Positions 1-64,000 of a stretch of DNA of 64,000 bases are shown piece after piece. The notes under the pieces were generated by a model, which was not told the origin of the DNA, did not search any database, and saw only the letters and a list, made by a program, of their open reading frames with translations. Position numbers and translations under genes: made by a program. This DNA comes from Arctopsyche grandis (lineage: Eukaryota; Arthropoda; Insecta; Trichoptera; Hydropsychidae): the NCBI RefSeq assembly GCF_051622035.1, contig NC_135359.1:29231501-29295500 (forward strand), written 5' to 3'. How positions within the stretch are numbered: position 1 is the stretch's first letter; each line of letters opens with the position of its first letter.

Positions 1-190
1 TGTGAACCATTAATTCATCTCGTCAATTCTAATAGTTACTGATCTAGTGATCATTATCTATTTTACACATTATTTTTCTTGTTATTATTTATAGTACAAT
101 CTTATATTGATGTTAATGTACATACATATATAGCATAGTAGAAAAAAGGTAGAAAAACTTTTTACAATTATTCTAACATATTCAATTTTA
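1..190 (-). mobile_element. LINE 3' untranslated tail (Jockey-like), fragment
   Basis: On the minus strand this is a diverged copy of the 3' tail seen at 12,388-12,690 and 31,885-32,395. They share the order TTACTGATCTAGTGATCAT, a TATTTAT/ATAGTA tract, then TGTTAATGTACA. Only the tail is present, so it is a strongly 5'-truncated, old copy that may continue left of the window. Confidence 0.6.
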
Positions 191-410
191 AGCGAGACGA
201 TTTAAAACAAATTATGATAAGGTTTGAAATAAATTCATTAGTCTACGATAAATGGTTTCATTTTAATGTAGAATAAGAAGTTTTGTTTTAGTTCTAGTTT
301 TATCTTAATGCTTGTATGTACATAGAATAAGAAGTTGTGATATACTGTTATTCAAAGTAAAAATATAAAAAATAAATAATACTCTTCAGGATTGGAAACT
401 ATGGAATAGC

Positions 411-461
411 AATTTGACACAATTCTCTAACATGGCAAATGGTAGAGAATTGTGTCAAATT
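411..461. other. Perfect 19-bp hairpin
   Basis: AATTTGACACAATTCTCTA (411-429) is followed after 13 bases by its exact reverse complement (443-461). The stem has no mismatch, unlike the decayed inverted repeats around it. It could be a tiny MITE remnant or a structured RNA; nothing nearby says which. Confidence 0.6.
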
Positions 462-534
462 AATTAAGCATTGATAAAAAAAATCTCGTTTTTTTTCCTC
501 TATATATTTCTTGTTTACTTGCTGGAACGGAAAT

Positions 535-1330
535 TATTCATTCTTCACTAAATTTGACGGATTAAATTCGAACATGACAATGATTTTTGTTGTTTTTTTG
601 TTTATGCGATATGAGCGTTTAAAAAAATGCGCATTGTATACATATTTTTGCCTTTTGCTGTCTTAAACTCAAAATCTAGTATATATGAGCCAAAAAAGAG
701 TATTGAAATCAATAGTCAGATGTTTTTTCTAATAATTGTTATTTTATTGCCTAAAAATATGTACGTATAATTAATTATCTAGGGTATTTTTAAGTAAAAA
801 ATATTTTCGTTCGTTATATTATGAGCTAATTTAGCCAATTTTTCACTTGATCACGTTTATAAGGATTGCTTTTTTTATTTTTATAGTTTTTTTTTTATTT
901 TTAAGCGTACTAATTCAAGCGTTAAATTATTTTAAATTACAATATGAAATATTCTACAACATTTTTTAACTCAATTTAAAATCATTTGCCGCTCGAATAA
1001 AAAACCAATTTTTATAAACGTGTTAAAGTGAAAAATTAGCAAAATAATCTAATAATATTACGGATAAAAAATGTAGGAGAAAAACGTATATTTTTGACTA
1101 TTAAAATTTGCCAGATAATTAATTATAAGTTTTTTAAAGCAATAGAAAAAACATCCGCCTGTAAATTTCATTACTCGAGTTTGGCTCAGCAATACTAGAT
1201 TTTGAGTTAAAAACTGCAAAAGCCTTATAAACCGAAGAAAGCAACAAATTATTATCAAATTGGAATTCATTGGGCCAAATTTAATAAAGATTGAATAGTT
1301 TTCGCTTCATTGTTTGTTGCTCAGTGTACA
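535..1330. mobile_element. Long-arm fold-back element with Tc1-like end
   Basis: The arms (about 535-865 and 995-1330) are inverted copies of each other. Shared blocks include AACTCAAAATCTAGTAT, ATGTTTTTTCTA and TAATTAATTATCT, in order on one arm and reversed on the other. The right end reads TTTGTTGCTCAGTGTAC, resembling a Tc1/mariner-type terminus. The same right arm and central sequence recur at 26,257-26,932. There is no transposase, so it is non-autonomous. The match between arms is visibly diverged, which suggests age. Confidence 0.6.
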
Positions 1331-4300
1331 TCCGGGCAGTTATAAAAAATAAATGTGGAGTAACAAATTATTAACCTAAATAATTATATATTTCTTTATA
1401 TTTATTAATAGAATAGCTTATTTACAACATATAAAAAATTTATAGGTTGGAAATCGCTTCAAAACAAGTGAAACACGACCAAAATGCAGCCAACACATTT
1501 TTCCCCATTTTTATACATTTCGCAAATAATTTCAATATTTCAATAAACACGTAGTAAAAATTCATAGTTTGTTCTGTTTTAATATCCTTATGATCCTTAT
1601 CATCGTTTAATAAATTTTTGTACTGAGAATATCGCTATATATAAGGGTAAAATCAAATTTCATAGAAAAACGCAAATGCGGCTTTTTTTTTGTCGCTCAC
1701 TGTAATTGATATCAAATGTGTAGGTATATAAAATTTCATTTAAAAATGTCTCTTGTCTCGCAATCTAATTCTAATTATTTTGTTTATAAAATTGTTTAAT
1801 TCCACTTAATTAATACGCATATTTCGAAAAGGAACTATTCGCTTTTCGTATCGGTAAATATTCTTGATTAATTGTTGCCATAATTAATATTAATTTATTT
1901 AAAATTTGACAGCCCTGCCTGGCATGTAAAAACAGATATAAACTTTTGTTCTATTTCAGCACGTTGAATAAATCCAATTTTGCAAAGCCCAGCTATAGAA
2001 GATGTACGCTCCTCGGTACATTTGATTATACTGGATGCTGGAATAAATAGTGAACACAATATTGTCGAATTTTACCAACAATTTCTCTTTCGTTTCAAAT
2101 CTTTAATTAAAATTTTCCGTTCGTACAAAAGGAGAACGCCTCGGAAATAAACGCCCTTGAAACTTTTCCGTAACTAATTGTGACAATTTTCTATTCTTCT
2201 TCGGCCCGTTTCATTAATAAAAGCTTTTAAGATAATAACTCCGCGTAACTCTTTGTATCGCGATAACGTTAACTTCAACACTAAAACACAAACGGTTTCC
2301 GCGATAAATATTCGAATTTTCCATTCGGAAAAAAGTCACCGTGCAATGTTGAAAACGAACGTTTCAACAATTGCTTCGTAGAAATCGTTTTTACAGCCTG
2401 AGAAACATCTGACGACAGTTGGGGCAAAGTTTTTAATGGTTTTAACAGTGGGTCGTTTCGGTGACAATTGCTACAGCATCCGTGCAGAAACTTCTGCAAG
2501 TAATTGTAATTGTTTTAACGATTTCTACAACGATTTGACCCACTCGGTGCCTCTCATACTATAAATCAATAGGTACTTTCATGTGTGTGGACTTTTTTTC
2601 TCGTTCATCTGCGACAGTGAACAGTCTGCTTTTCTCCCTCGGAATAAATCTCGCAAATTAATTCAGCATCGTGCACACTCAATGAAGTCTCTTTACCTAG
2701 TATTATATAAGAAGGAATGATGTCAAAGAAAAATAATGCCTCGGTAAGGGCTCTTTTAGATTATGGCGAAATGCGGGAAGGAACCTTTGGCGAAATTTGC
2801 GCGAAATTAATTTCTTTGCCTTTGATCCTTCGCGGAAAAACTTGCAGTATCTTGTTAAACTTTCCATTGCCATACTTTCGCAAATTCGAAAGCTTGCAAG
2901 TTTATATTATATTTATCTTGAAAAACTTTGACATTGTTACGTTTTATTGAGAGGGGGATTTTCGCCTTATTATGTAATATGTACATAGTTTAATTTGATT
3001 CAGTTCCAAAAGTAAGCTAACGATTTGACTTGTGCTCCGTTTGGTTTCTCATTATGATATGAAAGTTTATCAATATGAAAGTCAACAATTGAGTCGTTCA
3101 ATAAAAAGGCCTCTAAAGACTACTATGTAAACGAAACGTTACTAAGGCTTTTTATAATTGAATAAACAAACAAAATAAATGATCCAATTTATATTCATTT
3201 ATTTCGTTATGGTTCATTGTATGTTTTATTTTCTTTCATAAATAAACGATTTTTAATATCAACGAGGACGAAAAAAATATAGGTATTAATTGACCGTTTA
3301 TATTTTCTACAGCAGGGGCTTAGAAAATATTACATAAATGATTCCTTCAGAGAATTCATGAATTCATTATTGTGACAGTAAAGTGGACCTTAAATTATTA
3401 TGTTTATTTAACATTCTTCATGAATTTTTAACAGTTTAATTCAACATTAAAAATCATAAGAAATTTTAACCCATCATAGATACATATTCCCTATATAGAT
3501 AGAGCTATAAATTAATTTGAGATTATTTCGTTTGGCTTTAAATGTTTTTAAATATAAGAAAGTCGATATTTCAAATGGAGAATTTAATTAAGGGAATCGT
3601 AATTTTCTACTTATTAGAAAAGGGATGGTCCATTTAAAATAAAAACCATGAAATTAAATGGTCAGTAACTTTAACGAAAATTTTGTGATAATAGTGTAAT
3701 ATACATATGTATATACATATGTGGATAAAAACCAACGATTATTAAACTGAATTTTCTGATAGACAATAGTGAAACAGTCAGTGGCCGATAATATAAATTA
3801 TTGATCATTTATTTACTTACTAAATCAATTGCAGTTCCTGACCAAACAAATACGAGCCTATTCTACATACATACATTGAGTAAACGGAATCCCATTTATT
3901 TTATTAATTAAATGTATTTTTACAATGTAAACATAAATTTTCAGTAATTTTGTGCAAATTTTTTCATACATTTATTTTATTCAATATACATATGAGCCGT
4001 TATATTTTAAAATGATCGAAGTCCAATTTTCAGTTCCAAAACCACTATTTCTGTTTAGCTTAATTCACAAATTGTGATTTAATTCATTTTAATTCGATAT
4101 GTCCATAATCTTGGAGAAGCAAAATAAACGTATTTTTAAATATTGTAAAACACAAAATATTATATTTAATGTTTTGCGAGATATTTCTCGAAATCAAGAA
4201 AAGTCAGCTTACGCCAATTACAAATATAACGGCTCATATTATGTTCAATAAAAAAAAATAGAAACAGTAAAGGTGAAAGATTATTATTACTAAATTTTAT

Positions 4301-4380
4301 ACGTTCGCCATTTTATTGTAGAAAAATAGCCTTGAAGTCGAGATTGTCAAAAAAATAGTCCTGAACTTCATCTATAAAAC
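1331..4380. other. Gene-free AT-rich stretch
   Basis: No ORF resembles a known protein. At 1,690-1,712 there is a Tc1-like terminus, TTTTTTTTGTCGCTCACTGTA, without a recognisable partner. From about 2,080 to 2,880 the sequence is less AT-rich and free of recognisable repeats, which could mean constrained non-coding DNA. The rest shows nothing I can name. Confidence 0.5.
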
Positions 4381-4384
4381 TAAC

Positions 4385-4620
4385 AGTATGTCTCGGTGGT
4401 TCATTCGTTAATGCTAACTACCGAGATGTTCCCGCGTTCAAGCCCTGGGTTGACCTAGATTGAAGAGAATTCATTCGGAGTATTTCTGCAGTGCTGATGG
4501 TCAGACTTGCAAGTTTGCCAGTTTGTCTGATTTCTGAAACGGTTCTTCATCAAAATTGGCAAAAACGTCCTACCTACTTACTACTATTTGAATATGATTT
4601 CAAATTTATATACATACGTA
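4385..4620 (+). mobile_element. tRNA-derived SINE (family A), diverged copy
   Basis: The head resembles a tRNA with a B box (GCGTTCAAGCCCTGG). It is followed by the family-A body: an AATTCATT..GAGTAT stretch, a GTCAGACTTG block, GTTTGCCAGTTT, ACGGTTCTT and CCTACCTACTTACTACTA. The body matches the better copies at 25,193 and 28,543, but with many changes, so this is an old copy. Confidence 0.65.
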
Positions 4621-4999
4621 TAAGTTGGTATGGCGTCACGGTAAAATATATGTAAGTAAAAACATTTTATTAAGCTGTAGTAATGTATGTTTGTTTATAT
4701 TATAATATTTATGATAAAATGTTATCCAATGAAATATTTACATGAAGTCTCAAACTCATCTGAATATATTGATGGATTTTATCAAAAAACAACACCACTC
4801 TTACGATGAGAAAAATTGATCGAAAAATAAGCAAATATATCTCGTGGAAGAAAGCTAGCATGTGCCAAATGAGTATTCGAAATCAATATAGAAAAATTAT
4901 GAAAGAACTTCTATCGTCAGAATGAATAATAAAAGGAGAAAATGTGTGAAGAAAAAAATGAACGTCACTTCCACAACAATTTAACGACCATTTCTTTCT

Positions 5000-5460
5000 C
5001 TCAAAGGCGACAACAACCTTTTCGATAAAATTTAATGCGAAAAAGCTCTTTATGGCTTGCCTTTTAGGCGCGACCGAAACCGGGGGGGTGAACCATTGTT
5101 CCCGCAAAACTTGTAGCTTTACAAAAGCTTTTCGGAAAAGACGGTGAGGTGGCCACGCCGAGAGGAAAATGCGAATGAGGGGGAGGGGGTGAAAAAAGTA
5201 GGAATATTGCTGTCATTAATCATATTTGCCTAGACAGTGTGTCCAAGTGGAGGGGTGTTTAACCAGCGTGGGGTATCCCGAAGGATGCTCGCTATCAGTT
5301 TGGAGCTGGGTCCTGCCCATAAATATTTATGCAAAAGCTTGCGAAAGCTCGGCAAAAGCGCCTCCCCTAATGGAAAAATGAGAGCAACAGGGTTTTACCT
5401 TGGAAATTATATTTATAGTTTTGGCGCCGTGGCCTAATAGCCGACTGCTTGCCAAATCTC
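5000..5460. promoter_or_regulatory. GC-richer unique island, candidate conserved non-coding element
   Basis: This stretch has clearly higher GC and sequence complexity than its surroundings and matches no repeat family in the window. ORFs run through it on both strands, but none looks like a protein family. A cis-regulatory element of a distant gene is a reasonable guess; the sequence itself does not prove it. Confidence 0.25.
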
Positions 5461-5569
5461 GATTATTTACTTACCTCGAATTGAACGACTCACTTCATTT
5501 GGACTAAATTAAAAGTAAAAACTATTCACAATACTAACACAAAAATTAAAAGCTCGTTTTCAATCAATA

Positions 5570-5900
5570 AACGTTCTTAAAATGTATTCGCTTACTTGGA
5601 TGCTTGCTTTATTAAAAAATTGTCGTATATTTTTACTTACCTCCTTTACGTTTCACATGGCTTTCATGTTAGTGGTTATTTTTATCTCTTATCCAATCGT
5701 TTTCATACTTTGCCATATTGCTCATTTTGGTCATCAATATACGTTAATGTATCGTCTGCCATTACGTTGGAGATAAAATATCGTATACAATGCGTATCAA
5801 ATATCCAGAATCTCGGGTACGGTGACATCTATGACGGTACGGCGAGCTACCATAATCTATCTTCAACCTTTTCGCCTTGATATGGCCATTTTAGATTTTA
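5570..5900 (+). repeat. Unclassified dispersed repeat, copy 1
   Basis: The core at about 5,693-5,745 (ATCGTTTTCATACTTTGCCA, then TATTGCTCATTTTGGTCATC) recurs at 34,258-34,310 and, inverted and more diverged, at about 32,565-32,625. Flanks after the core are also related in part (GCCATTACG, AAATATCGT). I do not recognise the family. Confidence 0.5.
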
Positions 5901-6354
5901 ATTGTTTAATCGCCTATAATTCACTCTATATTTTATAAAATTTGCTCTATAGGTTTTCGTTATCTCTAATATTTAAATATTTATAGTTTTAACTCTCATA
6001 TGTATATATAAATTTCAAATTTGGCGTCTAGCTTCATGTAATATATTATTGAATATATATTGATTTATGGCCAAATATGTCAAATCTGACATTTCACGGA
6101 GTTTTATCTGCGAGAAAAGTATTCAATAAGAAGTTATGTTGTATCTAATTGTTAATATGATTTACAATAAGCTTACATAAATTTAGTTTTTTACAATAAG
6201 CTTATTATAATTGTTTTCTTATTATTAAAAAAGTGTAGTATTCCATCCATTTTGTCACACTTCAGTACATGCATACTTTTTAAATTGAAATTGAAATTTA
6301 ATTTAAATGCAATTTACTTTTTAAAATGAAATTATTGGATTCTGATTATTATTC

Positions 6355-6975
6355 TTTACTAGTGTTTTTACCCGGCTTCGCTCGGTATTTGTATTTTAAA
6401 CCAACTAAACATGGCCAATCTAATAGTAAACATTTATTAAATTTATTTGAATTAGTTTTATTTTATTTAAATTTATTTGAATATTCATTTGTTTTTTATT
6501 ACTGTTAGGATCCGTTAAGAAGGACCATGTTCGGGCTTGTATCAGGATTGTGTTCGGGATCCAGAATGATGAAATCAAATGCTTGCTCCTCTCTTTGTCT
6601 TACATTTATTTGTAATTTAAAAGTACACTTTCCTTTGTTGTTCCATACGATGCGTGCCGACGACTGTTGTGTGTATGAATGGGTCTTGAGTGACTACTTT
6701 CACGTATCTATCTATGCTTCCGAACTGCTCAGTGATGTGAGTAGTTCGTCTAATATGAGTATATCGGTTGACTACCTCCACGTGTCTGTCTGACTGTGCG
6801 TGAGCATTGCACTTTATAGAGCATTACACTGAATGGAGAGGGAAATTGAATGCAACTATGCAAGTCTGTCTGCAAGTCTGCAAGTCTGACATTGAACGTC
6901 AAGAAATCTATAACCCAAACAAACATACACACATACATACAAAGTCTCTTTCGAAATTATATATTAGATTTAATG
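6355..6975 (+). mobile_element. Unclassified retroposon-like repeat with CCCGGCTTCGCTCGG end
   Basis: It begins with ACTAGTGTTTTTACCCGGCT, a terminus type common in insect genomes. It ends with GTCTCTTTCGAAATTATATA followed by TTAGAT. Both ends recur, inverted, at 13,190-13,384, where the interior is about 420 bp shorter. The two copies therefore share termini but differ by an internal insertion or deletion. No coding potential is visible. Confidence 0.55.
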
Positions 6976-9284
6976 TTCCTCGATTTAATCTAAAGCCATT
7001 ATTAATGACTAGTTTTTACAACATGCATACTTCACATTAAATGTAATTCCTATATTCAATGAAAAAAAAAACATTTTAACTAAATACAACGTTACTTACA
7101 TTCACCGATCGATAGATGCCAAATATAGATTTTAATTTCATACGAAATTTTCAAACGTACTCGAATATAATTCTGACACAACTAAATGCTATCGAGAGTT
7201 TTTAATATTAAATCATTAAAATTTCAGCTTGCCGGTATTAAAATTCCCTTGAATACTATTTCGGGACTTTTAAATGGAATTTTATCGACATCTCGCATTT
7301 TCATGTTATTGACATTCCTTTTCAAACTATCTCCGATGAAATTTTAAGCGATCGTGAACGAATCAATATTTATATAAATTCGTTTATCGTATAAGAATTA
7401 GCTCGATCCGTTCGTTGACGACGCTGAAGAATTTCTCGAAAGCTAAAGCCGTCTGAAATTTCGTAATATATCAAACGAAGTGTAAAAATGGATTCAATTT
7501 AATTAAAATACATTTATATAAAATCGTTATAATTCCACTCGGAAATAATCCAGATATTTCAACGTAGCTTTCCTTTGCGATCAAAGTATCAAGTACGAGT
7601 CCGAATTGTATCCATTACTCAGTTTGAATTAAAAAATATTGTCTATTTTACTATAAATATTACGGTATAGCATTTTCATTTTGATTTATGGCTTATTATA
7701 AACCGATATTTCGTTATTAAAAAAATGAGTGTATATGAAATTGTATTAAAATTTCGTATTTACATTCGAATACCAATATTTGCCTTAATTAATCTTCGAT
7801 GCTTTAATTAATCCTCCCGTTCATTAATCAAAGGGGGATTCAACGAAATGAAATTCTATATCTCCCCATTTTTTTATCCATTGGCAAACAAAAAACGAAT
7901 CGTTTCTCTTTGAAACAAAATACGAGTATATTTCGTACATTTTCGAATAAAGTCCGTTTCATATGCGTACAAATATATTTCTTTCCACGATAATATTATA
8001 AGCCTGTTTTTAATTGTTAATAACATTGAATGCTTTTGGTCAGTTATAATAAATAATCTGCAAATAAAATAAGTAGTCAATACATTCAGGTTAATAAACA
8101 GTCAGTTATATATAATGTATGTACATATATACATTATATCAACAAATATCAATAGTTTGTATTTCAATCAAACGTTCAGTATATTTTAACAGTTGGCCTT
8201 TAATTTGACATATGAAGTTTTATTTTGTATTTGGTATTTCGCGAAATCCATCAACTGACCATATTTGTAATTCATAATTACTGATCTTTTAATTAAAAAT
8301 TTCTTGATCATTTCCAACTAATAGCTGAACAAAAATTTAGTTACTTTTAACAAATTGGAATACTTTTAATCGGAGAAAGGAAAGAGGCATTAAATATTTC
8401 GAATTTACTTTTCGAATTTATTTCGGTTATTTACATATGATGTTTTGTTTATTCGTAATGTTATTTTCGGCGGTTATTCACAATCGAATCGTGCGAAAAA
8501 TTTCACCCATTCTACGCTGAATTTCATATTCAAAATCCGATAAACCGACTCGGCCTGAATCCGAATCAAATTTCGATTAATTTAAATAAAAATTGAACCG
8601 CGACGAGAAAAGAGCGTCATGGGCGAGATCAGCTTATAGCAAAAAAATCGGGGGAAAATGCGTAAATATACACCCGCTGAAAAAAAAAATATATGTACAT
8701 ATATAAAAATTTTCCGGGTCTGTGAAATCGGGTAAGAGGGGAAATATTGCGCTTTTATTTCGGCAACGCATTGTCGTCATCCCACGGGAACGTATGAAAA
8801 ATTACGGTTTATCTCGTTGAGTAAAAATAAAAACGTATTATGTACAGAATTAAGGCTTTGGTCACGGTGAAATATGTGACGTGCCCAAGATATTATGGCG
8901 ACAAAAAATAAATAAAATAAAGGGACATCCCTCCTAAGGGCAGTTGACATTTAGGATCGTGGGAATTAATCTAGTGCGTGTTAGTTTTATTACCTAATTT
9001 AAAGAATGATATTTGTCTGACCGATTAAATTCGTTGTAGATTTTTTTGAATTGATATTGATAATGTTTTTATTATAAATTGATATAAAATATTTCAGAAA
9101 TTATTGATGTTATACGTAAAAGAATGGACTAATACATATGTATGTATTAGTCCGAAATAATCTAATTCAGTTGGACATTTAATTGGTTCAGTTTAATGTC
9201 ATTCAATCAATTAGAATAATAGCCAAGAAACAAGAGCTTAAAAAACTGATAATTTTATAGTAGGAATTCTTCTTTAAGTGTAAA
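6976..9284. other. Gene-free stretch
   Basis: No supportable gene. The stretches at 7,130-7,620 and 8,450-8,960 look unique and less repetitive. The remainder is AT-rich with short TACATA-type microsatellites. Confidence 0.5.
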
Positions 9285-10005
9285 ACTTCTTCTTCAGTCC
9301 TGTGCCAATTGAAATGCAGTATTTTGGGACAATTCCGTAAGTTCTTTGATTTGATCTAACAATCTTGTAGGAGACTATCCTCTCGCTCGTTTTCTCTGTA
9401 GTGTTCTAATGACTAATAATTTCTGGCAATATGGCCAAAGTAGAAAATATGTAACTAGTTAGAAGTCCTACAAGTCTCTATGAAACTTTTAGCTCCTTCA
9501 GACGTTCGTGCGTCTTGTGGTCCATGGAACATCCGCTTCCAGCACTAAATTTCATTGGCATTTAACGTGTTCCTTTCTCTTTTTCTTTAGCTTACATTTC
9601 TCGACTTCATCCAATGAAATATAAATCACCAGATAGCATCAGTCCTTATAGAATGGTTTTCCATATATTTGTCAGGCTAATTATCGTCACTTTCGCCATT
9701 CCTACTATTCTAAAGATTTTTGATTAGCATCCTCTTTCTCTTGGGATCACCTACTATGTAGATAAATAAAATCGTTGACTTCTTCATAGTATTTTAAAGC
9801 AATATACTTTAAAAGAGGCTTGATCTGTTAAAGAAGACGATTTTCATTCTGTTTTTACATATCTCTAAACCAAGGTGTTTACTCTCTATTTCTATTCTAC
9901 GAAGTACATATGTACATACATAGTATAGTCATTTCATCCTCATTCCTGGCCATTATTATCAAATCTAGTATAATCTTCTTTGAGTATAAACCTACATAAT
10001 ATAGA
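9285..10005 (-). mobile_element. Degenerate LINE reverse-transcriptase C-terminal region
   Basis: Reading the minus strand, scattered frames give recognisable pieces of a LINE RT tail: an EEVNDFIYL-like stretch, a YFGHIARN-like GH motif, then DQIKELTELS..FQLAQDR near 9,300. This order is typical of RTE/CR1-class retroelement proteins. Many stops and frameshifts show it is old. A second, partly overlapping copy lies at 28,335-29,045. Confidence 0.6.
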
Positions 10006-10084
10006 TTTTGTTTTATTTTATTGTTACAATCAATATACACTCGTCATTACAGATCGCTCCAATGCGATAGAGATTAATTAAATC

Positions 10085-10215
10085 ACAGCGTAGCTCACTT
10101 GAAGAGCAATTGTTCTCCAGTACAAAGGTTGTGGTTTCAAGTCCCGACCAAATACGCTGTTTGCGAGATCTTGGTGGTTATTAAAACACAGATCGACCAT
10201 CTCCTGCTAGAATTT
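10085..10215 (+). mobile_element. tRNA-derived SINE head (family B), copy 1
   Basis: It has an A-box-like segment (GTAGCTCACTTGAAGAGC) and a B box (GGTTTCAAGTCCCGACC), then AAATACGCTGTTTGCGAGAT. A close copy stands at 29,068-29,200. The acceptor stem does not pair, so this is a pol III-type retroposon head rather than a tRNA gene. Confidence 0.6.
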
Positions 10216-12164
10216 TCCAACTTATCTAGCTTATATTGTAACGGATCCAATAAATTGGTATCCTCTCCCCCAGTTTCTCGTAAATTCATGTTTTATCATT
10301 TCAAATTTGTTGATTCTTATGAATAGCTGCTACCTACAAACTCTGTATCAACGTATTTATGCAAAATTTGCAGTATATATATTTTTACTTTATCTATGTA
10401 CGTAGTAACAATAGATGAAGTTTTGTGATCATGCAAAAATTTGAAATCGTTTTTATTGTACCATGTTGTCCATAAATGTACATATCTATCAAACTTTTAG
10501 TGCTTATGTACAAAAATAGTCTAATCATTGGGGTGATTCCTGTAATTCATGGAACATATGATAGAAATGCATGTAATAAATGAATAAATATGGAAAGTTT
10601 TATTAATATTATGAATATTTCTACAGAAAAGATAAGAATTTCATTTTTATAAAATGCAGAAGTTTGAGCAAATTTTTCGAAGAACTGGTAACCGAAACCA
10701 TTTTAAAAATAAAATTCATGCTTTCCTAAAAATTAATCGGTTTTTGTAGTTCTTTTTATTTGGCTACCATTATTTTTGTTTTTGTTGTGATTTCTTCTAA
10801 TTGTTTTACACATTTTTTTCTACATATGTATGTTTTATTTTCTTATTTGAAAGATAAACTCGTTGGGTCCATCAGCGATGTTATTTCTCCCAAGTATTTT
10901 AAAGATATCAATATATAATAAGTCTGCATACATATGTATACATGTAAACAGCAAAGTAATTGGATGTATCTATTGTAGTTTGTCTAATGGAACCAGCCGA
11001 CATAAATAATATTAAATATACTTTACGACATCCATCATGAAAATTATTTATCAACATAAAAGCACATGTATATAATAAAGATAAATAAATTTCAGTGTAT
11101 GCTTTTGTATCGTATAAAAAAAATTCATGTATGAATGAATCGTATGGTTTAATTCCAATAGAAAAAATTTTTTAAGGTTCTTTAATTATCGTTCAATTCA
11201 CTTTCGAGTCCACCGACAATTTGATTTTCAAAAACGGAAGAGTCTTGTAGTGTTATAATGGTGAACTTGTGTGTAATAGGTTTCATTCCGAGATATTGCC
11301 GGAAAATTCGTGGAAAAGCGCTCTCGTGCGCCCACGCACGACGCGGCGCGAGGGAAAACCCCAAAAATAATGAAGTCGAAGCCCCATTGTGCAAAAGTTG
11401 ACAAAAGATCTCCTAAAATGTCATTACGAGGATCCTCAGCATCCTATAGATGCGTGCCTACCCATCTGCCTCTAATATATTTGCTTCGGTTTTAATGAAA
11501 ATTTCGCGAACGCAATAAATCGTTTTTCGATTAATGGCGGAACAGACCGGAAAATTATTATGGGAAAATTTCCAAATTATTCCAACGATGAAGGTTAATT
11601 GAAACGTTTGAATCTCCGACTAATTATACGTCGTACATGACGTATTCCACTGCGGCTGAACGTTTCTAATTGATATATGTAATTAATCAACGCGATCATT
11701 TACTGGAAAAAAATCATCACATACATAATGTAAGCACACACTTGACTGTATCTAGTTTATTAACATTTGATTGTGACGTTGAATTAATATTCCGCTTGGC
11801 GTAGTACGAATTCGAATTGATGTCAAATATTGTCATTGGTCATGAATCACAAAGTCAGTCGTAAATCTTGGTTATTATAGTGATCCGACATGTTTGACAT
11901 GCGGATTTGACAAATTGTCAGATTATGCCGACGTTCCTCAAACGACATACATGGATGCGAATGTATCGATAGGTATTTATTCAAATCGAAATTTGCATGT
12001 ATTATAAAATACTTGATGTATTGCAATCCACTATTTACATAGGTTGACTCTTCGATCATATTTAGTCTGTTTTGTACAGATTTTGTATTACAACGAAGTA
12101 TTGTATTCAATCTATCAAATTCGTACACATCTACTGTAGTTCAAACGCTTTTTATTTAATCCCT
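10216..12164. other. Gene-free stretch with one GC-richer island
   Basis: No gene is supported. The island at about 11,190-11,690 is richer in GC, contains CGCACGACGCGGCGCG, and matches no repeat here. It could be conserved non-coding DNA. The rest is AT-rich. Confidence 0.4.
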
Positions 12165-12690
12165 AAAAATCATTTATAATACACCCATATTTACTAACTT
12201 GAAAAAACTGCATGCCATAAATAATATTTCGTTTGTTAAAGACATTACTAACAAACTAACCAGTAGATTATATGACAGAATCACTAATAACCATACTAAC
12301 ACACTTGTGAAGAGTCTCGGTGATTACAACAAAATGTTTATACCCTTCAAGTATAAACACAGATTACCTAAACACAATCTGCTTTAGGTCATCGACTTTA
12401 GAGAATCTTTAATTAATATTATGTATTAGATGTATTATGAGCATTTATAAGAATTGTAAATAGGTTTTTGAGCTCTTTTTTCTATTACGTTGTACATATT
12501 AACATTATAATAATATAATACTATGATTACTATCAAAATTAATGTAAAATTGTAAAATAGAAAATGATCAGTAGATCAGTAGCTTTTAAAATAGATATAA
12601 GATGTATTGTGCACATAATTTCGTAATTATAAAAGCGTTTAAAAATCAAATCAACGCTTTTTATATGGAGATAGAAATCAACAAACATTT
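12165..12690 (+). mobile_element. Jockey-like LINE, 3' end with ORF2 C-terminus
   Basis: A frame ending at 12,387 encodes the extreme C-terminus of a LINE ORF2 (TSRLYDRITNNHTNTLVKSL, then a YKHRLPKHNLL end). It is followed by about 300 bp of 3' UTR shared with 1-190, 18,470-18,730, 31,490-31,600 and 31,885-32,395. It is 5'-truncated just before this C-terminus. The frame is open over 63 codons, so this copy is younger than its relatives. Confidence 0.65.
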
Positions 12691-13189
12691 AAATGAAATG
12701 TCTTTATTTCCTGTCTAAATCAACACTTATATTTGTGTGTATTATTTGTAGCGGAATTGTTGCTCATTGATCAGCGTTGCTAGGTCAAATAAAAGTTGGA
12801 AAAAAATAAGTAAAAAATAATACATTTTCAGAAAATGTGTGGGAAAGGGGCTTTGACCTTGAAATTATGTAGATCTCTTGCAAAAACCAACTACTATCTC
12901 AATTCATTAGCATCCCGAATTTTTTCATAAATTTGAGAGTTCATGTCTGTCTGGGTTTACTAGCGTCTATAAAAACCGGACATGAACTTATACAATCACT
13001 CATATAAATATGTACAAGTACTTAGCGTTGATTGATTGATATATGAATGTATGTATTAACCAAATTGACCATTTCCGCTCGGAATTTATGAATTTACGTT
13101 TACCAAAAATTAAAAATGAATTTCGATAAAAATATATTTTTAGCACCTCTTCACTAAAAATAGTTATCAGACGTTAAAACACATATCTA

Positions 13190-13384
13190 ATATATAATTT
13201 CGAAAGAGACTTTATATGTAAGTATTTTTGGTTGGAACATCGTTTCTATGACAACGATTCGATATTTTTTTTTTTTCGATTCAAATAAATTTAATAAAAA
13301 AACAAATTAATATTTACTATTAGATTCGCCATGTTTAAGTTGTTTATATTACAAATACTGACTGAAGTCGGGTAAGCCAACTAG
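13190..13384 (-). mobile_element. Short copy of the CCCGGCTTCGCTCGG-end repeat
   Basis: Inverted relative to 6,355-6,975. It carries the same TATATAATTTCGAAAGAGAC end and a related CCCGACTTCAGTCAGTATTT end, plus the shared block CATGGCGAATCTAATAGTAA. The interior is short and AT-rich. Confidence 0.55.
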
Positions 13385-13599
13385 TCCTTAATAACACTTA
13401 AAAAATTGAATATTTCGAACGAGTGCATAAAAATAATAATCCACACTAAAAAGTATTAAGAATAAAAATTATGTTGAGAAACACTGAAATAAATTAAAAA
13501 AAAAAACAAAATCACTATCCTTACATCATGGTTTAAAGCTTTCGTAATTTATAAAAAATGTTTGAGAATCAGGGACTCAAGAATGTTTATGTAATTCCA

Positions 13600-13680
13600 T
13601 TAACCCTCTGTACGCCAGAGACTCACCCGTGAGTCACGCATTGGCTCGCCTTGTTCTCCAGCGCTCATGGGTAAGTCACA
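13600..13680 (+). mobile_element. piggyBac-like MITE end, truncated
   Basis: TTAA at 13,600-13,603 is followed by CCCTCTGTACGCCAGAG, close to the termini of the complete MITE at 15,125-15,663. No matching right terminus is found before the solo LTR at 13,833. Confidence 0.4.
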
Positions 13681-13832
13681 TCGATTTCTCTTCCGAAACG
13701 TACAATATTTAAAAACAAATACAATTACAATTACAAAAGTATTCTAGGATTCTTTTAATAAAAACGCAACATATCTTATCATAGCTGCCATTTTATCAAT
13801 AACATATGTATATCAAGAAACCTGAAACGTAT

Positions 13833-14246
13833 TGATACGTATACTAAAAAGAGCTGCCGAGTAATTGCGATCGGATTGGGCCGGGTAGCGTCCTGAGAGA
13901 CCGTGTGACCGGTGTAAGTGGTTTTAAGGATTAGCGACAGGCTAAGTGCATGTAGGCTAAACAATGGCGACCGAGTTGGCTGGTATTGTTCCTTTCACAG
14001 AATTGACCTGTACCGTGGGAGCGAATGTCGTGGGAAGTCATATCCGTACGTGACCATAACAATAGGTAAACAAATTAGACGTCGAAGATGTCCTGAGAGA
14101 TCTATCCCTTATAAGGCGATACTTAGGCGATATCATGTCATTCTGGAATGAGCACTGCCAGTGCGTGTATCTCCTTATTCATCAATAAATGCTGTGAAAC
14201 GACTGTTGGCCTTTTACTTGGATCCTCCACCCACCCCTACGCAACA
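13833..14246 (+). mobile_element. Solo LTR, copy 1 (414 bp)
   Basis: The element runs from TGATACGTA to CTACGCAACA and is flanked by GTAT on both sides (13,829-13,832 and 14,247-14,250), a 4-bp target duplication. It aligns along its length with 16,380-16,778 and, inverted, with the outer LTR at 38,170-39,480. No internal region is present, so it is a solo LTR left by recombination. The 4-bp duplication suggests a Ty3/Gypsy-type element; the family is not certain. Confidence 0.8.
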
Positions 14247-14904
14247 GTATCATCAAACTGACCCATGTTAAGTTTATGCATGCAAGGTCACACCATACCT
14301 CTGGGAGCCTCGAATCATTTTGTCTTGCATGTTCAACTAATTTAAAATTACTGGCGTAAAGATCAAATATTTATTAACTGGAAAAATCTACTTTTTTGAC
14401 TGCGTTTTATTTTTAATACAAAAATATCGCTTTACAAAAATGCAAATTTGAGAAACACACAATTTAAAAAAAATCTAAAACAGATAAAACTGTTTTCAAG
14501 AAGTAACCAGTTGATTTGGGATATTAAAAAATATAGTTTTCATTCATGGTCTATCTTTAAAATGGATATAAAGTTCGTGTCGAGCTGAGCTCGACATACG
14601 AGTACAAAGCATGCAGAACCATGTCATACGGAGTGGAAAGTGTTAGTGCGTAACATTTTTCGATACATTACGCTTTTATCTGCTAATCAGCGGCGTAGAC
14701 TGCAAAAAATTCTCCATAGATGTCACTGTGGATGTTTGTATGAATTCGCATTGTATAAAATGCTTATGTATATTGATTGCATTATATCTGTTTGTGCACT
14801 CGTCACTTTGGAGCGATCTATAAAGGCGAGTTTTCATGTTCCACGAAATAAAATAAAAGTGTTTTCAGAGATAGTTAAACTCAAATTTTACTGGCTTGGA
14901 ATTA
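14247..14904. other. Gene-free stretch
   Basis: AT-rich sequence between two repeats. A 113-codon frame at 14,640-14,981 runs into the SINE and has no family resemblance, so I do not treat it as a gene. Confidence 0.4.
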
Positions 14905-15118
14905 TATTTAGTACCAAGAGGTTGCCGTGTTCAATCCCGTACTTGTCTTTAATATTGATGTTCAGACTTGGATATTTGTGATTCCAAGTCGATCGTTTCT
15001 TATCAGAGTTTGCCAATTTCAATGTTGAAACGTCAAATCGAATTGGCAAAAATCATCCTACCCACTGTCGCAAATATCATGTACAAGTTTAATCCATAGA
15101 TGTCTTTATGTATTGATT
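14905..15118 (+). mobile_element. tRNA-derived SINE (family A), diverged
   Basis: A B-box-like GTTCAATCCCGTACT is followed by the family-A body: CAGACTTGGATATTTGTGA, CAAGTCGATCGTTTCTTATC, AGAGTTTGCCAATTTC, then ATCCTACCCACT. The head is incomplete at the left. Confidence 0.65.
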
Positions 15119-15124
15119 CATTAA

Positions 15125-15663
15125 CCCTTTGAGTGCTGACGTCTTTTCTGTTGAAAGCCCGCCCCGTTGAAAATTTCGTCAACATTTCCAACTAGAATTA
15201 TTTTGAAATCCAATAGAAAGCAGGTATAAAAATTGTGGCTAATCTAAATACACCCTAGATCACTACCGCCGAGGATTTCGAGTTTTGTAAAGGTGTGTTT
15301 AGACTCTAATATATCTTGCAACAATATAAAATAAGTCTATTAATGAATGTATGTATGTATGTATTTTTCCAAAACTAGTTCCATCTTCTTCATTGTTATT
15401 AAAATGTAATGCTCACAATCTAAAATACTCATCAGTTAAGGATTTCGATCGAGAAATTATGCTATGGTTATAAATTCAAAAATTTCGGTGTAAGCCAGTC
15501 TTTATAAACATTGACACGGATTACACGACCCGTATTCAATGCATTTTTTTTTCAATATTCTTGTGTATTTTTTACATACTCAAAAAACAACGCCTATTTG
15601 CGTATTTTAGGCTCACGGACTTGTTGGCAAAACGCAGATCGGCGTTGGTCAGCATACAGAGGG
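15125..15663. mobile_element. piggyBac-like MITE with TTAA duplications
   Basis: TTAA at 15,121-15,124 and 15,664-15,667 flanks an element whose ends are inverted repeats: CCCTTTGAGTGCTGAC on the left and, read from the right, CCCTCTGTATGCTGAC. TTAA targets and CCC(T)-type ends are hallmarks of piggyBac. The 539-bp interior has no coding capacity, so it is non-autonomous. Confidence 0.8.
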
Positions 15664-15689
15664 TTAATTAATTGATTAATCAATTCCTA

Positions 15690-15840
15690 ATTTTGTGTTC
15701 TTCGACCTCTCAAAATACAGCGATTTATGTAATAGAAATTCTGCAATGTTTGTAATTAATTGTCGAGGAAGACACCTGTTAGGCCATCCTGGTGCAAAAA
15801 TAATCTATAAAATTTAATATAAATTAAAAATTTTATAACC
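15690..15840 (+). mobile_element. SINE family A 3' tail, diverged
   Basis: TTGTAATTAATTGTCGAGGA, then CACCTGTTAGGCCATCCTGG, mirror the tail of the better copies (TTGTAATTGGCCAGGAAGG.., CCTGTAAGGCCTTCCTGG). Only the tail is visible. Confidence 0.5.
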
Positions 15841-16379
15841 TAATATTTTTACCTGAACCGGAAGTAGTACTTTTACACTAGATAATCGAGGTTTTTTATG
15901 CTTTTCTCAGAAATCTTTTGGTTTATTGAACTGAAATTTGATATCTAGAAGTTCAAGCTTAATACCAAGTTATGAAATAAAATTTGGTAAGCATCCATCA
16001 ATAGGAAGTGGCAGTTTACTCTCGTTTGATTTTTCTTCCACTATTTTTTTCAACCACTTAAACATGTTTGCTCTTCATGAAAAAAAACAAGCATAATTCT
16101 TGTAGTAATGAAATGATTACTAAATTGTTTAAACCGGAAGTGGGATTTCTTCCTCTTTGAAAGATCAAAAATGTTGTGGCCACTATTCTAACCACACCGC
16201 TGAACGTATCAAGCTGAAAATTTATATTTATATTTTCTATGTACTATCTTAGAGCTGACAAGGCTTTGTTCAGAATTCGTACACCGGAAGAAGTATGTTT
16301 TTTGTAAAACAAAATTTCATTATTTTATTTCGACCTTTTAAATTATTTTTATTTTCTTGATATTTAATTTGTATAATAC

Positions 16380-16778
16380 TGTTACGTACGCCGCGGATTA
16401 AACGAATAGAATCCCAGAGACTATGTGATCGTTCAAGGGTTATCTGTTAACGGATTAACTAAGTGCTTGCACTTACTTCCAGGATTATATCTGGACTCTA
16501 AGTGCATTTAGGCTAAACAATGACCGTTATTAGTCCTTTCTCAGAATCGGTACGGGGAGACCCAATGTCGTGGAAATACATATCCGAATACGTGACTATA
16601 CGACAAGTAAACAGATTAGACGTCCTGAGAGATCTACCCTTTATAAGGCGGTACGTAGGCGATATCAAGTCATTCTGGACTGAGCACTGCCAGTGCGTGT
16701 ATCTCCTTAATCATCAATAAATGCTGTGAAACGACTGTTGGCTTTTTAGTTGGATCCTCCACCCACCCCTACGCAACA
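16380..16778 (+). mobile_element. Solo LTR, copy 2 (399 bp)
   Basis: It runs from TGTTACGTACGCCG to CCCTACGCAACA with ATAC on both sides (16,376-16,379 and 16,779-16,782). It belongs to the same family as 13,833-14,246. It shares GCACTGCCAGTGCGTGTATC, CATCAATAAATGCTGTGAAA (with a polyadenylation-like AATAAA) and GGATCCTCCACCCACCCCTA. No internal region is present. Confidence 0.85.
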
Positions 16779-17219
16779 ATACTGTTAGTTATTTTAAGTA
16801 ATGAAAAAAATTTGAACAACATCCGACAACCGGAAGTAGAACTTTTGTCTTGTGCAAATTTCCATACATTTGCGCTCAATTTGTATCGAAAATTCTGGCA
16901 TAGCTATTAGCATTTCATAATGCTGCCGGTATGTGTGAATGTGTCTGTACGGTTCAATATCGAATTCTGTTTTGTGACCATCTTATATTCCTCAAATACA
17001 TAGATAAAGTCATAGTTTGGTCACATCCGAATTCTTCAGATACTATTTGCAATTTTTACAATACATATTATTTGTTTACAAATTCAAGTTGAAGTTTGAC
17101 TCAGAAACGTAAGCTTACAGTCAGATATTTTCCGAGCGTGTTACCTGGAAGTTTGAATCGAACATGTATGTATGTTGTACTCGTTTGGAGTAAGTCGCAC
17201 GGGGTTTAGAATCTAGATG

Positions 17220-17660
17220 GCACTTGAAGTTTGTTTGTTTTGACTTTTGTCGCAAAGTTTTCTTTTTCGCCGGCATATTTGGCGTGGGTCTCACGGCGAA
17301 GATTCTCTCCCTCGTTAAAGGCGAACTTTCCTTCCGGCCAAAAGTTGCACGAGACTTGGCGAAGATTCTAACGACCGGCCGGGGCTTTGGTCTTCTTATT
17401 CTTGTCGGACTTATCGATTGGCAAAGTCCCCGAAGATGGTCCGCCGCCACCCCAGTCTCCCCCATCGAAAGAATTAACCCGAGCTTTCGTTGTTCTAGGA
17501 GGGGGCCGAGTCATTAATACACGTCCGAATGAAAATTTGTCCATTCGGAGATTAATTGGCGCGAACCGTTTTATTGCCGGATAAATTCTCGGAAGAAGCG
17601 GTGCAAAGAAAAGTGTGCGGGGGAAAACTTTCGGCGGAAAATTATTTCGCTCGAATCATT
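17220..17660. promoter_or_regulatory. GC-richer unique island, candidate conserved non-coding element
   Basis: A block of about 440 bp stands out from AT-rich flanks, with CGACCGGCCGGGGCTTTGG and many CpGs. Frames of 97 and 114 codons overlap on opposite strands; neither resembles a known protein, so coding is doubtful. It ends in TTAATTGGCGCGAACCG, reminiscent of regulatory elements with homeodomain-type TTAATT cores, but that is inference. Confidence 0.3.
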
Positions 17661-18469
17661 TGTGAGACAATTACAAAATTCGGTCATTTTTCATTTTAAA
17701 TCGTTACGCCTATTAATCAAAGCGTCGGAAAGTTTGTTTCGATGTATTAAAAGTGGGATTTATTGTACTTTTTATCAAAAGTGATATTCCGGAAAAAGGC
17801 AATGCTATATACATTTGATAAAATAATTGACTTTAATTATAGATATATTATATTATTTTTAGCGCATACATACCGAGTGTTAAATTTGTGTGTTTTAACC
17901 ATGAAATGTATCGTGGTTATAATTGATGTTTTCATCTTTATATACATAGTTCTAAATATAACGAAAGTGTTATGAATTTTTGTAGTTTTTTACGTGAAAT
18001 TGGCAAAATAAAGCTTAGCGTATGAAAAGTGTAATATTTATTCATGATTCATGACATTGACAATCAAATGAAATAAGCATGAATAAGTACATACATCAGT
18101 GAGTGTTTTAAACGAAACCAAATAATAATTGACTTTTTTTAAAAAAAACTTATGATTTTCATGACTTAAAATTCTGATTTGCTAAAATTCTCATTACTAA
18201 AGCTTTGTTTGGAATCATTTTAAAGAAACGATTTTAATGTATGTAAACTCTCGAGCATTATGTCATAGATCACGACGATGACTATTATCATTCATTATAA
18301 GAAAGAAATACGACACATTTATTCCGAAATACTATTTTTTATACTTTGTTAATTCAGTTTTAGTCAAAAATTATATATTTACGTATTGTTTCTTTGCTTT
18401 AGAATCTTAAATTTAGATCTTCGATTTAAAAATTGTTTGGTCAAAAACAATATACATACATACTTATAT

Positions 18470-18730
18470 ACGTATTAAATGTATTATGAATATTTATAAT
18501 TATTGTAAATCGGTTTTTAATATTTTTTCTTTCATGGTGTAAAACCCCCACATTAAAATAAGATAATACTATAAATACTTCCGAATAAAATAATATGTAA
18601 AATAGATAATGATCGCTGAATTAATAGTTATTACATAGAATTTATGTATCTAAGATTACTGGCGAACACTATTTATGAACAATTAAAAATCAAAATAAAA
18701 TATATTTATGTGTTAACTACAAATTCAATG
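18470..18730 (+). mobile_element. LINE 3' tail (Jockey-like), diverged
   Basis: This is an old copy of the 3' UTR at 12,388-12,690, sharing ATGTATTATGAATATTTATA, ATTGTAAATCGGTTTTT and AAAATAGATAATGATCGCTG. No coding portion remains. Confidence 0.55.
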
Positions 18731-21700
18731 GTCAGTTTTTTCAATAATGGTCAAAGATTTTTACGAAGATTTAGTGATAAGTAATAGTACGATATATAGA
18801 TAAATAATACTGTTCGACAAATGACGACTTTTTTTTTGAAAAATTCTCATAGAAAGACAATTTAATATTTGTATTATCCCTATTAATTCGTATAAATACT
18901 AGTACGAGCTTTTAGCTCGCAATTTTACCGATTTAAAATTCAGCACACTTTCAATTAACCCTTTTAAACGAAAACAAAAAATAGTCTGGCCAGAACACTA
19001 TTCCAATAAATATGTTTCAATAGAAAATACTCAATATAAAATAGTATTAACAGTGGGAAAAAATTCCAAGTGAAAATACTTACTTTTGACTTTTGATTTG
19101 AACTGGACGACTACTTAGAGAGATTTGTAAGCTGAAAAGTACTACAAATGAAAGATAAAATACCATACTATATATTGCAATATTCATTTTAAACAGAAAG
19201 TTGACAGATTTTGAGACATCGACCGAGCAACACCAAGATATATAAAAATCGCGCGATTTAAAAAACACATATACATACATATCTTCGAATCTCGAGCCAA
19301 TCAACATTTTTTATTACCAGATTCATATTCACTGGGCATAGATCTATAAGAAAAGTTATATCTCGTCTCTGAACCATTTTTCGTGTCGAACAGTGTAATT
19401 AATGGTCGGTAAACCACTTATTGTTTAAGTATTTTTTTTATATAAACAACAGTTTGGCAGTCTGTGACCGATAATATAACTCAGTGATTCTTTATTTACT
19501 AACGAAATAAAAACAGGCCATTTAGAATTAGTTTAAGTATATCAAATTGAAGAATATATTAAATTATAAATATGTAGTGTTAAAAATCGTAGGAAAATTC
19601 GACAAAAGTTATGTGATAACAACAGTAGATAAAACATTTTTCACTATCCTCAGAACAAAATGTAATTCTGACTTTACAATGCTTAGAAACCAATGAAACG
19701 ATATTAATATTGTTTGACGGGCTTTGAGCTTTTATTCAAACAATTTTCAATTCGGACTTGGTTCACTTTCGTCTCTGTCCGTTGATTCATGACACTGCAT
19801 AATGAATACACACCAAATTGTGGCCAATTTACAAACTGGTCCGTAGTTTGGAATTGACATGAGCGCAAACACCATTAGTGTGTGACTTATAATTACGAGT
19901 AAACTATGTATAGCTATTACAGAAATCGGGTCATCATCGAATTTGCCGTTTGTTTTAACATGAAATCATGACATGTACACAATGGAGCTTTCCAACGTTC
20001 GCTGGGGCCAATATCGAATATTTGTTCCGTGTAATCAATGGAAACGTATTTGTATTGAAAAAAAAACATTCAAACTGACGTTTTCTTCTTGTTGGGTAAT
20101 AAGTTATGAATGGATATAAAAAACGTGTAATGTCTTCGTAGGTTAAAGCAACAATTTGTGTGTAATCAACAGGTTGGTGTTTACTCCATAAAAACGGACC
20201 GAGTCAGATAACATCATAAGGATCAAATTAGAACTTATTTATAAGCCATTAAAAGGCTTTTTTTTGGTTTAATAAAACACTCGGCTGATGTCGATTGTAC
20301 TATTTCAATTCCGAAACAAACAACATATCAAAAGTATATTTTTATATAATGCAAAGATTAACTATTCATATTATAAACGTTATTTAATCATTGATTCATA
20401 TTAATTTTTATATTAAATTGTTTTAAACAGGAAAACATACGTTTAATTGTAGATTTAAATGAATTTGCCAACAATAAAGATTTTATATTAAATTGAAATA
20501 AGACTTTTACCATTTTCCATTCAAATTTGACACCTTGCTATAATAATTGTTCAATATCTTCGTCATTTCAAATATTAATTACACTTTTATATTTTTATAA
20601 TATTTGCAAATGTTTTCTTGATTATATTGGACCATAATATGTATTATAAATTGACGTATTAAATTCCGAAAAAAAAAGCAATATGTGTCAAATTTGAGAC
20701 CCATCTGGATCGAGATAAAATTAATATTATAAAATGGATCGCCTGACATTGGCGTATGATATTTAATCTCATAGCTTGAAAATATGAATATAAATTGTAT
20801 TAATAATCCATATTGAGATTCCAAATCATCTATTCATGTGTGTTTTTTATTTGTTAAAAAAAGCATTGACGATTTGGTCAATCTATTTATATACGTTTCC
20901 GTTAGTATTTATTGTTCCAAATGAAATATACAATTATAAAAAAAAGAAATGTCAAAATCCTATATGTGTGTAATAAAATGACATTGTTTTAGTAATGAAA
21001 AAATATTACGTGTGGTTTTGAAGTTGACCTTAATCGCATTGGTTTGCGGTTAAATGATATATAACGTGTATTTTTGAAGACAATTATAATTCTTAGACGC
21101 GTTTATAAAGCTACAGTGTAATATTATATATCAATAAGTGAATGATGAGTATATTAATGGCTGGCAAGATAGATTTTTCAAGGCTGGGGATTCGTTATTT
21201 ATTGTGGGCTTTGGCCTAATTCGCATTCTATCCTCGACATCAAAGGGATATCCTCGAATGTTTCCAGAAGGTTTTCAGCTTCTTTTCCAATTTTTTCTTC
21301 CGTTCGTTTTCTATTCATCTGAAAAGATACGGCCAAATCGAGGGTGACTCCGAATGAGAAATTTGAGAAACGCTGTCGTTGTCAATGATCCAATTTCTCG
21401 TCGCACAAAAGAAAAAATCGAAATCTTCCCCTGAACACTCTCATTCGACCCAATTTAATATGTATATTGTATATAACCTTCGAAGATATCAAACTGGAAC
21501 TGATATTTGGCAAAAGCGGAACTTTCGACGTTTCTGTGTGTGTGTTTGTGTTGAATTAAACGATAAATAAAACGTATTGATGTGATTTGATTTCAGTTTA
21601 ATTTCACAAAGTACTAACGACATATTTTTGATATTCGTACACTATTATTTTTTTTTTCAAATATATACATAATATAAGTATGAACTATAATTCTCATTTG

Positions 21701-23711
21701 ATACTTCATTGATAAATATGATATATTTCACAATAATAATATTGTTAATAGTTTTACTATTATGTATTTCTCACAATTTTTCAATGAGTAATTACACGTG
21801 AAAATATCATAGAAACATTTCATTGCTTTGATCACTTTTGTTTTGAAATATATAATATAATTGTATAATATTAAATTTTGTATGTGTATTTTTTTTTTTG
21901 TTTTTTGAAACATCGACGTATATATTTTTGCACAGAATTGCTAAAATTTTGTACTACTGATAGTAATTATAATTAAAATCATTATTGCAGCTTTGATATA
22001 TATGAACGTTTCTCTTTAAAACACAACAAACGAATGAATTTAAATCATTCTTATAACAAGTTTTAAGTCAATATTTATTCATTTAGATTTTATAATCACC
22101 ATAAGATTTCTTTTTTTGTATAATAACATTGCTTTTTTATTAAAATTCTTTCACATAGAACACGCTATTCATTTCAACATATTCAAAAAAAAATTCAACA
22201 AAGACTGCATTTGAATACACAATTTCCCAAATACAGAATACCATGTTTTAATTTTAGACACAATTTAGTCTCAAGTCTGTGAGAATGGATAGTTGAATTG
22301 AAAATAATATAAATAGGGAAAGTTTTACGAAATTTAACTATACATGTGTACAATCTATAAGAATTTTAACCTCTATTGGACCATCATCCAATAATTAAAA
22401 ACTAATGCGATAATAACTACCTTAACAATGTTTTCTTTTTATTTATTTAATTCGACAAAATATAGATATACTTTAGATATACATTGAAATTATTAATTTA
22501 TGACTTATAAACACAATCAATAGGAAAATAGTTCAACTACATTTTTTTTGGAAGTAAATCACTAATTAATTATATTATATTCCTTTTATTTTTACTATAT
22601 TCATAGTAAAAATCGTCTAATAATTCAAATAAATAGAACGTACATTAAAAAAAAATACTGAATAAAAATCAATCGTAAAATTAAATAACATTTTACATGA
22701 TCGATTAAATGTTTATAAACTCAACTATTCAATAGACATTATTTTAAAACTAAAATATCATGTTTTTGGTCTCGATTTGACTTTCCTTAAAAACAGACGC
22801 ACGTTTTCAAAAAATTTTCTTTTCATTACGACTAAAAAACATTCTCTTTCATTTATTTATTTCATAGCAAAATTTTCAAACATTCCTCATTTTTTTTAAT
22901 TATTAATTATTAATTATAATTCAAAGCCTTCACAACGATTCGAACTCAACGCACGTTTTTGATATATTTAAATTTAAATTAAACAAAACTAAATATAATC
23001 ACATTGCAGCAAATTTTATATAATAATAATAATATACTAAATTGGCAATTCATTTTTAAGTTTCTCATTTAAATGTTTAACATCTACGTTTATAAATTAA
23101 AAATACAATATAATAGAATTGATATGATTAAATTATATTATAATATTTTTTTGACACATAATGTAATCTTCTTTTAACCAACCTTATACCGAAGGGAAGC
23201 GTACAAATTATTTTGTGCACACGGCAATTTGTGTCGACAAAAATAGCGAAACGATAACCAGTACTCATCGAACAGGTTGAACAGCACTGACGTTGTCGAT
23301 CGATTTCCACCGGAAAGCAACAGTTGGAACGGCCAAAGTTTGTCAACAAACACGTGTCAAAAATTAATATATTTATCCTCACATTTAACGCGAATACTAT
23401 ATACACATATACATTAGTATATTGTATGTATATTAAAACCGCGAGTCTAGACACGGCGAGTATACGATACCCGAACTCGAAACGTGTCACGTTTTACGAC
23501 ACCGGATAACGAGCAAACTCTGAACGACAAGACTAATAATATACATATGTATAACTGATTATCAGATTTGAGGTAAAATTAACATACATTGAAAATAGAG
23601 TGCTATGGTCGTTGTCTTACCTAGATATGAATTCAGCGAACGACAGGCACACGATCGACCGTTTTTTTTTTTTGTTTGTTTGTTTGTTTTTGTTTTGTGG
23701 TTTGTTTTAAT
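18731..23711. other. Long gene-free stretch upstream of the KCTD gene
   Basis: Mostly AT-rich. The segment 21,130-21,560 is of higher complexity and could be conserved non-coding DNA. The segment 23,160-23,520 is also GC-richer and lies just 3' of the KCTD stop, so it may be part of its 3' UTR; a 120-codon frame there has no family resemblance. AATAAA motifs for the KCTD transcript exist on the minus strand near 22,850-22,865, but I cannot choose one. Confidence 0.4.
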
Positions 23712-24431
23712 TTAATCCCTGATGAAGACGAATTCGTTATAGTGGTTCCAGCGGTTTTCTTCTGAATCGACGCCCGGTTTCAATTCGGCAGCACTTCCGG
23801 CCGTGCCGGACCCACAGCTTCCGACCAGTTTGAAGCCCTGCTCGTGCAACATGTCGAACGCCTGCTCGATGAACGAATGCTTCAGGAAGAAACGAGACGT
23901 GTACCGATCCGTCAAACCGTGGTCTGGATCCCTGCTCTCGTTGAGGGTCTCCCCGAAGACGTCCCTACACAGAGTCACCCTTCCGCATACCAGAATCCGA
24001 GACAGCTTCCGGAACTTGACGTCTGCTAGGCCATCTCTTCCGAAGGCGAAACTTCCTCGATAGCCGACCGTGATGCTGCCCTTCTCCTTGGACTTGGAGG
24101 CTAGCTCGACGCCGAACTGGTTGGCGAGCGCCTCCAGCATCCCTTTGAGCTTGAAGTAGGTGGCTTCGTTCCGGAGTCCTTCCGCTTCCCGGAAGCTTTC
24201 GGGCAGGACGAGCGAGTCGTTCCTCAGATAGTCGAGGACGTAGCGGAAGAGGACGCCGTCGCGGTCGATGAAGTGTTTTCCTTTGGCGTCGCGGGCTACC
24301 GGCGTCCTGCCGGTGAAGATGGACGCCAGCACGGAGTCGGCATCCTTGGTGAGGGTGGCCAAGGATGTGGTGTAGAAGACGCCGCCGACGTTGAGCTCGA
24401 CGATGGTCTTGGAGGCGGTGGAGTCGGCCAT
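23712..24431 (-). CDS. KCTD12: KCTD8/12/16-class BTB protein, single exon
   Basis: The protein has 239 residues. An N-terminal T1/BTB domain (about 9-105; VELNVGGVFYTTSLATLTKD) mediates oligomerisation. The C-terminal H1 domain (about 119-238; GYRGSFAFGRDGLADVKFRK, DRYTSRFFLKHSFIEQAF, ending NHYNEFVFIRD) is diagnostic of KCTD8, 12 and 16. In vertebrates these are auxiliary subunits of GABA-B receptors that bind the receptor tail and G-beta-gamma; a similar membrane-associated neuronal role is inferred here. I chose the ATG at 24,431-24,429 because its context is good (ACCATGG) and the family starts here. The 83 upstream in-frame codons are low-complexity Gly/Arg/Trp from the GC-rich 5' region. 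No intron interrupts the CDS, and no neighbouring gene lies within 10 kb. The insect gene is co-orthologous to three vertebrate genes, so the symbol is approximate. Confidence 0.93.
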   Translation of the reverse strand: MADSTASKTIVELNVGGVFYTTSLATLTKDADSVLASIFTGRTPVARDAKGKHFIDRDGVLFRYVLDYLRNDSLVLPESFREAEGLRNEATYFKLKGMLEALANQFGVELASKSKEKGSITVGYRGSFAFGRDGLADVKFRKLSRILVCGRVTLCRDVFGETLNESRDPDHGLTDRYTSRFFLKHSFIEQAFDMLHEQGFKLVGSCGSGTAGSAAELKPGVDSEENRWNHYNEFVFIRD

Positions 24432-24752
24432 GGTCAGGGGCGCATGCCGCGAGCCGCGACCGCACTGAGCCGAGGCAAGAGCCAAGACCCACGACCCGAC
24501 CGCCCACCCACCCACCCACCCACCCCTCCCACCTCCCACAGCGCCCCGCCTGGGGCGGAGCCCCGCCTCGCGCCCCTCCCGCTCCTGCCCGCTGCCGCCG
24601 CTCGCAGCCGTCCCTCTCGAGCCCACGATCAATACGGGGGGGGCGCAGGCGCGCTCCCCCCCTACGCGCTCATTAACCATCTGCGAGCCGGAGACTGCGT
24701 TTCATCTCCTCTTTGGCATTTTTATTTTTATTTTACCAAATATCAATTCAAT
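24432..24752 (-). promoter_or_regulatory. CpG-rich, G-run-rich 5' flank of the KCTD gene
   Basis: An abrupt GC-rich island in an AT-rich region, immediately upstream of the KCTD start codon. On the coding strand, 24,503-24,545 has many runs of three or more G separated by one to three bases (GGGTGGGTGGGTGGGTGGG), a strong G-quadruplex pattern. Further CpG-dense sequence follows to about 24,700. It probably holds the promoter and 5' UTR; no TATA box is evident. Confidence 0.55.
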
Positions 24753-25050
24753 CACAAATTTTTATTTTTTTTATTTATTTTATTGTCAAAAATCAATACA
24801 CACTCGCCATTACAGATTTGCTCCAATGCGACGGGTGTACGTTAATGAAATACATAAACAATCAGAAATCAGAAATACAGTAATACATACATATTACATT
24901 AGCCAGCAGCATAGCTCGGACGTTAAGCTTCTGCTTACCGTCAAGAAGGTGCCGGGTTCTATCCGTGAATGAAAATGAATTTTTCAGAGTATGCTGTTGG
25001 TCAGACCTGGATTTGTGACTCCAGGTTGATCGTTTCCTATCAGAGTTTGC
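24753..25050 (+). repeat. Tandem duplication unit 1 (298 bp) with SINE A head
   Basis: Unit 1 and unit 2 (25,051-25,348) are adjacent direct copies differing at only a few positions. Each begins CACAAATTTTTATTTTTTTT. Each holds the CACTCGCCATTACAGATTTG tail block (a LINE-type 3' end on the minus strand) and then the SINE A head with CGGACGTTAAGCTTCTGCTT and a B box. Unit 1 stops in AGAGTTTGC, in the middle of the SINE body. Confidence 0.85.
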
Positions 25051-25348
25051 CACAAATTTTTATTTTTTTTATTTATTTTATTGTCACAAATCAATACACA
25101 CTCGCCATTACAGATTTGCTCCAATGCGACGGGTGTACGTTAATGAAATACATAAACAATCAGAAATCAGAAATACAGTAATACATACATATTACATTAG
25201 CCAGCAGCATAGCTCGGACGTTAAGCTTCTGCTTACCGTCAAGAAGGTGCCAGGTTCTATCCCTGAATGAAAATGAATTTTTCAGAGTATGCTGTTGGTC
25301 AGACCTGGATTTGTGACTCCAGGTTGATCGTTTCCTATCAGAGTTTGC
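25051..25348 (+). repeat. Tandem duplication unit 2
   Basis: Second copy of the 298-bp unit. Here the SINE continues beyond the unit boundary into a complete body and tail, so the ancestral order is kept in this copy and unit 1 is the duplicated prefix. Confidence 0.85.
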
Positions 25349-25642
25349 CAATTTTCTCTGATTTCATTGTTGAAACGGTTCCCGGAAAAAAAATTGGCTA
25401 AAAAATCCTTCCTACCTACTATGTCACCACTATTTGAAATTTGATGGATGTACAATAAAAATTTATGTACAATTCATAGATGTCTCGTTAATTTGCGAGT
25501 TTTTTCAGTGTCTCGCAATTCAACGACTTATAACAAAAAAAATGCTGCATTTGTATTTGTAATTAGCCAGGAAGGCGCATTGGGATTTACCTGTAAGGCC
25601 TTCCTGGTATATATGTAAAATAAAAATAAAATAAAATAAAAT
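25193..25642 (+). mobile_element. tRNA-derived SINE (family A), near full length
   Basis: About 450 bp. The head has A-box-like TAGCTCGGACGTTAAGC and B-box AGGTTCTATCCCTGA. The body has TTTCAGAGTATGCTGTTGGT and GTTGATCGTTTCCTATCAGA. The tail has AGCCAGGAAGGCGCATTGGG and AAGGCCTTCCTGGTATATAT, followed by repeated AAATAAAAT. The tail contains an inverted repeat (CCAGGAAGGC/GGCCTTCCTGG) likely recognised by a partner LINE. Confidence 0.75.
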
Positions 25643-26043
25643 ATACAATCAGAATATATAGAATATGACAATTAATCAGAAATAATAATCATAGTGACAT
25701 CTATGGATTATTTTTAGATTTTTTTTTTGTATACAATTTTTATACATACAATAAATACGAAATTATAGAGATGTCGGTATAAAATTATTATATACCCGTA
25801 TAAAACTAAAAAAAAATCCGGAACCGGAACCGTTATTTTCGTACACTCTCATAGATAGTTTTCAATTCTTTATTTGTAATAATTTTCAATTCTTAAAGTT
25901 AACGTTAACAAAATGTTAATTAAAGTTAACAAAATTTAAAATTTTCCGATTATACACAAACGGTCATTGACCTCGTAACGTTAAATATTATTATTACACA
26001 TTACAAATTAAGTACAAATTCATATGATGTGTATTTACAACAC

Positions 26044-26135
26044 ATTTCCTGGGCGAGGATATGGCGTGTGGTGCGGGCCCGTGAGCACATCGCGTTTGGA
26101 ATCAGAGGTCCGAGGCTCGATTCCCGGCGCCCGCC
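26044..26135 (+). mobile_element. tRNA-like SINE head (third type)
   Basis: An A-box-like TGGCGTGTGGTGCGGGCC and a B box GGCTCGATTCCCGG are about 40 bp apart, followed by CGCCCGCCCGTAAATAAAAT. The spacing suits pol III, but arm pairing is poor, so it is retroposon-like and not a working tRNA gene. Confidence 0.4.
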
Positions 26136-26256
26136 CGTAAATAAAATCAATTTTTTTCGAATATCGTCAAAATATAAATAATTTCAATTTCAATTTAATT
26201 AAAAATATATATTTAATTGTTTTATATGAAAATAAAAGGTTCAAAATTGGTTTTAA

Positions 26257-26932
26257 TGGTTTTCTATCTCAATATTTTTTTTATCTAAACGTACTAACTA
26301 AAGCGGTAATTGCAATTTAAATTCTTTCGTTGTATATATGGTTGTATCGCGTATATGTTAGGTGCAAGCGAGATGGCATGTAGTCCGACCGCTGTACTCT
26401 GTGAGGTGGATTATATGCCATCTCGCTTGCACCTAACATATTACGCGATACAACCATATATACAACGAGAGCATTTAAATTGCAATTACCGCTTTAGTTA
26501 GTACGTTTAGATAAAAAAAATATATTGAGATAGAAAACCAATCCTTATAAACGTGGTGAAATAAAAAATTTTCCAAATAAATGAAAAATAGCACGGAAAA
26601 AAAATCCGTAATAAAAAATATATTTTTGACTTTTAAAATTCGCTAGACAATTAATTAGAAGTATTTTAAAGCAATGAAATAAAAAAAATAATAGGAAAAA
26701 TATCCGACTATAGATTCCAATACTCACTTTGAGCGTAACAATCCTAAATTTTGAGTTAAAGACCGCAAAAGCCAAAAAACTGTAAAAATCGCGGATTTTT
26801 TTAAACGCTCATATCTCGTAAACGATCGCCCACCAACAAAAATCAATATCATATTCGAATTCAGTGGGTCAAACTTAGTAACGATTGGCTAATGTCCGCT
26901 CTGGTATTTTTTTTTTTGTTGCTCAGTGTAAT
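26257..26932. mobile_element. Fold-back element: palindrome plus Tc1-like arm
   Basis: Positions 26,257-26,540 form a near-perfect palindrome. Its arms of about 125 bp start TGGTTTTCTATCTCAATAT and share GGTGCAAGCGAGATGGCAT around a centre near 26,400. From 26,541 to 26,932 the sequence matches the right arm of the element at 535-1330 and ends TTTTGTTGCTCAGTGTAA. The matching left outer arm is missing, so the copy is incomplete. Confidence 0.6.
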
Positions 26933-26934
26933 TA

Positions 26935-27065
26935 TATACTACTTCTACTGGTTTGTCATCCAATGAGATGCTTTCAGGCATGCAATAACTATTGAACATT
27001 AGTTTGAACTTATCTACGTTAATTTTTAATCCCACTTTCCTACTTTCCCTGTCCAGCACATATGA
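26935..27065 (-). mobile_element. LINE reverse-transcriptase fragment
   Basis: The minus strand encodes ESRKVGLKINVDKFKLMF followed by a PVEVVYNY-like stretch. This is the conserved RT segment after the catalytic YxDD motif in CR1/RTE-class LINEs. It is cut off at its downstream side by the fold-back element ending at 26,932. Confidence 0.6.
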
Positions 27066-27869
27066 ACATACAAATATTGAGTAAATTTTACGCAATTCAA
27101 CCAATCAACATTTGACAAACAGGCAGACAGACGTATGTAGATTAAAACCCATTTAACCATAATTATGTGCATGCATACATACACATAAAGACGGACCATT
27201 AGTTCCCGTTTATTATAACTATGACAACAAACCAATATGCACTTGAACCAGAGAATTGTTATAGTAATAGAAGTGGCTTTAGGCGTTATATTGCTGTCAA
27301 GCGACGATTGTCCAGAGACATACCTAAATAATTTTAGCATCAGTCGTATTTAATGCTTGTGGTCGACGTAAGTCCGATAAAAACTTATCTGGGCAAGGGC
27401 AATGGGCAAATGCATCGTTAAAAATTGCACAATGGCATTCAAAAACACATAATAAACAACATGGGATACATTTTTACAAGTAAATTGATCATTTAAGTAA
27501 CATATTATTCAATTAAAATCGCAGTTTGACAGTGTTTAAAGGTTTCATGGCGATCGCCCGCATTCTACATAACATTTCAGGGGTGGCACCAGAGAAATGT
27601 AAAAATTATTTTTAAATAAATGTAAAAACATTTCTCTTCATTGCACCGAATACTCAATTATATTAATAACCAATTATTTAAGTTTAATTAATTAATATAA
27701 ACATCGTTCATTTAATGCTATACATATTTTTGTTGAAACTATACATTACACGTTAATTTAAAAGTTCCCAAGGACAGACAAATACAAAAAAGTGGATAAA
27801 AATGATCCGCCAACTGAGAAAAGAAACGCATTGGCCACCAACGCCCAACACCACCATATACTCAAATTG
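27066..27869. other. Gene-free stretch
   Basis: AT-rich, with no supported gene. A 104-codon frame at 27,026-27,340 overlaps the LINE fragment and has no family resemblance. Confidence 0.4.
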
Positions 27870-28330
27870 TTTTATTTTATTTTACATATATACCAGGAAG
27901 GCCTTACAAGTAAAGCCCGATGTGCATTCCTGGCCAATTTCAAATTACAATTATAATGCAGCATTTTTATTACAAGTCGTTGAATTGCGAGACACTGAAA
28001 AACTCACAAATTAACGAGACATCTATGAATTGTACATAAATTTTATTGTACCATAATCATACTCAAATAGTGGTGACATAGTAGGTAGTAAAGATTTTAG
28101 CCAATTTTTAATCAGGAACCGTTTCAACAATGAAATCAGAGAAAATTAGCAAACTCTGATAGGAAACGATCGACCTGGAGTCACAAATATCCAAGTCTGA
28201 CCAGCAGCACTACAGATATACTCAGAAAAATTATTTTCAATCGAGGTCAGCTCATGGAATCGAACCCGGCGCCTCTCGGTGTTAAGCAGAAGCTCAACGA
28301 CCGAGCTGTGCTGCTGGTCAGACTTTCCAC
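27870..28330 (-). mobile_element. tRNA-derived SINE (family A), inverted full-length copy
   Basis: Read on the minus strand it has the head (CGGTCGTTGAGCTTCTGCTT, B box GGGTTCGATTCCATG), the body (CTCCAGGTCGATCGTTTCCT) and the tail (GGCCTTCCTGGTATATATGT then AAATAAAAT). Its B box is closer to the tRNA consensus than those of the other copies. Confidence 0.75.
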
Positions 28331-28334
28331 TTTC

Positions 28335-29045
28335 ACTGGACACTTTCGCCATTCCTACTATTCTACAGATTTTTGATTAGCATCCTCGTTGACTTCTTCA
28401 TAGTATTTTAAAGCATTATACTTTAAAAGAGGCTTGATCTGTTAAAAAAGAGGATTTTCATTCTGTTTTTACATACCAAGGTATGTTTGCTCTCTATTTC
28501 TATTCTATGAAGTACATACATACATAGTTTAGTCATTTAGTCAGCCAGCAGCATAGCTCGGACGTTAAGCTTCTGCTTACCGTCAAGAAGGTGCCGGGTT
28601 CTATCCCTGAATGAAAATGAATTTTTCAGAGTATGCTGTTGGTCAGACCTGGATTTGTGACTCCAGGTTGATCGTTTCCTATCAGAGTTTGCCAATTTTC
28701 TCTGATTTCATTGTTGAAACGGTTCCCGGAAAAAAAATTGGCTAAAAATCCTTCCTACCTACTATGTCACCACTATTTGAAAAATTTGATTGATGTACAA
28801 TAAAAATTTATGTACAATTCATAGATGTCTCGTTAATTTGCGAGTTTTTTCAGTGTTTCGCAATTCAACGACTTATAATAAAAATGCTGTATTTGTATTT
28901 GTAATTGGCCAGGAAGGCGCATTGGGATTTACCTGTAAGGCCTTCCTGGTATATATGTAAAATAAAATAAATAAATTTCATCCTCATTTCTGGCCATTAT
29001 TATCAAATCTAGTATAATCTTCTTTGTATAAACCTACATAATATG
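28335..29045 (-). mobile_element. LINE RT fragment, second copy, split by a SINE
   Basis: It matches 9,690-10,000 closely, for example CTTCTTCATAGTATTTTAAA and TTTAAAAGAGGCTTGATCTG. A family-A SINE (28,543-28,975) interrupts it, and the sequence resumes with CATCCTCATTTCTGGCCATT. The 9.9-kb copy lacks the SINE and so shows the empty site. Confidence 0.65.
28543..28975 (+). mobile_element. tRNA-derived SINE (family A), inserted in a LINE
   Basis: Complete head, body and tail, nearly identical to 25,193-25,642. The target is ...AGTCATTT|CATCCTC..., seen uninterrupted near 9,938-9,950. A short ATTT repeat at the junctions may be the target duplication, though the A/T-rich tail makes its limits uncertain. 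Confidence 0.75.
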
Positions 29046-29067
29046 CCTAATAAGGGATTAATTAAGT

Positions 29068-29200
29068 CACAGCGTATCTCACTGGAAGAGCAATTGTTCA
29101 CCAGTAGAGGTCGTGGGTTCAAGTCCCGACCAAATACGCTGTTAGCGAGATCTTGATGGTTATTAAAACACAGATCGACCATCTCCCGCTAGAATATGCT
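29068..29200 (+). mobile_element. tRNA-derived SINE head (family B), copy 2
   Basis: CACAGCGTATCTCACTGGAA (A-box region) and GGGTTCAAGTCCCGACC (B box), then CTGTTAGCGAGATCTTGATG. It sits next to the LINE fragment just as at 10,085-10,215, so LINE piece and SINE head were present together before the two loci were formed. Confidence 0.6.
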
Positions 29201-29205
29201 GCTGG

Positions 29206-30684
29206 ATAATTTTCTGTAGTGATTATGTGATGACCCTGATTATATTCCATGCGTTTTAGCGTATTTATGGAAATGTACCGCGTAATATTACCAATAATTT
29301 ATTTATTGGTAAAGGCGCTTCTATTATTATAACATTTCTCTGACTTGAACGTGTTAATATGGTATAGATTATTCAATTCTGATGGAACTGTCTGTAACGG
29401 GCACTAAATAAATATATTTTGAAATAAAAATCCAACGATATTCCCGACCCAGGGTGGTTGCTTGGGGGTTAGCACCACATTTTCGGTAGGCATCTGTAGG
29501 GAAACATCCGCGGGAATGAACCGTGTCATCTGAACACACCTAAGCAAGGCCTCTCATTGCCCGACCAATAAAAGCTTTAAGGCACAGGCTCAACATAATG
29601 CGTAAACGAGAGGGCAATAGCTACTGAGTTGGCTACCCCTGACTATAATCTGGTCGCGTGCACTCGAACCCTGTTGCTCGCCAATCACATTATACAATAT
29701 TATTATATATCCCACTAGACGCCCGCCAGTTAAAACTTTGTGTGTTTGTAATTCGTTTAAAATGCTCGAATGTGTGTATTCCTAAATTGAATTCAATCCA
29801 GTTATAAAAGTAAACCCAACAAAACTCTCAACTAACTCAATTCCGTAATCTATATCACCATCATTGTCGTCCTATCATACATATGTACGTTGCTGGACAC
29901 GTCCATTGCTTCTCAAACATGTATGTACATATTTTATTTTTATTTTATTTTACAAAATCAATTAATCAAGCACACTCGTCTAACAGATTGCTCCAAAGCG
30001 ACGAGTGTGCTAAAAAGATTAAGAAGTACAAAAGGAAAAAATCCAAGTTAAGAGGGCTGGACAGCAGCGTCTTGTCCATACAAACGTACTATACTTCTCC
30101 CTTCCTCAATTATGGCACTAGAGAAAGTATTTTTTAATATGCTATGGATATCCACCATTGGGGTGCATCTATCGTTTTATTTTTTTGATTAATTATTTTT
30201 TATAGGAGCTAGGAGCCGCCAAACATCTATAAAATCGCCTCTTTTTTACACCGACGAAACGAGTCCAGCGTGCTTATTTAACGGTCGATTTAAAAAAAAT
30301 ACGCCAATAGATGCACAGAAAGTATCTTTCTCATACCGATGATGAAATTTTTTTAAAAATTGGTCTAGTTTTGGAGGAGAAAATAGTAGAATACGAAACC
30401 TCGATTTTGTCAATTTAAAATACGTTTTATCTGGTCGAAGCGCAACTGTCGCATTCACTCAATATATATATTGATATATATTGTCGCATTCACTCAATAT
30501 ATACATACACTCAATATATATATCGAAGAAAGGAACGGTAACAAAATTAAGGTTTCGGGTGTACAGCCCTCTTAAATAAACAAATTATATATACAAATAT
30601 ACAAATTAAATAAGGAAAAGATAACTAAATAAAACATGAAATCATAATTAAAAACACTAACTCAACCTTTCTATATGGTCGCGA
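29206..30684. other. Unassigned stretch
   Basis: No gene. The segment 29,420-29,720 is GC-richer and has a TAAATAAATATATTTTGAAA motif before it; it may be part of an old retroelement, but I cannot place it. 29,940-30,015 carries the LINE-type tail block CACACTCGTCTAACAGATTG. 30,455-30,525 holds short tandem copies of TCGCATTCACTCAATATATA. Confidence 0.35.
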
Positions 30685-30694
30685 CCTCCATAAC

Positions 30695-31010
30695 GGTTAG
30701 CTGACAACTCGTTCACAGATTTTCCGTAAACCGATGATGCGCTCCAGGCATTACGTATACGGCCATCTCTTTCTCACCCCGTCTGTTCACCATGATCTTG
30801 TTTACTATGCCATTACGTATGCAGCCATCTATTTCACAGACCGTCTGTTATCGGTGAAAAAATGGTCTGTGAAAGAGATGGCTGCATACGTAATGGCAGA
30901 GTAAACGAGATCATGGTGAACAGACGGGGTGAGAAAGAGATGGCCGTATACGTAATGCCTGGAGCGCATCATCGGTTTACGGAAAATCTGTGAACGAGTT
31001 GTCGTGTCAC
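30695..31010. mobile_element. Mutator-like fold-back MITE with 10-bp target duplication
   Basis: Two inverted arms of about 142 bp (30,703-30,844 and 30,862-31,003) face each other across a spacer of under 20 bp. Shared blocks include GACAACTCGTTCACAGATTTTCC and TGTTCACCATGATC. The element is flanked by the direct repeat CCTCCATAAC at 30,685-30,694 and 31,011-31,020. Long inverted arms with a 9-11 bp duplication point to the Mutator group. Arms are nearly identical, so it looks young. Confidence 0.75.
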
Positions 31011-31315
31011 CCTCCATAACTTAGGAAGTGGTGCAGAGAATGAAGAGAGACGTGACAAATGTCAATGGCACCATCCAGTGAATTTAAGAAACGGAGGCCG
31101 CGAGGAATGGGAGAATAACTGAAAGCCACAGTTCTAGCCGAAGGAGTGTGAAAAAGGGGACGATGGCGGGTCCATATCACACTCTCTGGAGCATGAAGGC
31201 CCAACTCAGCCAGGATGGACGGACAGGAGATATAGCCTCTAAATATGGAAAACAAAAACTTGATGAGGGCAACACTCCTCCTGTGGTCAAGAGAAGTATA
31301 TGTAATTTCAAACAT
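31007..31315 (-). mobile_element. LINE ORF2 C-terminal fragment
   Basis: An open frame of 102 codons reads LDHRRSVALIKFLFSIFRGY, then a TPSARTVAFSY and GLRFLNSLDGAID stretch. This is the usual C-terminus of L2/CR1-type RT proteins (RR..L..FYK.Y.G..., then RL.NSLP). The target duplication of the fold-back MITE lies at its 3' end. The 5' part is absent. Confidence 0.65.
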
Positions 31316-31354
31316 TTTCCTGTTATCTTCAATCCACTAACATCATCGTAACCA

Positions 31355-31430
31355 GCAGAATAGATTAGTGGTTAGCATATAATGCTTTGAACAAATTGGT
31401 TCAAATCTAGGGTTGCCAAGTGTCATGGAC
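31355..31430 (+). mobile_element. SINE head (GATTAGTGGTTAGCATATAA type)
   Basis: A-box-like TAGATTAGTGGTTAGCAT and B-box-like TTGGTTCAAATCTAGGG. The same head occurs at 54,224-54,260 and 60,980-61,015 inside the duplicated block. Body and tail are missing. Confidence 0.5.
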
Positions 31431-31489
31431 AAAAAAATAAATGTATATAAAAAAACCTAACTGAGAAATCACCAAATTTTCTCTCGATT

Positions 31490-31600
31490 TTTAAATGCTT
31501 TTTATTATTACTAAATTATGTTCACAATACATCTTATATATATTTTAATAGCTAATGATCTTCTGATCATTTTATACTGATAACAATCAATTGATTAATT
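31490..31600 (-). mobile_element. LINE 3' tail (Jockey-like), short copy
   Basis: TTTATTATTACTAAATTATG and ACAATACATCTTATATATAT match the terminal part of the tail at 31,885-32,395. It is a second, shorter copy, separated from that one by a SINE. Confidence 0.5.
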
Positions 31601-31654
31601 AATTACAGAATTAATACATTGAGACAACTATGGATTTAGATTTTGTACATAATT

Positions 31655-31865
31655 TTTACAAATTATACACACAATAAATACAGAAGATTTGTGATAACAG
31701 GAAACCGTTTCAACAATGATCAGATAAAATTGGCAAACTCTGATAAGATACGATCGATTTGGAGTCACAAATACCCCCAAATCTAACCAGCAGTATGGCG
31801 GATTGAACCCACTGATCACTTGGTGCTAAACATACACGCTACCATTAAGCCATACTGCTGGATAT
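31655..31865 (-). mobile_element. tRNA-derived SINE (family A), inverted, partial
   Basis: Contains AACCGTTTCAACAATGATCA and TTGGCAAACTCTGATAAGAT, and a head with GGCTTAATGGTAGCGTGTA on the minus strand with a B box near 31,800. Its head (AGCAGTATGGC..) differs from the other copies, which suggests a subfamily. Confidence 0.55.
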
Positions 31866-31884
31866 ATATTTTGGCTATATATTG

Positions 31885-32395
31885 ATTTTTGATTTTTAAA
31901 TGCTTTTATTATTACTTAATTATGTTCACGATACATCTTATATCTATTTTAATAGCTACTGATCTACTGATCATTTTCTATTTTGCAATTTTATTTTAAT
32001 TTTGTTATTAATCATAGTATTATATTATTATAATGTTAATATGTACAGCGTAATAGGAAAAAGAGCTCAAAAACCTATTTACAATATTCTTATAAATGCT
32101 TATAATACATCTAATACATCATATTAATTACAGACTATCTAAAGTCGACCATCTAAAGCAGATTGTGTTTAGGTAATATTTGTTTATACTTGAAGGGTAT
32201 AGACATTTTGTTGTAATCACCGAGACTCTTCATAAGTGTGTTAGTATGGTTATTAGTGATTCTGACATAGAATCTACTGGTTAGTTTGTAATGTCTGTAA
32301 CAAACGGAATATTATATATGGCATGCAGTTTTTTCAAGTTAGTATATATGGGTGTATTATAAATTATTTTTAGGGATTTATTTTGTTCTATCCGT
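31885..32395 (-). mobile_element. LINE 3' end (Jockey-like) with ORF2 C-terminal remnant
   Basis: The minus strand matches 12,165-12,690 from the ORF2 C-terminus through the 3' UTR. Shared blocks include AATCACTAATAACCATACTA and AGAGTCTCGGTGATTACAAC. Here the coding piece is shifted by small indels, so this copy is more decayed than that at 12,165. Confidence 0.65.
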
Positions 32396-32690
32396 AAACT
32401 TTGATCATGATTATTGCAAAGTGCTCAATCTGCCATAGCGAGAGGGGGGCGAAAAGGGAAAAAAACGATCAGAACAGTGTGGACGATAAACGTCACCGTG
32501 AACGAAGATGCAGTATTTTCAAACGTGTCTATAACGATTATTTTTACACCATTGTAATGACGGACGTCATTTCCACTTATATTGATGACCAAACCGAGCA
32601 AAATGACAAAGTTTAAAAACGATCGGATAAGAACCCAAACTTTGTCACCCGACAAAATAGATTCTGAACTAAGAAGAAGTTAGTAATTAG
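32396..32690 (-). repeat. Unclassified dispersed repeat, inverted diverged copy
   Basis: On the minus strand, CTCGGTTTGGTCATCAATAT corresponds to the core at 5,720 and 34,285. The following segments differ, so only part of the family is shared. Confidence 0.4.
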
Positions 32691-33599
32691 TAAAAAAAAA
32701 AAAGAGAACATCTAACAAAAACTGTTAATTTTTTACAAATTTCTTTATAATTGTGCTGGTTATTATTAAAATGAAATAAGTCCTTTTAGGGTACCAAAAA
32801 TACCATTATTTTACAAGGTAATCGTAAAATTCCATCACTACAGGAAAGATTATATATCTACATAATGTTTTCATATATTTTATGTAGTGTCAAAATACAT
32901 AAAATATACATCGTTGTATAAACTTTTAAATCTCGTTTCCTTCTACATTAATCTAAAAAAAAAATTATTTTTTAACAAATCATCAATATCTTTAAACTTC
33001 ATACTTTCACTGTATAGAATTATCAACTATTATGAAACTCGAGTACTGCAGTACCCCGACTAAAACATTTTTTGTATGAAAAAAACTATATATAGACAAA
33101 CTTTTCCACGAGCCGCCACTGCTATGGCCTACTTTGCTTCCTCGTACTCTCTTGGGTACTATTCAAGAATATCTTTCATTCATCTTCTTTCCAAATTTCA
33201 TTTCGGCTTCATTAGGTCCACTACTTTATTCATACATCATAATGTATGAATAATATTTTAATATCTGTCCCCTTACAATGTTCCAAGAACACTAGTTTTG
33301 AATCTTTCAAGCACTAACGTACAAAATTAATCTCAATTTTATTCCCATTTACTTTTTTAATATGACATATTACTTCCATTGAAATATAACAATGGTGACA
33401 ATTTGTATGCATTAACCAAAACACCACACTGCAATTATTTAATTTAGTTCAATCTGTTCTCTTCTACTCGTGAATCATTCGTGCGTTTGGATGAATTGAT
33501 CATTCGGATGATACAACATGATTCTACGTATGTGAGTGTTGGCTTCTTTTTTTTTGTTTATTTATAATAACATTTTATGTGAGTAAACATTCTGCCAAT

Positions 33600-34095
33600 A
33601 AATTAAATTCCCCGTTTTGAGTTCTCCGAACGGCTGTAAACTTTTCGGAATATCAACAGGCACTAAAGACCGCCGGCTTTAATGACCCATCGCACAATCT
33701 GTAGCACTTGCTCACGGATTCAACGGTGTTTACCGAGTGGCAACTCTTGAGATATTTATGGTAATCTGTACGCGTGTAGTAAGCCATGACTTTCGAAGCA
33801 ACACGGCTATTGTTCAGAAGTTGCCTTTGAACGTTTATCTAGGGATTTACTTTCCTCGCACCCTCTCAAGGGAAGTTGTGGAAAGGGGGGAGGGAGCAGG
33901 ACCTCTGCCGGCTCCAATGTTCGGACAATTTCGCTCAGACAATCGGTGGGACGATTTATTAAATTCCCGGCGATGTGGGTCACGGTCGTGGGTCCCCCCC
34001 TTATTAATAATTCGCCGATACCCAACTCCATTATAGATTTGGGAGATCTGAAAGGAGGAAGAGACTGTGGAGGCAATATATTTCACCACCATTGA
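33600..34095. promoter_or_regulatory. GC-richer unique island, candidate conserved non-coding element
   Basis: A block of higher GC and complexity matching no repeat here, containing AGGACCTCTGCCGGCTCC and TTCCCGGCGATGTGGGTCAC. Overlapping frames of 81-99 codons on both strands show no family resemblance. Conserved regulatory DNA is possible but unproved. Confidence 0.25.
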
Positions 34096-34249
34096 CCCCT
34101 ACAGTCTGTCTTATATTATACCTATACAATATCTAATTTTTGGTGTATAGTTTTTGTCCCGAGAATATCCTCAAATATCTTCTCCTTTGTAGCATTTTTA
34201 TAAACCTCTTTTTAGTTTCACTTACGATTACAATTCTGAAAAAATTTGC

Positions 34250-34465
34250 CTCTTCTCCGATCGTTTTCATATTTTGCCATATTGCTCATTTTGGTCATCA
34301 ATATAATTAAACGGATCCTCCGCCATTACGATGGTGCAAAAATATCGTGTTAGACGCGTTTGAAAATTCTCCCACGAATTAGTGCCTGACGTTAATATGG
34401 TGGATTTTTCGCCTATGTTTGGACCAAAAACACAATTTGGCTAAATTTAGAACTATTACAATGGC
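34250..34465 (+). repeat. Unclassified dispersed repeat, copy 2
   Basis: Contains GATCGTTTTCATATTTTGCCA, then ATTGCTCATTTTGGTCATCA, close to the core at 5,693-5,745. It continues with GCCATTACGATGGTGCAAAA. Confidence 0.5.
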
Positions 34466-35878
34466 CTAGTCCTAATTTTTATATTCATTTTATGTCGTAT
34501 TTTACCTAAATAATCGAGATTGCAATATGTGGATTTGTAATACTATTTCAGATACTGTTTTTTTTTATCTTTATTAATTATAAAATTCATATACTTCTTA
34601 GTCTTCCAACTGAGCATTATGTTGAATATAATTTTCCAAATGTAATAATACGTACTTCCGGCATCCTAATTTGTATTCCCAAACGCGTCAACTGGAATTG
34701 TTTTTTATTTAAATTTATTATTCCGTTTCTGCTGAAAAGGGTTGAAAACCCGTGCTCTAAAGTCATTATTTGCTAATTAAAGTATCGTCGAGTGTCTCCA
34801 TATAACGTGTGGCAACCGCTTTCTTCAGTTTAACTTGGTCGCCTTAATGAGTGTAACTTTGTTTCAACTAACAGGGTCCCAACTCGATTGTTAGTAAAGC
34901 AAATAAAATCGTCCCTTCGTTCACGAAGAATATTCCTACAATTTACTTACTTGAGTTATGCTTGTTATTACAAAGAATTCGTTGGAATTTACATATTTGT
35001 TTTTCTTAATCAAATAGCTTGAAATTAAATACGAATTATCATGATTTTTAAATCTCGAACTATTCTGCTTCACCATAACAAAAATTTTTCAAGTCACCGG
35101 CTAATAGTCATTAACCATTTGGATTTTTAAAATCTAATAGAATTCGAAAGGACTTTGTATATGTACAATATTACTCTTATTCGGTATCAATAACTAACAG
35201 ATGTATACATTTGTAACTTCACTTTGAACTTAAAATCCAAGTGGTCAACATAACTTTGATCTCCCCATTCTCTATGACTATAACTACATATACATAGATC
35301 TATAAACTATACTTCAATATTTGTCGTTTTCTTTTAATAAAGAGAAAACGTTAGATTGGGACTCAAACCATAATATGTATATGTAATATGTTTTCCAATT
35401 TCTTAAAGAAGTCTACCCCCCATCTACTATTTCCTTCATCACAAATCATCGCATTATATCAGACCCCCTCCCTAATTTTACTTTCTCGCTCATGATGATA
35501 TTAAATAAATATTGTGGCAACCCCTCAGGTACTGTCCGTAAACCAAAGTGTGATACATCGAGTCGGTCAGTGCTTCGCGGGAAGTAACTCACTTACTTCC
35601 CGGCCGTCAGAATAAACAGTAGTGCATTAACTACATGGTCGTTTCTCTCTCACTCCCCTATAATACTATGGCTTCACAAACTATATGCTAATTTATATAT
35701 TAACAACAAACTTATATATAGGTCTGTTACCGAAAGTTGGTGCGAACAAATGCATTTGTGTTGTGTCGGTGAATAGGTGTTTAGCATGCTGGCACACTGC
35801 ATTCAATAATAAAAAAGATGCTCTGTCGCTTTCGCGCGCTTCTGTTTGAGTACGAGAGCGCCCCAACTCCCAGTAACG
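34466..35878. other. Gene-free stretch
   Basis: No gene. 35,510-35,670 starts TGTGGCAACCCCTCAGG and has AATAAA near its end, like a short LTR, but I could not find convincing flanking duplications. The rest is AT-rich. Confidence 0.35.
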
Positions 35879-36974
35879 GTTCGGTGATTACTGGTCACTA
35901 AGCACTGGTCACAAAGTCACTAAAATCTCTATAACGGAACATCTGGCAGCCGAAAAGTCCATCATACTAACAATAACTATCATACTAACGAGAACTTGAG
36001 TGCCAAATATTGCGTATTCGCGATTTTCATCGCAAAAATTGTATTTGTGACCACCGCAATGTGACTAATAATCCAACTACCCCCAGTAACAGACTTGTAC
36101 TTATAGTTCATCCGCAGTAGGAAGATATGCACGTAATTGCAATTTGCACAATAATCCGCTTACCGGTTTTTCCATTGCCCTGTGTACGGCAGAATTTAAA
36201 ATGGCAAGGACCAATGATTTTCTCATATTAAGTTTGTGACTCACTATAGTTGGTCCGCTGTAGAAAGACACTTAGACAAAGCAAAACGTACATGCTGTCC
36301 CTTACACCCCATCTCGACCAATAGCATTTGGCACATACAATGTTTTATTGGCCGTACGAAATGCTATTGGCCAAGAAGCGGTGTAAGGGACAGCAAGTGC
36401 GTTTTACCCAAGTGTCTTTCTACAGCGGACCAACTAGAGTGAGTCACAAACGTAATATGAGAAAATGGGTTTGGTGCAAACGATCGAAATGCGCCAGACA
36501 TATTGAACCACAGATTAACAAGTCGAGTTTTTAATAATTTAATAAGGAAAAATTCGGAACTAAAGTATCAGAAGCACAGAACGTATACAGGGTAGGTATG
36601 TCGGGACTTCGGGTAGATTTCGCTTAGTGTAAGTGCGAGCAGTGCGCACGCATAAGGTACACGTGTCGTTAATCTGTGGTTCAGTCTGTCTGGCACTTTT
36701 CGATCGTTTGCACCGCATCGGAGAAAATCATTGGTCCTTGCCATTTTAAATTCTGCCGTACATAGGGCAAAGAAAAAACCGGTAAACGGAATATTGCGCA
36801 AATTGCAATCGCGCGCACGACAATCGTTGTCACAAAAATCGCGAATACGGAATATCTGGCACTCGAGTTCTCGTTAGTACTTTTGGTGAATTTTCGAAAT
36901 TTTGGGTGCCAGATGTCCATGATCGAGATTTAAGTGACGTGAGCGCTCGCTTTTTGCGGAATAATCACCGAACC
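35879..36974. mobile_element. Fold-back element with GGTTCGGTGATTA ends, carrying a MITE
   Basis: The outer ends are inverted (GGTTCGGTGATTA at 35,879 and its complement ending at 36,974). Long inner blocks are inverted too: CTAACGAGAACT..GAGTGCCA, GCAATTTG, then CGGCAGAATTTAAAATGGCA and GGACCAATGATTTTCTC. The left arm is split by a palindromic MITE (36,217-36,466) and resumes with GGTGCAAACGATCGAAA. The same GGTTCGGTGATTAC terminus appears at 61,959-62,020. I know no family with this end. Confidence 0.65.
36217..36466. mobile_element. Palindromic MITE nested in the fold-back element
   Basis: Nearly the entire 250 bp is an inverted repeat. ATTTTCTCATATTA, GTTTGTGACTCACT and TGGTCCGCTGTAGAAAGACA on the left recur inverted on the right, with a centre near 36,340. 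The host arm is uninterrupted in its partner (36,700-36,730), which proves the insertion. Confidence 0.7.
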
Positions 36975-37153
36975 ATGAAAACCATTAGAAAATTCTAAGC
37001 GCTACAAGGCAAACAGGTTTCACACTCGATAGCCGAATAATCATTAGTTGTGGTTTTAATTTTCGCCGATAGATCGTGCTTATTAACTGTCACTTTGACG
37101 TTTCGAGCACAGACTAAACATTCTAAACAGTTCTTAGCATTTGTACAATTCAC

Positions 37154-37434
37154 GTAATCTTCTTTTATTTATAATGCATATTATATTTTAATCATATAGT
37201 ATTTAAACCAAATATAAGTATTTATATTCGATTATTAAGTGCGTATTTTTAATATTTTTGAAACTCGAGTTGAGGTTATGTTCAATTAAATTCTGATACA
37301 TATACTTACTGATTTCTAACATGCCTCACCTGTGACTTTCCAACCTAGTTTTAATTCTAATCAAGAATAGTTTTGATTTGCTTTTCACCCTTTATATGAA
37401 TCCATATGAATATGAATCTATACATCTTTTCCAG
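37154..37434 (+). other. Possible intron in the TMEM230 5' UTR
   Basis: TTTTCCAG at 37,427-37,434 is a good splice acceptor 10 bases before the TMEM230 start codon. GTAATC at 37,154 is a weak candidate donor, about 280 bp upstream. An untranslated first exon around 37,030-37,153 would follow. Transcript evidence is needed; another donor may be used. Confidence 0.3.
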
Positions 37435-37444
37435 ACGTTCAAAA

Positions 37445-37783
37445 ATGAACAGGTCCAGAAAGAAGCACTCAAACTACAGTTATTCGAAGCTTGCGGATAG
37501 AGAAGACTTTACCGATGAACAGTTTCAATTGCCGCCTACGAAGATACCCTGGAAAGCAATATGTTTGGCCACATTTTTGTGCTGCGTCGGATTCGTCCTA
37601 CTTCTGATCGGAAGCCTCATCATCACCGGACACATTGACTCGCAGTACAGCGACAGGATGTGGTCCCTCATCGTACTGGGAGTAATCATGTTCCTGCCAG
37701 GATTTTATCACTTACGAATAGCTTACTATGCGTTCAGGAATTTTCCCGGTTATTCATTTGATGATATTCCGGAGTTTGAGTAA
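37445..37783 (+). CDS. TMEM230: TMEM230, two-span vesicle membrane protein
   Basis: The protein has 112 residues (human about 120). A hydrophilic N-terminus leads to the family motif PPTKIPWKAI (30-39). The first membrane span is about 37-60 (LATFLCCVGFVLLLIGSLII), followed by a short loop. The second span is about 73-95, with the hallmark FLPGFYHLRIAYYA, and the C-terminus is PGYSFDDIPEFE. In vertebrates TMEM230 sits in synaptic, secretory and recycling vesicle membranes and affects vesicle trafficking; the same is inferred here. I chose the ATG at 37,445 over the in-frame ATG at 37,406 because a splice acceptor ends at 37,434 and homologues start near MNRS. The CDS is a single exon. AATAAA at 37,816-37,821 is a likely poly(A) signal just after the stop. 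The repeat element ending at 36,974 lies close upstream and could affect the promoter. Confidence 0.96.
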   Translation: MNRSRKKHSNYSYSKLADREDFTDEQFQLPPTKIPWKAICLATFLCCVGFVLLLIGSLIITGHIDSQYSDRMWSLIVLGVIMFLPGFYHLRIAYYAFRNFPGYSFDDIPEFE

Positions 37784-38165
37784 ACTTCTATTTACTCGAT
37801 CAAAATAAGTATTATAATAAATTTTGAGCATTTATGATTGTTATATATTTGTATTTAACTCTAATGTGGATTTATAATACAATCGCTATTCGCAATCACA
37901 TACATATGTAAATGTTAAAAAAACCCGTTTATATGATTTATTCAAATGTACTGTATTATTTATTTATATTTGTTAAATGTCTATGTGATTTATAATTTAG
38001 ACATAGAAAATAAGTGCCTTTTTATTTAAGTGTTTTATGAATATTAAATTATATTTATATCATGCAATTATTATAAAGTTATTACATAGCTATTTGAATG
38101 TAGAAATATATATTGTAATATTAAGGCTTATCTTGTATTTTATTTTATTTGCTTGACAATTAATA
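37784..38165. other. TMEM230 3' UTR and AT-rich flank
   Basis: Contains several AATAAA-like motifs and AT-rich sequence up to the target duplication of the nested LTR pair. Nothing else is visible. Confidence 0.5.
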
Positions 38166-38169
38166 CTAC

Positions 38170-39480
38170 TGTTGCGTAGGGGTGGGTGGAGGATCCAAGT
38201 AAAAGGCCAAAGTCGTGTCACAGCATTTATTGATGATTAAGGAGATTGTTACGGGGACGAGAAGGAGATGGTGTACAAATATTATAGTCACAGTTTTTTA
38301 TAAGATCTTCATTTAATAGTAGTAAGTATACACGAGATTAATATACAAGTTTGTATTACACGTTACTAGTTAGGCAGTTTAATCACAAGTGCCTTGTAAG
38401 ACTGTTTGATCGCAAGTGATCAGTTACACTATTCAATCTCAAGTGATTAAATAGTGTAAGAGTGTTTGATCGCAAGTGACTAGTTACACTGTTCAATCGC
38501 AAGTTACTAGTTAGAGTGTTTGATCGCAAGTGATCTTCCATATGTTTAACATCAGTATATATTCAATAAGGGTAACAATTTGAACCAATCATAGCTCGTG
38601 AGAAAATAATATTTTAGGGGGGAACTCGAGTTAATTAAAAACAATATTTTAAGACTTTAATACTTTGACCCTTGAGTGTATCGAGAAATGGTTTACACAC
38701 AATTAGTTACACAATTAGTTACGCAGGTTTAAAAAGGAGTCGAGTCGTGTGAAAAATGCTGGTAAAACTAATTAAAGACAATATTTTAGTGTTTGCATAT
38801 GTATCCCTTGAGGTTAGATATACACAATTCGTTGTGCGGATTAAGAAGGGTTTTGATATTTGGGGGAAACATAATTTGTCACGCTGGTGGCGTGTGAATA
38901 AGCAATAAAGTTAATTAAAAACGATATTTTTAGTGTTAAAATATGTGTCTTGAATGTATCGAGAAATGGCTGAGTAGATGTGCACACAATTTGTCACGCA
39001 GATAGCATCGAGTCGTGAGAAAAATGCAACTAAAACAATAAAGATTTTGGAAGTCTCATAAATAACATTAAAGGAAAATATCAATTAAGCGTGCGTTCAA
39101 AGAATCAAGATAACAAGCGGGAATAAAGAGTAATATAAGTACATACATAGGTTGTAAGATATTCACAACAAAACAAGATACATGCACTGGCAGTGCTCCG
39201 TCCAGAATGTCTTGATATCGCCTAAGTACCGCCTTTTAACGGCTCGGTCGCTCAAGGCATCCAGTTACTTCCCTATTATTTAGGCATGTACCCGGATATG
39301 TATTCCCACGACACCCAGTCCCACGGTATTGGTCACTTCTTCGAAGGGACCAATAATAGTCACTTTGGTGGCCATTGTTTAGCCTACATGCACTTAGAGT
39401 CTAGAGATAATCCTTGAAACCAATTATAACGGTCACACAGTCGTGGGATGCTACTCTGCCTAATCCGAGTGTACGTAACA
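38170..39480 (-). mobile_element. Solo LTR, copy 3, interrupted by another solo LTR
   Basis: On the minus strand it runs from TGTTACGTACACTCGG to CACCCCTACGCAACA and matches the solo LTRs at 13,833 and 16,380. CTAC flanks it at 38,166-38,169 and 39,481-39,484. The family length is about 400 bp; the excess is a foreign LTR at 38,247-39,175. No internal region remains. Confidence 0.85.
38247..39175 (+). mobile_element. Solo LTR of a different family, nested (929 bp)
   Basis: It begins TGTTACGGGGACGAG and ends ATTCACAACAAAACA, with AGAT at 38,243-38,246 and 39,176-39,179. The flanking outer-LTR sequence (GATTAAGGAGAT|ACATGCACTGG) is continuous once the insert and one AGAT are set aside. Internally there are short tandem repeats (TTTGATCGCAAGTGA at 38,407-38,535) and imperfect longer repeats around ATTAAAAACAATATTTTA. 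The strand is not certain because the ends are symmetrical. Confidence 0.8.
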
Positions 39481-39484
39481 CTAC

Positions 39485-39985
39485 ATTAACGTGGAAAATG
39501 TAAAAATGTAACTAGTGCGGTCTATGCTTAGCTTTGTATGTGATTGTTGATGTCGGGGACCTAACTTAAGATTATTTTAGTATTATTAAGGTGCAAACAC
39601 TGAATCGTACGGAACGGACACGTTCTTGGCCTCATGTGGTGGAAAATAATAACACAAAGATTTTTGGCTGGGTGTCATAGTATAGATCAGGCATGCTGGC
39701 GTTTTTTTTACATGTGTAGAGCTATCTGAAAAAAAAATACGTGCCGTGTACTTCTCAGTGTGCCTTTATATTTAGCGTTTGTACAGCAGAGATCGCGATC
39801 GGGCGGGCAACTGGGGGAATCCCGCATTGTTATGAAAAATATCTGGTCACATTATTGTAAATGGTTGAGTCGAAATGTTTCAGATGTGCACAAGGCTAAG
39901 TTTCCAATTATGCTTTGTGTAATTGGAAACGGTTCCCTACGATTTATAATTTTAATATAAACGGCCACTGAACGTAGTGTTTCTT
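39485..39985. other. Unassigned stretch
   Basis: No supported gene and no recognised repeat. A TTAA followed by CCCTTTGAATGCTGAG at 39,986-40,005 looks like one end of a piggyBac-like MITE as at 15,121, but no partner end is seen. Confidence 0.35.
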
Positions 39986-39989
39986 TTAA

Positions 39990-40520
39990 CCCTTTGAATG
40001 CTGAGCCCAAATCTGTTGTTTTCGTGCAAAGCTGGTGTTCTTGTCCGTAGGACGATAGCTGTCAATGACTGAAGCATCAAGCTTTGATGACTTGAGGACA
40101 GGAACAATAGTCGTCCTTGAAAACTCTTCAGGTACATGTTCATGCAAAATCATCGGATTGAAAAGCCTAGCAAGGCTTTTCAATAGATGAAGAAATTCTT
40201 GCCACTGTGCAGAACATGATCCGTACTGATGCTGTCCCAACCAGTTGCTTTCCCTCCAGACATTGACCTTAACGCAGATTCAACTTCATCGCCAGCTATG
40301 ACACAAAACGAATCTTCTGAGTTAGACATAACCACATCAGCCATGGCCATCAAATCCGAAACACTCTTTGAAATGCTTGCTAAATATATTGGCAATACTC
40401 CGATGGTTGTAAATTCCGTTAATATGTACCGGAATACTATTATTTACTGCTAAAATAGCATTTGTAGAATTCCAAAATTTATTTTTTAGAAAAGTCTTTA
40501 TTTCGATGATGTAGAGCTAT
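39990..40520 (-). mobile_element. LINE ORF2 reverse-transcriptase N-terminal fragment
   Basis: The minus strand reads FWNSTNAILAVNNSIPVHIN, then EVESALRSMSGGKATGWDSI and a VPEEFSRTTIVPVLKSSKLD stretch. These are the start of a CR1-class RT (the KA.G.D.I motif, then W....I.P..K). Two frames are used, so it is broken. The same LINE probably continues at 41,387 and 42,720 on the same strand. Confidence 0.6.
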
Positions 40521-40529
40521 CTTATGCAT

Positions 40530-41385
40530 AACACTTTGGTTAGCGTTGCTTTAACATACTGTAGGAATATAGCACGACTTGTGCTATTACGAATCAAAAT
40601 CAGTGATCTCATCAACGATCCTGTACACATAACTCAAGGGCAACGACCCTTCGACCATTCCAGAAGAAAGAATTCATCACTCGATCGTAAAAACGAACGA
40701 AACCCAACAGTGCTGTAATCAGGATAGCCAAACACGTGAAAGTCGTTAGCGCGTGGCACATGCCCGCATTCTCAAACGAACGATGTTCTGTCGCTGACAG
40801 AGAAGTGTTATACAAGTGTTATACAGAAGTGCCTTTTTGAACAAATACCCTGTGTCAAACGCGTTCACAGTACAATAATTAGTAATAATAGTTGTTTCCG
40901 TCACGCTCGTAAGCGTGTCCGCGCGCGAGAAAGAGTCAGAACATCGTGTCTACGTGCCAGATTTTAATTAACAGATCTTTTTTTACGAACGGAGTGTGGC
41001 TGCAGCCACACCGCAACTGTCGACACTTTTGATGCCTTAGGGCACTTCTATTGTATAACACTTCTCTGGTCGCTGACCCCATAAACCACACATGTATCGA
41101 GCACGCGCCTCGAAAATAGGTCAACACGTGTTCCCAACGCTCGTGTCCTGGAAACGAAGACAAAGCAAATGCACACGGCACGCTCCAATCCAAAACGTAT
41201 ATAAAGTAACGCAGCAGCTCGCAACACCAGAGTGAACCTCTGGAGTTCAACCAGATCACTTCTCCGAAGCTCAACCTCTTCGTACATACAATAACCATTG
41301 TAACAATTGAACAAAAATAAACGATCCTCTTTCAAACTCAACTGAGTTTCCATAGGCCGGTAAACGGTCGAAACCTTTAACCCGT
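40530..41385 (-). mobile_element. Unclassified insertion in the LINE, LTR-like
   Basis: This segment separates two parts of one LINE. It has a TATA box (GTATATAAAG, 41,197-41,206) and AATAAAC near 41,316, both on the plus strand. An inverted pair of about 25 bp lies inside it (AGAGAAGTGTTATACA near 40,800 and its complement near 41,051). Promoter plus poly(A) motif in a short non-coding block suggest an LTR, but I could not define ends or target duplication, and the strand is uncertain. Confidence 0.3.
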
Positions 41386-41386
41386 A

Positions 41387-41790
41387 CTATAATACCTTCA
41401 GAGCTTTTTCAAAAACATGTCTAGCATGACGACGTCGGTCGGCAACTTCTCCTGTAGAAGGGCGGCCCGCTGCGACCCATTCTATGAATGAGTTTCTTGA
41501 ATCTAGGTAGAGTGACGCTACCTGATCGTTCCAACCAGGAACCACCTTAAACCTCTTATCATTATTTTGATGCGTTGGTGAAGAAAACGATGTCGAAGCA
41601 GCATTTCTCAAAACATCTACAATCGAATGATAGAGGTAATGAATGCAAGTCCTATGCTCAGTATCTGTGCATTTTCTCAAATTGCAATTTTGAAGACTTT
41701 TATCACATACAATTCAGACCATTCGAAGCAATTATAACAAAAAGCGGGCGATGATCTGACCATACTACGTCAGTGTGGACTTTAAAATCT
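41387..41790 (-). mobile_element. LINE ORF2 fragment: endonuclease end and linker
   Basis: SDHRPLFV near 41,755 is the end of an APE-type endonuclease. It is followed by VVPGWNDQVASLYLDSRNSF, then RRRHARHVFEKALKVL, the linker that precedes the RT in CR1-class elements. The reading continues, after an insertion, at 40,520. Confidence 0.6.
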
Positions 41791-41794
41791 TGAA

Positions 41795-42700
41795 TGGATC
41801 GTAAAATTCCTATATAATTTAAGAATGACGGCGTACCGTGATGTGTGATGTGAGCTAAGGTCGGCTAAAATTTTTATGGCATAGAATGCCATATTAAATT
41901 TTTCATTTTCCTTAAAAGGTTTCTGATTTTCACTATCACTACTGAGAAATTCTTCAACTGAATTCGAATCAATTCGTGATTCGACTTCAATATTTTGATT
42001 TTTGTATCTTTGATGAAAACATTCCTCCGGAAATGCGTCGATTTTTCGTTCCTCCCGCACAAATATATAATATTTTTTACTGCTACCATATTTGAAATTT
42101 TCCCTGACTTTGCCATTTTCCTTTATTGACATGTTTGCTTTATAAATAAAAAAGTAATTTTAAAGATCTGTGATATAATTGCATACCTCCTGCTGTTAAT
42201 TTGTATGATGCAACATCTAGTAATTGCCTTGTTTCAGGAACTGGATCCATTATTCGATAAACTTTTTGTTCCATCATTGCCTTTGAATTTTTAATTCTTA
42301 GTGTGATGTCGTTAAGAAGTTCAATAATACAAATTCCAATAGACGGAACGGAACGAAGCTTGGTTTTAATATGGCTTTTGAACGTCCAAAAGGACCTTTA
42401 AATTCTATTTGTTGTAGAATCACCCATCATTGGGAAATACTTTCGAAAACAATGTACCCACATTTCCCTGCACGAATCCCAATTTTTACTAAAATATTCT
42501 ACAAGAGAAATTTTTCTATTTTTGGAAAATATCTCCACCATTCTTGTTTCCTTCAAAAAATCAGTTTTATTTACATCATACTCTTCGGGTGTCTGCGAAT
42601 ACAACATTTTTTTGAATATTCTTATAATCTTCTTATGTACTATGTACTGTATGTACAAATAGCCAATAATTCGTCGATACTGTATGTACAAATAGCCACA
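41795..42700 (-). pseudogene. ZSWIM/MULE-like fragment inserted in the LINE
   Basis: Minus-strand pieces read VEYFSKNWDSCREMWVHCFR, then GDSTTNRI, and in a shifted frame VPETRQLLDVASYKLTAG. The order W..C.E.WV..R..........TTNR.ES, then a helical tail, is typical of MULE-transposase-derived ZSWIM1/3 proteins. A possible intron (GTATGC near 42,187 to ATAAAG near 42,139) is followed by a 116-codon frame I cannot assign. Frameshifts make it non-functional. A 34-bp direct repeat (ACTGTATGTACAAATAGCCA) is at 42,645-42,698. Confidence 0.45.
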
Positions 42701-42704
42701 TTCA

Positions 42705-43560
42705 ATAGAAAAACGATATTGAGTACTGAATACTCTTTAAATCTCGTTCTGAGTAGATATGATCGGTGAGGTATCGTTATTTCGTAATAGGATTTTCGAG
42801 TGTTTCACCCATACATACAAAAAACCTTTTTCCTTAGCCAGGGACTTCACCTTGGTCAGCAGCATTTTGTTAGAAACGGTCGGGTGGTCATTTACAAAAA
42901 TCCGTTTATCATCGGAATAACCGAGATCCTTTAATGAAAGCGACTAAACGCCGCGCTGCTAGCATAAATTCTTCTTTAAGATGATAATATTATCAAAAGA
43001 GGCCACAATCGGTTTAGAATTATTATTACTACGGGAAGGAACCCTCGAAACAAAGTTGATTTGACTAGTGTTTATGGGATAATTCATTTTCTTGCTCAGT
43101 TTAACAATGGTATCAATCAGATTTTCGCTTTTAGAGAGTGGCACCCCTTTGATTTCAATATTATTTCTTCTTGACCATTGCTCCTTCTCATTTAATTTCT
43201 GTTCAAGGTGATCAATCTTGTTTTGGATAGTTGCTGTCTCGAGGTTTGCCTTTTCTAGAGTATCTAACCTAGACTCTAGTTTATGTATCTTCTGTGTAAA
43301 ATCATTTATTAAGGAATGTGCCATCTACAAAGAGTTCTTCAAATCAGAAACATCAGACTTCAGGGATTTGATGTCATCTGACATTGATCTGAGAGGGGCT
43401 AGGTCCATCTTGAAGCCTTTTATTTCAGCCAATAGAAGATCAACGGGGAGCTCGACGTTGGGTCACTTCCGGAAGGGGCTGGAATAAGGCCCGTCTTGCA
43501 TGAAGCACACTTCCACTGGAGCTTACGGTTTGAGCTTATGATGAAGTATGTTTACCAAAA
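42705..43560 (-). mobile_element. LINE ORF1 (coiled coil and RRM-like), decayed
   Basis: The minus strand encodes a heptad-rich coiled coil (LESRLDTLEKANLETATIQN, 43,220-43,290). It is followed by QWSRRNNIEIKGVPLSKSEN and INFVSRVPSRSN, then KRIFVNDHPTVSNKMLLTKV in another frame. This is the ORF1 protein of CR1/L2-like LINEs. An in-frame stop precedes MAHSLINDF and a frameshift follows residue 121 of the long frame. Together with 41,387 and 39,990 it is probably one minus-strand LINE whose endonuclease start was replaced. Confidence 0.6.
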
Positions 43561-43719
43561 TTATCTCAATTTCATCCTATAAATAAAAATTATTACATTT
43601 AAAATAAATAAAACAAGCCAGCCAAATAATAGATATGTGTATTTAATTATCATTTATCTTAAAACTATTTAAATAAACTGCAATGAGAAGAAATGACATG
43701 AAAGGGGGGCACCAGAAAC

Positions 43720-44300
43720 ATCATGGCACGCATGCAGCCAAAATGTAAGAATATTTATATATTAACAGTATTTATATTTCTTAATGAAATCGTTGCTGCC
43801 GAGACTGAATGTGATATTTTCCACCTTAGTGAGCGTAAATTGTCGGAAATTACTCTAACCCATTTATCTGGTAGTCTGCGCTCATCATTGTTTTCATGAT
43901 TGATTGTGATTTATGAGTGAAATTTTGATTAACTCTCTTCCATTTGGGCCTTACAGGGATGTTTTGTATTTGTAGTTGTTTCTTACATATTTATTGAAAC
44001 TGGCTGTAGGTGCAAGGCATTCCTTATGCTATATTTTATTTGATATTTTTACTTTATCTGTTATTATTAAATGCTATTTTTTATGTTTATGTATGGATGT
44101 ATTTATGTTTATGTTCAAATGTATTTTTTTATGTATAATTGATGAGTATATTATTTTCGTTATGTATTAATTTATGTTTAATTGTTATTTTGTTTTTTTT
44201 GTGTTATATTTTTTGACCATTGTGGCGCTTTAGGATTCCTGTTATGCCACAATGGTCTGTTTAGAATAAAATAAAATAAATAAATAAATAATAATAATTT
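43720..44300 (+). mobile_element. LINE 3' end
   Basis: An AT-rich 3' UTR ends in the hairpin-like pair GACCATTGTGGC / GCCACAATGGTC (44,215-44,254), then AATAAAATAAAATAAATAAA. The last 140 bp recur at 57,439-57,580. The left limit is uncertain. Confidence 0.5.
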
Positions 44301-44388
44301 ATTTAATATTTATCCCAGTATGCATTTATTGTGACCAGAGGGTAGATTTTGGAGTAAATGATTTTAAACAAATTTCACACTTAGGCTT

Positions 44389-44623
44389 TTACCTGGTGTG
44401 AGTTCTTAAATGTCCCACAAGTGCATTTTTTCGAATAAATGATTTTAAACAAATGTCACATTTGTATGGTTTTATGTCAGCATGCGATTGTTTATGTCTC
44501 TCGAGGTAAGGTTTTGGAGTAAATGATTTTAGACAAATTTCACACTGGTATGGCTTTTCCCCCGTGTGAGTTCTCAAATGTGACACAAGTTCATCTTTAC
44601 GAACATATGATTTAAAAAAAATG
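44389..44623 (-). pseudogene. Out-of-frame zinc fingers downstream of ZNF copy 1
   Basis: After the stop at 44,624 a different frame continues with two intact C2H2 fingers (CEICLKSFTPKPYLERHKQS, CDICLKSFIRKNALVGHLRT) and the remains of a third (SYVRKDELVSHLRTH) whose second Cys is Phe. Relative to the repeat unit, two bases are missing within the His codon after KP, so the fingers drop out of frame. The same loss is present in copy 2. Confidence 0.75.
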
Positions 44624-46816
44624 TCACATTTGTGGTTTTATCCCAGCATGCAATTTTGTATGTGTCTCGAGGCTAGTTTTTTGAGTAAATGATTTTAGAC
44701 AGATTTCACACCTGTACGGTTTTTCCGCCGTGTGAGTTTTCAAATGATTAAAAAGTGAATTTTTTCGAATAAATGATTTTAAACAAATTTTACATTTGTG
44801 TGGTTTTATCCCAGCATGCAATTTTTTATGTCTCTTGAGGCTAGATTTTTCAGTAAATAGTTTCAGACAAATTTCACACTTGTAAGGCTTTTCCCCCGTG
44901 TGAGATCTCAAATGTATCACAAGTGTATTTTTTCGAATATATGATTTTAAACAAATTTTACATTTGTGTGGTTTTATCCCAGCATGCAATTTATTATGTC
45001 TCGCGAGGTTACTTTTATGAGTAAATGATTTTAGACAGATTTCACACCTGTAAGGTTTTTCCGCCGTGTGAGTTCTCAAATGATTAAAAAGTGAATTTTT
45101 TTGAATAAATGATTTTAAACAAATTTTACATTTGTGTGGTTTTATCCCAGCATGCAATTTTGTATGTGTCTCGAGGTTAGATTTTTTAGTAAATGATTTT
45201 AGACAAATTTCACACTTGTAAGGCTTTTCCCCCGTGTGAGATCTTAAATGTACCAAAAGTGCATTTTTTTGAGTAAATGACTTTAAACAAATGTTACATT
45301 TGTGTGGTTTTATCCCAGCGTGCAATTTATTATGTCTCTCGAGGCTAGATTTTTCAGTAAATAATTTTAGACAAATTTCACACTTGTAAGGCTTTTCCCC
45401 CGTGTGATATCTTAAATGTATCAAAAGTGTATTTTTTTGAGTAAATGACTTTAAACAAATGTTACATTTGTGTGGTTTTATCCCAGCGTGCAAGTTTTTA
45501 TGTGTTTCGAGGTTAAATTTTTTAGTAAATGATTTTAGACAAATTTCACACTTGTAAGGCTTTTCCCCCGTGTGAGATATCAAATGTGTCACAAGTTCAT
45601 TTTTACTAACATATGATTTTAAACAAATGTCACACCTGTAAGGTTTTTCCGCCGTGTGAGTTCTCAAATGATTAAAAAGTGAATTTTTTCGAATAAATGA
45701 TTTTAAACAAATTTTACATTTGTGTGGTTTTATCCCAGCGTGCAATTTATTATGTCTCTCGAGGCTAGATTTTTCAGTAAATAATTTTAGACAAATTTCA
45801 CACTTGTAAGGCTTTTCCCCCATGTGAGATCTTAAATGTATCAAAAGTGTATTTTTTTGAGTAAATGACTTTAAACAAATGTTACATTTGTGTGGTTTTA
45901 TCCCAGCGTGCAATTTTTTATGTGTCTTGAGGTTAGATTTGTAAGTAAATGATTTTAGACAAATTTCGCACTGATGTGGCTTTGCCCCCGTATGAGATAT
46001 CAAATGTGTCACAAGTTCATTTTTACTAACATATGATTTTAAACAAATGTCACATTTGTATGGCTCTTCCCCCGTGTGAGTTCTCAAATGAATAAAAAGT
46101 GAATCTTTTCGAATAAATGATTTTAAACAAATTTTACATTTGTGTGGTTTTATCCCAGCATGCAATTTATTATGTCTCTCGAGGCTAGATTTTTTAGTAA
46201 ATAATTTTAGACAAATTTCACACTTGTGAGGCTTTTCCCCCGTGTGAGATATCAAATGTATCTCAAGTCTATGTTTTTGAATATATGATTTTAAACAAAT
46301 GTCACATTGAAACCCCTTTTCTCCAGGATCAGATCTTTTGTGTAAAATAAGTTCAGATTCACTGGGAAATGGCTTTAAGCAAATTTCACTATCCTTTTGG
46401 TGAATTGTCGATTGTGAAGGCTCATCGTCCCATATTAGATCTTCCAAAAAAACTTCTTCAGTCTTGATGTTCAAGCTATCGCCTAACCTCAGTTGAGACG
46501 TTTCGTGGCTTCGAAAACAAGCCTTTCGAAAGCTGATCAACAATTCGAGATTGGTCTTACACGAAAGACACACCGTGTCTGGCAACCCATCGCCTCTTTT
46601 AACCTGCAGATGAAATGAAAAAAACAATAGGATTGAGCGGTGAAAAGTTGGGAGAACCAATTGGGTCCACAACAGTATTGTAACCTGTAACCAGTAACCT
46701 ACATTAATTTGACAGCAGGTCCGAATGCGTTGCTCCAGACGCTCTGGATGAGGATCGCCGAAGATGGAGAAGGAAGACTCGGCCGGAGCTGAACCAAGAC
46801 AAAGCCTGCACTCCAT
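44624..46816 (-). CDS. ZAD-C2H2 zinc-finger protein, copy 1 (20 fingers)
   Basis: Two exons: 46,816-46,703 and 46,603-44,624, with a 99-bp intron (donor GTAGGT, acceptor TCATCTGCAG, phase 0). The spliced protein has 697 residues. The ZAD domain (1 to about 85) has the zinc ligands CRLC (3-6) and CLSC, and is split by the intron at CCQIN|VKRGDGLP; reading through would add 33 residues that break the domain. A linker with an acidic patch (EEVFLEDLIWDDEP) and a degenerate finger follow, then 20 C2H2 fingers. Linkers alternate between TGEKPYKC and AGIKPHKC types, so the array is built of two-finger units. ZAD proteins dimerise and bind DNA in the nucleus; the target is unknown. The start lies only 94 bp from a transposon end, and the gene ends early at KPQM compared with the fingers still encoded downstream. 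Confidence 0.88.
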   Translation of the reverse strand: MECRLCLGSAPAESSFSIFGDPHPERLEQRIRTCCQINVGYWLQVTILLWTQLVLPTFHRSILLFFSFHLQVKRGDGLPDTVCLSCKTNLELLISFRKACFRSHETSQLRLGDSLNIKTEEVFLEDLIWDDEPSQSTIHQKDSEICLKPFPSESELILHKRSDPGEKGFQCDICLKSYIQKHRLEIHLISHTGEKPHKCEICLKLFTKKSSLERHNKLHAGIKPHKCKICLKSFIRKDSLFIHLRTHTGEEPYKCDICLKSYVSKNELVTHLISHTGAKPHQCEICLKSFTYKSNLKTHKKLHAGIKPHKCNICLKSFTQKNTLLIHLRSHMGEKPYKCEICLKLFTEKSSLERHNKLHAGIKPHKCKICLKSFIRKNSLFNHLRTHTAEKPYRCDICLKSYVSKNELVTHLISHTGEKPYKCEICLKSFTKKFNLETHKNLHAGIKPHKCNICLKSFTQKNTLLIHLRYHTGEKPYKCEICLKLFTEKSSLERHNKLHAGIKPHKCNICLKSFTQKNALLVHLRSHTGEKPYKCEICLKSFTKKSNLETHTKLHAGIKPHKCKICLKSFIQKNSLFNHLRTHTAEKPYRCEICLKSFTHKSNLARHNKLHAGIKPHKCKICLKSYIRKNTLVIHLRSHTGEKPYKCEICLKLFTEKSSLKRHKKLHAGIKPHKCKICLKSFIRKNSLFNHLKTHTAEKPYRCEICLKSFTQKTSLETHTKLHAGIKPQM
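46604..46702 (-). other. Intron of ZNF copy 1
   Basis: 99 bp and divisible by three without a stop, so the unspliced frame stays open. The canonical GT..AG ends and the position inside the ZAD domain argue that it is removed. Confidence 0.8.
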
Positions 46817-46909
46817 CGTCCCTGTATTTTACTTATGTACAGCAACCAGACGACTTGCCTTCGCCTTGTTATTTTTTTTAGTGACACCTTTGGTCTAAAT
46901 TTGGTACTA

Positions 46910-47301
46910 CAGTATACTCTCGATTATCCAGTTTGCGGATTATCCGTGCTTGAAAAAAATTTTTTTTTTCTTATATGATTATGAGACGCACCGATCGTAA
47001 ACACGCGTGTTATTTGATTCTTCGAACAAGATTTGGAAAAAGATTCATTCCGACATGGAAACAGATTAAGTGGATTCTGAAGAGAATGAAGCAAATGATA
47101 TATCTGAAATATATGGATTATTGGAAAATTTAAAATGTTTTGAAAACGTGGATAAGGAAAAGATCTAGGAGTGGCTCAATCATGATTTTAAGTGATCCAC
47201 GTTTTAAACGCATGGATGATGCAGCTATCGTTTCTTTTTTTTTGCTTCTCTAGAGGAAGAAAATGAGAGTAACACTACAAGTGGAGAAGATACCAGTCAT
47301 T
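46910..47301. mobile_element. Tigger/pogo remnant, left part (copy 1)
   Basis: It begins after TA with CAGTATACTCTCGATTATCC, the classic pogo/Tigger terminus. It then holds, on the plus strand, the C-terminal end of a jerky/Tigger transposase (DSEENEANDISEIYGLLENL near 47,070). The rest of the transposase is missing, so it is an internally deleted copy. It continues after the nested insertion at 53,927. No right terminus was found. Confidence 0.7.
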
Positions 47302-47998
47302 AGTTTGTAGGCGGGGTAGGTATGTTTTGACCGTATCCCAGCCTAACGAAACACTGTTGTGCTTGTTTTAATAAAGTTTTATTGTTTGTCAATGGTTGTA
47401 CAAAGGTATTATATTTGGGCAAAAGTATGTCGTTCAGCGGTCTCTGGATATGGTAGAGTGTCGCTGGCTCGGCATTCAGCTATGTTCAGAAGGTCTCTGG
47501 ATGCGGCAGTGTGTTGCTGGCTCGTTCGGCTGGTTGATCTTCCAAGTCCGCGTAGTGTAGTGGTGGCAGGTCAGGAGCTGGTCGACTGGTCTGGTGCTGT
47601 GTGTCGACGCTTGCTGTTGTGGGTCGACTGGCGTTGCCCCTTCTTTGTGGCTGCGTTTTAACGATAGTTTATAGGGAGTGCCACTCCCTTAACCTATCCA
47701 TCGAACGTGTTGTATGGGATCGGACTCTCGGTGATGTTTGTGGTGCGGGCTGGCGGCTGCTCGCTTGTGGGGTGTTTGTTGATCTGGAACACTAAGCAAA
47801 ATTAGTGCATCATCTGTGGGATACTGTCGGGGTTAGTGTGTTAGTGGGTGGTTAACGGGTATGGACCGTTTGGAGGTGGTTGAGTCTGGTTAATTAAATT
47901 GGGTGCTATTTTAGCCTATACCCATCTTCAGAATGTCGATGGGTCTTTGATTGGACGTGAGTTTGGTCACACTGAGGGAATTGATCAGGGGATTGTCT

Positions 47999-48966
47999 TG
48001 TAGGAATCTCGTCATCGTCATCGTCATCGAAACATTCGAGAATATTCCACAACAACAAACCACATTCCTCGCAGAAATCACCACACGTAAACAACCCGTG
48101 CACTTCTTGGAATCAATCGCCAAATCCTTCGAGAATGTTCCACCCCTCACACTCAAGCGGAACAAAACCAGTCGAACCACACCTGCAGCCATTATATTAA
48201 ACACAAGCGGAACGCCCCTACCAGTCGAGCGGAATCAAAACGGTCGAAACACGCCGCCACCATTAAACTACATCGAGCGGAACGGCGCCAATCGTTCCAG
48301 AAAAGTCCACCCCATCGACAAAAGCAAATTCCTCGCTTACGCATCAACAACCACCACCATCGGTCAGGTGATTCCAGAAACACTATAAAAGGAGGTACAA
48401 CCCAAACAACGCCAGTCGACCCACAGCAGCAAGCGTCGACACACAGCAGCAGACCAGAGACCTTCTGAACATAGCCGAACAACGAGCCAGCAACACACTG
48501 CCGCATCCAGAGACCTTCTGAACATAACCGAACGACGAGCCAACAACACACTGCCGCATCCAGAGACCTTCTGAACATAGCCGAACGACGAGCCAACAAC
48601 ACACTGCCGCATCCAGAGACCTTCTGAACATAGCCGAACGACGAGCCAACAACACACTGCCGCATCCAGAGACCTTCTGAACATAGCCGAACGACGAGCC
48701 AACAACACACTGCCGCATCCAGAGACCTTCTGAACATAGCCGAACGACGAGCCAACAACACACTGCCGCATCCAGAGACCTTCTGAACATAAACGAATGC
48801 CGAGCCAGCGACACTCTACCATATCCAGAGACCGCTGAACGCCATACTTTTGCCCAAATATAATACCTTTGTACAACCATAGGCAAACAATAAAACTTTA
48901 TAAAACAAGCACAACAGTGTTTCGTTAGGCTGGGGATACGGTCAACACACATGTACCCCGACTACA
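47999..48966 (+). mobile_element. Inner solo LTR of the same LTR family, in the LINE
   Basis: It runs from TGTAGGAATCTCGTCATCG to TACCCCGACTACA, with GTCT at 47,995-47,998 and 48,967-48,970. It has a TATA box (ACTATAAAAGGAGG near 48,385) and AATAAAACTTTATAAAA near the end. A 53-bp tandem repeat (starting CAGAGACCTTCTGAACATAG) makes it the longest of the three LTRs here. No internal region is present. Confidence 0.9.
48455..48825 (+). repeat. 53-bp minisatellite within the inner LTR
   Basis: Units start at 48,455, 48,508, 48,561, 48,614, 48,667, 48,720 and 48,773, all with CAGAGACC. The middle units are nearly identical and the last is diverged. The long frames across it encode repeats only because the array is open in several frames; they are not genes. 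Confidence 0.9.
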
Positions 48967-51572
48967 GTCTTTTTTGCCAAGAGACTTGAAGTAGTTCACG
49001 GCAAGTTTGTGTACGTGTTTGTCGAGGTAGTCAATGCTTAGGTCATTGTGAATTATAGTGTTTCTTGTGTACCAGTCGTAGTTGCCCATGGCACGCAAGA
49101 ATTTGTTTTGAATTGTCTGTAGTCTGAGTATGGATCTGTTGGAGATGGTAGTGTGAGCCCACACGGGGCTCGCGTACGTGATTTGTGGGCGGATGATGGA
49201 TTTATACAGCAAGCACTTGTTTTTAAGCGAGAGCTTGCTGTTTGGTTTGCATAGTGGGTAAAGCTTTGACGCAACTGCCCTAGCTTTACGCACCGCGTTA
49301 GTGATGTGGGGTCTCCAGGTTAATTTGCGGTCGATTATTACCCCCAGGTAGCGGGTAGACGTGGTCCAGTTGACTGGTTTGTCATTTATAATGACTGGCT
49401 TGGCTGGTTTGCACCGTTTTTTACGTCTGGAGAAGAATATTGCCTGACTTTTATCCGGGTTGATTTTCATCAGCCATTTATCGTACCACGCTACCAGTTG
49501 GTCCGAGTACTTCTGGAGGGCGAGCGAGACTTCCTTGGGGCCGACGGAGCTCGCTAATATGGCCGTGTCGTCGGCATACTGTGCGATGTTTGTGTACCTA
49601 TATGTAGGAGTGGGTATGTCGTGTGTGTAAAGGTTGAATAGCGTGGGGCCGAGGATGGAGCCTTGGGGTACCCCAGCGGAGATGCCTCGCTGAGTTGATA
49701 TGCGGTCCTTGAGTTTGACCTGAAATCTCCTTTCTCTTAGGAAGGATGCGATAGAACGTATTGAGTGGGGGGTGATGTTGGCGGCAATCATTTTGTAAAG
49801 GAGGCCAGAGTGCCAGACTTTATCGAAGGCTTTGGAAATGTCTAGGAAGATTGCTCCAGTAGACATGTTGTGGTCGAAACCGTCTATAACGGTTTCAACA
49901 ACTCTGTGAATATGGTGAACGGCAGAGTGTTGGGGTCTGAAGCCAAATTGTGTTTTGGGAAGAAGGTCAATTTTTGCGATTTCGCTGTTGAGATTTGAGA
50001 TTAAGATCCGTTCCAGGATCTTACTCAGTGAGGATAGCAAGCTGATGGGTCGGTAACTTGTTGCGAGGGAGGGGTTCGAGTAGGGTTTTCTGATGAGAAT
50101 GACATTGGCGAGTTTCCATTGACTCGGAAAATGGCAGATTCTGTTGGTGGCATTTAGTATTGCTGTGAGTGCAGCGATGGCTTTTTGAGGGAGTTCTTTT
50201 AGAGCTTTGTTGGAAATTCCGTCAGGGCCAGGGGCCTTTTTGGCGGCGATAGTTTTGATGATGTTTAGGACTTCAAGCGGCGAAGTGGCGACAATGGGTA
50301 CTGGGGCTGGGTTTTCGAGGTAGCTGTTGACGGAGCTTTCAACCATTTGGCAAAAGTAACTTTGCAGGTTGAAGTTTGAGAGAGAGAATTGGTCCTGGAG
50401 ACTGTCGGCTAGGGCTTCCGCTTTATCGGCGGTGGAGTAGACGAACTTGTCTCCAACTTTGATCCTGTCGATCCTGTTGCCGTTGCTTCTGAAGATTTTT
50501 GACAGTTTCCAGAAACCGTTATGTCCGTCTTCTAGCGCTCTGAGTTTGGTATCCCAGTTGTCGTTTCGTAGTTGCCACAAGGCATTTTTAACGTCTTATT
50601 GAAGTCTGTTCATTCGCTGTTTGAGGATTGGGTCCTTGTACCTTTGGAATGCCTTCCTAGCTCTATTCTTAAGGCGAATAAGATCTCGAATGTCGGGGGG
50701 TAAAGCTTGCGGGTGCAGAGGAGAGTGGGGTGTGGTGGTGGTGCTGGCGTCTAAGGCTGACTGTATTTCATCCGTGAGTATGTTAATAGCGGAGTCTATT
50801 TCTTGGGTGGTGTGAATTGAGTGGGGGTAAGTGACGGTGTGATGAAGGAGAGTTGAGAATTTCTCCCAAGATATGGTACTTCGGAGGATGGGGTTTATAG
50901 TTACGGGTGTGTTGGTGAGTTCTAGTATGACCGGGTGATGGTCGGAAGAAAGATCATTTACCACAGTCAAGGACTGCGCGCCCGGAAAATTTTGAGTTAG
51001 AACGATGTCTAAGATATCGGGTCTGCCTTTGAAGTTAATGGGGATTCTTGTGGGTTCGTCTGGGGCCGTGACGGAAACTTTTGGGTTTGAAAGTTGGGAA
51101 TAACTTAAGAGAATTTTCCCATTATTGTTAGTGGCTTGACTGTTCCATCTGGAATGTTTGGCGTTAAGGTCGCCTGCGGCAATGGTGGCTTTGTTAGTGT
51201 TGAATATTTTGTCCAAGTCTGTGGTGAGTAAGTGTTGTTTTGGTGTATTGTAAACTGCGTGGAGGATGAGTGGGGTGCCAGTGTTAGTCCAAACTTCTAC
51301 CGACGTCAGTTCTATCCCTGTGGTGATCGGCCGCGGGGCCAAGTTGTGTTGAATTGTGTGTTTGATGAATATGGCAGTGCCGCCGGCGGCTTTGCCTATT
51401 CTGTCGTTTCTGTATGTGGTGTAGTTTGGGAAGTTTAGTCGATTGCCAGGTTTGAGCCAAGTTTCGTTTACTAGTGCGATATCAATGGAGTGTTGGAGTA
51501 AGAATTGCTCGAATTCGACACGCTTGCTGAGTATGCTGCAAGCGTTCCAGTAAACGATCTTGAGGTAGCAAG

Positions 51573-53232
51573 TCATTTTTTATGTTGGTGGGTGAGCATG
51601 AGCAGGATGGCATTTATCGAGTCAATGGACTGTTCGATTTTGCTCATCCGATTTGAAAGGTCTTGGTTTGGGTTCCAGCTAGTGTTGATGTTGGGTTGTT
51701 GGGTGGGAGGGGTTAGGGGAGGGAAATTTGAGTTTTCGTGTCTATATTGCGGTACGTTGGTCTTCGTTGGTTGGGGGTGGGAGGGGTTGGGGTTTCGGGG
51801 TTGACGGGAGTTCTTCCTGCTTTTGTTGTTGGGATTTGAAGGGCAGCCTCTGTAGCTGGAAACGTGAGGGCCTCTGCAGCTGGTGCAAGTTGGAGTGGAG
51901 GTTGTTGACACACAGTCAGTGGTCAAATGGGGTCCCACACATTTGATGCACAGGGGGGGCGACATGGCAGTTGTAGGAGCCGTGACCAAAGCCTTGGCAG
52001 CGGTGGCACTGCGGTACAGTGTCACCACGGCGAAGTGATTCGATGCGAACCAGTTGGCCGAAGATGCTGGAGAGGTTGAACAACTTCTTCCCCTCTTCGT
52101 CGCGTGTGGTCTCGACAGTGAACATGGGCATGTCGCGCTTGTCACGTCGTGATTTCATGACGGTGGCTTTACTGGCTTTGTAGCCAAGATTGGCCAACTC
52201 GGCGAGGACTTCTGACTCGGAATAGTTGGGGCTAATGCCTCTAATGACCAGTTTGAGCGGTTTGTCTTCCGTTAGAGGGTGGGCATAGAATTGGAATTTT
52301 TCATCTTGGAGCACTTTGGTGATTTGGCGGTAATCATCGATGGTGCACGGTGTGATTTTGACTCTGTTTTCAGAGTAGACGGCTGTGAATTTGTGGTTAC
52401 GTCCGTCGAGTTTCCTTTGAACTACCTTGTAGTCCGATGGCAACCTTGGAAAGATTGGAGCAACTTTAGGTTTGGGAAGCACATCCGAAACGGTGTTTCT
52501 GGATAGGTGAGCGGGGCTTGTGGTCTGGGGGGGTGTACGAATTTGAGCTGTGAGAGGGGTTTGGGGCGTGTTTGCCGACGGTGTGCTGAGGGTCGCTTGT
52601 TGGGTGGGTGTGTTGTGAATTGGACTGGATATGTTTCCGATTTCGGATGATGCCAACAGGGAAGGAGTAGTCCTCCGGTTGTGGTGCAGGTGTTTGTGTA
52701 GGTGCAGGTGTTTGGGTAGGTGTGGGTGATTGTGTAGGTGTGGGTGGTTGTGTGGGTTCAGGTGCGGCTGCTGATGCGGGTGGGGACTTGGCAGCGGAAG
52801 TAACCTCCATTTTGTTAGACTGCACGGAGTCGGAATCGGAGTCGAAGTCGGATTCTGCGAGAGCCGCGTATCTGTTGCTGATGGGTGGGGGCGACTGTAA
52901 TTGTGTGTGTGTGGTGTTGGGTGGGCTCGTCATTCTACGCTTACCGTTTTTGCGGGGTGACGTCTGGGGGGATGTAGCCATGTCCTTTGTCTTTGTGGTC
53001 GTTGTCGTCGTCGACTGGGCCTGCGACATGTTTGACGCGAGGTTTCCCAGTTGGGCGGAGTGGGCTGCTTGGTCAGCTGCTCGTTGGGCTGCGTGAGTCG
53101 CGATTAACTTTTTGAGGGAAGCGTTTTCTTCCCTCATTCCTTCACGAGTTTTTTGAAGTCGTGTTCCGTGAATTTATGCGTTTTAGCGCTAGTGTCACTG
53201 CCACCACGGCCATCACGCCGCACACTGGCCAT
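51573..53232 (-). pseudogene. LINE ORF1, gag-like with three CCHC knuckles
   Basis: The start is probably the ATG at 53,232 (MASVRRDGRGG...THKFTEHDFKKLVKE). The frame shifts near 53,138 into MREENASLKKLI, again near 52,500-52,650 into the PRE_C2HC-like part (KPLKLVIRGISPNYSESEVL), and near 51,920-52,000 into the knuckle part. The knuckles are CHRCQGFGHGSYNC, CIKCVGPHLTTDC and CTSCRGPHVSSYRGC. A Pro/Thr-Gln repeat (PTPTQTPAPTQ) lies at about 52,680-52,760. The protein would bind LINE RNA; three frameshifts make this copy non-functional. Confidence 0.75.
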
Positions 53233-53926
53233 CTTGTGGGTGGGTTTGTTTGTTTGTTGTGTCACTGTCACTTGTCACTTGTCACTGTCACTATCACTTT
53301 TGTTTTTTTGGCTGTTGCTAGGACAGCTTCTCATTCCCAGAGGGACGCGTTCGGAGAGTCGAGCGGTAGTTACATCGCGGTTTCGGCGACGCAGCTGTTA
53401 ACGGGACAGCTGTTTGTAGCGCGGGTAACGACAACGACAGCGCGGCGGGACACGTCCGAGCACTGCGGGCGCTGGGCGCGGACCTCTACTCGACTGACTG
53501 ACTAACTGGCGTTGTTTGGGTTGTACCTCCTTTTATAGTGTTTCTGTGGTCACCTGACCCATGGTGGTGGTTGTTGATGCGTAAGCGAGGAATGCGCTTT
53601 TGTCGATGGGGTGGACTTTTCTGGAACGATTGGCACCGTTCCGCTCGATGTAGTTTAATGGCGGCGGCGTGTTTCGACCGTTTTGGTTCCGCTCGACTGG
53701 TAGGGGCGTTCCGCTTGAGTTTAATATAATGGCTGCAGGTGTGCTTTGACTGGTTTTGTTCCGCTCGAGTGTGAGGAGTGGAACATTCTCGAAGGATTTG
53801 GCGATTGATTCCAAGAAGTGCACGTGTTGTTTACGTGTGGTGAGTTCTGCGAGGAATGTGGTTTGTTGTTGTGGAATATTCTCGAATGTTTCGATGACGA
53901 TGACGATGACGAGATTCCTACAAGTT

Positions 53927-54215
53927 ATTCGTCATAAAGCGGTACAGCACTAGTACTAACTACTAACGGCCACTTTTTGCTTAACGATGAGCGTTTTTCT
54001 TAATAAATAATGAGTATTAAAATTATTATGAATCAAAAATTTGTGTTGTAAATATGATATTTATGACAAAAAACAAATACTTAAATAGTATTTGTTTTTT
54101 GTACCTTTCTGTTGGAAAGAGACAAAACACGGTCGGTGGATCGCGCGCGGGCTACGGAAATTTTGTGATCACGACAGGCGAGTCGTCAGCACCCAAAGTG
54201 TTAAGTGAGATTTAT
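53927..54215. mobile_element. Tigger/pogo remnant, right part (copy 1)
   Basis: It continues the remnant at 46,910 after the nested insertion, starting ATTCGTCATAAAGCGGTACA. It includes the end of the transposase (GAGCGTTTTTCTTAATAA). A small hairpin (AAAACAAATACTT / AGTATTTGTTTT) is at 54,072-54,100. Confidence 0.65.
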
Positions 54216-54309
54216 TCTTTCCCAGCGGCGTGGACTAGTGATTAGCATATAATGCTTTCACTAGTCACACCCTAAAACTGGTCACGAGAAAACTGGTCCC
54301 ACCCTAAAA

Positions 54310-55078
54310 GGTCTGTTCATACTTAACAGCACTGCACGGCTTCAGCACTGCACGACTCCGCTTCAAATATGTCATTTTATCACATTTCTATTCATATCTA
54401 CCTACACGTCGCGGTCACGTCACGTTCACAGCACTTTGGCCTAGTGCAAGGCAAAATCGGCTTACTTATACATTACAAGCCATGACGATACCGCGCAATA
54501 TTGCTTACGTCGTATTGTCGAGTACTTACAATATGAATGCATACACGTGCATTCGTAGCTACGCGTCAGAATACAATTCAGCAAAAATGTTTCGGCGTTT
54601 ATCGAACGAAAAATTATGTATAATCGCGTTTTTGTTGGAAGAAGAAGCTCAAGAAGGCAATAAAAAAGCAAGGAGGCATTTTGATGTGCATCCCATGTTA
54701 AAAAATAGAAAATCGAAGGAGAGTTTTGGACACTGTATAAGGAGCTTGTGGATGATGGACAAATTTTTTTTAAATATTTCCGTAAAAAAGTTTTTTTAAA
54801 TATTTTTTCAATATTCGCGCCAACACCATGTCGAAAGATTGAACAGCTGTCAACTGTCACTATCGATAATTAGTCCAAAACAACAAAGCGGCAGACTCAT
54901 GGCACGTAATTCGCGTATATATTTCCACGATGGCCAAAAGAAAGGATACGATACGTTGACGGATGTTGCTGTAAGGTATGAACAGGAAATGTTGGGTACT
55001 GCTGTAAGCTTGCCGTGGCGTAAACGTGACGGTTGGTATGAATATACCCATACAAAATGTACCAAAGAATACTTTTCC
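54310..55078 (+). mobile_element. PIF/Harbinger element, copy 1, right end lost
   Basis: The left terminus GGTCTGTTCATACTTAACAG equals that of copy 2. It encodes part of a Harbinger transposase N-terminus (FRRLSNEKLCIIAFLLEEEA, then a VHPMLKNRK stretch). The right end is absent; after GAATACTTTTCC the sequence jumps to CTAAGCCAGCC. In-frame integrity is lost. Confidence 0.7.
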
Positions 55079-55095
55079 CTAAGCCAGCCAACCGC

Positions 55096-55706
55096 TGGCT
55101 TAGGGAATCTCATATTTTTACACCTAACCTTCAGCAGCGTGTGCCAGAATTCTTCATCCGGTTATATTTATAATTCGAATCTTTTGGCAATAGGAAGTTT
55201 ATTTACCACATCTATAACAGTACATACATGCCTGGTTACGGCTTACTTGAATGTCATATTTAGTGCTTGTTTATGTTCTGTTATCAGTACATTAGCAATT
55301 GTTGTATATGAAAAAAATTCAATGTTTTCACATGGGTCTATTTTCTTAGTAGTTTGTTCTCAATGTTCTAGAAGCGCATGGAATTTTTTTAATTAATTTC
55401 ATATTTAGAACTATACCAATAGCTATATGTTTTCATTGTCATCGACATACAATGAAAATTCATTACATTTATGTTTTGTTTTATCAGTCGTGAATATCAT
55501 TTAATGTAATTTTTCTTCTAAATATGTTATACGTATATAAAAGCCTCAAAGTATCTATTGAGCTATTTTTTCACACTGAAAATTTTAAGTACATAGATTT
55601 TGCTCAAAACTGCAAAGATTTTATTTTATTTCCTGGAAAACGAGTTTTATAGTCATCGATGATATATGCGGTCTGAAAATATTGACGTTTGCCACATCCA
55701 CTAGGT
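55096..55706. other. Gene-free stretch
   Basis: AT-rich, with no recognised repeat. It begins with a short palindrome (CCCTAAGCCAGCCAACCGCTGGCTTAGGG at its left edge, 55,078-55,106). An upstream ISCU exon could lie here or farther left, but none is recognisable. Confidence 0.4.
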
Positions 55707-55710
55707 TTAA

Positions 55711-56213
55711 CCGTTTGCCCGCGGCCGTCTTCTATGGAAGCTTTGCGCGACAAGTCTGTAGCGCGGCTGTCTTCCATAGAATTTCTGAACTTTGCACAGG
55801 ATTTTGAGCCTTATATGCGCCTATTTCAACTGTTTTAAGGTTCAAAATTGGTTGAATATATAACTGAGAGTTGAATGCCATCTATTCAATTTGCTTAAAT
55901 TCATATATACCAGTCAAAATTAGTTTTTTGTGGAACCATACTGAAACCTCGTTTATGTGACGTCACGTCTGTTGAACAATGGCGACGATACGTCTCAATT
56001 GTATGAAGAATGATTATTTGACAATTAAGCCAAAACTACGAGATATATTATGCATTTTATTGTTTAAAATAATACTTTGTGTTAATTAACATATCTGGTT
56101 ACTTGAGTAAATATTAAAATCTGTATTTAAGGTCGAAAACTCGATTGCCAAATTCGCGAAAAAAGTGCCACGTACAGGGCATGTTCGCTATATTTATTGC
56201 CGCGGGCAAAGGG
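55711..56213. mobile_element. piggyBac-like MITE 2 with TTAA duplications
   Basis: TTAA at 55,707-55,710 and 56,214-56,217 flanks ends CCGTTTGCCCGCGGC and, from the right, CCCTTTGCCCGCGGC. It is 503 bp and non-coding. Its termini differ from the MITE at 15,125 beyond the CCCTTTG core, so it belongs to another family. It lies in the intron upstream of the first visible ISCU exon. Confidence 0.8.
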
Positions 56214-56445
56214 TTAAGTATTGATTAACTGTAAAATAGAAGTTCGTTTGCTTTATATCGGAATCAAGTATAGTCTATGTTGACCGTCGAATCATTACTA
56301 GTAGTATTAAATCACAAAAAAAATATACATATTTAATATATCGTAGAATTAGTTAATTAAAGGAAGATATAATCATTAAAAAAAATATTGTATTGAATAT
56401 TTAGTTTCAAGACTCGTTGAAAGTAATTCAAGTGTAATTTTGCAG

Positions 56446-56894
56446 GTTTTGGAGCACTATGAAAACCCTCGCAATGTCGGCTCTTTGGATAAAAAGAAGA
56501 AGAACGTCGGAACAGGATTGGTAGGTGCGCCGGCTTGCGGCGACGTGATGAAACTGCAGATCGAAGTAGACGATCAGGGAAAGATCATCGACGCAAAGTT
56601 CAAAACGTTCGGGTGCGGCTCGGCCATAGCCTCCAGCTCTCTGGCCACAGTATGGGTCAAAGGAAAGACGGTTGATCAAGCGTTGAAACTCAAAAATACA
56701 GACATTGCCAAAGAGTTATCTCTTCCTCCAGTCAAATTGCACTGCTCTAGTGAGTCTCGCATTGTGTATTTCTATTAAACTATTGTACAACGTTTATTTT
56801 ATTATATTAATTTTCATTTTCAGTGCTGGCCGAGGACGCTATCAAAGCGGCTCTTTCAGAATATAGGATAAAGCAGCAGATGAAGGACGAATAA
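56446..56894 (+). CDS. IscU: ISCU, Fe-S cluster scaffold, last two exons (partial)
   Basis: Exons 56,446-56,749 and 56,824-56,894 are joined across a 74-bp intron (GTGAGT...TTTCAG). They encode 124 residues, VLEHYENPRNVGSLD to IKQQMKDE. ISCU is the mitochondrial scaffold on which cysteine desulfurase (NFS1-ISD11-ACP), frataxin and ferredoxin build [2Fe-2S] clusters. All ligands are present: C31 with D33 (ACGD), C57 (FGCGSA), and H99-C100. LPPVK (93-97) is the site bound by mitochondrial HSP70 for cluster release. The acceptor TTTTGCAG at 56,438-56,445 shows that an upstream exon with the mitochondrial presequence exists, but I could not find it; it may be before the duplication block or outside the window. 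The intron and intact ligands argue against a retrocopy. AATAAA motifs at 57,100-57,109 mark the 3' end. Confidence 0.96.
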
Positions 56895-57109
56895 GTCGAC
56901 GGAGGCTGTGAAATGTCGAGTGTAGTGTGGGCCCGTGAAATTATACGATCTTATGGATATCCATGATCTAATTCAACTTGAAACATGTTTGCAATCCTTT
57001 TTTCTCTATGCGTATATTGTTATGAGTGTGTTAATAGAAGTACAAATTTCTTGTTTTTATTTATCTCTTAGAGAAAAGAATGTATTTTCAGAAAATGGCA
57101 ATAAATAAA

Positions 57110-57438
57110 GCATTATAAAATGTACTTTTCTTTCTTTTTGTATATAAATACATTATTTACAGTAATTTTCAATCCACATTGACATTGATTAGGTATATAT
57201 TTAAAAGTTCGTTCAGAATAAAATTTAAATTTATTGAAATATCTATATACAATCTGCTTTAACAAGATAATTGCTATTTTATTATTAATTGCACTTACAC
57301 GATAGGTTTTTTATAGTAAATTTCAATTTTGTACTCTACTCAAAATAAAATTTATTGCATTTCGTAAAAACACAAAAACCTTTATAAAAAAAACACACAT
57401 CCAAAGATCACATGTTTAATAAATTCATTCATTCACAT
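57110..57438. other. Gene-free stretch after ISCU
   Basis: AT-rich sequence between the ISCU poly(A) signal and the second duplication copy. Nothing recognisable. Confidence 0.5.
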
Positions 57439-57669
57439 GTTATGTATTAATTTATGTTTAATTGTTATTTTGTTTTTTTTGTGTTATATTTTTTGACCAT
57501 TGTGGCGCTTTAGGAATTCCTGTTATGCCACAATGGTCTGTTTAGAATAAAATAAAATGAATAAATAAATAATAATAATTTATTTTATATTTATCCCAGT
57601 ATGCATTTATTGTGACCAGAGGGTAGATTTTGGAGTAAATGATTTTAAACAAATTTCACACTTAGGCTT

Positions 57670-57912
57670 TTACCTGGTGTGAGTTCTTAAATGTCCCACA
57701 AGTGCATTTTTTCGAATAAATGATTTTAAACAAATGTCACATTTGTATGGTTTTATGTCAGCATGCGATTGTTTATGTCTCTCGAGGTAAGTTTTTGGAG
57801 TAAATGATTTTAGACAAATTTCACACTGGTATGGCTTTTCCCCCGTGTGAGTTCTCAAATGTGACACAAGTTCATCTTTACGAACATATGATGTCACATT
57901 TGTGATGTGATG
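57670..57912 (-). pseudogene. Out-of-frame zinc fingers downstream of ZNF copy 2
   Basis: After the stop at 57,913 the sequence continues, out of frame, with SYVRKDELVSHLRTH and two intact fingers (CEICLKSFTPKTYLERHKQS, CDICLKSFIRKNALVGHLRT). The same KPQM stop precedes them as in copy 1. In addition a short local repeat (GATGTCACATTTGTGATGTGAT) is present here only. Confidence 0.75.
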
Positions 57913-60186
57913 TCACATTTGTGGTTTTATCCCAGCATGCAATTTTGTATGTGTCTCGAGGCTAGTTTTTTGAGTAAATGATTTTAGACAGATTTCACAC
58001 CTGTAAGGTTTTTCCGCCGTGTGAGTTCTCAAATGATTAAAAAGTGAATTTTTTTGAATAAATGATTTTAAACAAATTTTACATTTGTGTGGTTTTATCC
58101 CAGCATGCAATTTTGTATGTGTCTCGAGGTTAGATTTTTTATTAAATGATTTTAGACAAATTTCACACTTGTAAGGCTTTTCCCCCATGTGAGATCTTAA
58201 ATGTACCAAAAGTGCATTTTTTTGAGTAAATGACTTTAAACAAATGTTACATTTGTGTCGTTTTATCCCAGCGTGCAATTTATTATGTCTCTCGAGGCTA
58301 GATTTTTCAGTAAATAATTTTAGACAAATTTCACACTTGTAAGGCTTTTCCCCCGTGTGATATCTTAAATGTATCAAAAGTGTATTTTTTCGAGTAAATG
58401 ACTTTAAACAAATGTTACATTTGTGTGGTTTTATCCCAGCGTGCAAGTTTTTATGTGTCTCGAGGTTAAATTTTTTAGTAAATGATTTTAGACAAATTTC
58501 ACACTTGTAAGGTTTTTCCCCCGTGTGAGATATCAAATGTGTCACAAGTTCATTTTTACTAACATATGATTTTAAACAAATGTCACATTTGTATGGTTTT
58601 ATGTCAGCATGCGATTGTTTATGTCTCTTGAGGCTATATTTATCAGTAAATAATTTAAGACAAATTTCACACTTGTAAGGCTTTTCCCCCGTGTGAGATC
58701 TCAAATGTATCACAAGTGTATTTTTTCGAATATATGATTTTAAACAAATTTTACATTTGTGTGGTTTTATCCCAGCATGCAATTTATTATGTCTCGCGAG
58801 GTTACTTTTATGAGTAAATGATTTTAGACAGATTTCACACCTGTAAGGTTTTTCCCCCGTGTGAGATCTTAAATGTATCAAAAGTTTATTTTTTTGAGAA
58901 AATGACTTTAAACAAATGTTACATTTGTGTGGTTTTATCCCAGAATGCAATTTTTTATGTGTCTCGAGGTTTCTTTTATGAGTAAATGATTTTAGACAAA
59001 TTTCACACTTGTAAGGCTTTTCCCCCGTGTGAGTTCTCAAATGATTAAAAAGTGAATTTTTTTGAGTAAATGACTTTAAACAAATGTTACATTTGTGTGG
59101 TTTTATCCCAGCGTGCAATTTATTATGTCTCTCGAGGATAGATTTATCAGTAAATAATTTTAGACAAATTTCACACTTGTAAGGCTTTTCCCCCGTGTGA
59201 GATCTTAAATGTATCAAAAGTTTATTTTTTTGAGGAAATGACTTTAAACAAATGTTACATTTGTGTGGTTTTATCCCAGCGTGCAAGTTTAAATGTTTCT
59301 TGAAGTTAGATTTTTTAGTAAATGATTTTAGACAAATTTCACACTTGTAAGGCTTTTCCGTGTGAGATATCAAATGTGTCACAAGTTCATTTTTACTAAC
59401 ATATGATTTTAAACAAATGTCACATTTGTATGGCTCTACCCCCGTGTGAGTTCTCAAATGTTTAAAAAGTGAATCTTTTCGATTAAATGATTTTAAACAA
59501 ATTTTACATTTGTGTGGTTTTATCCCAGCATGCAATTTTTTATGTGTCTTGAGGTTAAATTTTTTTGTAAATGATTTTAGACAAATTTCACACTTGTAAG
59601 GCTTTTCCCCCGTGTGAGATATCAAATGTATCACAAATCTATGTTTGTGAATATATGATTTTAAACAAATATCACATTGAAAGCCCTTTTCTCCAGGATG
59701 AGATCTTTTGTGTAAAATAAGTTCAGATTCACTGGGAAATGGCTTTAAGCAAATTTCACTATCCTTTTGGTGAATTGTCGATTGTGAAGGCTCATCGTCC
59801 CATATTAGATCTTCCAAGAAAACTTCTTCAGTCTTGATGTTCAAGCTATCGCCTAACCTCAGTTGAGACGTTTCGTGGCTTCGAAAACAAGCCTTTCGAA
59901 AGCTGATCAACAATTCGAGATTGGTCTTACACGAAAGACACACCGTGTCTGGCAACCCATCGCCTCTTTTAACCTGCAGATCAAATGAAAAAAACAATAG
60001 GATTGAGCGGTGAAAAGTTGGGAGAACCAATTGGGTCCACAACAGTATTGTAACCTGTAACCAGTAACCTACATAAATTTGACAGCAGGTCCGAATGCGT
60101 TGCTCCAGACGCTCTGGATGAGGATCGCCGAAGATGGAGAAGGAAGACTCGGCCGGAGCTGAACCAAGACAAAGCCTGCACTCCAT
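57913..60186 (-). CDS. ZAD-C2H2 zinc-finger protein, copy 2 (21 fingers)
   Basis: Exons 60,186-60,073 and 59,973-57,913 with a 99-bp intron at the same place as copy 1. The spliced protein has 724 residues. The ZAD (CRLC, then KRGDGLPDTVCLSC), the acidic linker and the degenerate first finger are almost identical to copy 1. The 21 fingers share finger types with copy 1, but in a different order and number, for example SYVSKNELVTHLISH at places 4 and 14, and LFTDK-type fingers only here. One linker is shortened (SHTEKPYKC instead of SHTGEKPYKC), and one reads AGIKRHKC. So the fingers changed by unequal exchange or conversion while exon 1 did not. The role is presumably sequence-specific DNA binding; the target is unknown. 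Confidence 0.88.
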   Translation of the reverse strand: MECRLCLGSAPAESSFSIFGDPHPERLEQRIRTCCQIYVGYWLQVTILLWTQLVLPTFHRSILLFFSFDLQVKRGDGLPDTVCLSCKTNLELLISFRKACFRSHETSQLRLGDSLNIKTEEVFLEDLIWDDEPSQSTIHQKDSEICLKPFPSESELILHKRSHPGEKGFQCDICLKSYIHKHRFVIHLISHTGEKPYKCEICLKSFTKKFNLKTHKKLHAGIKPHKCKICLKSFNRKDSLFKHLRTHTGVEPYKCDICLKSYVSKNELVTHLISHTEKPYKCEICLKSFTKKSNFKKHLNLHAGIKPHKCNICLKSFPQKNKLLIHLRSHTGEKPYKCEICLKLFTDKSILERHNKLHAGIKPHKCNICLKSFTQKNSLFNHLRTHTGEKPYKCEICLKSFTHKRNLETHKKLHSGIKPHKCNICLKSFSQKNKLLIHLRSHTGEKPYRCEICLKSFTHKSNLARHNKLHAGIKPHKCKICLKSYIRKNTLVIHLRSHTGEKPYKCEICLKLFTDKYSLKRHKQSHADIKPYKCDICLKSYVSKNELVTHLISHTGEKPYKCEICLKSFTKKFNLETHKNLHAGIKPHKCNICLKSFTRKNTLLIHLRYHTGEKPYKCEICLKLFTEKSSLERHNKLHAGIKRHKCNICLKSFTQKNALLVHLRSHMGEKPYKCEICLKSFNKKSNLETHTKLHAGIKPHKCKICLKSFIQKNSLFNHLRTHTAEKPYRCEICLKSFTQKTSLETHTKLHAGIKPQM
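59974..60072 (-). other. Intron of ZNF copy 2
   Basis: 99 bp with the same splice signals as copy 1, splitting the ZAD domain after CCQIY. Like copy 1 it is in frame and open if retained. Confidence 0.8.
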
Positions 60187-60279
60187 CGTCCCTGTATTTT
60201 ACTTATGTACAGCAACCAGACGACTTGCCTTCGCCTTGTTATTTTTTTTAGTGACACCTTTGGTCTAAATTTGGTACTA

Positions 60280-60965
60280 CAGTATACTCTCGATTATCCA
60301 GTTTGCGGATTATCCGTGCTTGAAAAAAATTTTTTTTTTCTTATATGATTATGAGACGCACCGATCGTAAACACGCGTGTTATTTGATTCTTCGAACAAG
60401 ATTTGGAAAAAGATTCATTCCGACATGGAAACAGATTAAGTGGATTCTGAAGAGAATGAAGCAAATGATATATCTGAAATATATGGATTATTGGAAAATT
60501 TAAAATGTTTTGAAAACGTGGATAAGGAAAAGATTGGCTCAATCATGATTTTAAGTGATCCACGTTTTAAACGCATGGATGATGCAGATATCGTTTCTTT
60601 TTTTTGTTTCTCTAGAGGAAGAAAATGAGAGAAGAACACTACAAGTGGAGAAGATACCAGTCATTAGTTATTCGTCATAAAGCGGTACAGCACTAGTACT
60701 AACTACTAACGGCCACTTATCTGCTTAACTATGAGCGTTTTTCTTAATAAATAATGAGTATTAAAATTATTATAAATCAAAAATTTGTGTTGTAAATATG
60801 ATATTTATGACAAAAAACAAATACTTAAATAGTATTTGTTTTTTGTACCTTTCTGTTGGAAAGAGACAAAACACGGTCGGCGGATCGCGCGTGGGCTACG
60901 GAAATTTTGTGATCACGACAGGCGAGTCGTCAGCACCCAAATTGTTAAGTGAGATTTATTCTTAT
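60280..60965. mobile_element. Tigger/pogo remnant, uninterrupted (copy 2)
   Basis: CAGTATACTCTCGATTATCC follows TA. The transposase tail (DSEENEANDISEIYGLLENL) runs straight into CATTAGTTATTCGTCATAAA, the site where copy 1 has its 6.6-kb insertion. No right terminus is found. The right limit is approximate. Confidence 0.7.
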
Positions 60966-60979
60966 TTCGGCCATTCCCA

Positions 60980-61098
60980 GCGGCGTGGACTAGTGATTAG
61001 CATATAATGCTTTCACTAGTCACACTAAAACTGGTCACACCCTAAAAGTGGTCACACCCTAAAAGTGGTCACACCCTAAAACTGGTCACACCCTAAAA
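60980..61098 (+). repeat. SINE head and GGTCACACCCTAAAA tandem array
   Basis: GACTAGTGATTAGCATATAA matches the head at 31,355. It is followed by four to five units of about 18 bp (ACTGGTCACACCCTAAA), interrupted by the Harbinger element. In copy 1 the array is shorter (54,265-54,309). Confidence 0.65.
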
Positions 61099-61848
61099 GG
61101 TCTGTTCATACTTAACAGCACTGCACGGCTTCAGCACTGCACGACTCCGTTTCAAATATGTCATTTTATTACATTTCTATTCATATCTACCTACACGTCG
61201 CGGTCACGTCACGTTCACAGCACTTTGGCCTAGTGCAATATTGCTTACGTCGTATTGTCGAGTACTTACAATATGAATGCATACACGTGCATTCGTAGCT
61301 ACGCGTCAGAATACAAGTCAGCAAAAATGTTTCGGCGTTTATCGAACGAAAAATTATGTATAATCGCGTTTTTGTTGGAAGAAGAAGCTCAAGAAGGCAA
61401 TAAAAAAGCAAGGAGGCGTTATGATGTGCATCCCATGTTAAAAAATAGAAAAACCAAAGGAGCTTGTGGATGATGGACAAATTTTTTTTAAATATTTCCG
61501 TAAAAAAGTTTTTTTAAATATTTTTTTAATATTCGCGCCAACACCATGTCGAAAGATTGAACAGCTGTCAACTGTCACTATCGATAATTGGTCCAAAACA
61601 GCAAAGCGGCAGACTCATGGCACGTAATTCGCGTATATATTTCCACGATGGCCAAAAGAACGGATACGATACGTTGACGGATGTTGCTGTAAGGTATGAA
61701 CAGGAAATGTCGGGTACTGCTGTAGCCTGCCGTGGCGTAAACGTGACGGTTGGTATGAATATACCCATACAAAATGTACCAAAGAATACTTTTCCTACGG
61801 CCGGATACCTGCTGAAGTCGGTACGTGCTGACTAGGTATGAACAGACC
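61099..61848 (+). mobile_element. PIF/Harbinger-like element, both ends present (750 bp)
   Basis: The ends are GGTCTGTTCATACTTA and, inverted from the right, GGTCTGTTCATACCTA. The flanks read CCCTAAAA| and |TAAAATCGG, so the target duplication is TAA or TAAAA. It encodes the start of a Harbinger transposase (FRRLSNEKLCIIAFLLEEEA, VHPMLKNRK), but lacks the DDE core. It is therefore a deletion derivative. Confidence 0.75.
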
Positions 61849-62235
61849 TAAAATCGGTCACGAGACAACTGATTGACCGATTTTAGGGTGTGGCCAGTTT
61901 TAGTGTGACGGGTGATCACGTGTGACCGGTTGTCCTGTGACTGGTTCACATTTGACTAGTAATCACCGAACCGAAAATATAAATTGAAAATATAAGTTGA
62001 AAATACGGTTCGGTGATTACTAGTCAAATGTGAACCTGTCACAGGACAACTGGTCGCTCTAGATCGGTCACTCGTGATCATCCGTCACGCTAAAACTGGT
62101 CACGAGAAAACTAGTCAAACGCTAAAACTGGTCACGAGAAAACTGGTCACACGCTAAAACTGGTCACGATAAAATTGGTCACACGCTAAAACTGGTCCAG
62201 AAATTAAAACTGGTCTAAGACTACTTTCGTACTCC
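61849..62235. mobile_element. Fold-back repeat of the GGTTCGGTGATTAC family
   Basis: Inverted arms meet at 61,974-62,005: AGTAATCACCGAACCG to the left and CGGTTCGGTGATTACT to the right. They extend outward through CAAATGTGAACC and GTGATCACG blocks, giving arms of about 100 bp. Outside lie tandem CTAAAACTGGTCACGAGAAA units. The same terminus is found in the element at 35,879-36,974. Family unknown. Confidence 0.6.
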
Positions 62236-62276
62236 CTAAGCCAGCCGACCGCTCTCTACCACGCTAATGTCAGACT

Positions 62277-63129
62277 TGTAGGAATCTCGTCGTCGTCATC
62301 GAAACCTTCGAGAATATTCCGCAACAACAAAATACATCGAGCGGAACAGCGCCAAGCATTCCAGAAAATACTACGCCTCGACGAAAGCAAATTCCCCTTG
62401 TACGCATCAACAACTAAATGCTCGTACGACCACTTCCATCAAGCATTCCAGAAAATTCTACGCCTCGACAAAAGTTCATTCCTCTTGTACGCATCAACAA
62501 CTAAATGCTCGTACGACCACTTCCATCAAGCATTCCAGAAAATTTTACGCCTCGACAAAAGTGCATTCCTCTTGTACGCATCAACAACTAAATGCTCGTA
62601 CGCATCAATAACCACTTCCATCAAGCGTTCCAGAAAATTCTACGCCTCGACAACAGTGCATTCCTTTCTTACGCATCAACAAACCACCACCATCGGTCAG
62701 GCGATTCCAGAAACACTATAAAAGGAGGTACAACCCAAACAACGCCAGTCGACCCACAGCAGCAAGCGTCGACACACAGCAGCAGATCAGTCAACATACA
62801 GCTCCTGACCAGCCACCACTACACTACGCGGACTTGGAAGATCAACCAGCCGGACGAGCCAGCAACACACTGCCGTATCCAGAGACCTTCCGAACATAGC
62901 CGAACACCGAGCCAGCAACACACTGCCGCATCCAGAGACCTTCTGAACATAGCTGAATGCCGAGCCACCGACACTCTACCATATCCAGAGACCGCTGAAC
63001 GACATACTTTTGCCCACAAATACCATACCTTTGTACAACCATAGGCAAACAATAAAACTTTATAAAACTAGCACAACAGTGTTTCGTTAGGACGGGATAC
63101 GGTCAACACACACATGTACCCCGCCTACA
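62277..63129 (+). mobile_element. LTR of a Ty3/Gypsy element (CsRn1-like), left end of element
   Basis: It runs from TGTAGGAATCTCGTCGTCG to TACCCCGCCTACA, 853 bp. It has a TATA box (TATAAAAG, 62,717) and AATAAA near 63,050. It is the same family as the two solo LTRs at 47,306-53,922 and 47,999-48,966. A primer-binding site follows directly, so this is the 5' LTR of an element that runs past the window edge. The right flank is outside, so no target duplication can be checked. Confidence 0.85.
62361..62640 (+). repeat. 87-bp tandem repeat in the LTR
   Basis: Units start at 62,361, 62,448 and 62,535 (CCAGAAAATTCTACGCCTCG), with a variant fourth at 62,630. The solo LTRs have a single version of this segment, so the array expanded in this copy. 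Confidence 0.85.
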
Positions 63130-63240
63130 TTGGTACTACCCCGACGTGATCTACGCAACCTTCTGATCATCCAACAGCGCTGTCAACACACATCCCTACC
63201 CCGCCTACATTGGTGACCCCATCTTTGAACTACGCAGCCT
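63130..63240 (+). other. tRNA-Trp-type primer-binding site, partly duplicated
   Basis: TTGGT..CCCCGACGTGATC and then ACGCAACCTTCTGATC match the complement of the 3' half of insect tRNA-Trp, a known primer of CsRn1/Kabuki-type Ty3/Gypsy elements. A second junction (CCCCGCCTACATTGGTGACC, 63,198-63,217) repeats the LTR end and primer start about 80 bp later. Confidence 0.7.
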
Positions 63241-64000
63241 TCATAGCAGTCAACAGCGCAGTCAACACGGCAGCCCACAGTGCAGCCTCCACAACAACCA
63301 ACAGCCGCCACGACAGCAGTCAACAGCGCAGTCCACATTGCAGCCCAGATCGCAGCCTACATAGCAGCCCACACCGCAGCCTACATAGCAGCCCACAGCG
63401 CAGCCTACAAAGCAGCCAACAAACGCCACGACAAGGCAACAGCCAGAAGCCTTCACGCAACCGCAAGCTTCGAGCAACCACAAGCTTCACGCAACCGCAA
63501 GCTTCAAGCAACAGCAAAACGCCTGCACAACAGCACCGTCCAGACCGACACAAACCTTCACTACCATTGTAACGACCGCAACAGTAACATGGTGTGAAAG
63601 TACATATGGACCAGCTACCAACACAACCCGCTGTTGAGTCAACCCACTCCAGCACAACCGGCGAAACAAATCGCCACTGAGCCAACTAGCTCCAACACAA
63701 CACAGCCGCTGTCGAGACAACTAACTCCAGCACAACCAGCAAAACGCCTGCACAACAGCACCGTCCAGACCGACACAAACCTTCACTACCATTGTAACGA
63801 CCGAAACAGTAACATGGTGTGAAAGTACATATGGACCAGCTACCAACACAACCCGCTGTTGAGTCAACCCACTCCAGCACAACCGGCGAAACAAATCGCC
63901 ACTGAGCCAACTAGCTCCAACACAATACAGCCGCTGTCGAGACAACTAACTCCAGCACAATCAGCACAACGCCTGCACAACAACGCCAGTCGACCCACAA
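63241..64000 (+). mobile_element. Repeat-rich leader of the LTR element, cut by the window end
   Basis: 63,260-63,500 consists of short repeats of CAGCCCACA/GCAGCCTACA type and CGCAACCGCAAGCTTC units. From about 63,521 a 225-bp unit (starting GCCTGCACAACAGCACCGTC) repeats at 63,746 and begins again at 63,971. Frames through it encode Ala/Ser/Gln-rich repeats without gag features. The last bases (AACGCCAGTCGACCCACA) match an LTR segment. No structural gene is visible inside the window. Confidence 0.65.

Follow-up and report, generated by a model that had tools for sequence, protein, structure and literature searches.

Layers and boundaries of the nest

The interval 47302-53926 of the window (the whole stretch of 64,000 nucleotides of the Arctopsyche grandis contig NC_135359.1 that was analysed) raises the question of how a solo LTR split by a LINE, itself split by a second solo LTR, was assembled at a single site, and in what order. 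Positions 46800-54500 were read and the window was compared with itself, the contiguity of the nest being read from one assembly. The layer boundaries were taken from the mutual alignment of the LTR copies, independently of the target-site duplications, and the sense strand of the LTRs was judged from the TATA box and the poly(A) signal. The boundaries set by these alignments fall exactly at the coordinates of the three layers described in the original prediction, and all the duplications reported there are intact, namely AGTT for the outer LTR, the 10-bp ACTGGCGTTG for the LINE and GTCT for the inner LTR. Two random places in 46001-55000 match over four bases with a frequency of 0.0047 and over ten bases with a frequency of 3.2e-5, the latter value being inflated by the repeats of this region.

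The outer LTR, on the minus strand, lies between AGTT at 47302-47305 and AGTT at 53923-53926, and measures 739 bp without its insert. Its 3' part (R/U5, 47306-47636) is delimited by alignment to the inner LTR and to a third LTR of the window, and its 5' part (53505-53922) corresponds to U3 with a TATA box. The inner LTR (968 bp, 47999-48966, with a TATA box) lies on the plus strand within ORF2 of the LINE, between GTCT at 47995-47998 and GTCT at 48967-48970. Both copies have TG...CA ends, a short duplication and no internal region. Solo LTRs of insect LTR retrotransposons typically show TG...CA ends, a 4-bp duplication, a TATA box and a poly(A) signal, all of which are shared by the copies described here; the difference lies in the R region, where a 53-bp unit is repeated in tandem a variable number of times. 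The inner LTR has 7.6 copies of this unit (48439-48840), 2.6 copies were reported for the third LTR, and the outer LTR had no reported array. The outer and inner LTRs belong to one family, as originally proposed, with identities of 96.2% over 418 bp in U3 and 94.5% over 219 bp in U5, corresponding to K2P distances of 0.039 and 0.057, respectively. Since the outer LTR and the LINE are both on the minus strand and the inner LTR on the plus strand, a difference in strand that the original prediction does not give, the two LTRs form inverted arms, 96% complementary over 420 nt.

A third member of the family, an LTR of 854 bp on the plus strand (62276-63129), runs on into internal sequence that is truncated where the window stops. 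In U5 it is at K2P distances of 0.057 to the outer copy and 0.062 to the inner one, and these distances together indicate that the three LTRs represent distinct lineages within the family. Its U3 is largely unlike that of the other two, and it shares with the outer LTR a segment of the R region in whose place the inner LTR carries the 53-bp array. No pol sequence of the family was seen in the window, this third copy being cut at 64000, and a 30-base LTR pattern gave no match in viral_contigs. The stretch 62276-64000 also contains a 225-bp tandem repeat in the internal sequence, and a second block resembling an LTR end and a primer-binding site lies near 63190-63220.

The LINE (47637-53504, minus strand) spans 5868 bp, or 4896 bp after removal of the inner LTR and one GTCT, and is bordered by ACTGGCGTTG at 47627-47636 (3' end) and at 53505-53514 (5' end), the latter also forming the end of the outer LTR 5' part. 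Both ORFs are broken. ORF1 contains a PRE_C2HC domain (PF07530, E 8.5e-11), and its stop overlaps the start of ORF2 (ORF ending at 51573, ORF starting at 51576). In ORF2, an APE endonuclease (PF14529, E 1.9e-15; PF03372, E 2.5e-14) precedes a reverse transcriptase (PF00078, E 2.3e-38). Among the 14 PDB sequences matched by the reverse transcriptase, the best are an entry named "RNA-directed DNA polymerase", L1 ORF2p and R2 proteins, and the endonuclease piece gave a single weak match in PDB, to an exodeoxyribonuclease (E 0.0072). A profile search of the LINE gave no match to an RNase H domain. LINEs of the Jockey group are known for a PRE_C2HC ORF1, an ORF2 with the endonuclease followed by the reverse transcriptase, the lack of RNase H and an overlap of ORF stop and start. 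The present element shares all four features, but differs by the absence of poly(A) at its 3' end, which reads ...AAGAAGGGG up to the duplication. A poly(A) 3' end is typical of most Jockey members without being a strict criterion. The "Jockey-type" label of the original prediction thus holds to the level of an APE-type LINE whose ORF1 carries PRE_C2HC, and does not extend to poly(A); we file the element as an APE-type LINE, whose Jockey membership is plausible and, coming from the ORF1 domain, suggestive only. The self-comparison of the window gave no further copy of the LINE, and neither did searches of two collections built without insect genomes. The 12 pattern matches of the reverse transcriptase in genome_contigs included no relatives, and one stretch found in viral_contigs (residues 13-41 at 52%) was not used.

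Uninterrupted counterparts and the duplicated zinc-finger locus

Two of the three layers, the outer site and the LINE target, have an uninterrupted counterpart inside the window. The nest lies in a tandem segmental duplication, a feature that goes beyond the original prediction, of which copy A (44159-55078, plus strand) carries it and copy B (57439-61795, plus strand) does not. In copy B a single AGTT (60666-60669) marks the empty site: when the host flanks are joined across the nest, the resulting 41 bases (21 + 20) have their only exact plus-strand match in the window at 60649. As the site is thus present in the window both with and without the insertion, no outgroup is needed for the first layer. 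For the second layer, the alignment shows the LINE target uninterrupted in both other LTR copies of the window, the inner and the third.

The evidence for the inner layer consists of the GTCT duplication and the reading frame. Once the inner LTR is set aside, the LINE does read LGKKD-NPLIN across the site, as had been noted, and NPLIN is followed by 22 residues (27 in all) and a stop. Taken alone, this open frame weighs little, because the 972 removed bases are divisible by three and the tail is short. This layer has no independent empty site, because a second LINE copy was not found.

Each copy of the duplication contains a ZAD-C2H2 zinc-finger ORF on the minus strand, of 730 aa in copy A (44624-46816) and 757 aa in its paralog in copy B (57913-60186), with zf-AD scores of 28.0 and 28.3 bits for a Pfam cut-off of 28 bits. 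From the first base of the ORF to the end of the AGTT the distance is 489 bp in copy A (left AGTT) and 483 bp in copy B (single AGTT), and 17 of the first 700 nt of the two ORFs differ. The finger arrays are 86-97% alike in most 200-column steps and the duplication flanks about 98%, and this greater divergence of the arrays suggests that change or exchange may have occurred inside them. The 2.4 kb between the two copies (55079-57438) form a spacer that includes ISCU-like coding sequence at 56446-56745 (NifU_N, PF01592, E 3.1e-43), and the self-comparison (E 1e-8, matches of at least 60 bp shown) gave no match of the spacer to the sequence before copy A or after copy B.

Order and age of the insertions

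Three ordinary retrotransposition events in succession at one site almost certainly account for the nest. An LTR retrotransposon would have integrated about 0.5 kb upstream of one of the duplicated zinc-finger ORFs, producing the AGTT duplication, and would at some point have collapsed to a solo LTR via recombination between its LTRs. The LINE would then have entered the outer LTR by target-primed reverse transcription, with a 10-bp duplication, and an LTR element of the same family would then have integrated in reverse orientation in ORF2 of the LINE, with the GTCT duplication, and become a solo LTR in its turn. The enzymatic mechanisms and the formation of the solo LTRs by recombination are what we infer from these structures. 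The strict order put forward originally (outer LTR, LINE, inner LTR) stands for the insertions, as it follows from the anatomy, but does not extend to the times at which the solo LTRs formed; for example, the outer element could still have had both LTRs when the LINE entered one of them. The activity of the LTR family before and after the LINE is borne out, copies of the same family lying both under and over it. The LTR-divergence check put forward with the original prediction is not suited to dating the layers as proposed, and such dating was ruled out: the outer and inner LTRs come from different copies of the family and a solo LTR is left without a partner, so that the K2P distance between them yields no layer dates. 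Moreover, in the available text of a study of nested plant elements, about a quarter of these have LTR pairs more diverged than those of their host elements (PMC7251063).

Outside the zinc-finger ORFs, the flanks of copies A and B differ at 27 of 1565 sites (1.7%, gaps excluded), which indicates that the nest is young or was polymorphic at the time of the duplication. On the left, 3 differences are seen in 481 sites, with three gap events totalling 10 bases. The right flank, which may include coding sequence, shows 24 differences in 1084 sites and seven gap events totalling 118 bases; for its first 400 bases taken separately, the count is 13 in 395 sites. This inequality between left and right flanks (Fisher p = 0.03) was counted against the explanation by three events. 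BLAST identities to copy B are lower, 85.4% for 44677-47305, whose alignment is out of register as it runs through the zinc-finger array, and 88.4% for 53923-55078, where gaps are counted. The duplication sets an upper bound to the age of all three insertions if it came first; if it joined a filled and an empty haplotype, this age bound fails. At the flank divergence, 0.85 to 1.71 premature stops would be expected in ORF2 of the LINE, which fits the single one seen. In addition, the flank indel rate would predict about 13 indels for both LINE ORFs together, and three apparent frame changes are visible in ORF1, a shortfall that would fit a LINE younger than the duplication, the comparison being rough because many of the flank indels sit in short repeats.

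The layers would be equally real if the outer insertion had been polymorphic and unequal exchange had joined a filled and an empty haplotype, the empty copy then being allelic in origin. Two insect haplotypes could show a divergence of about 1.7% with ten gap events, as the flanks do here; nevertheless, it is simpler to suppose that the duplication arose first and one of its copies then received the insertion, and nothing in the window requires a polymorphism, so that we regard an allelic origin as possible and clearly the less probable course. The low flank divergence and the presence of one filled and one empty copy would also be expected if the assembler had falsely placed two haplotypes in tandem, with copy B as the other allele and a heterozygous nest. 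Against this stand the different lengths of the zinc-finger arrays in the two ORFs (730 and 757 aa) and the distinct spacer between the copies, with its ISCU-like coding stretch and its lack of self-match before copy A or after copy B, which makes a simple false placement unlikely. Assemblers do fail at repeats, and the LTR arms, complementary as they are over 420 nt, might seem to invite a chimera whose layers are not contiguous in the genome; such an artefact would not generate duplications that agree over 4, 10 and 4 bp at boundaries set by other copies, and is extremely improbable. Three successive insertions remain our preferred explanation of the nest.

Position of the LINE, comparable systems and other features of the window

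The LINE lies at the predicted transcription start of the outer LTR. In the inner LTR, the third LTR and the U3 of the outer LTR, a CCAGT motif follows TATAAAA, with 30 bp from the first T of the latter to the A of the motif, a spacing usual for an animal initiator. The duplicated bases ACTGGCGTTG include this predicted initiator and the LINE is in sense orientation to the outer LTR; a transcript starting at the predicted A would therefore carry three bases of the LTR before passing, in sense, into the LINE at its first base. The chance of landing within 3 bp of the start in the same sense, in an LTR of 739 bp, is about 0.5% (7/739/2), for a coincidence noticed post hoc, in one event and with a start predicted from sequence. 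It is conceivable, and in our judgement quite improbable, that the outer LTR promoter starts LINE transcripts and that the nest acts as a promoter change or, with its inverted LTR arms, as a hairpin source of small RNAs at one of two zinc-finger copies that are near-identical in other respects. The pair of zinc-finger ORFs, one with 6.6 kb of retrotransposons inserted some 0.5 kb upstream and the other without, would offer a natural comparison for the effect of the insertion on expression.

Nested transposons are common in eukaryote genomes and an ordinary phenomenon, of which this nest is a tidy example; its value is that of a clean worked example with filled and empty copies of one site. Clusters of nested transposable elements are ordered by insertion by REANNOTATE (PMC2672092), and the available text of that work shares with the present case the reading of the order from the interrupting and the interrupted element; the difference is that uninterrupted counterparts for two of the three layers are found here within 64 kb. 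In the regulatory region of medaka dmrt1bY, Rex1 lies inside Izanagi (PMC5789577), likewise a case of nested elements near a regulatory gene. According to the accessible part of that report a regulatory role has been demonstrated in medaka, whereas the present nest is known from sequence alone.

Some other features of the window may be mentioned. A sequence resembling the terminal repeats of pogo/Tigger elements is present at 46910 in copy A and at 60280 in copy B; a search of both strands with up to 4 mismatches gave no second end for the terminus at 46910, its only match being the duplicate at 60280. A tRNA scan of the window gave no genes. Arrays of a CACCCTAAAACTGGTCA-like unit are found at 61021-61098 and 62084-62197, and repeats related to this unit near 54275 differ in number between the two duplication copies. 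Two tandem copies of a 298-bp unit, 99% alike, occupy 24753-25350, with related sequence at 28511-28975. Finally, ordinary animal genes are represented by a KCTD8/12/16-like ORF at 23712-24680 and a TMEM230/134-like ORF at 37406-37783.
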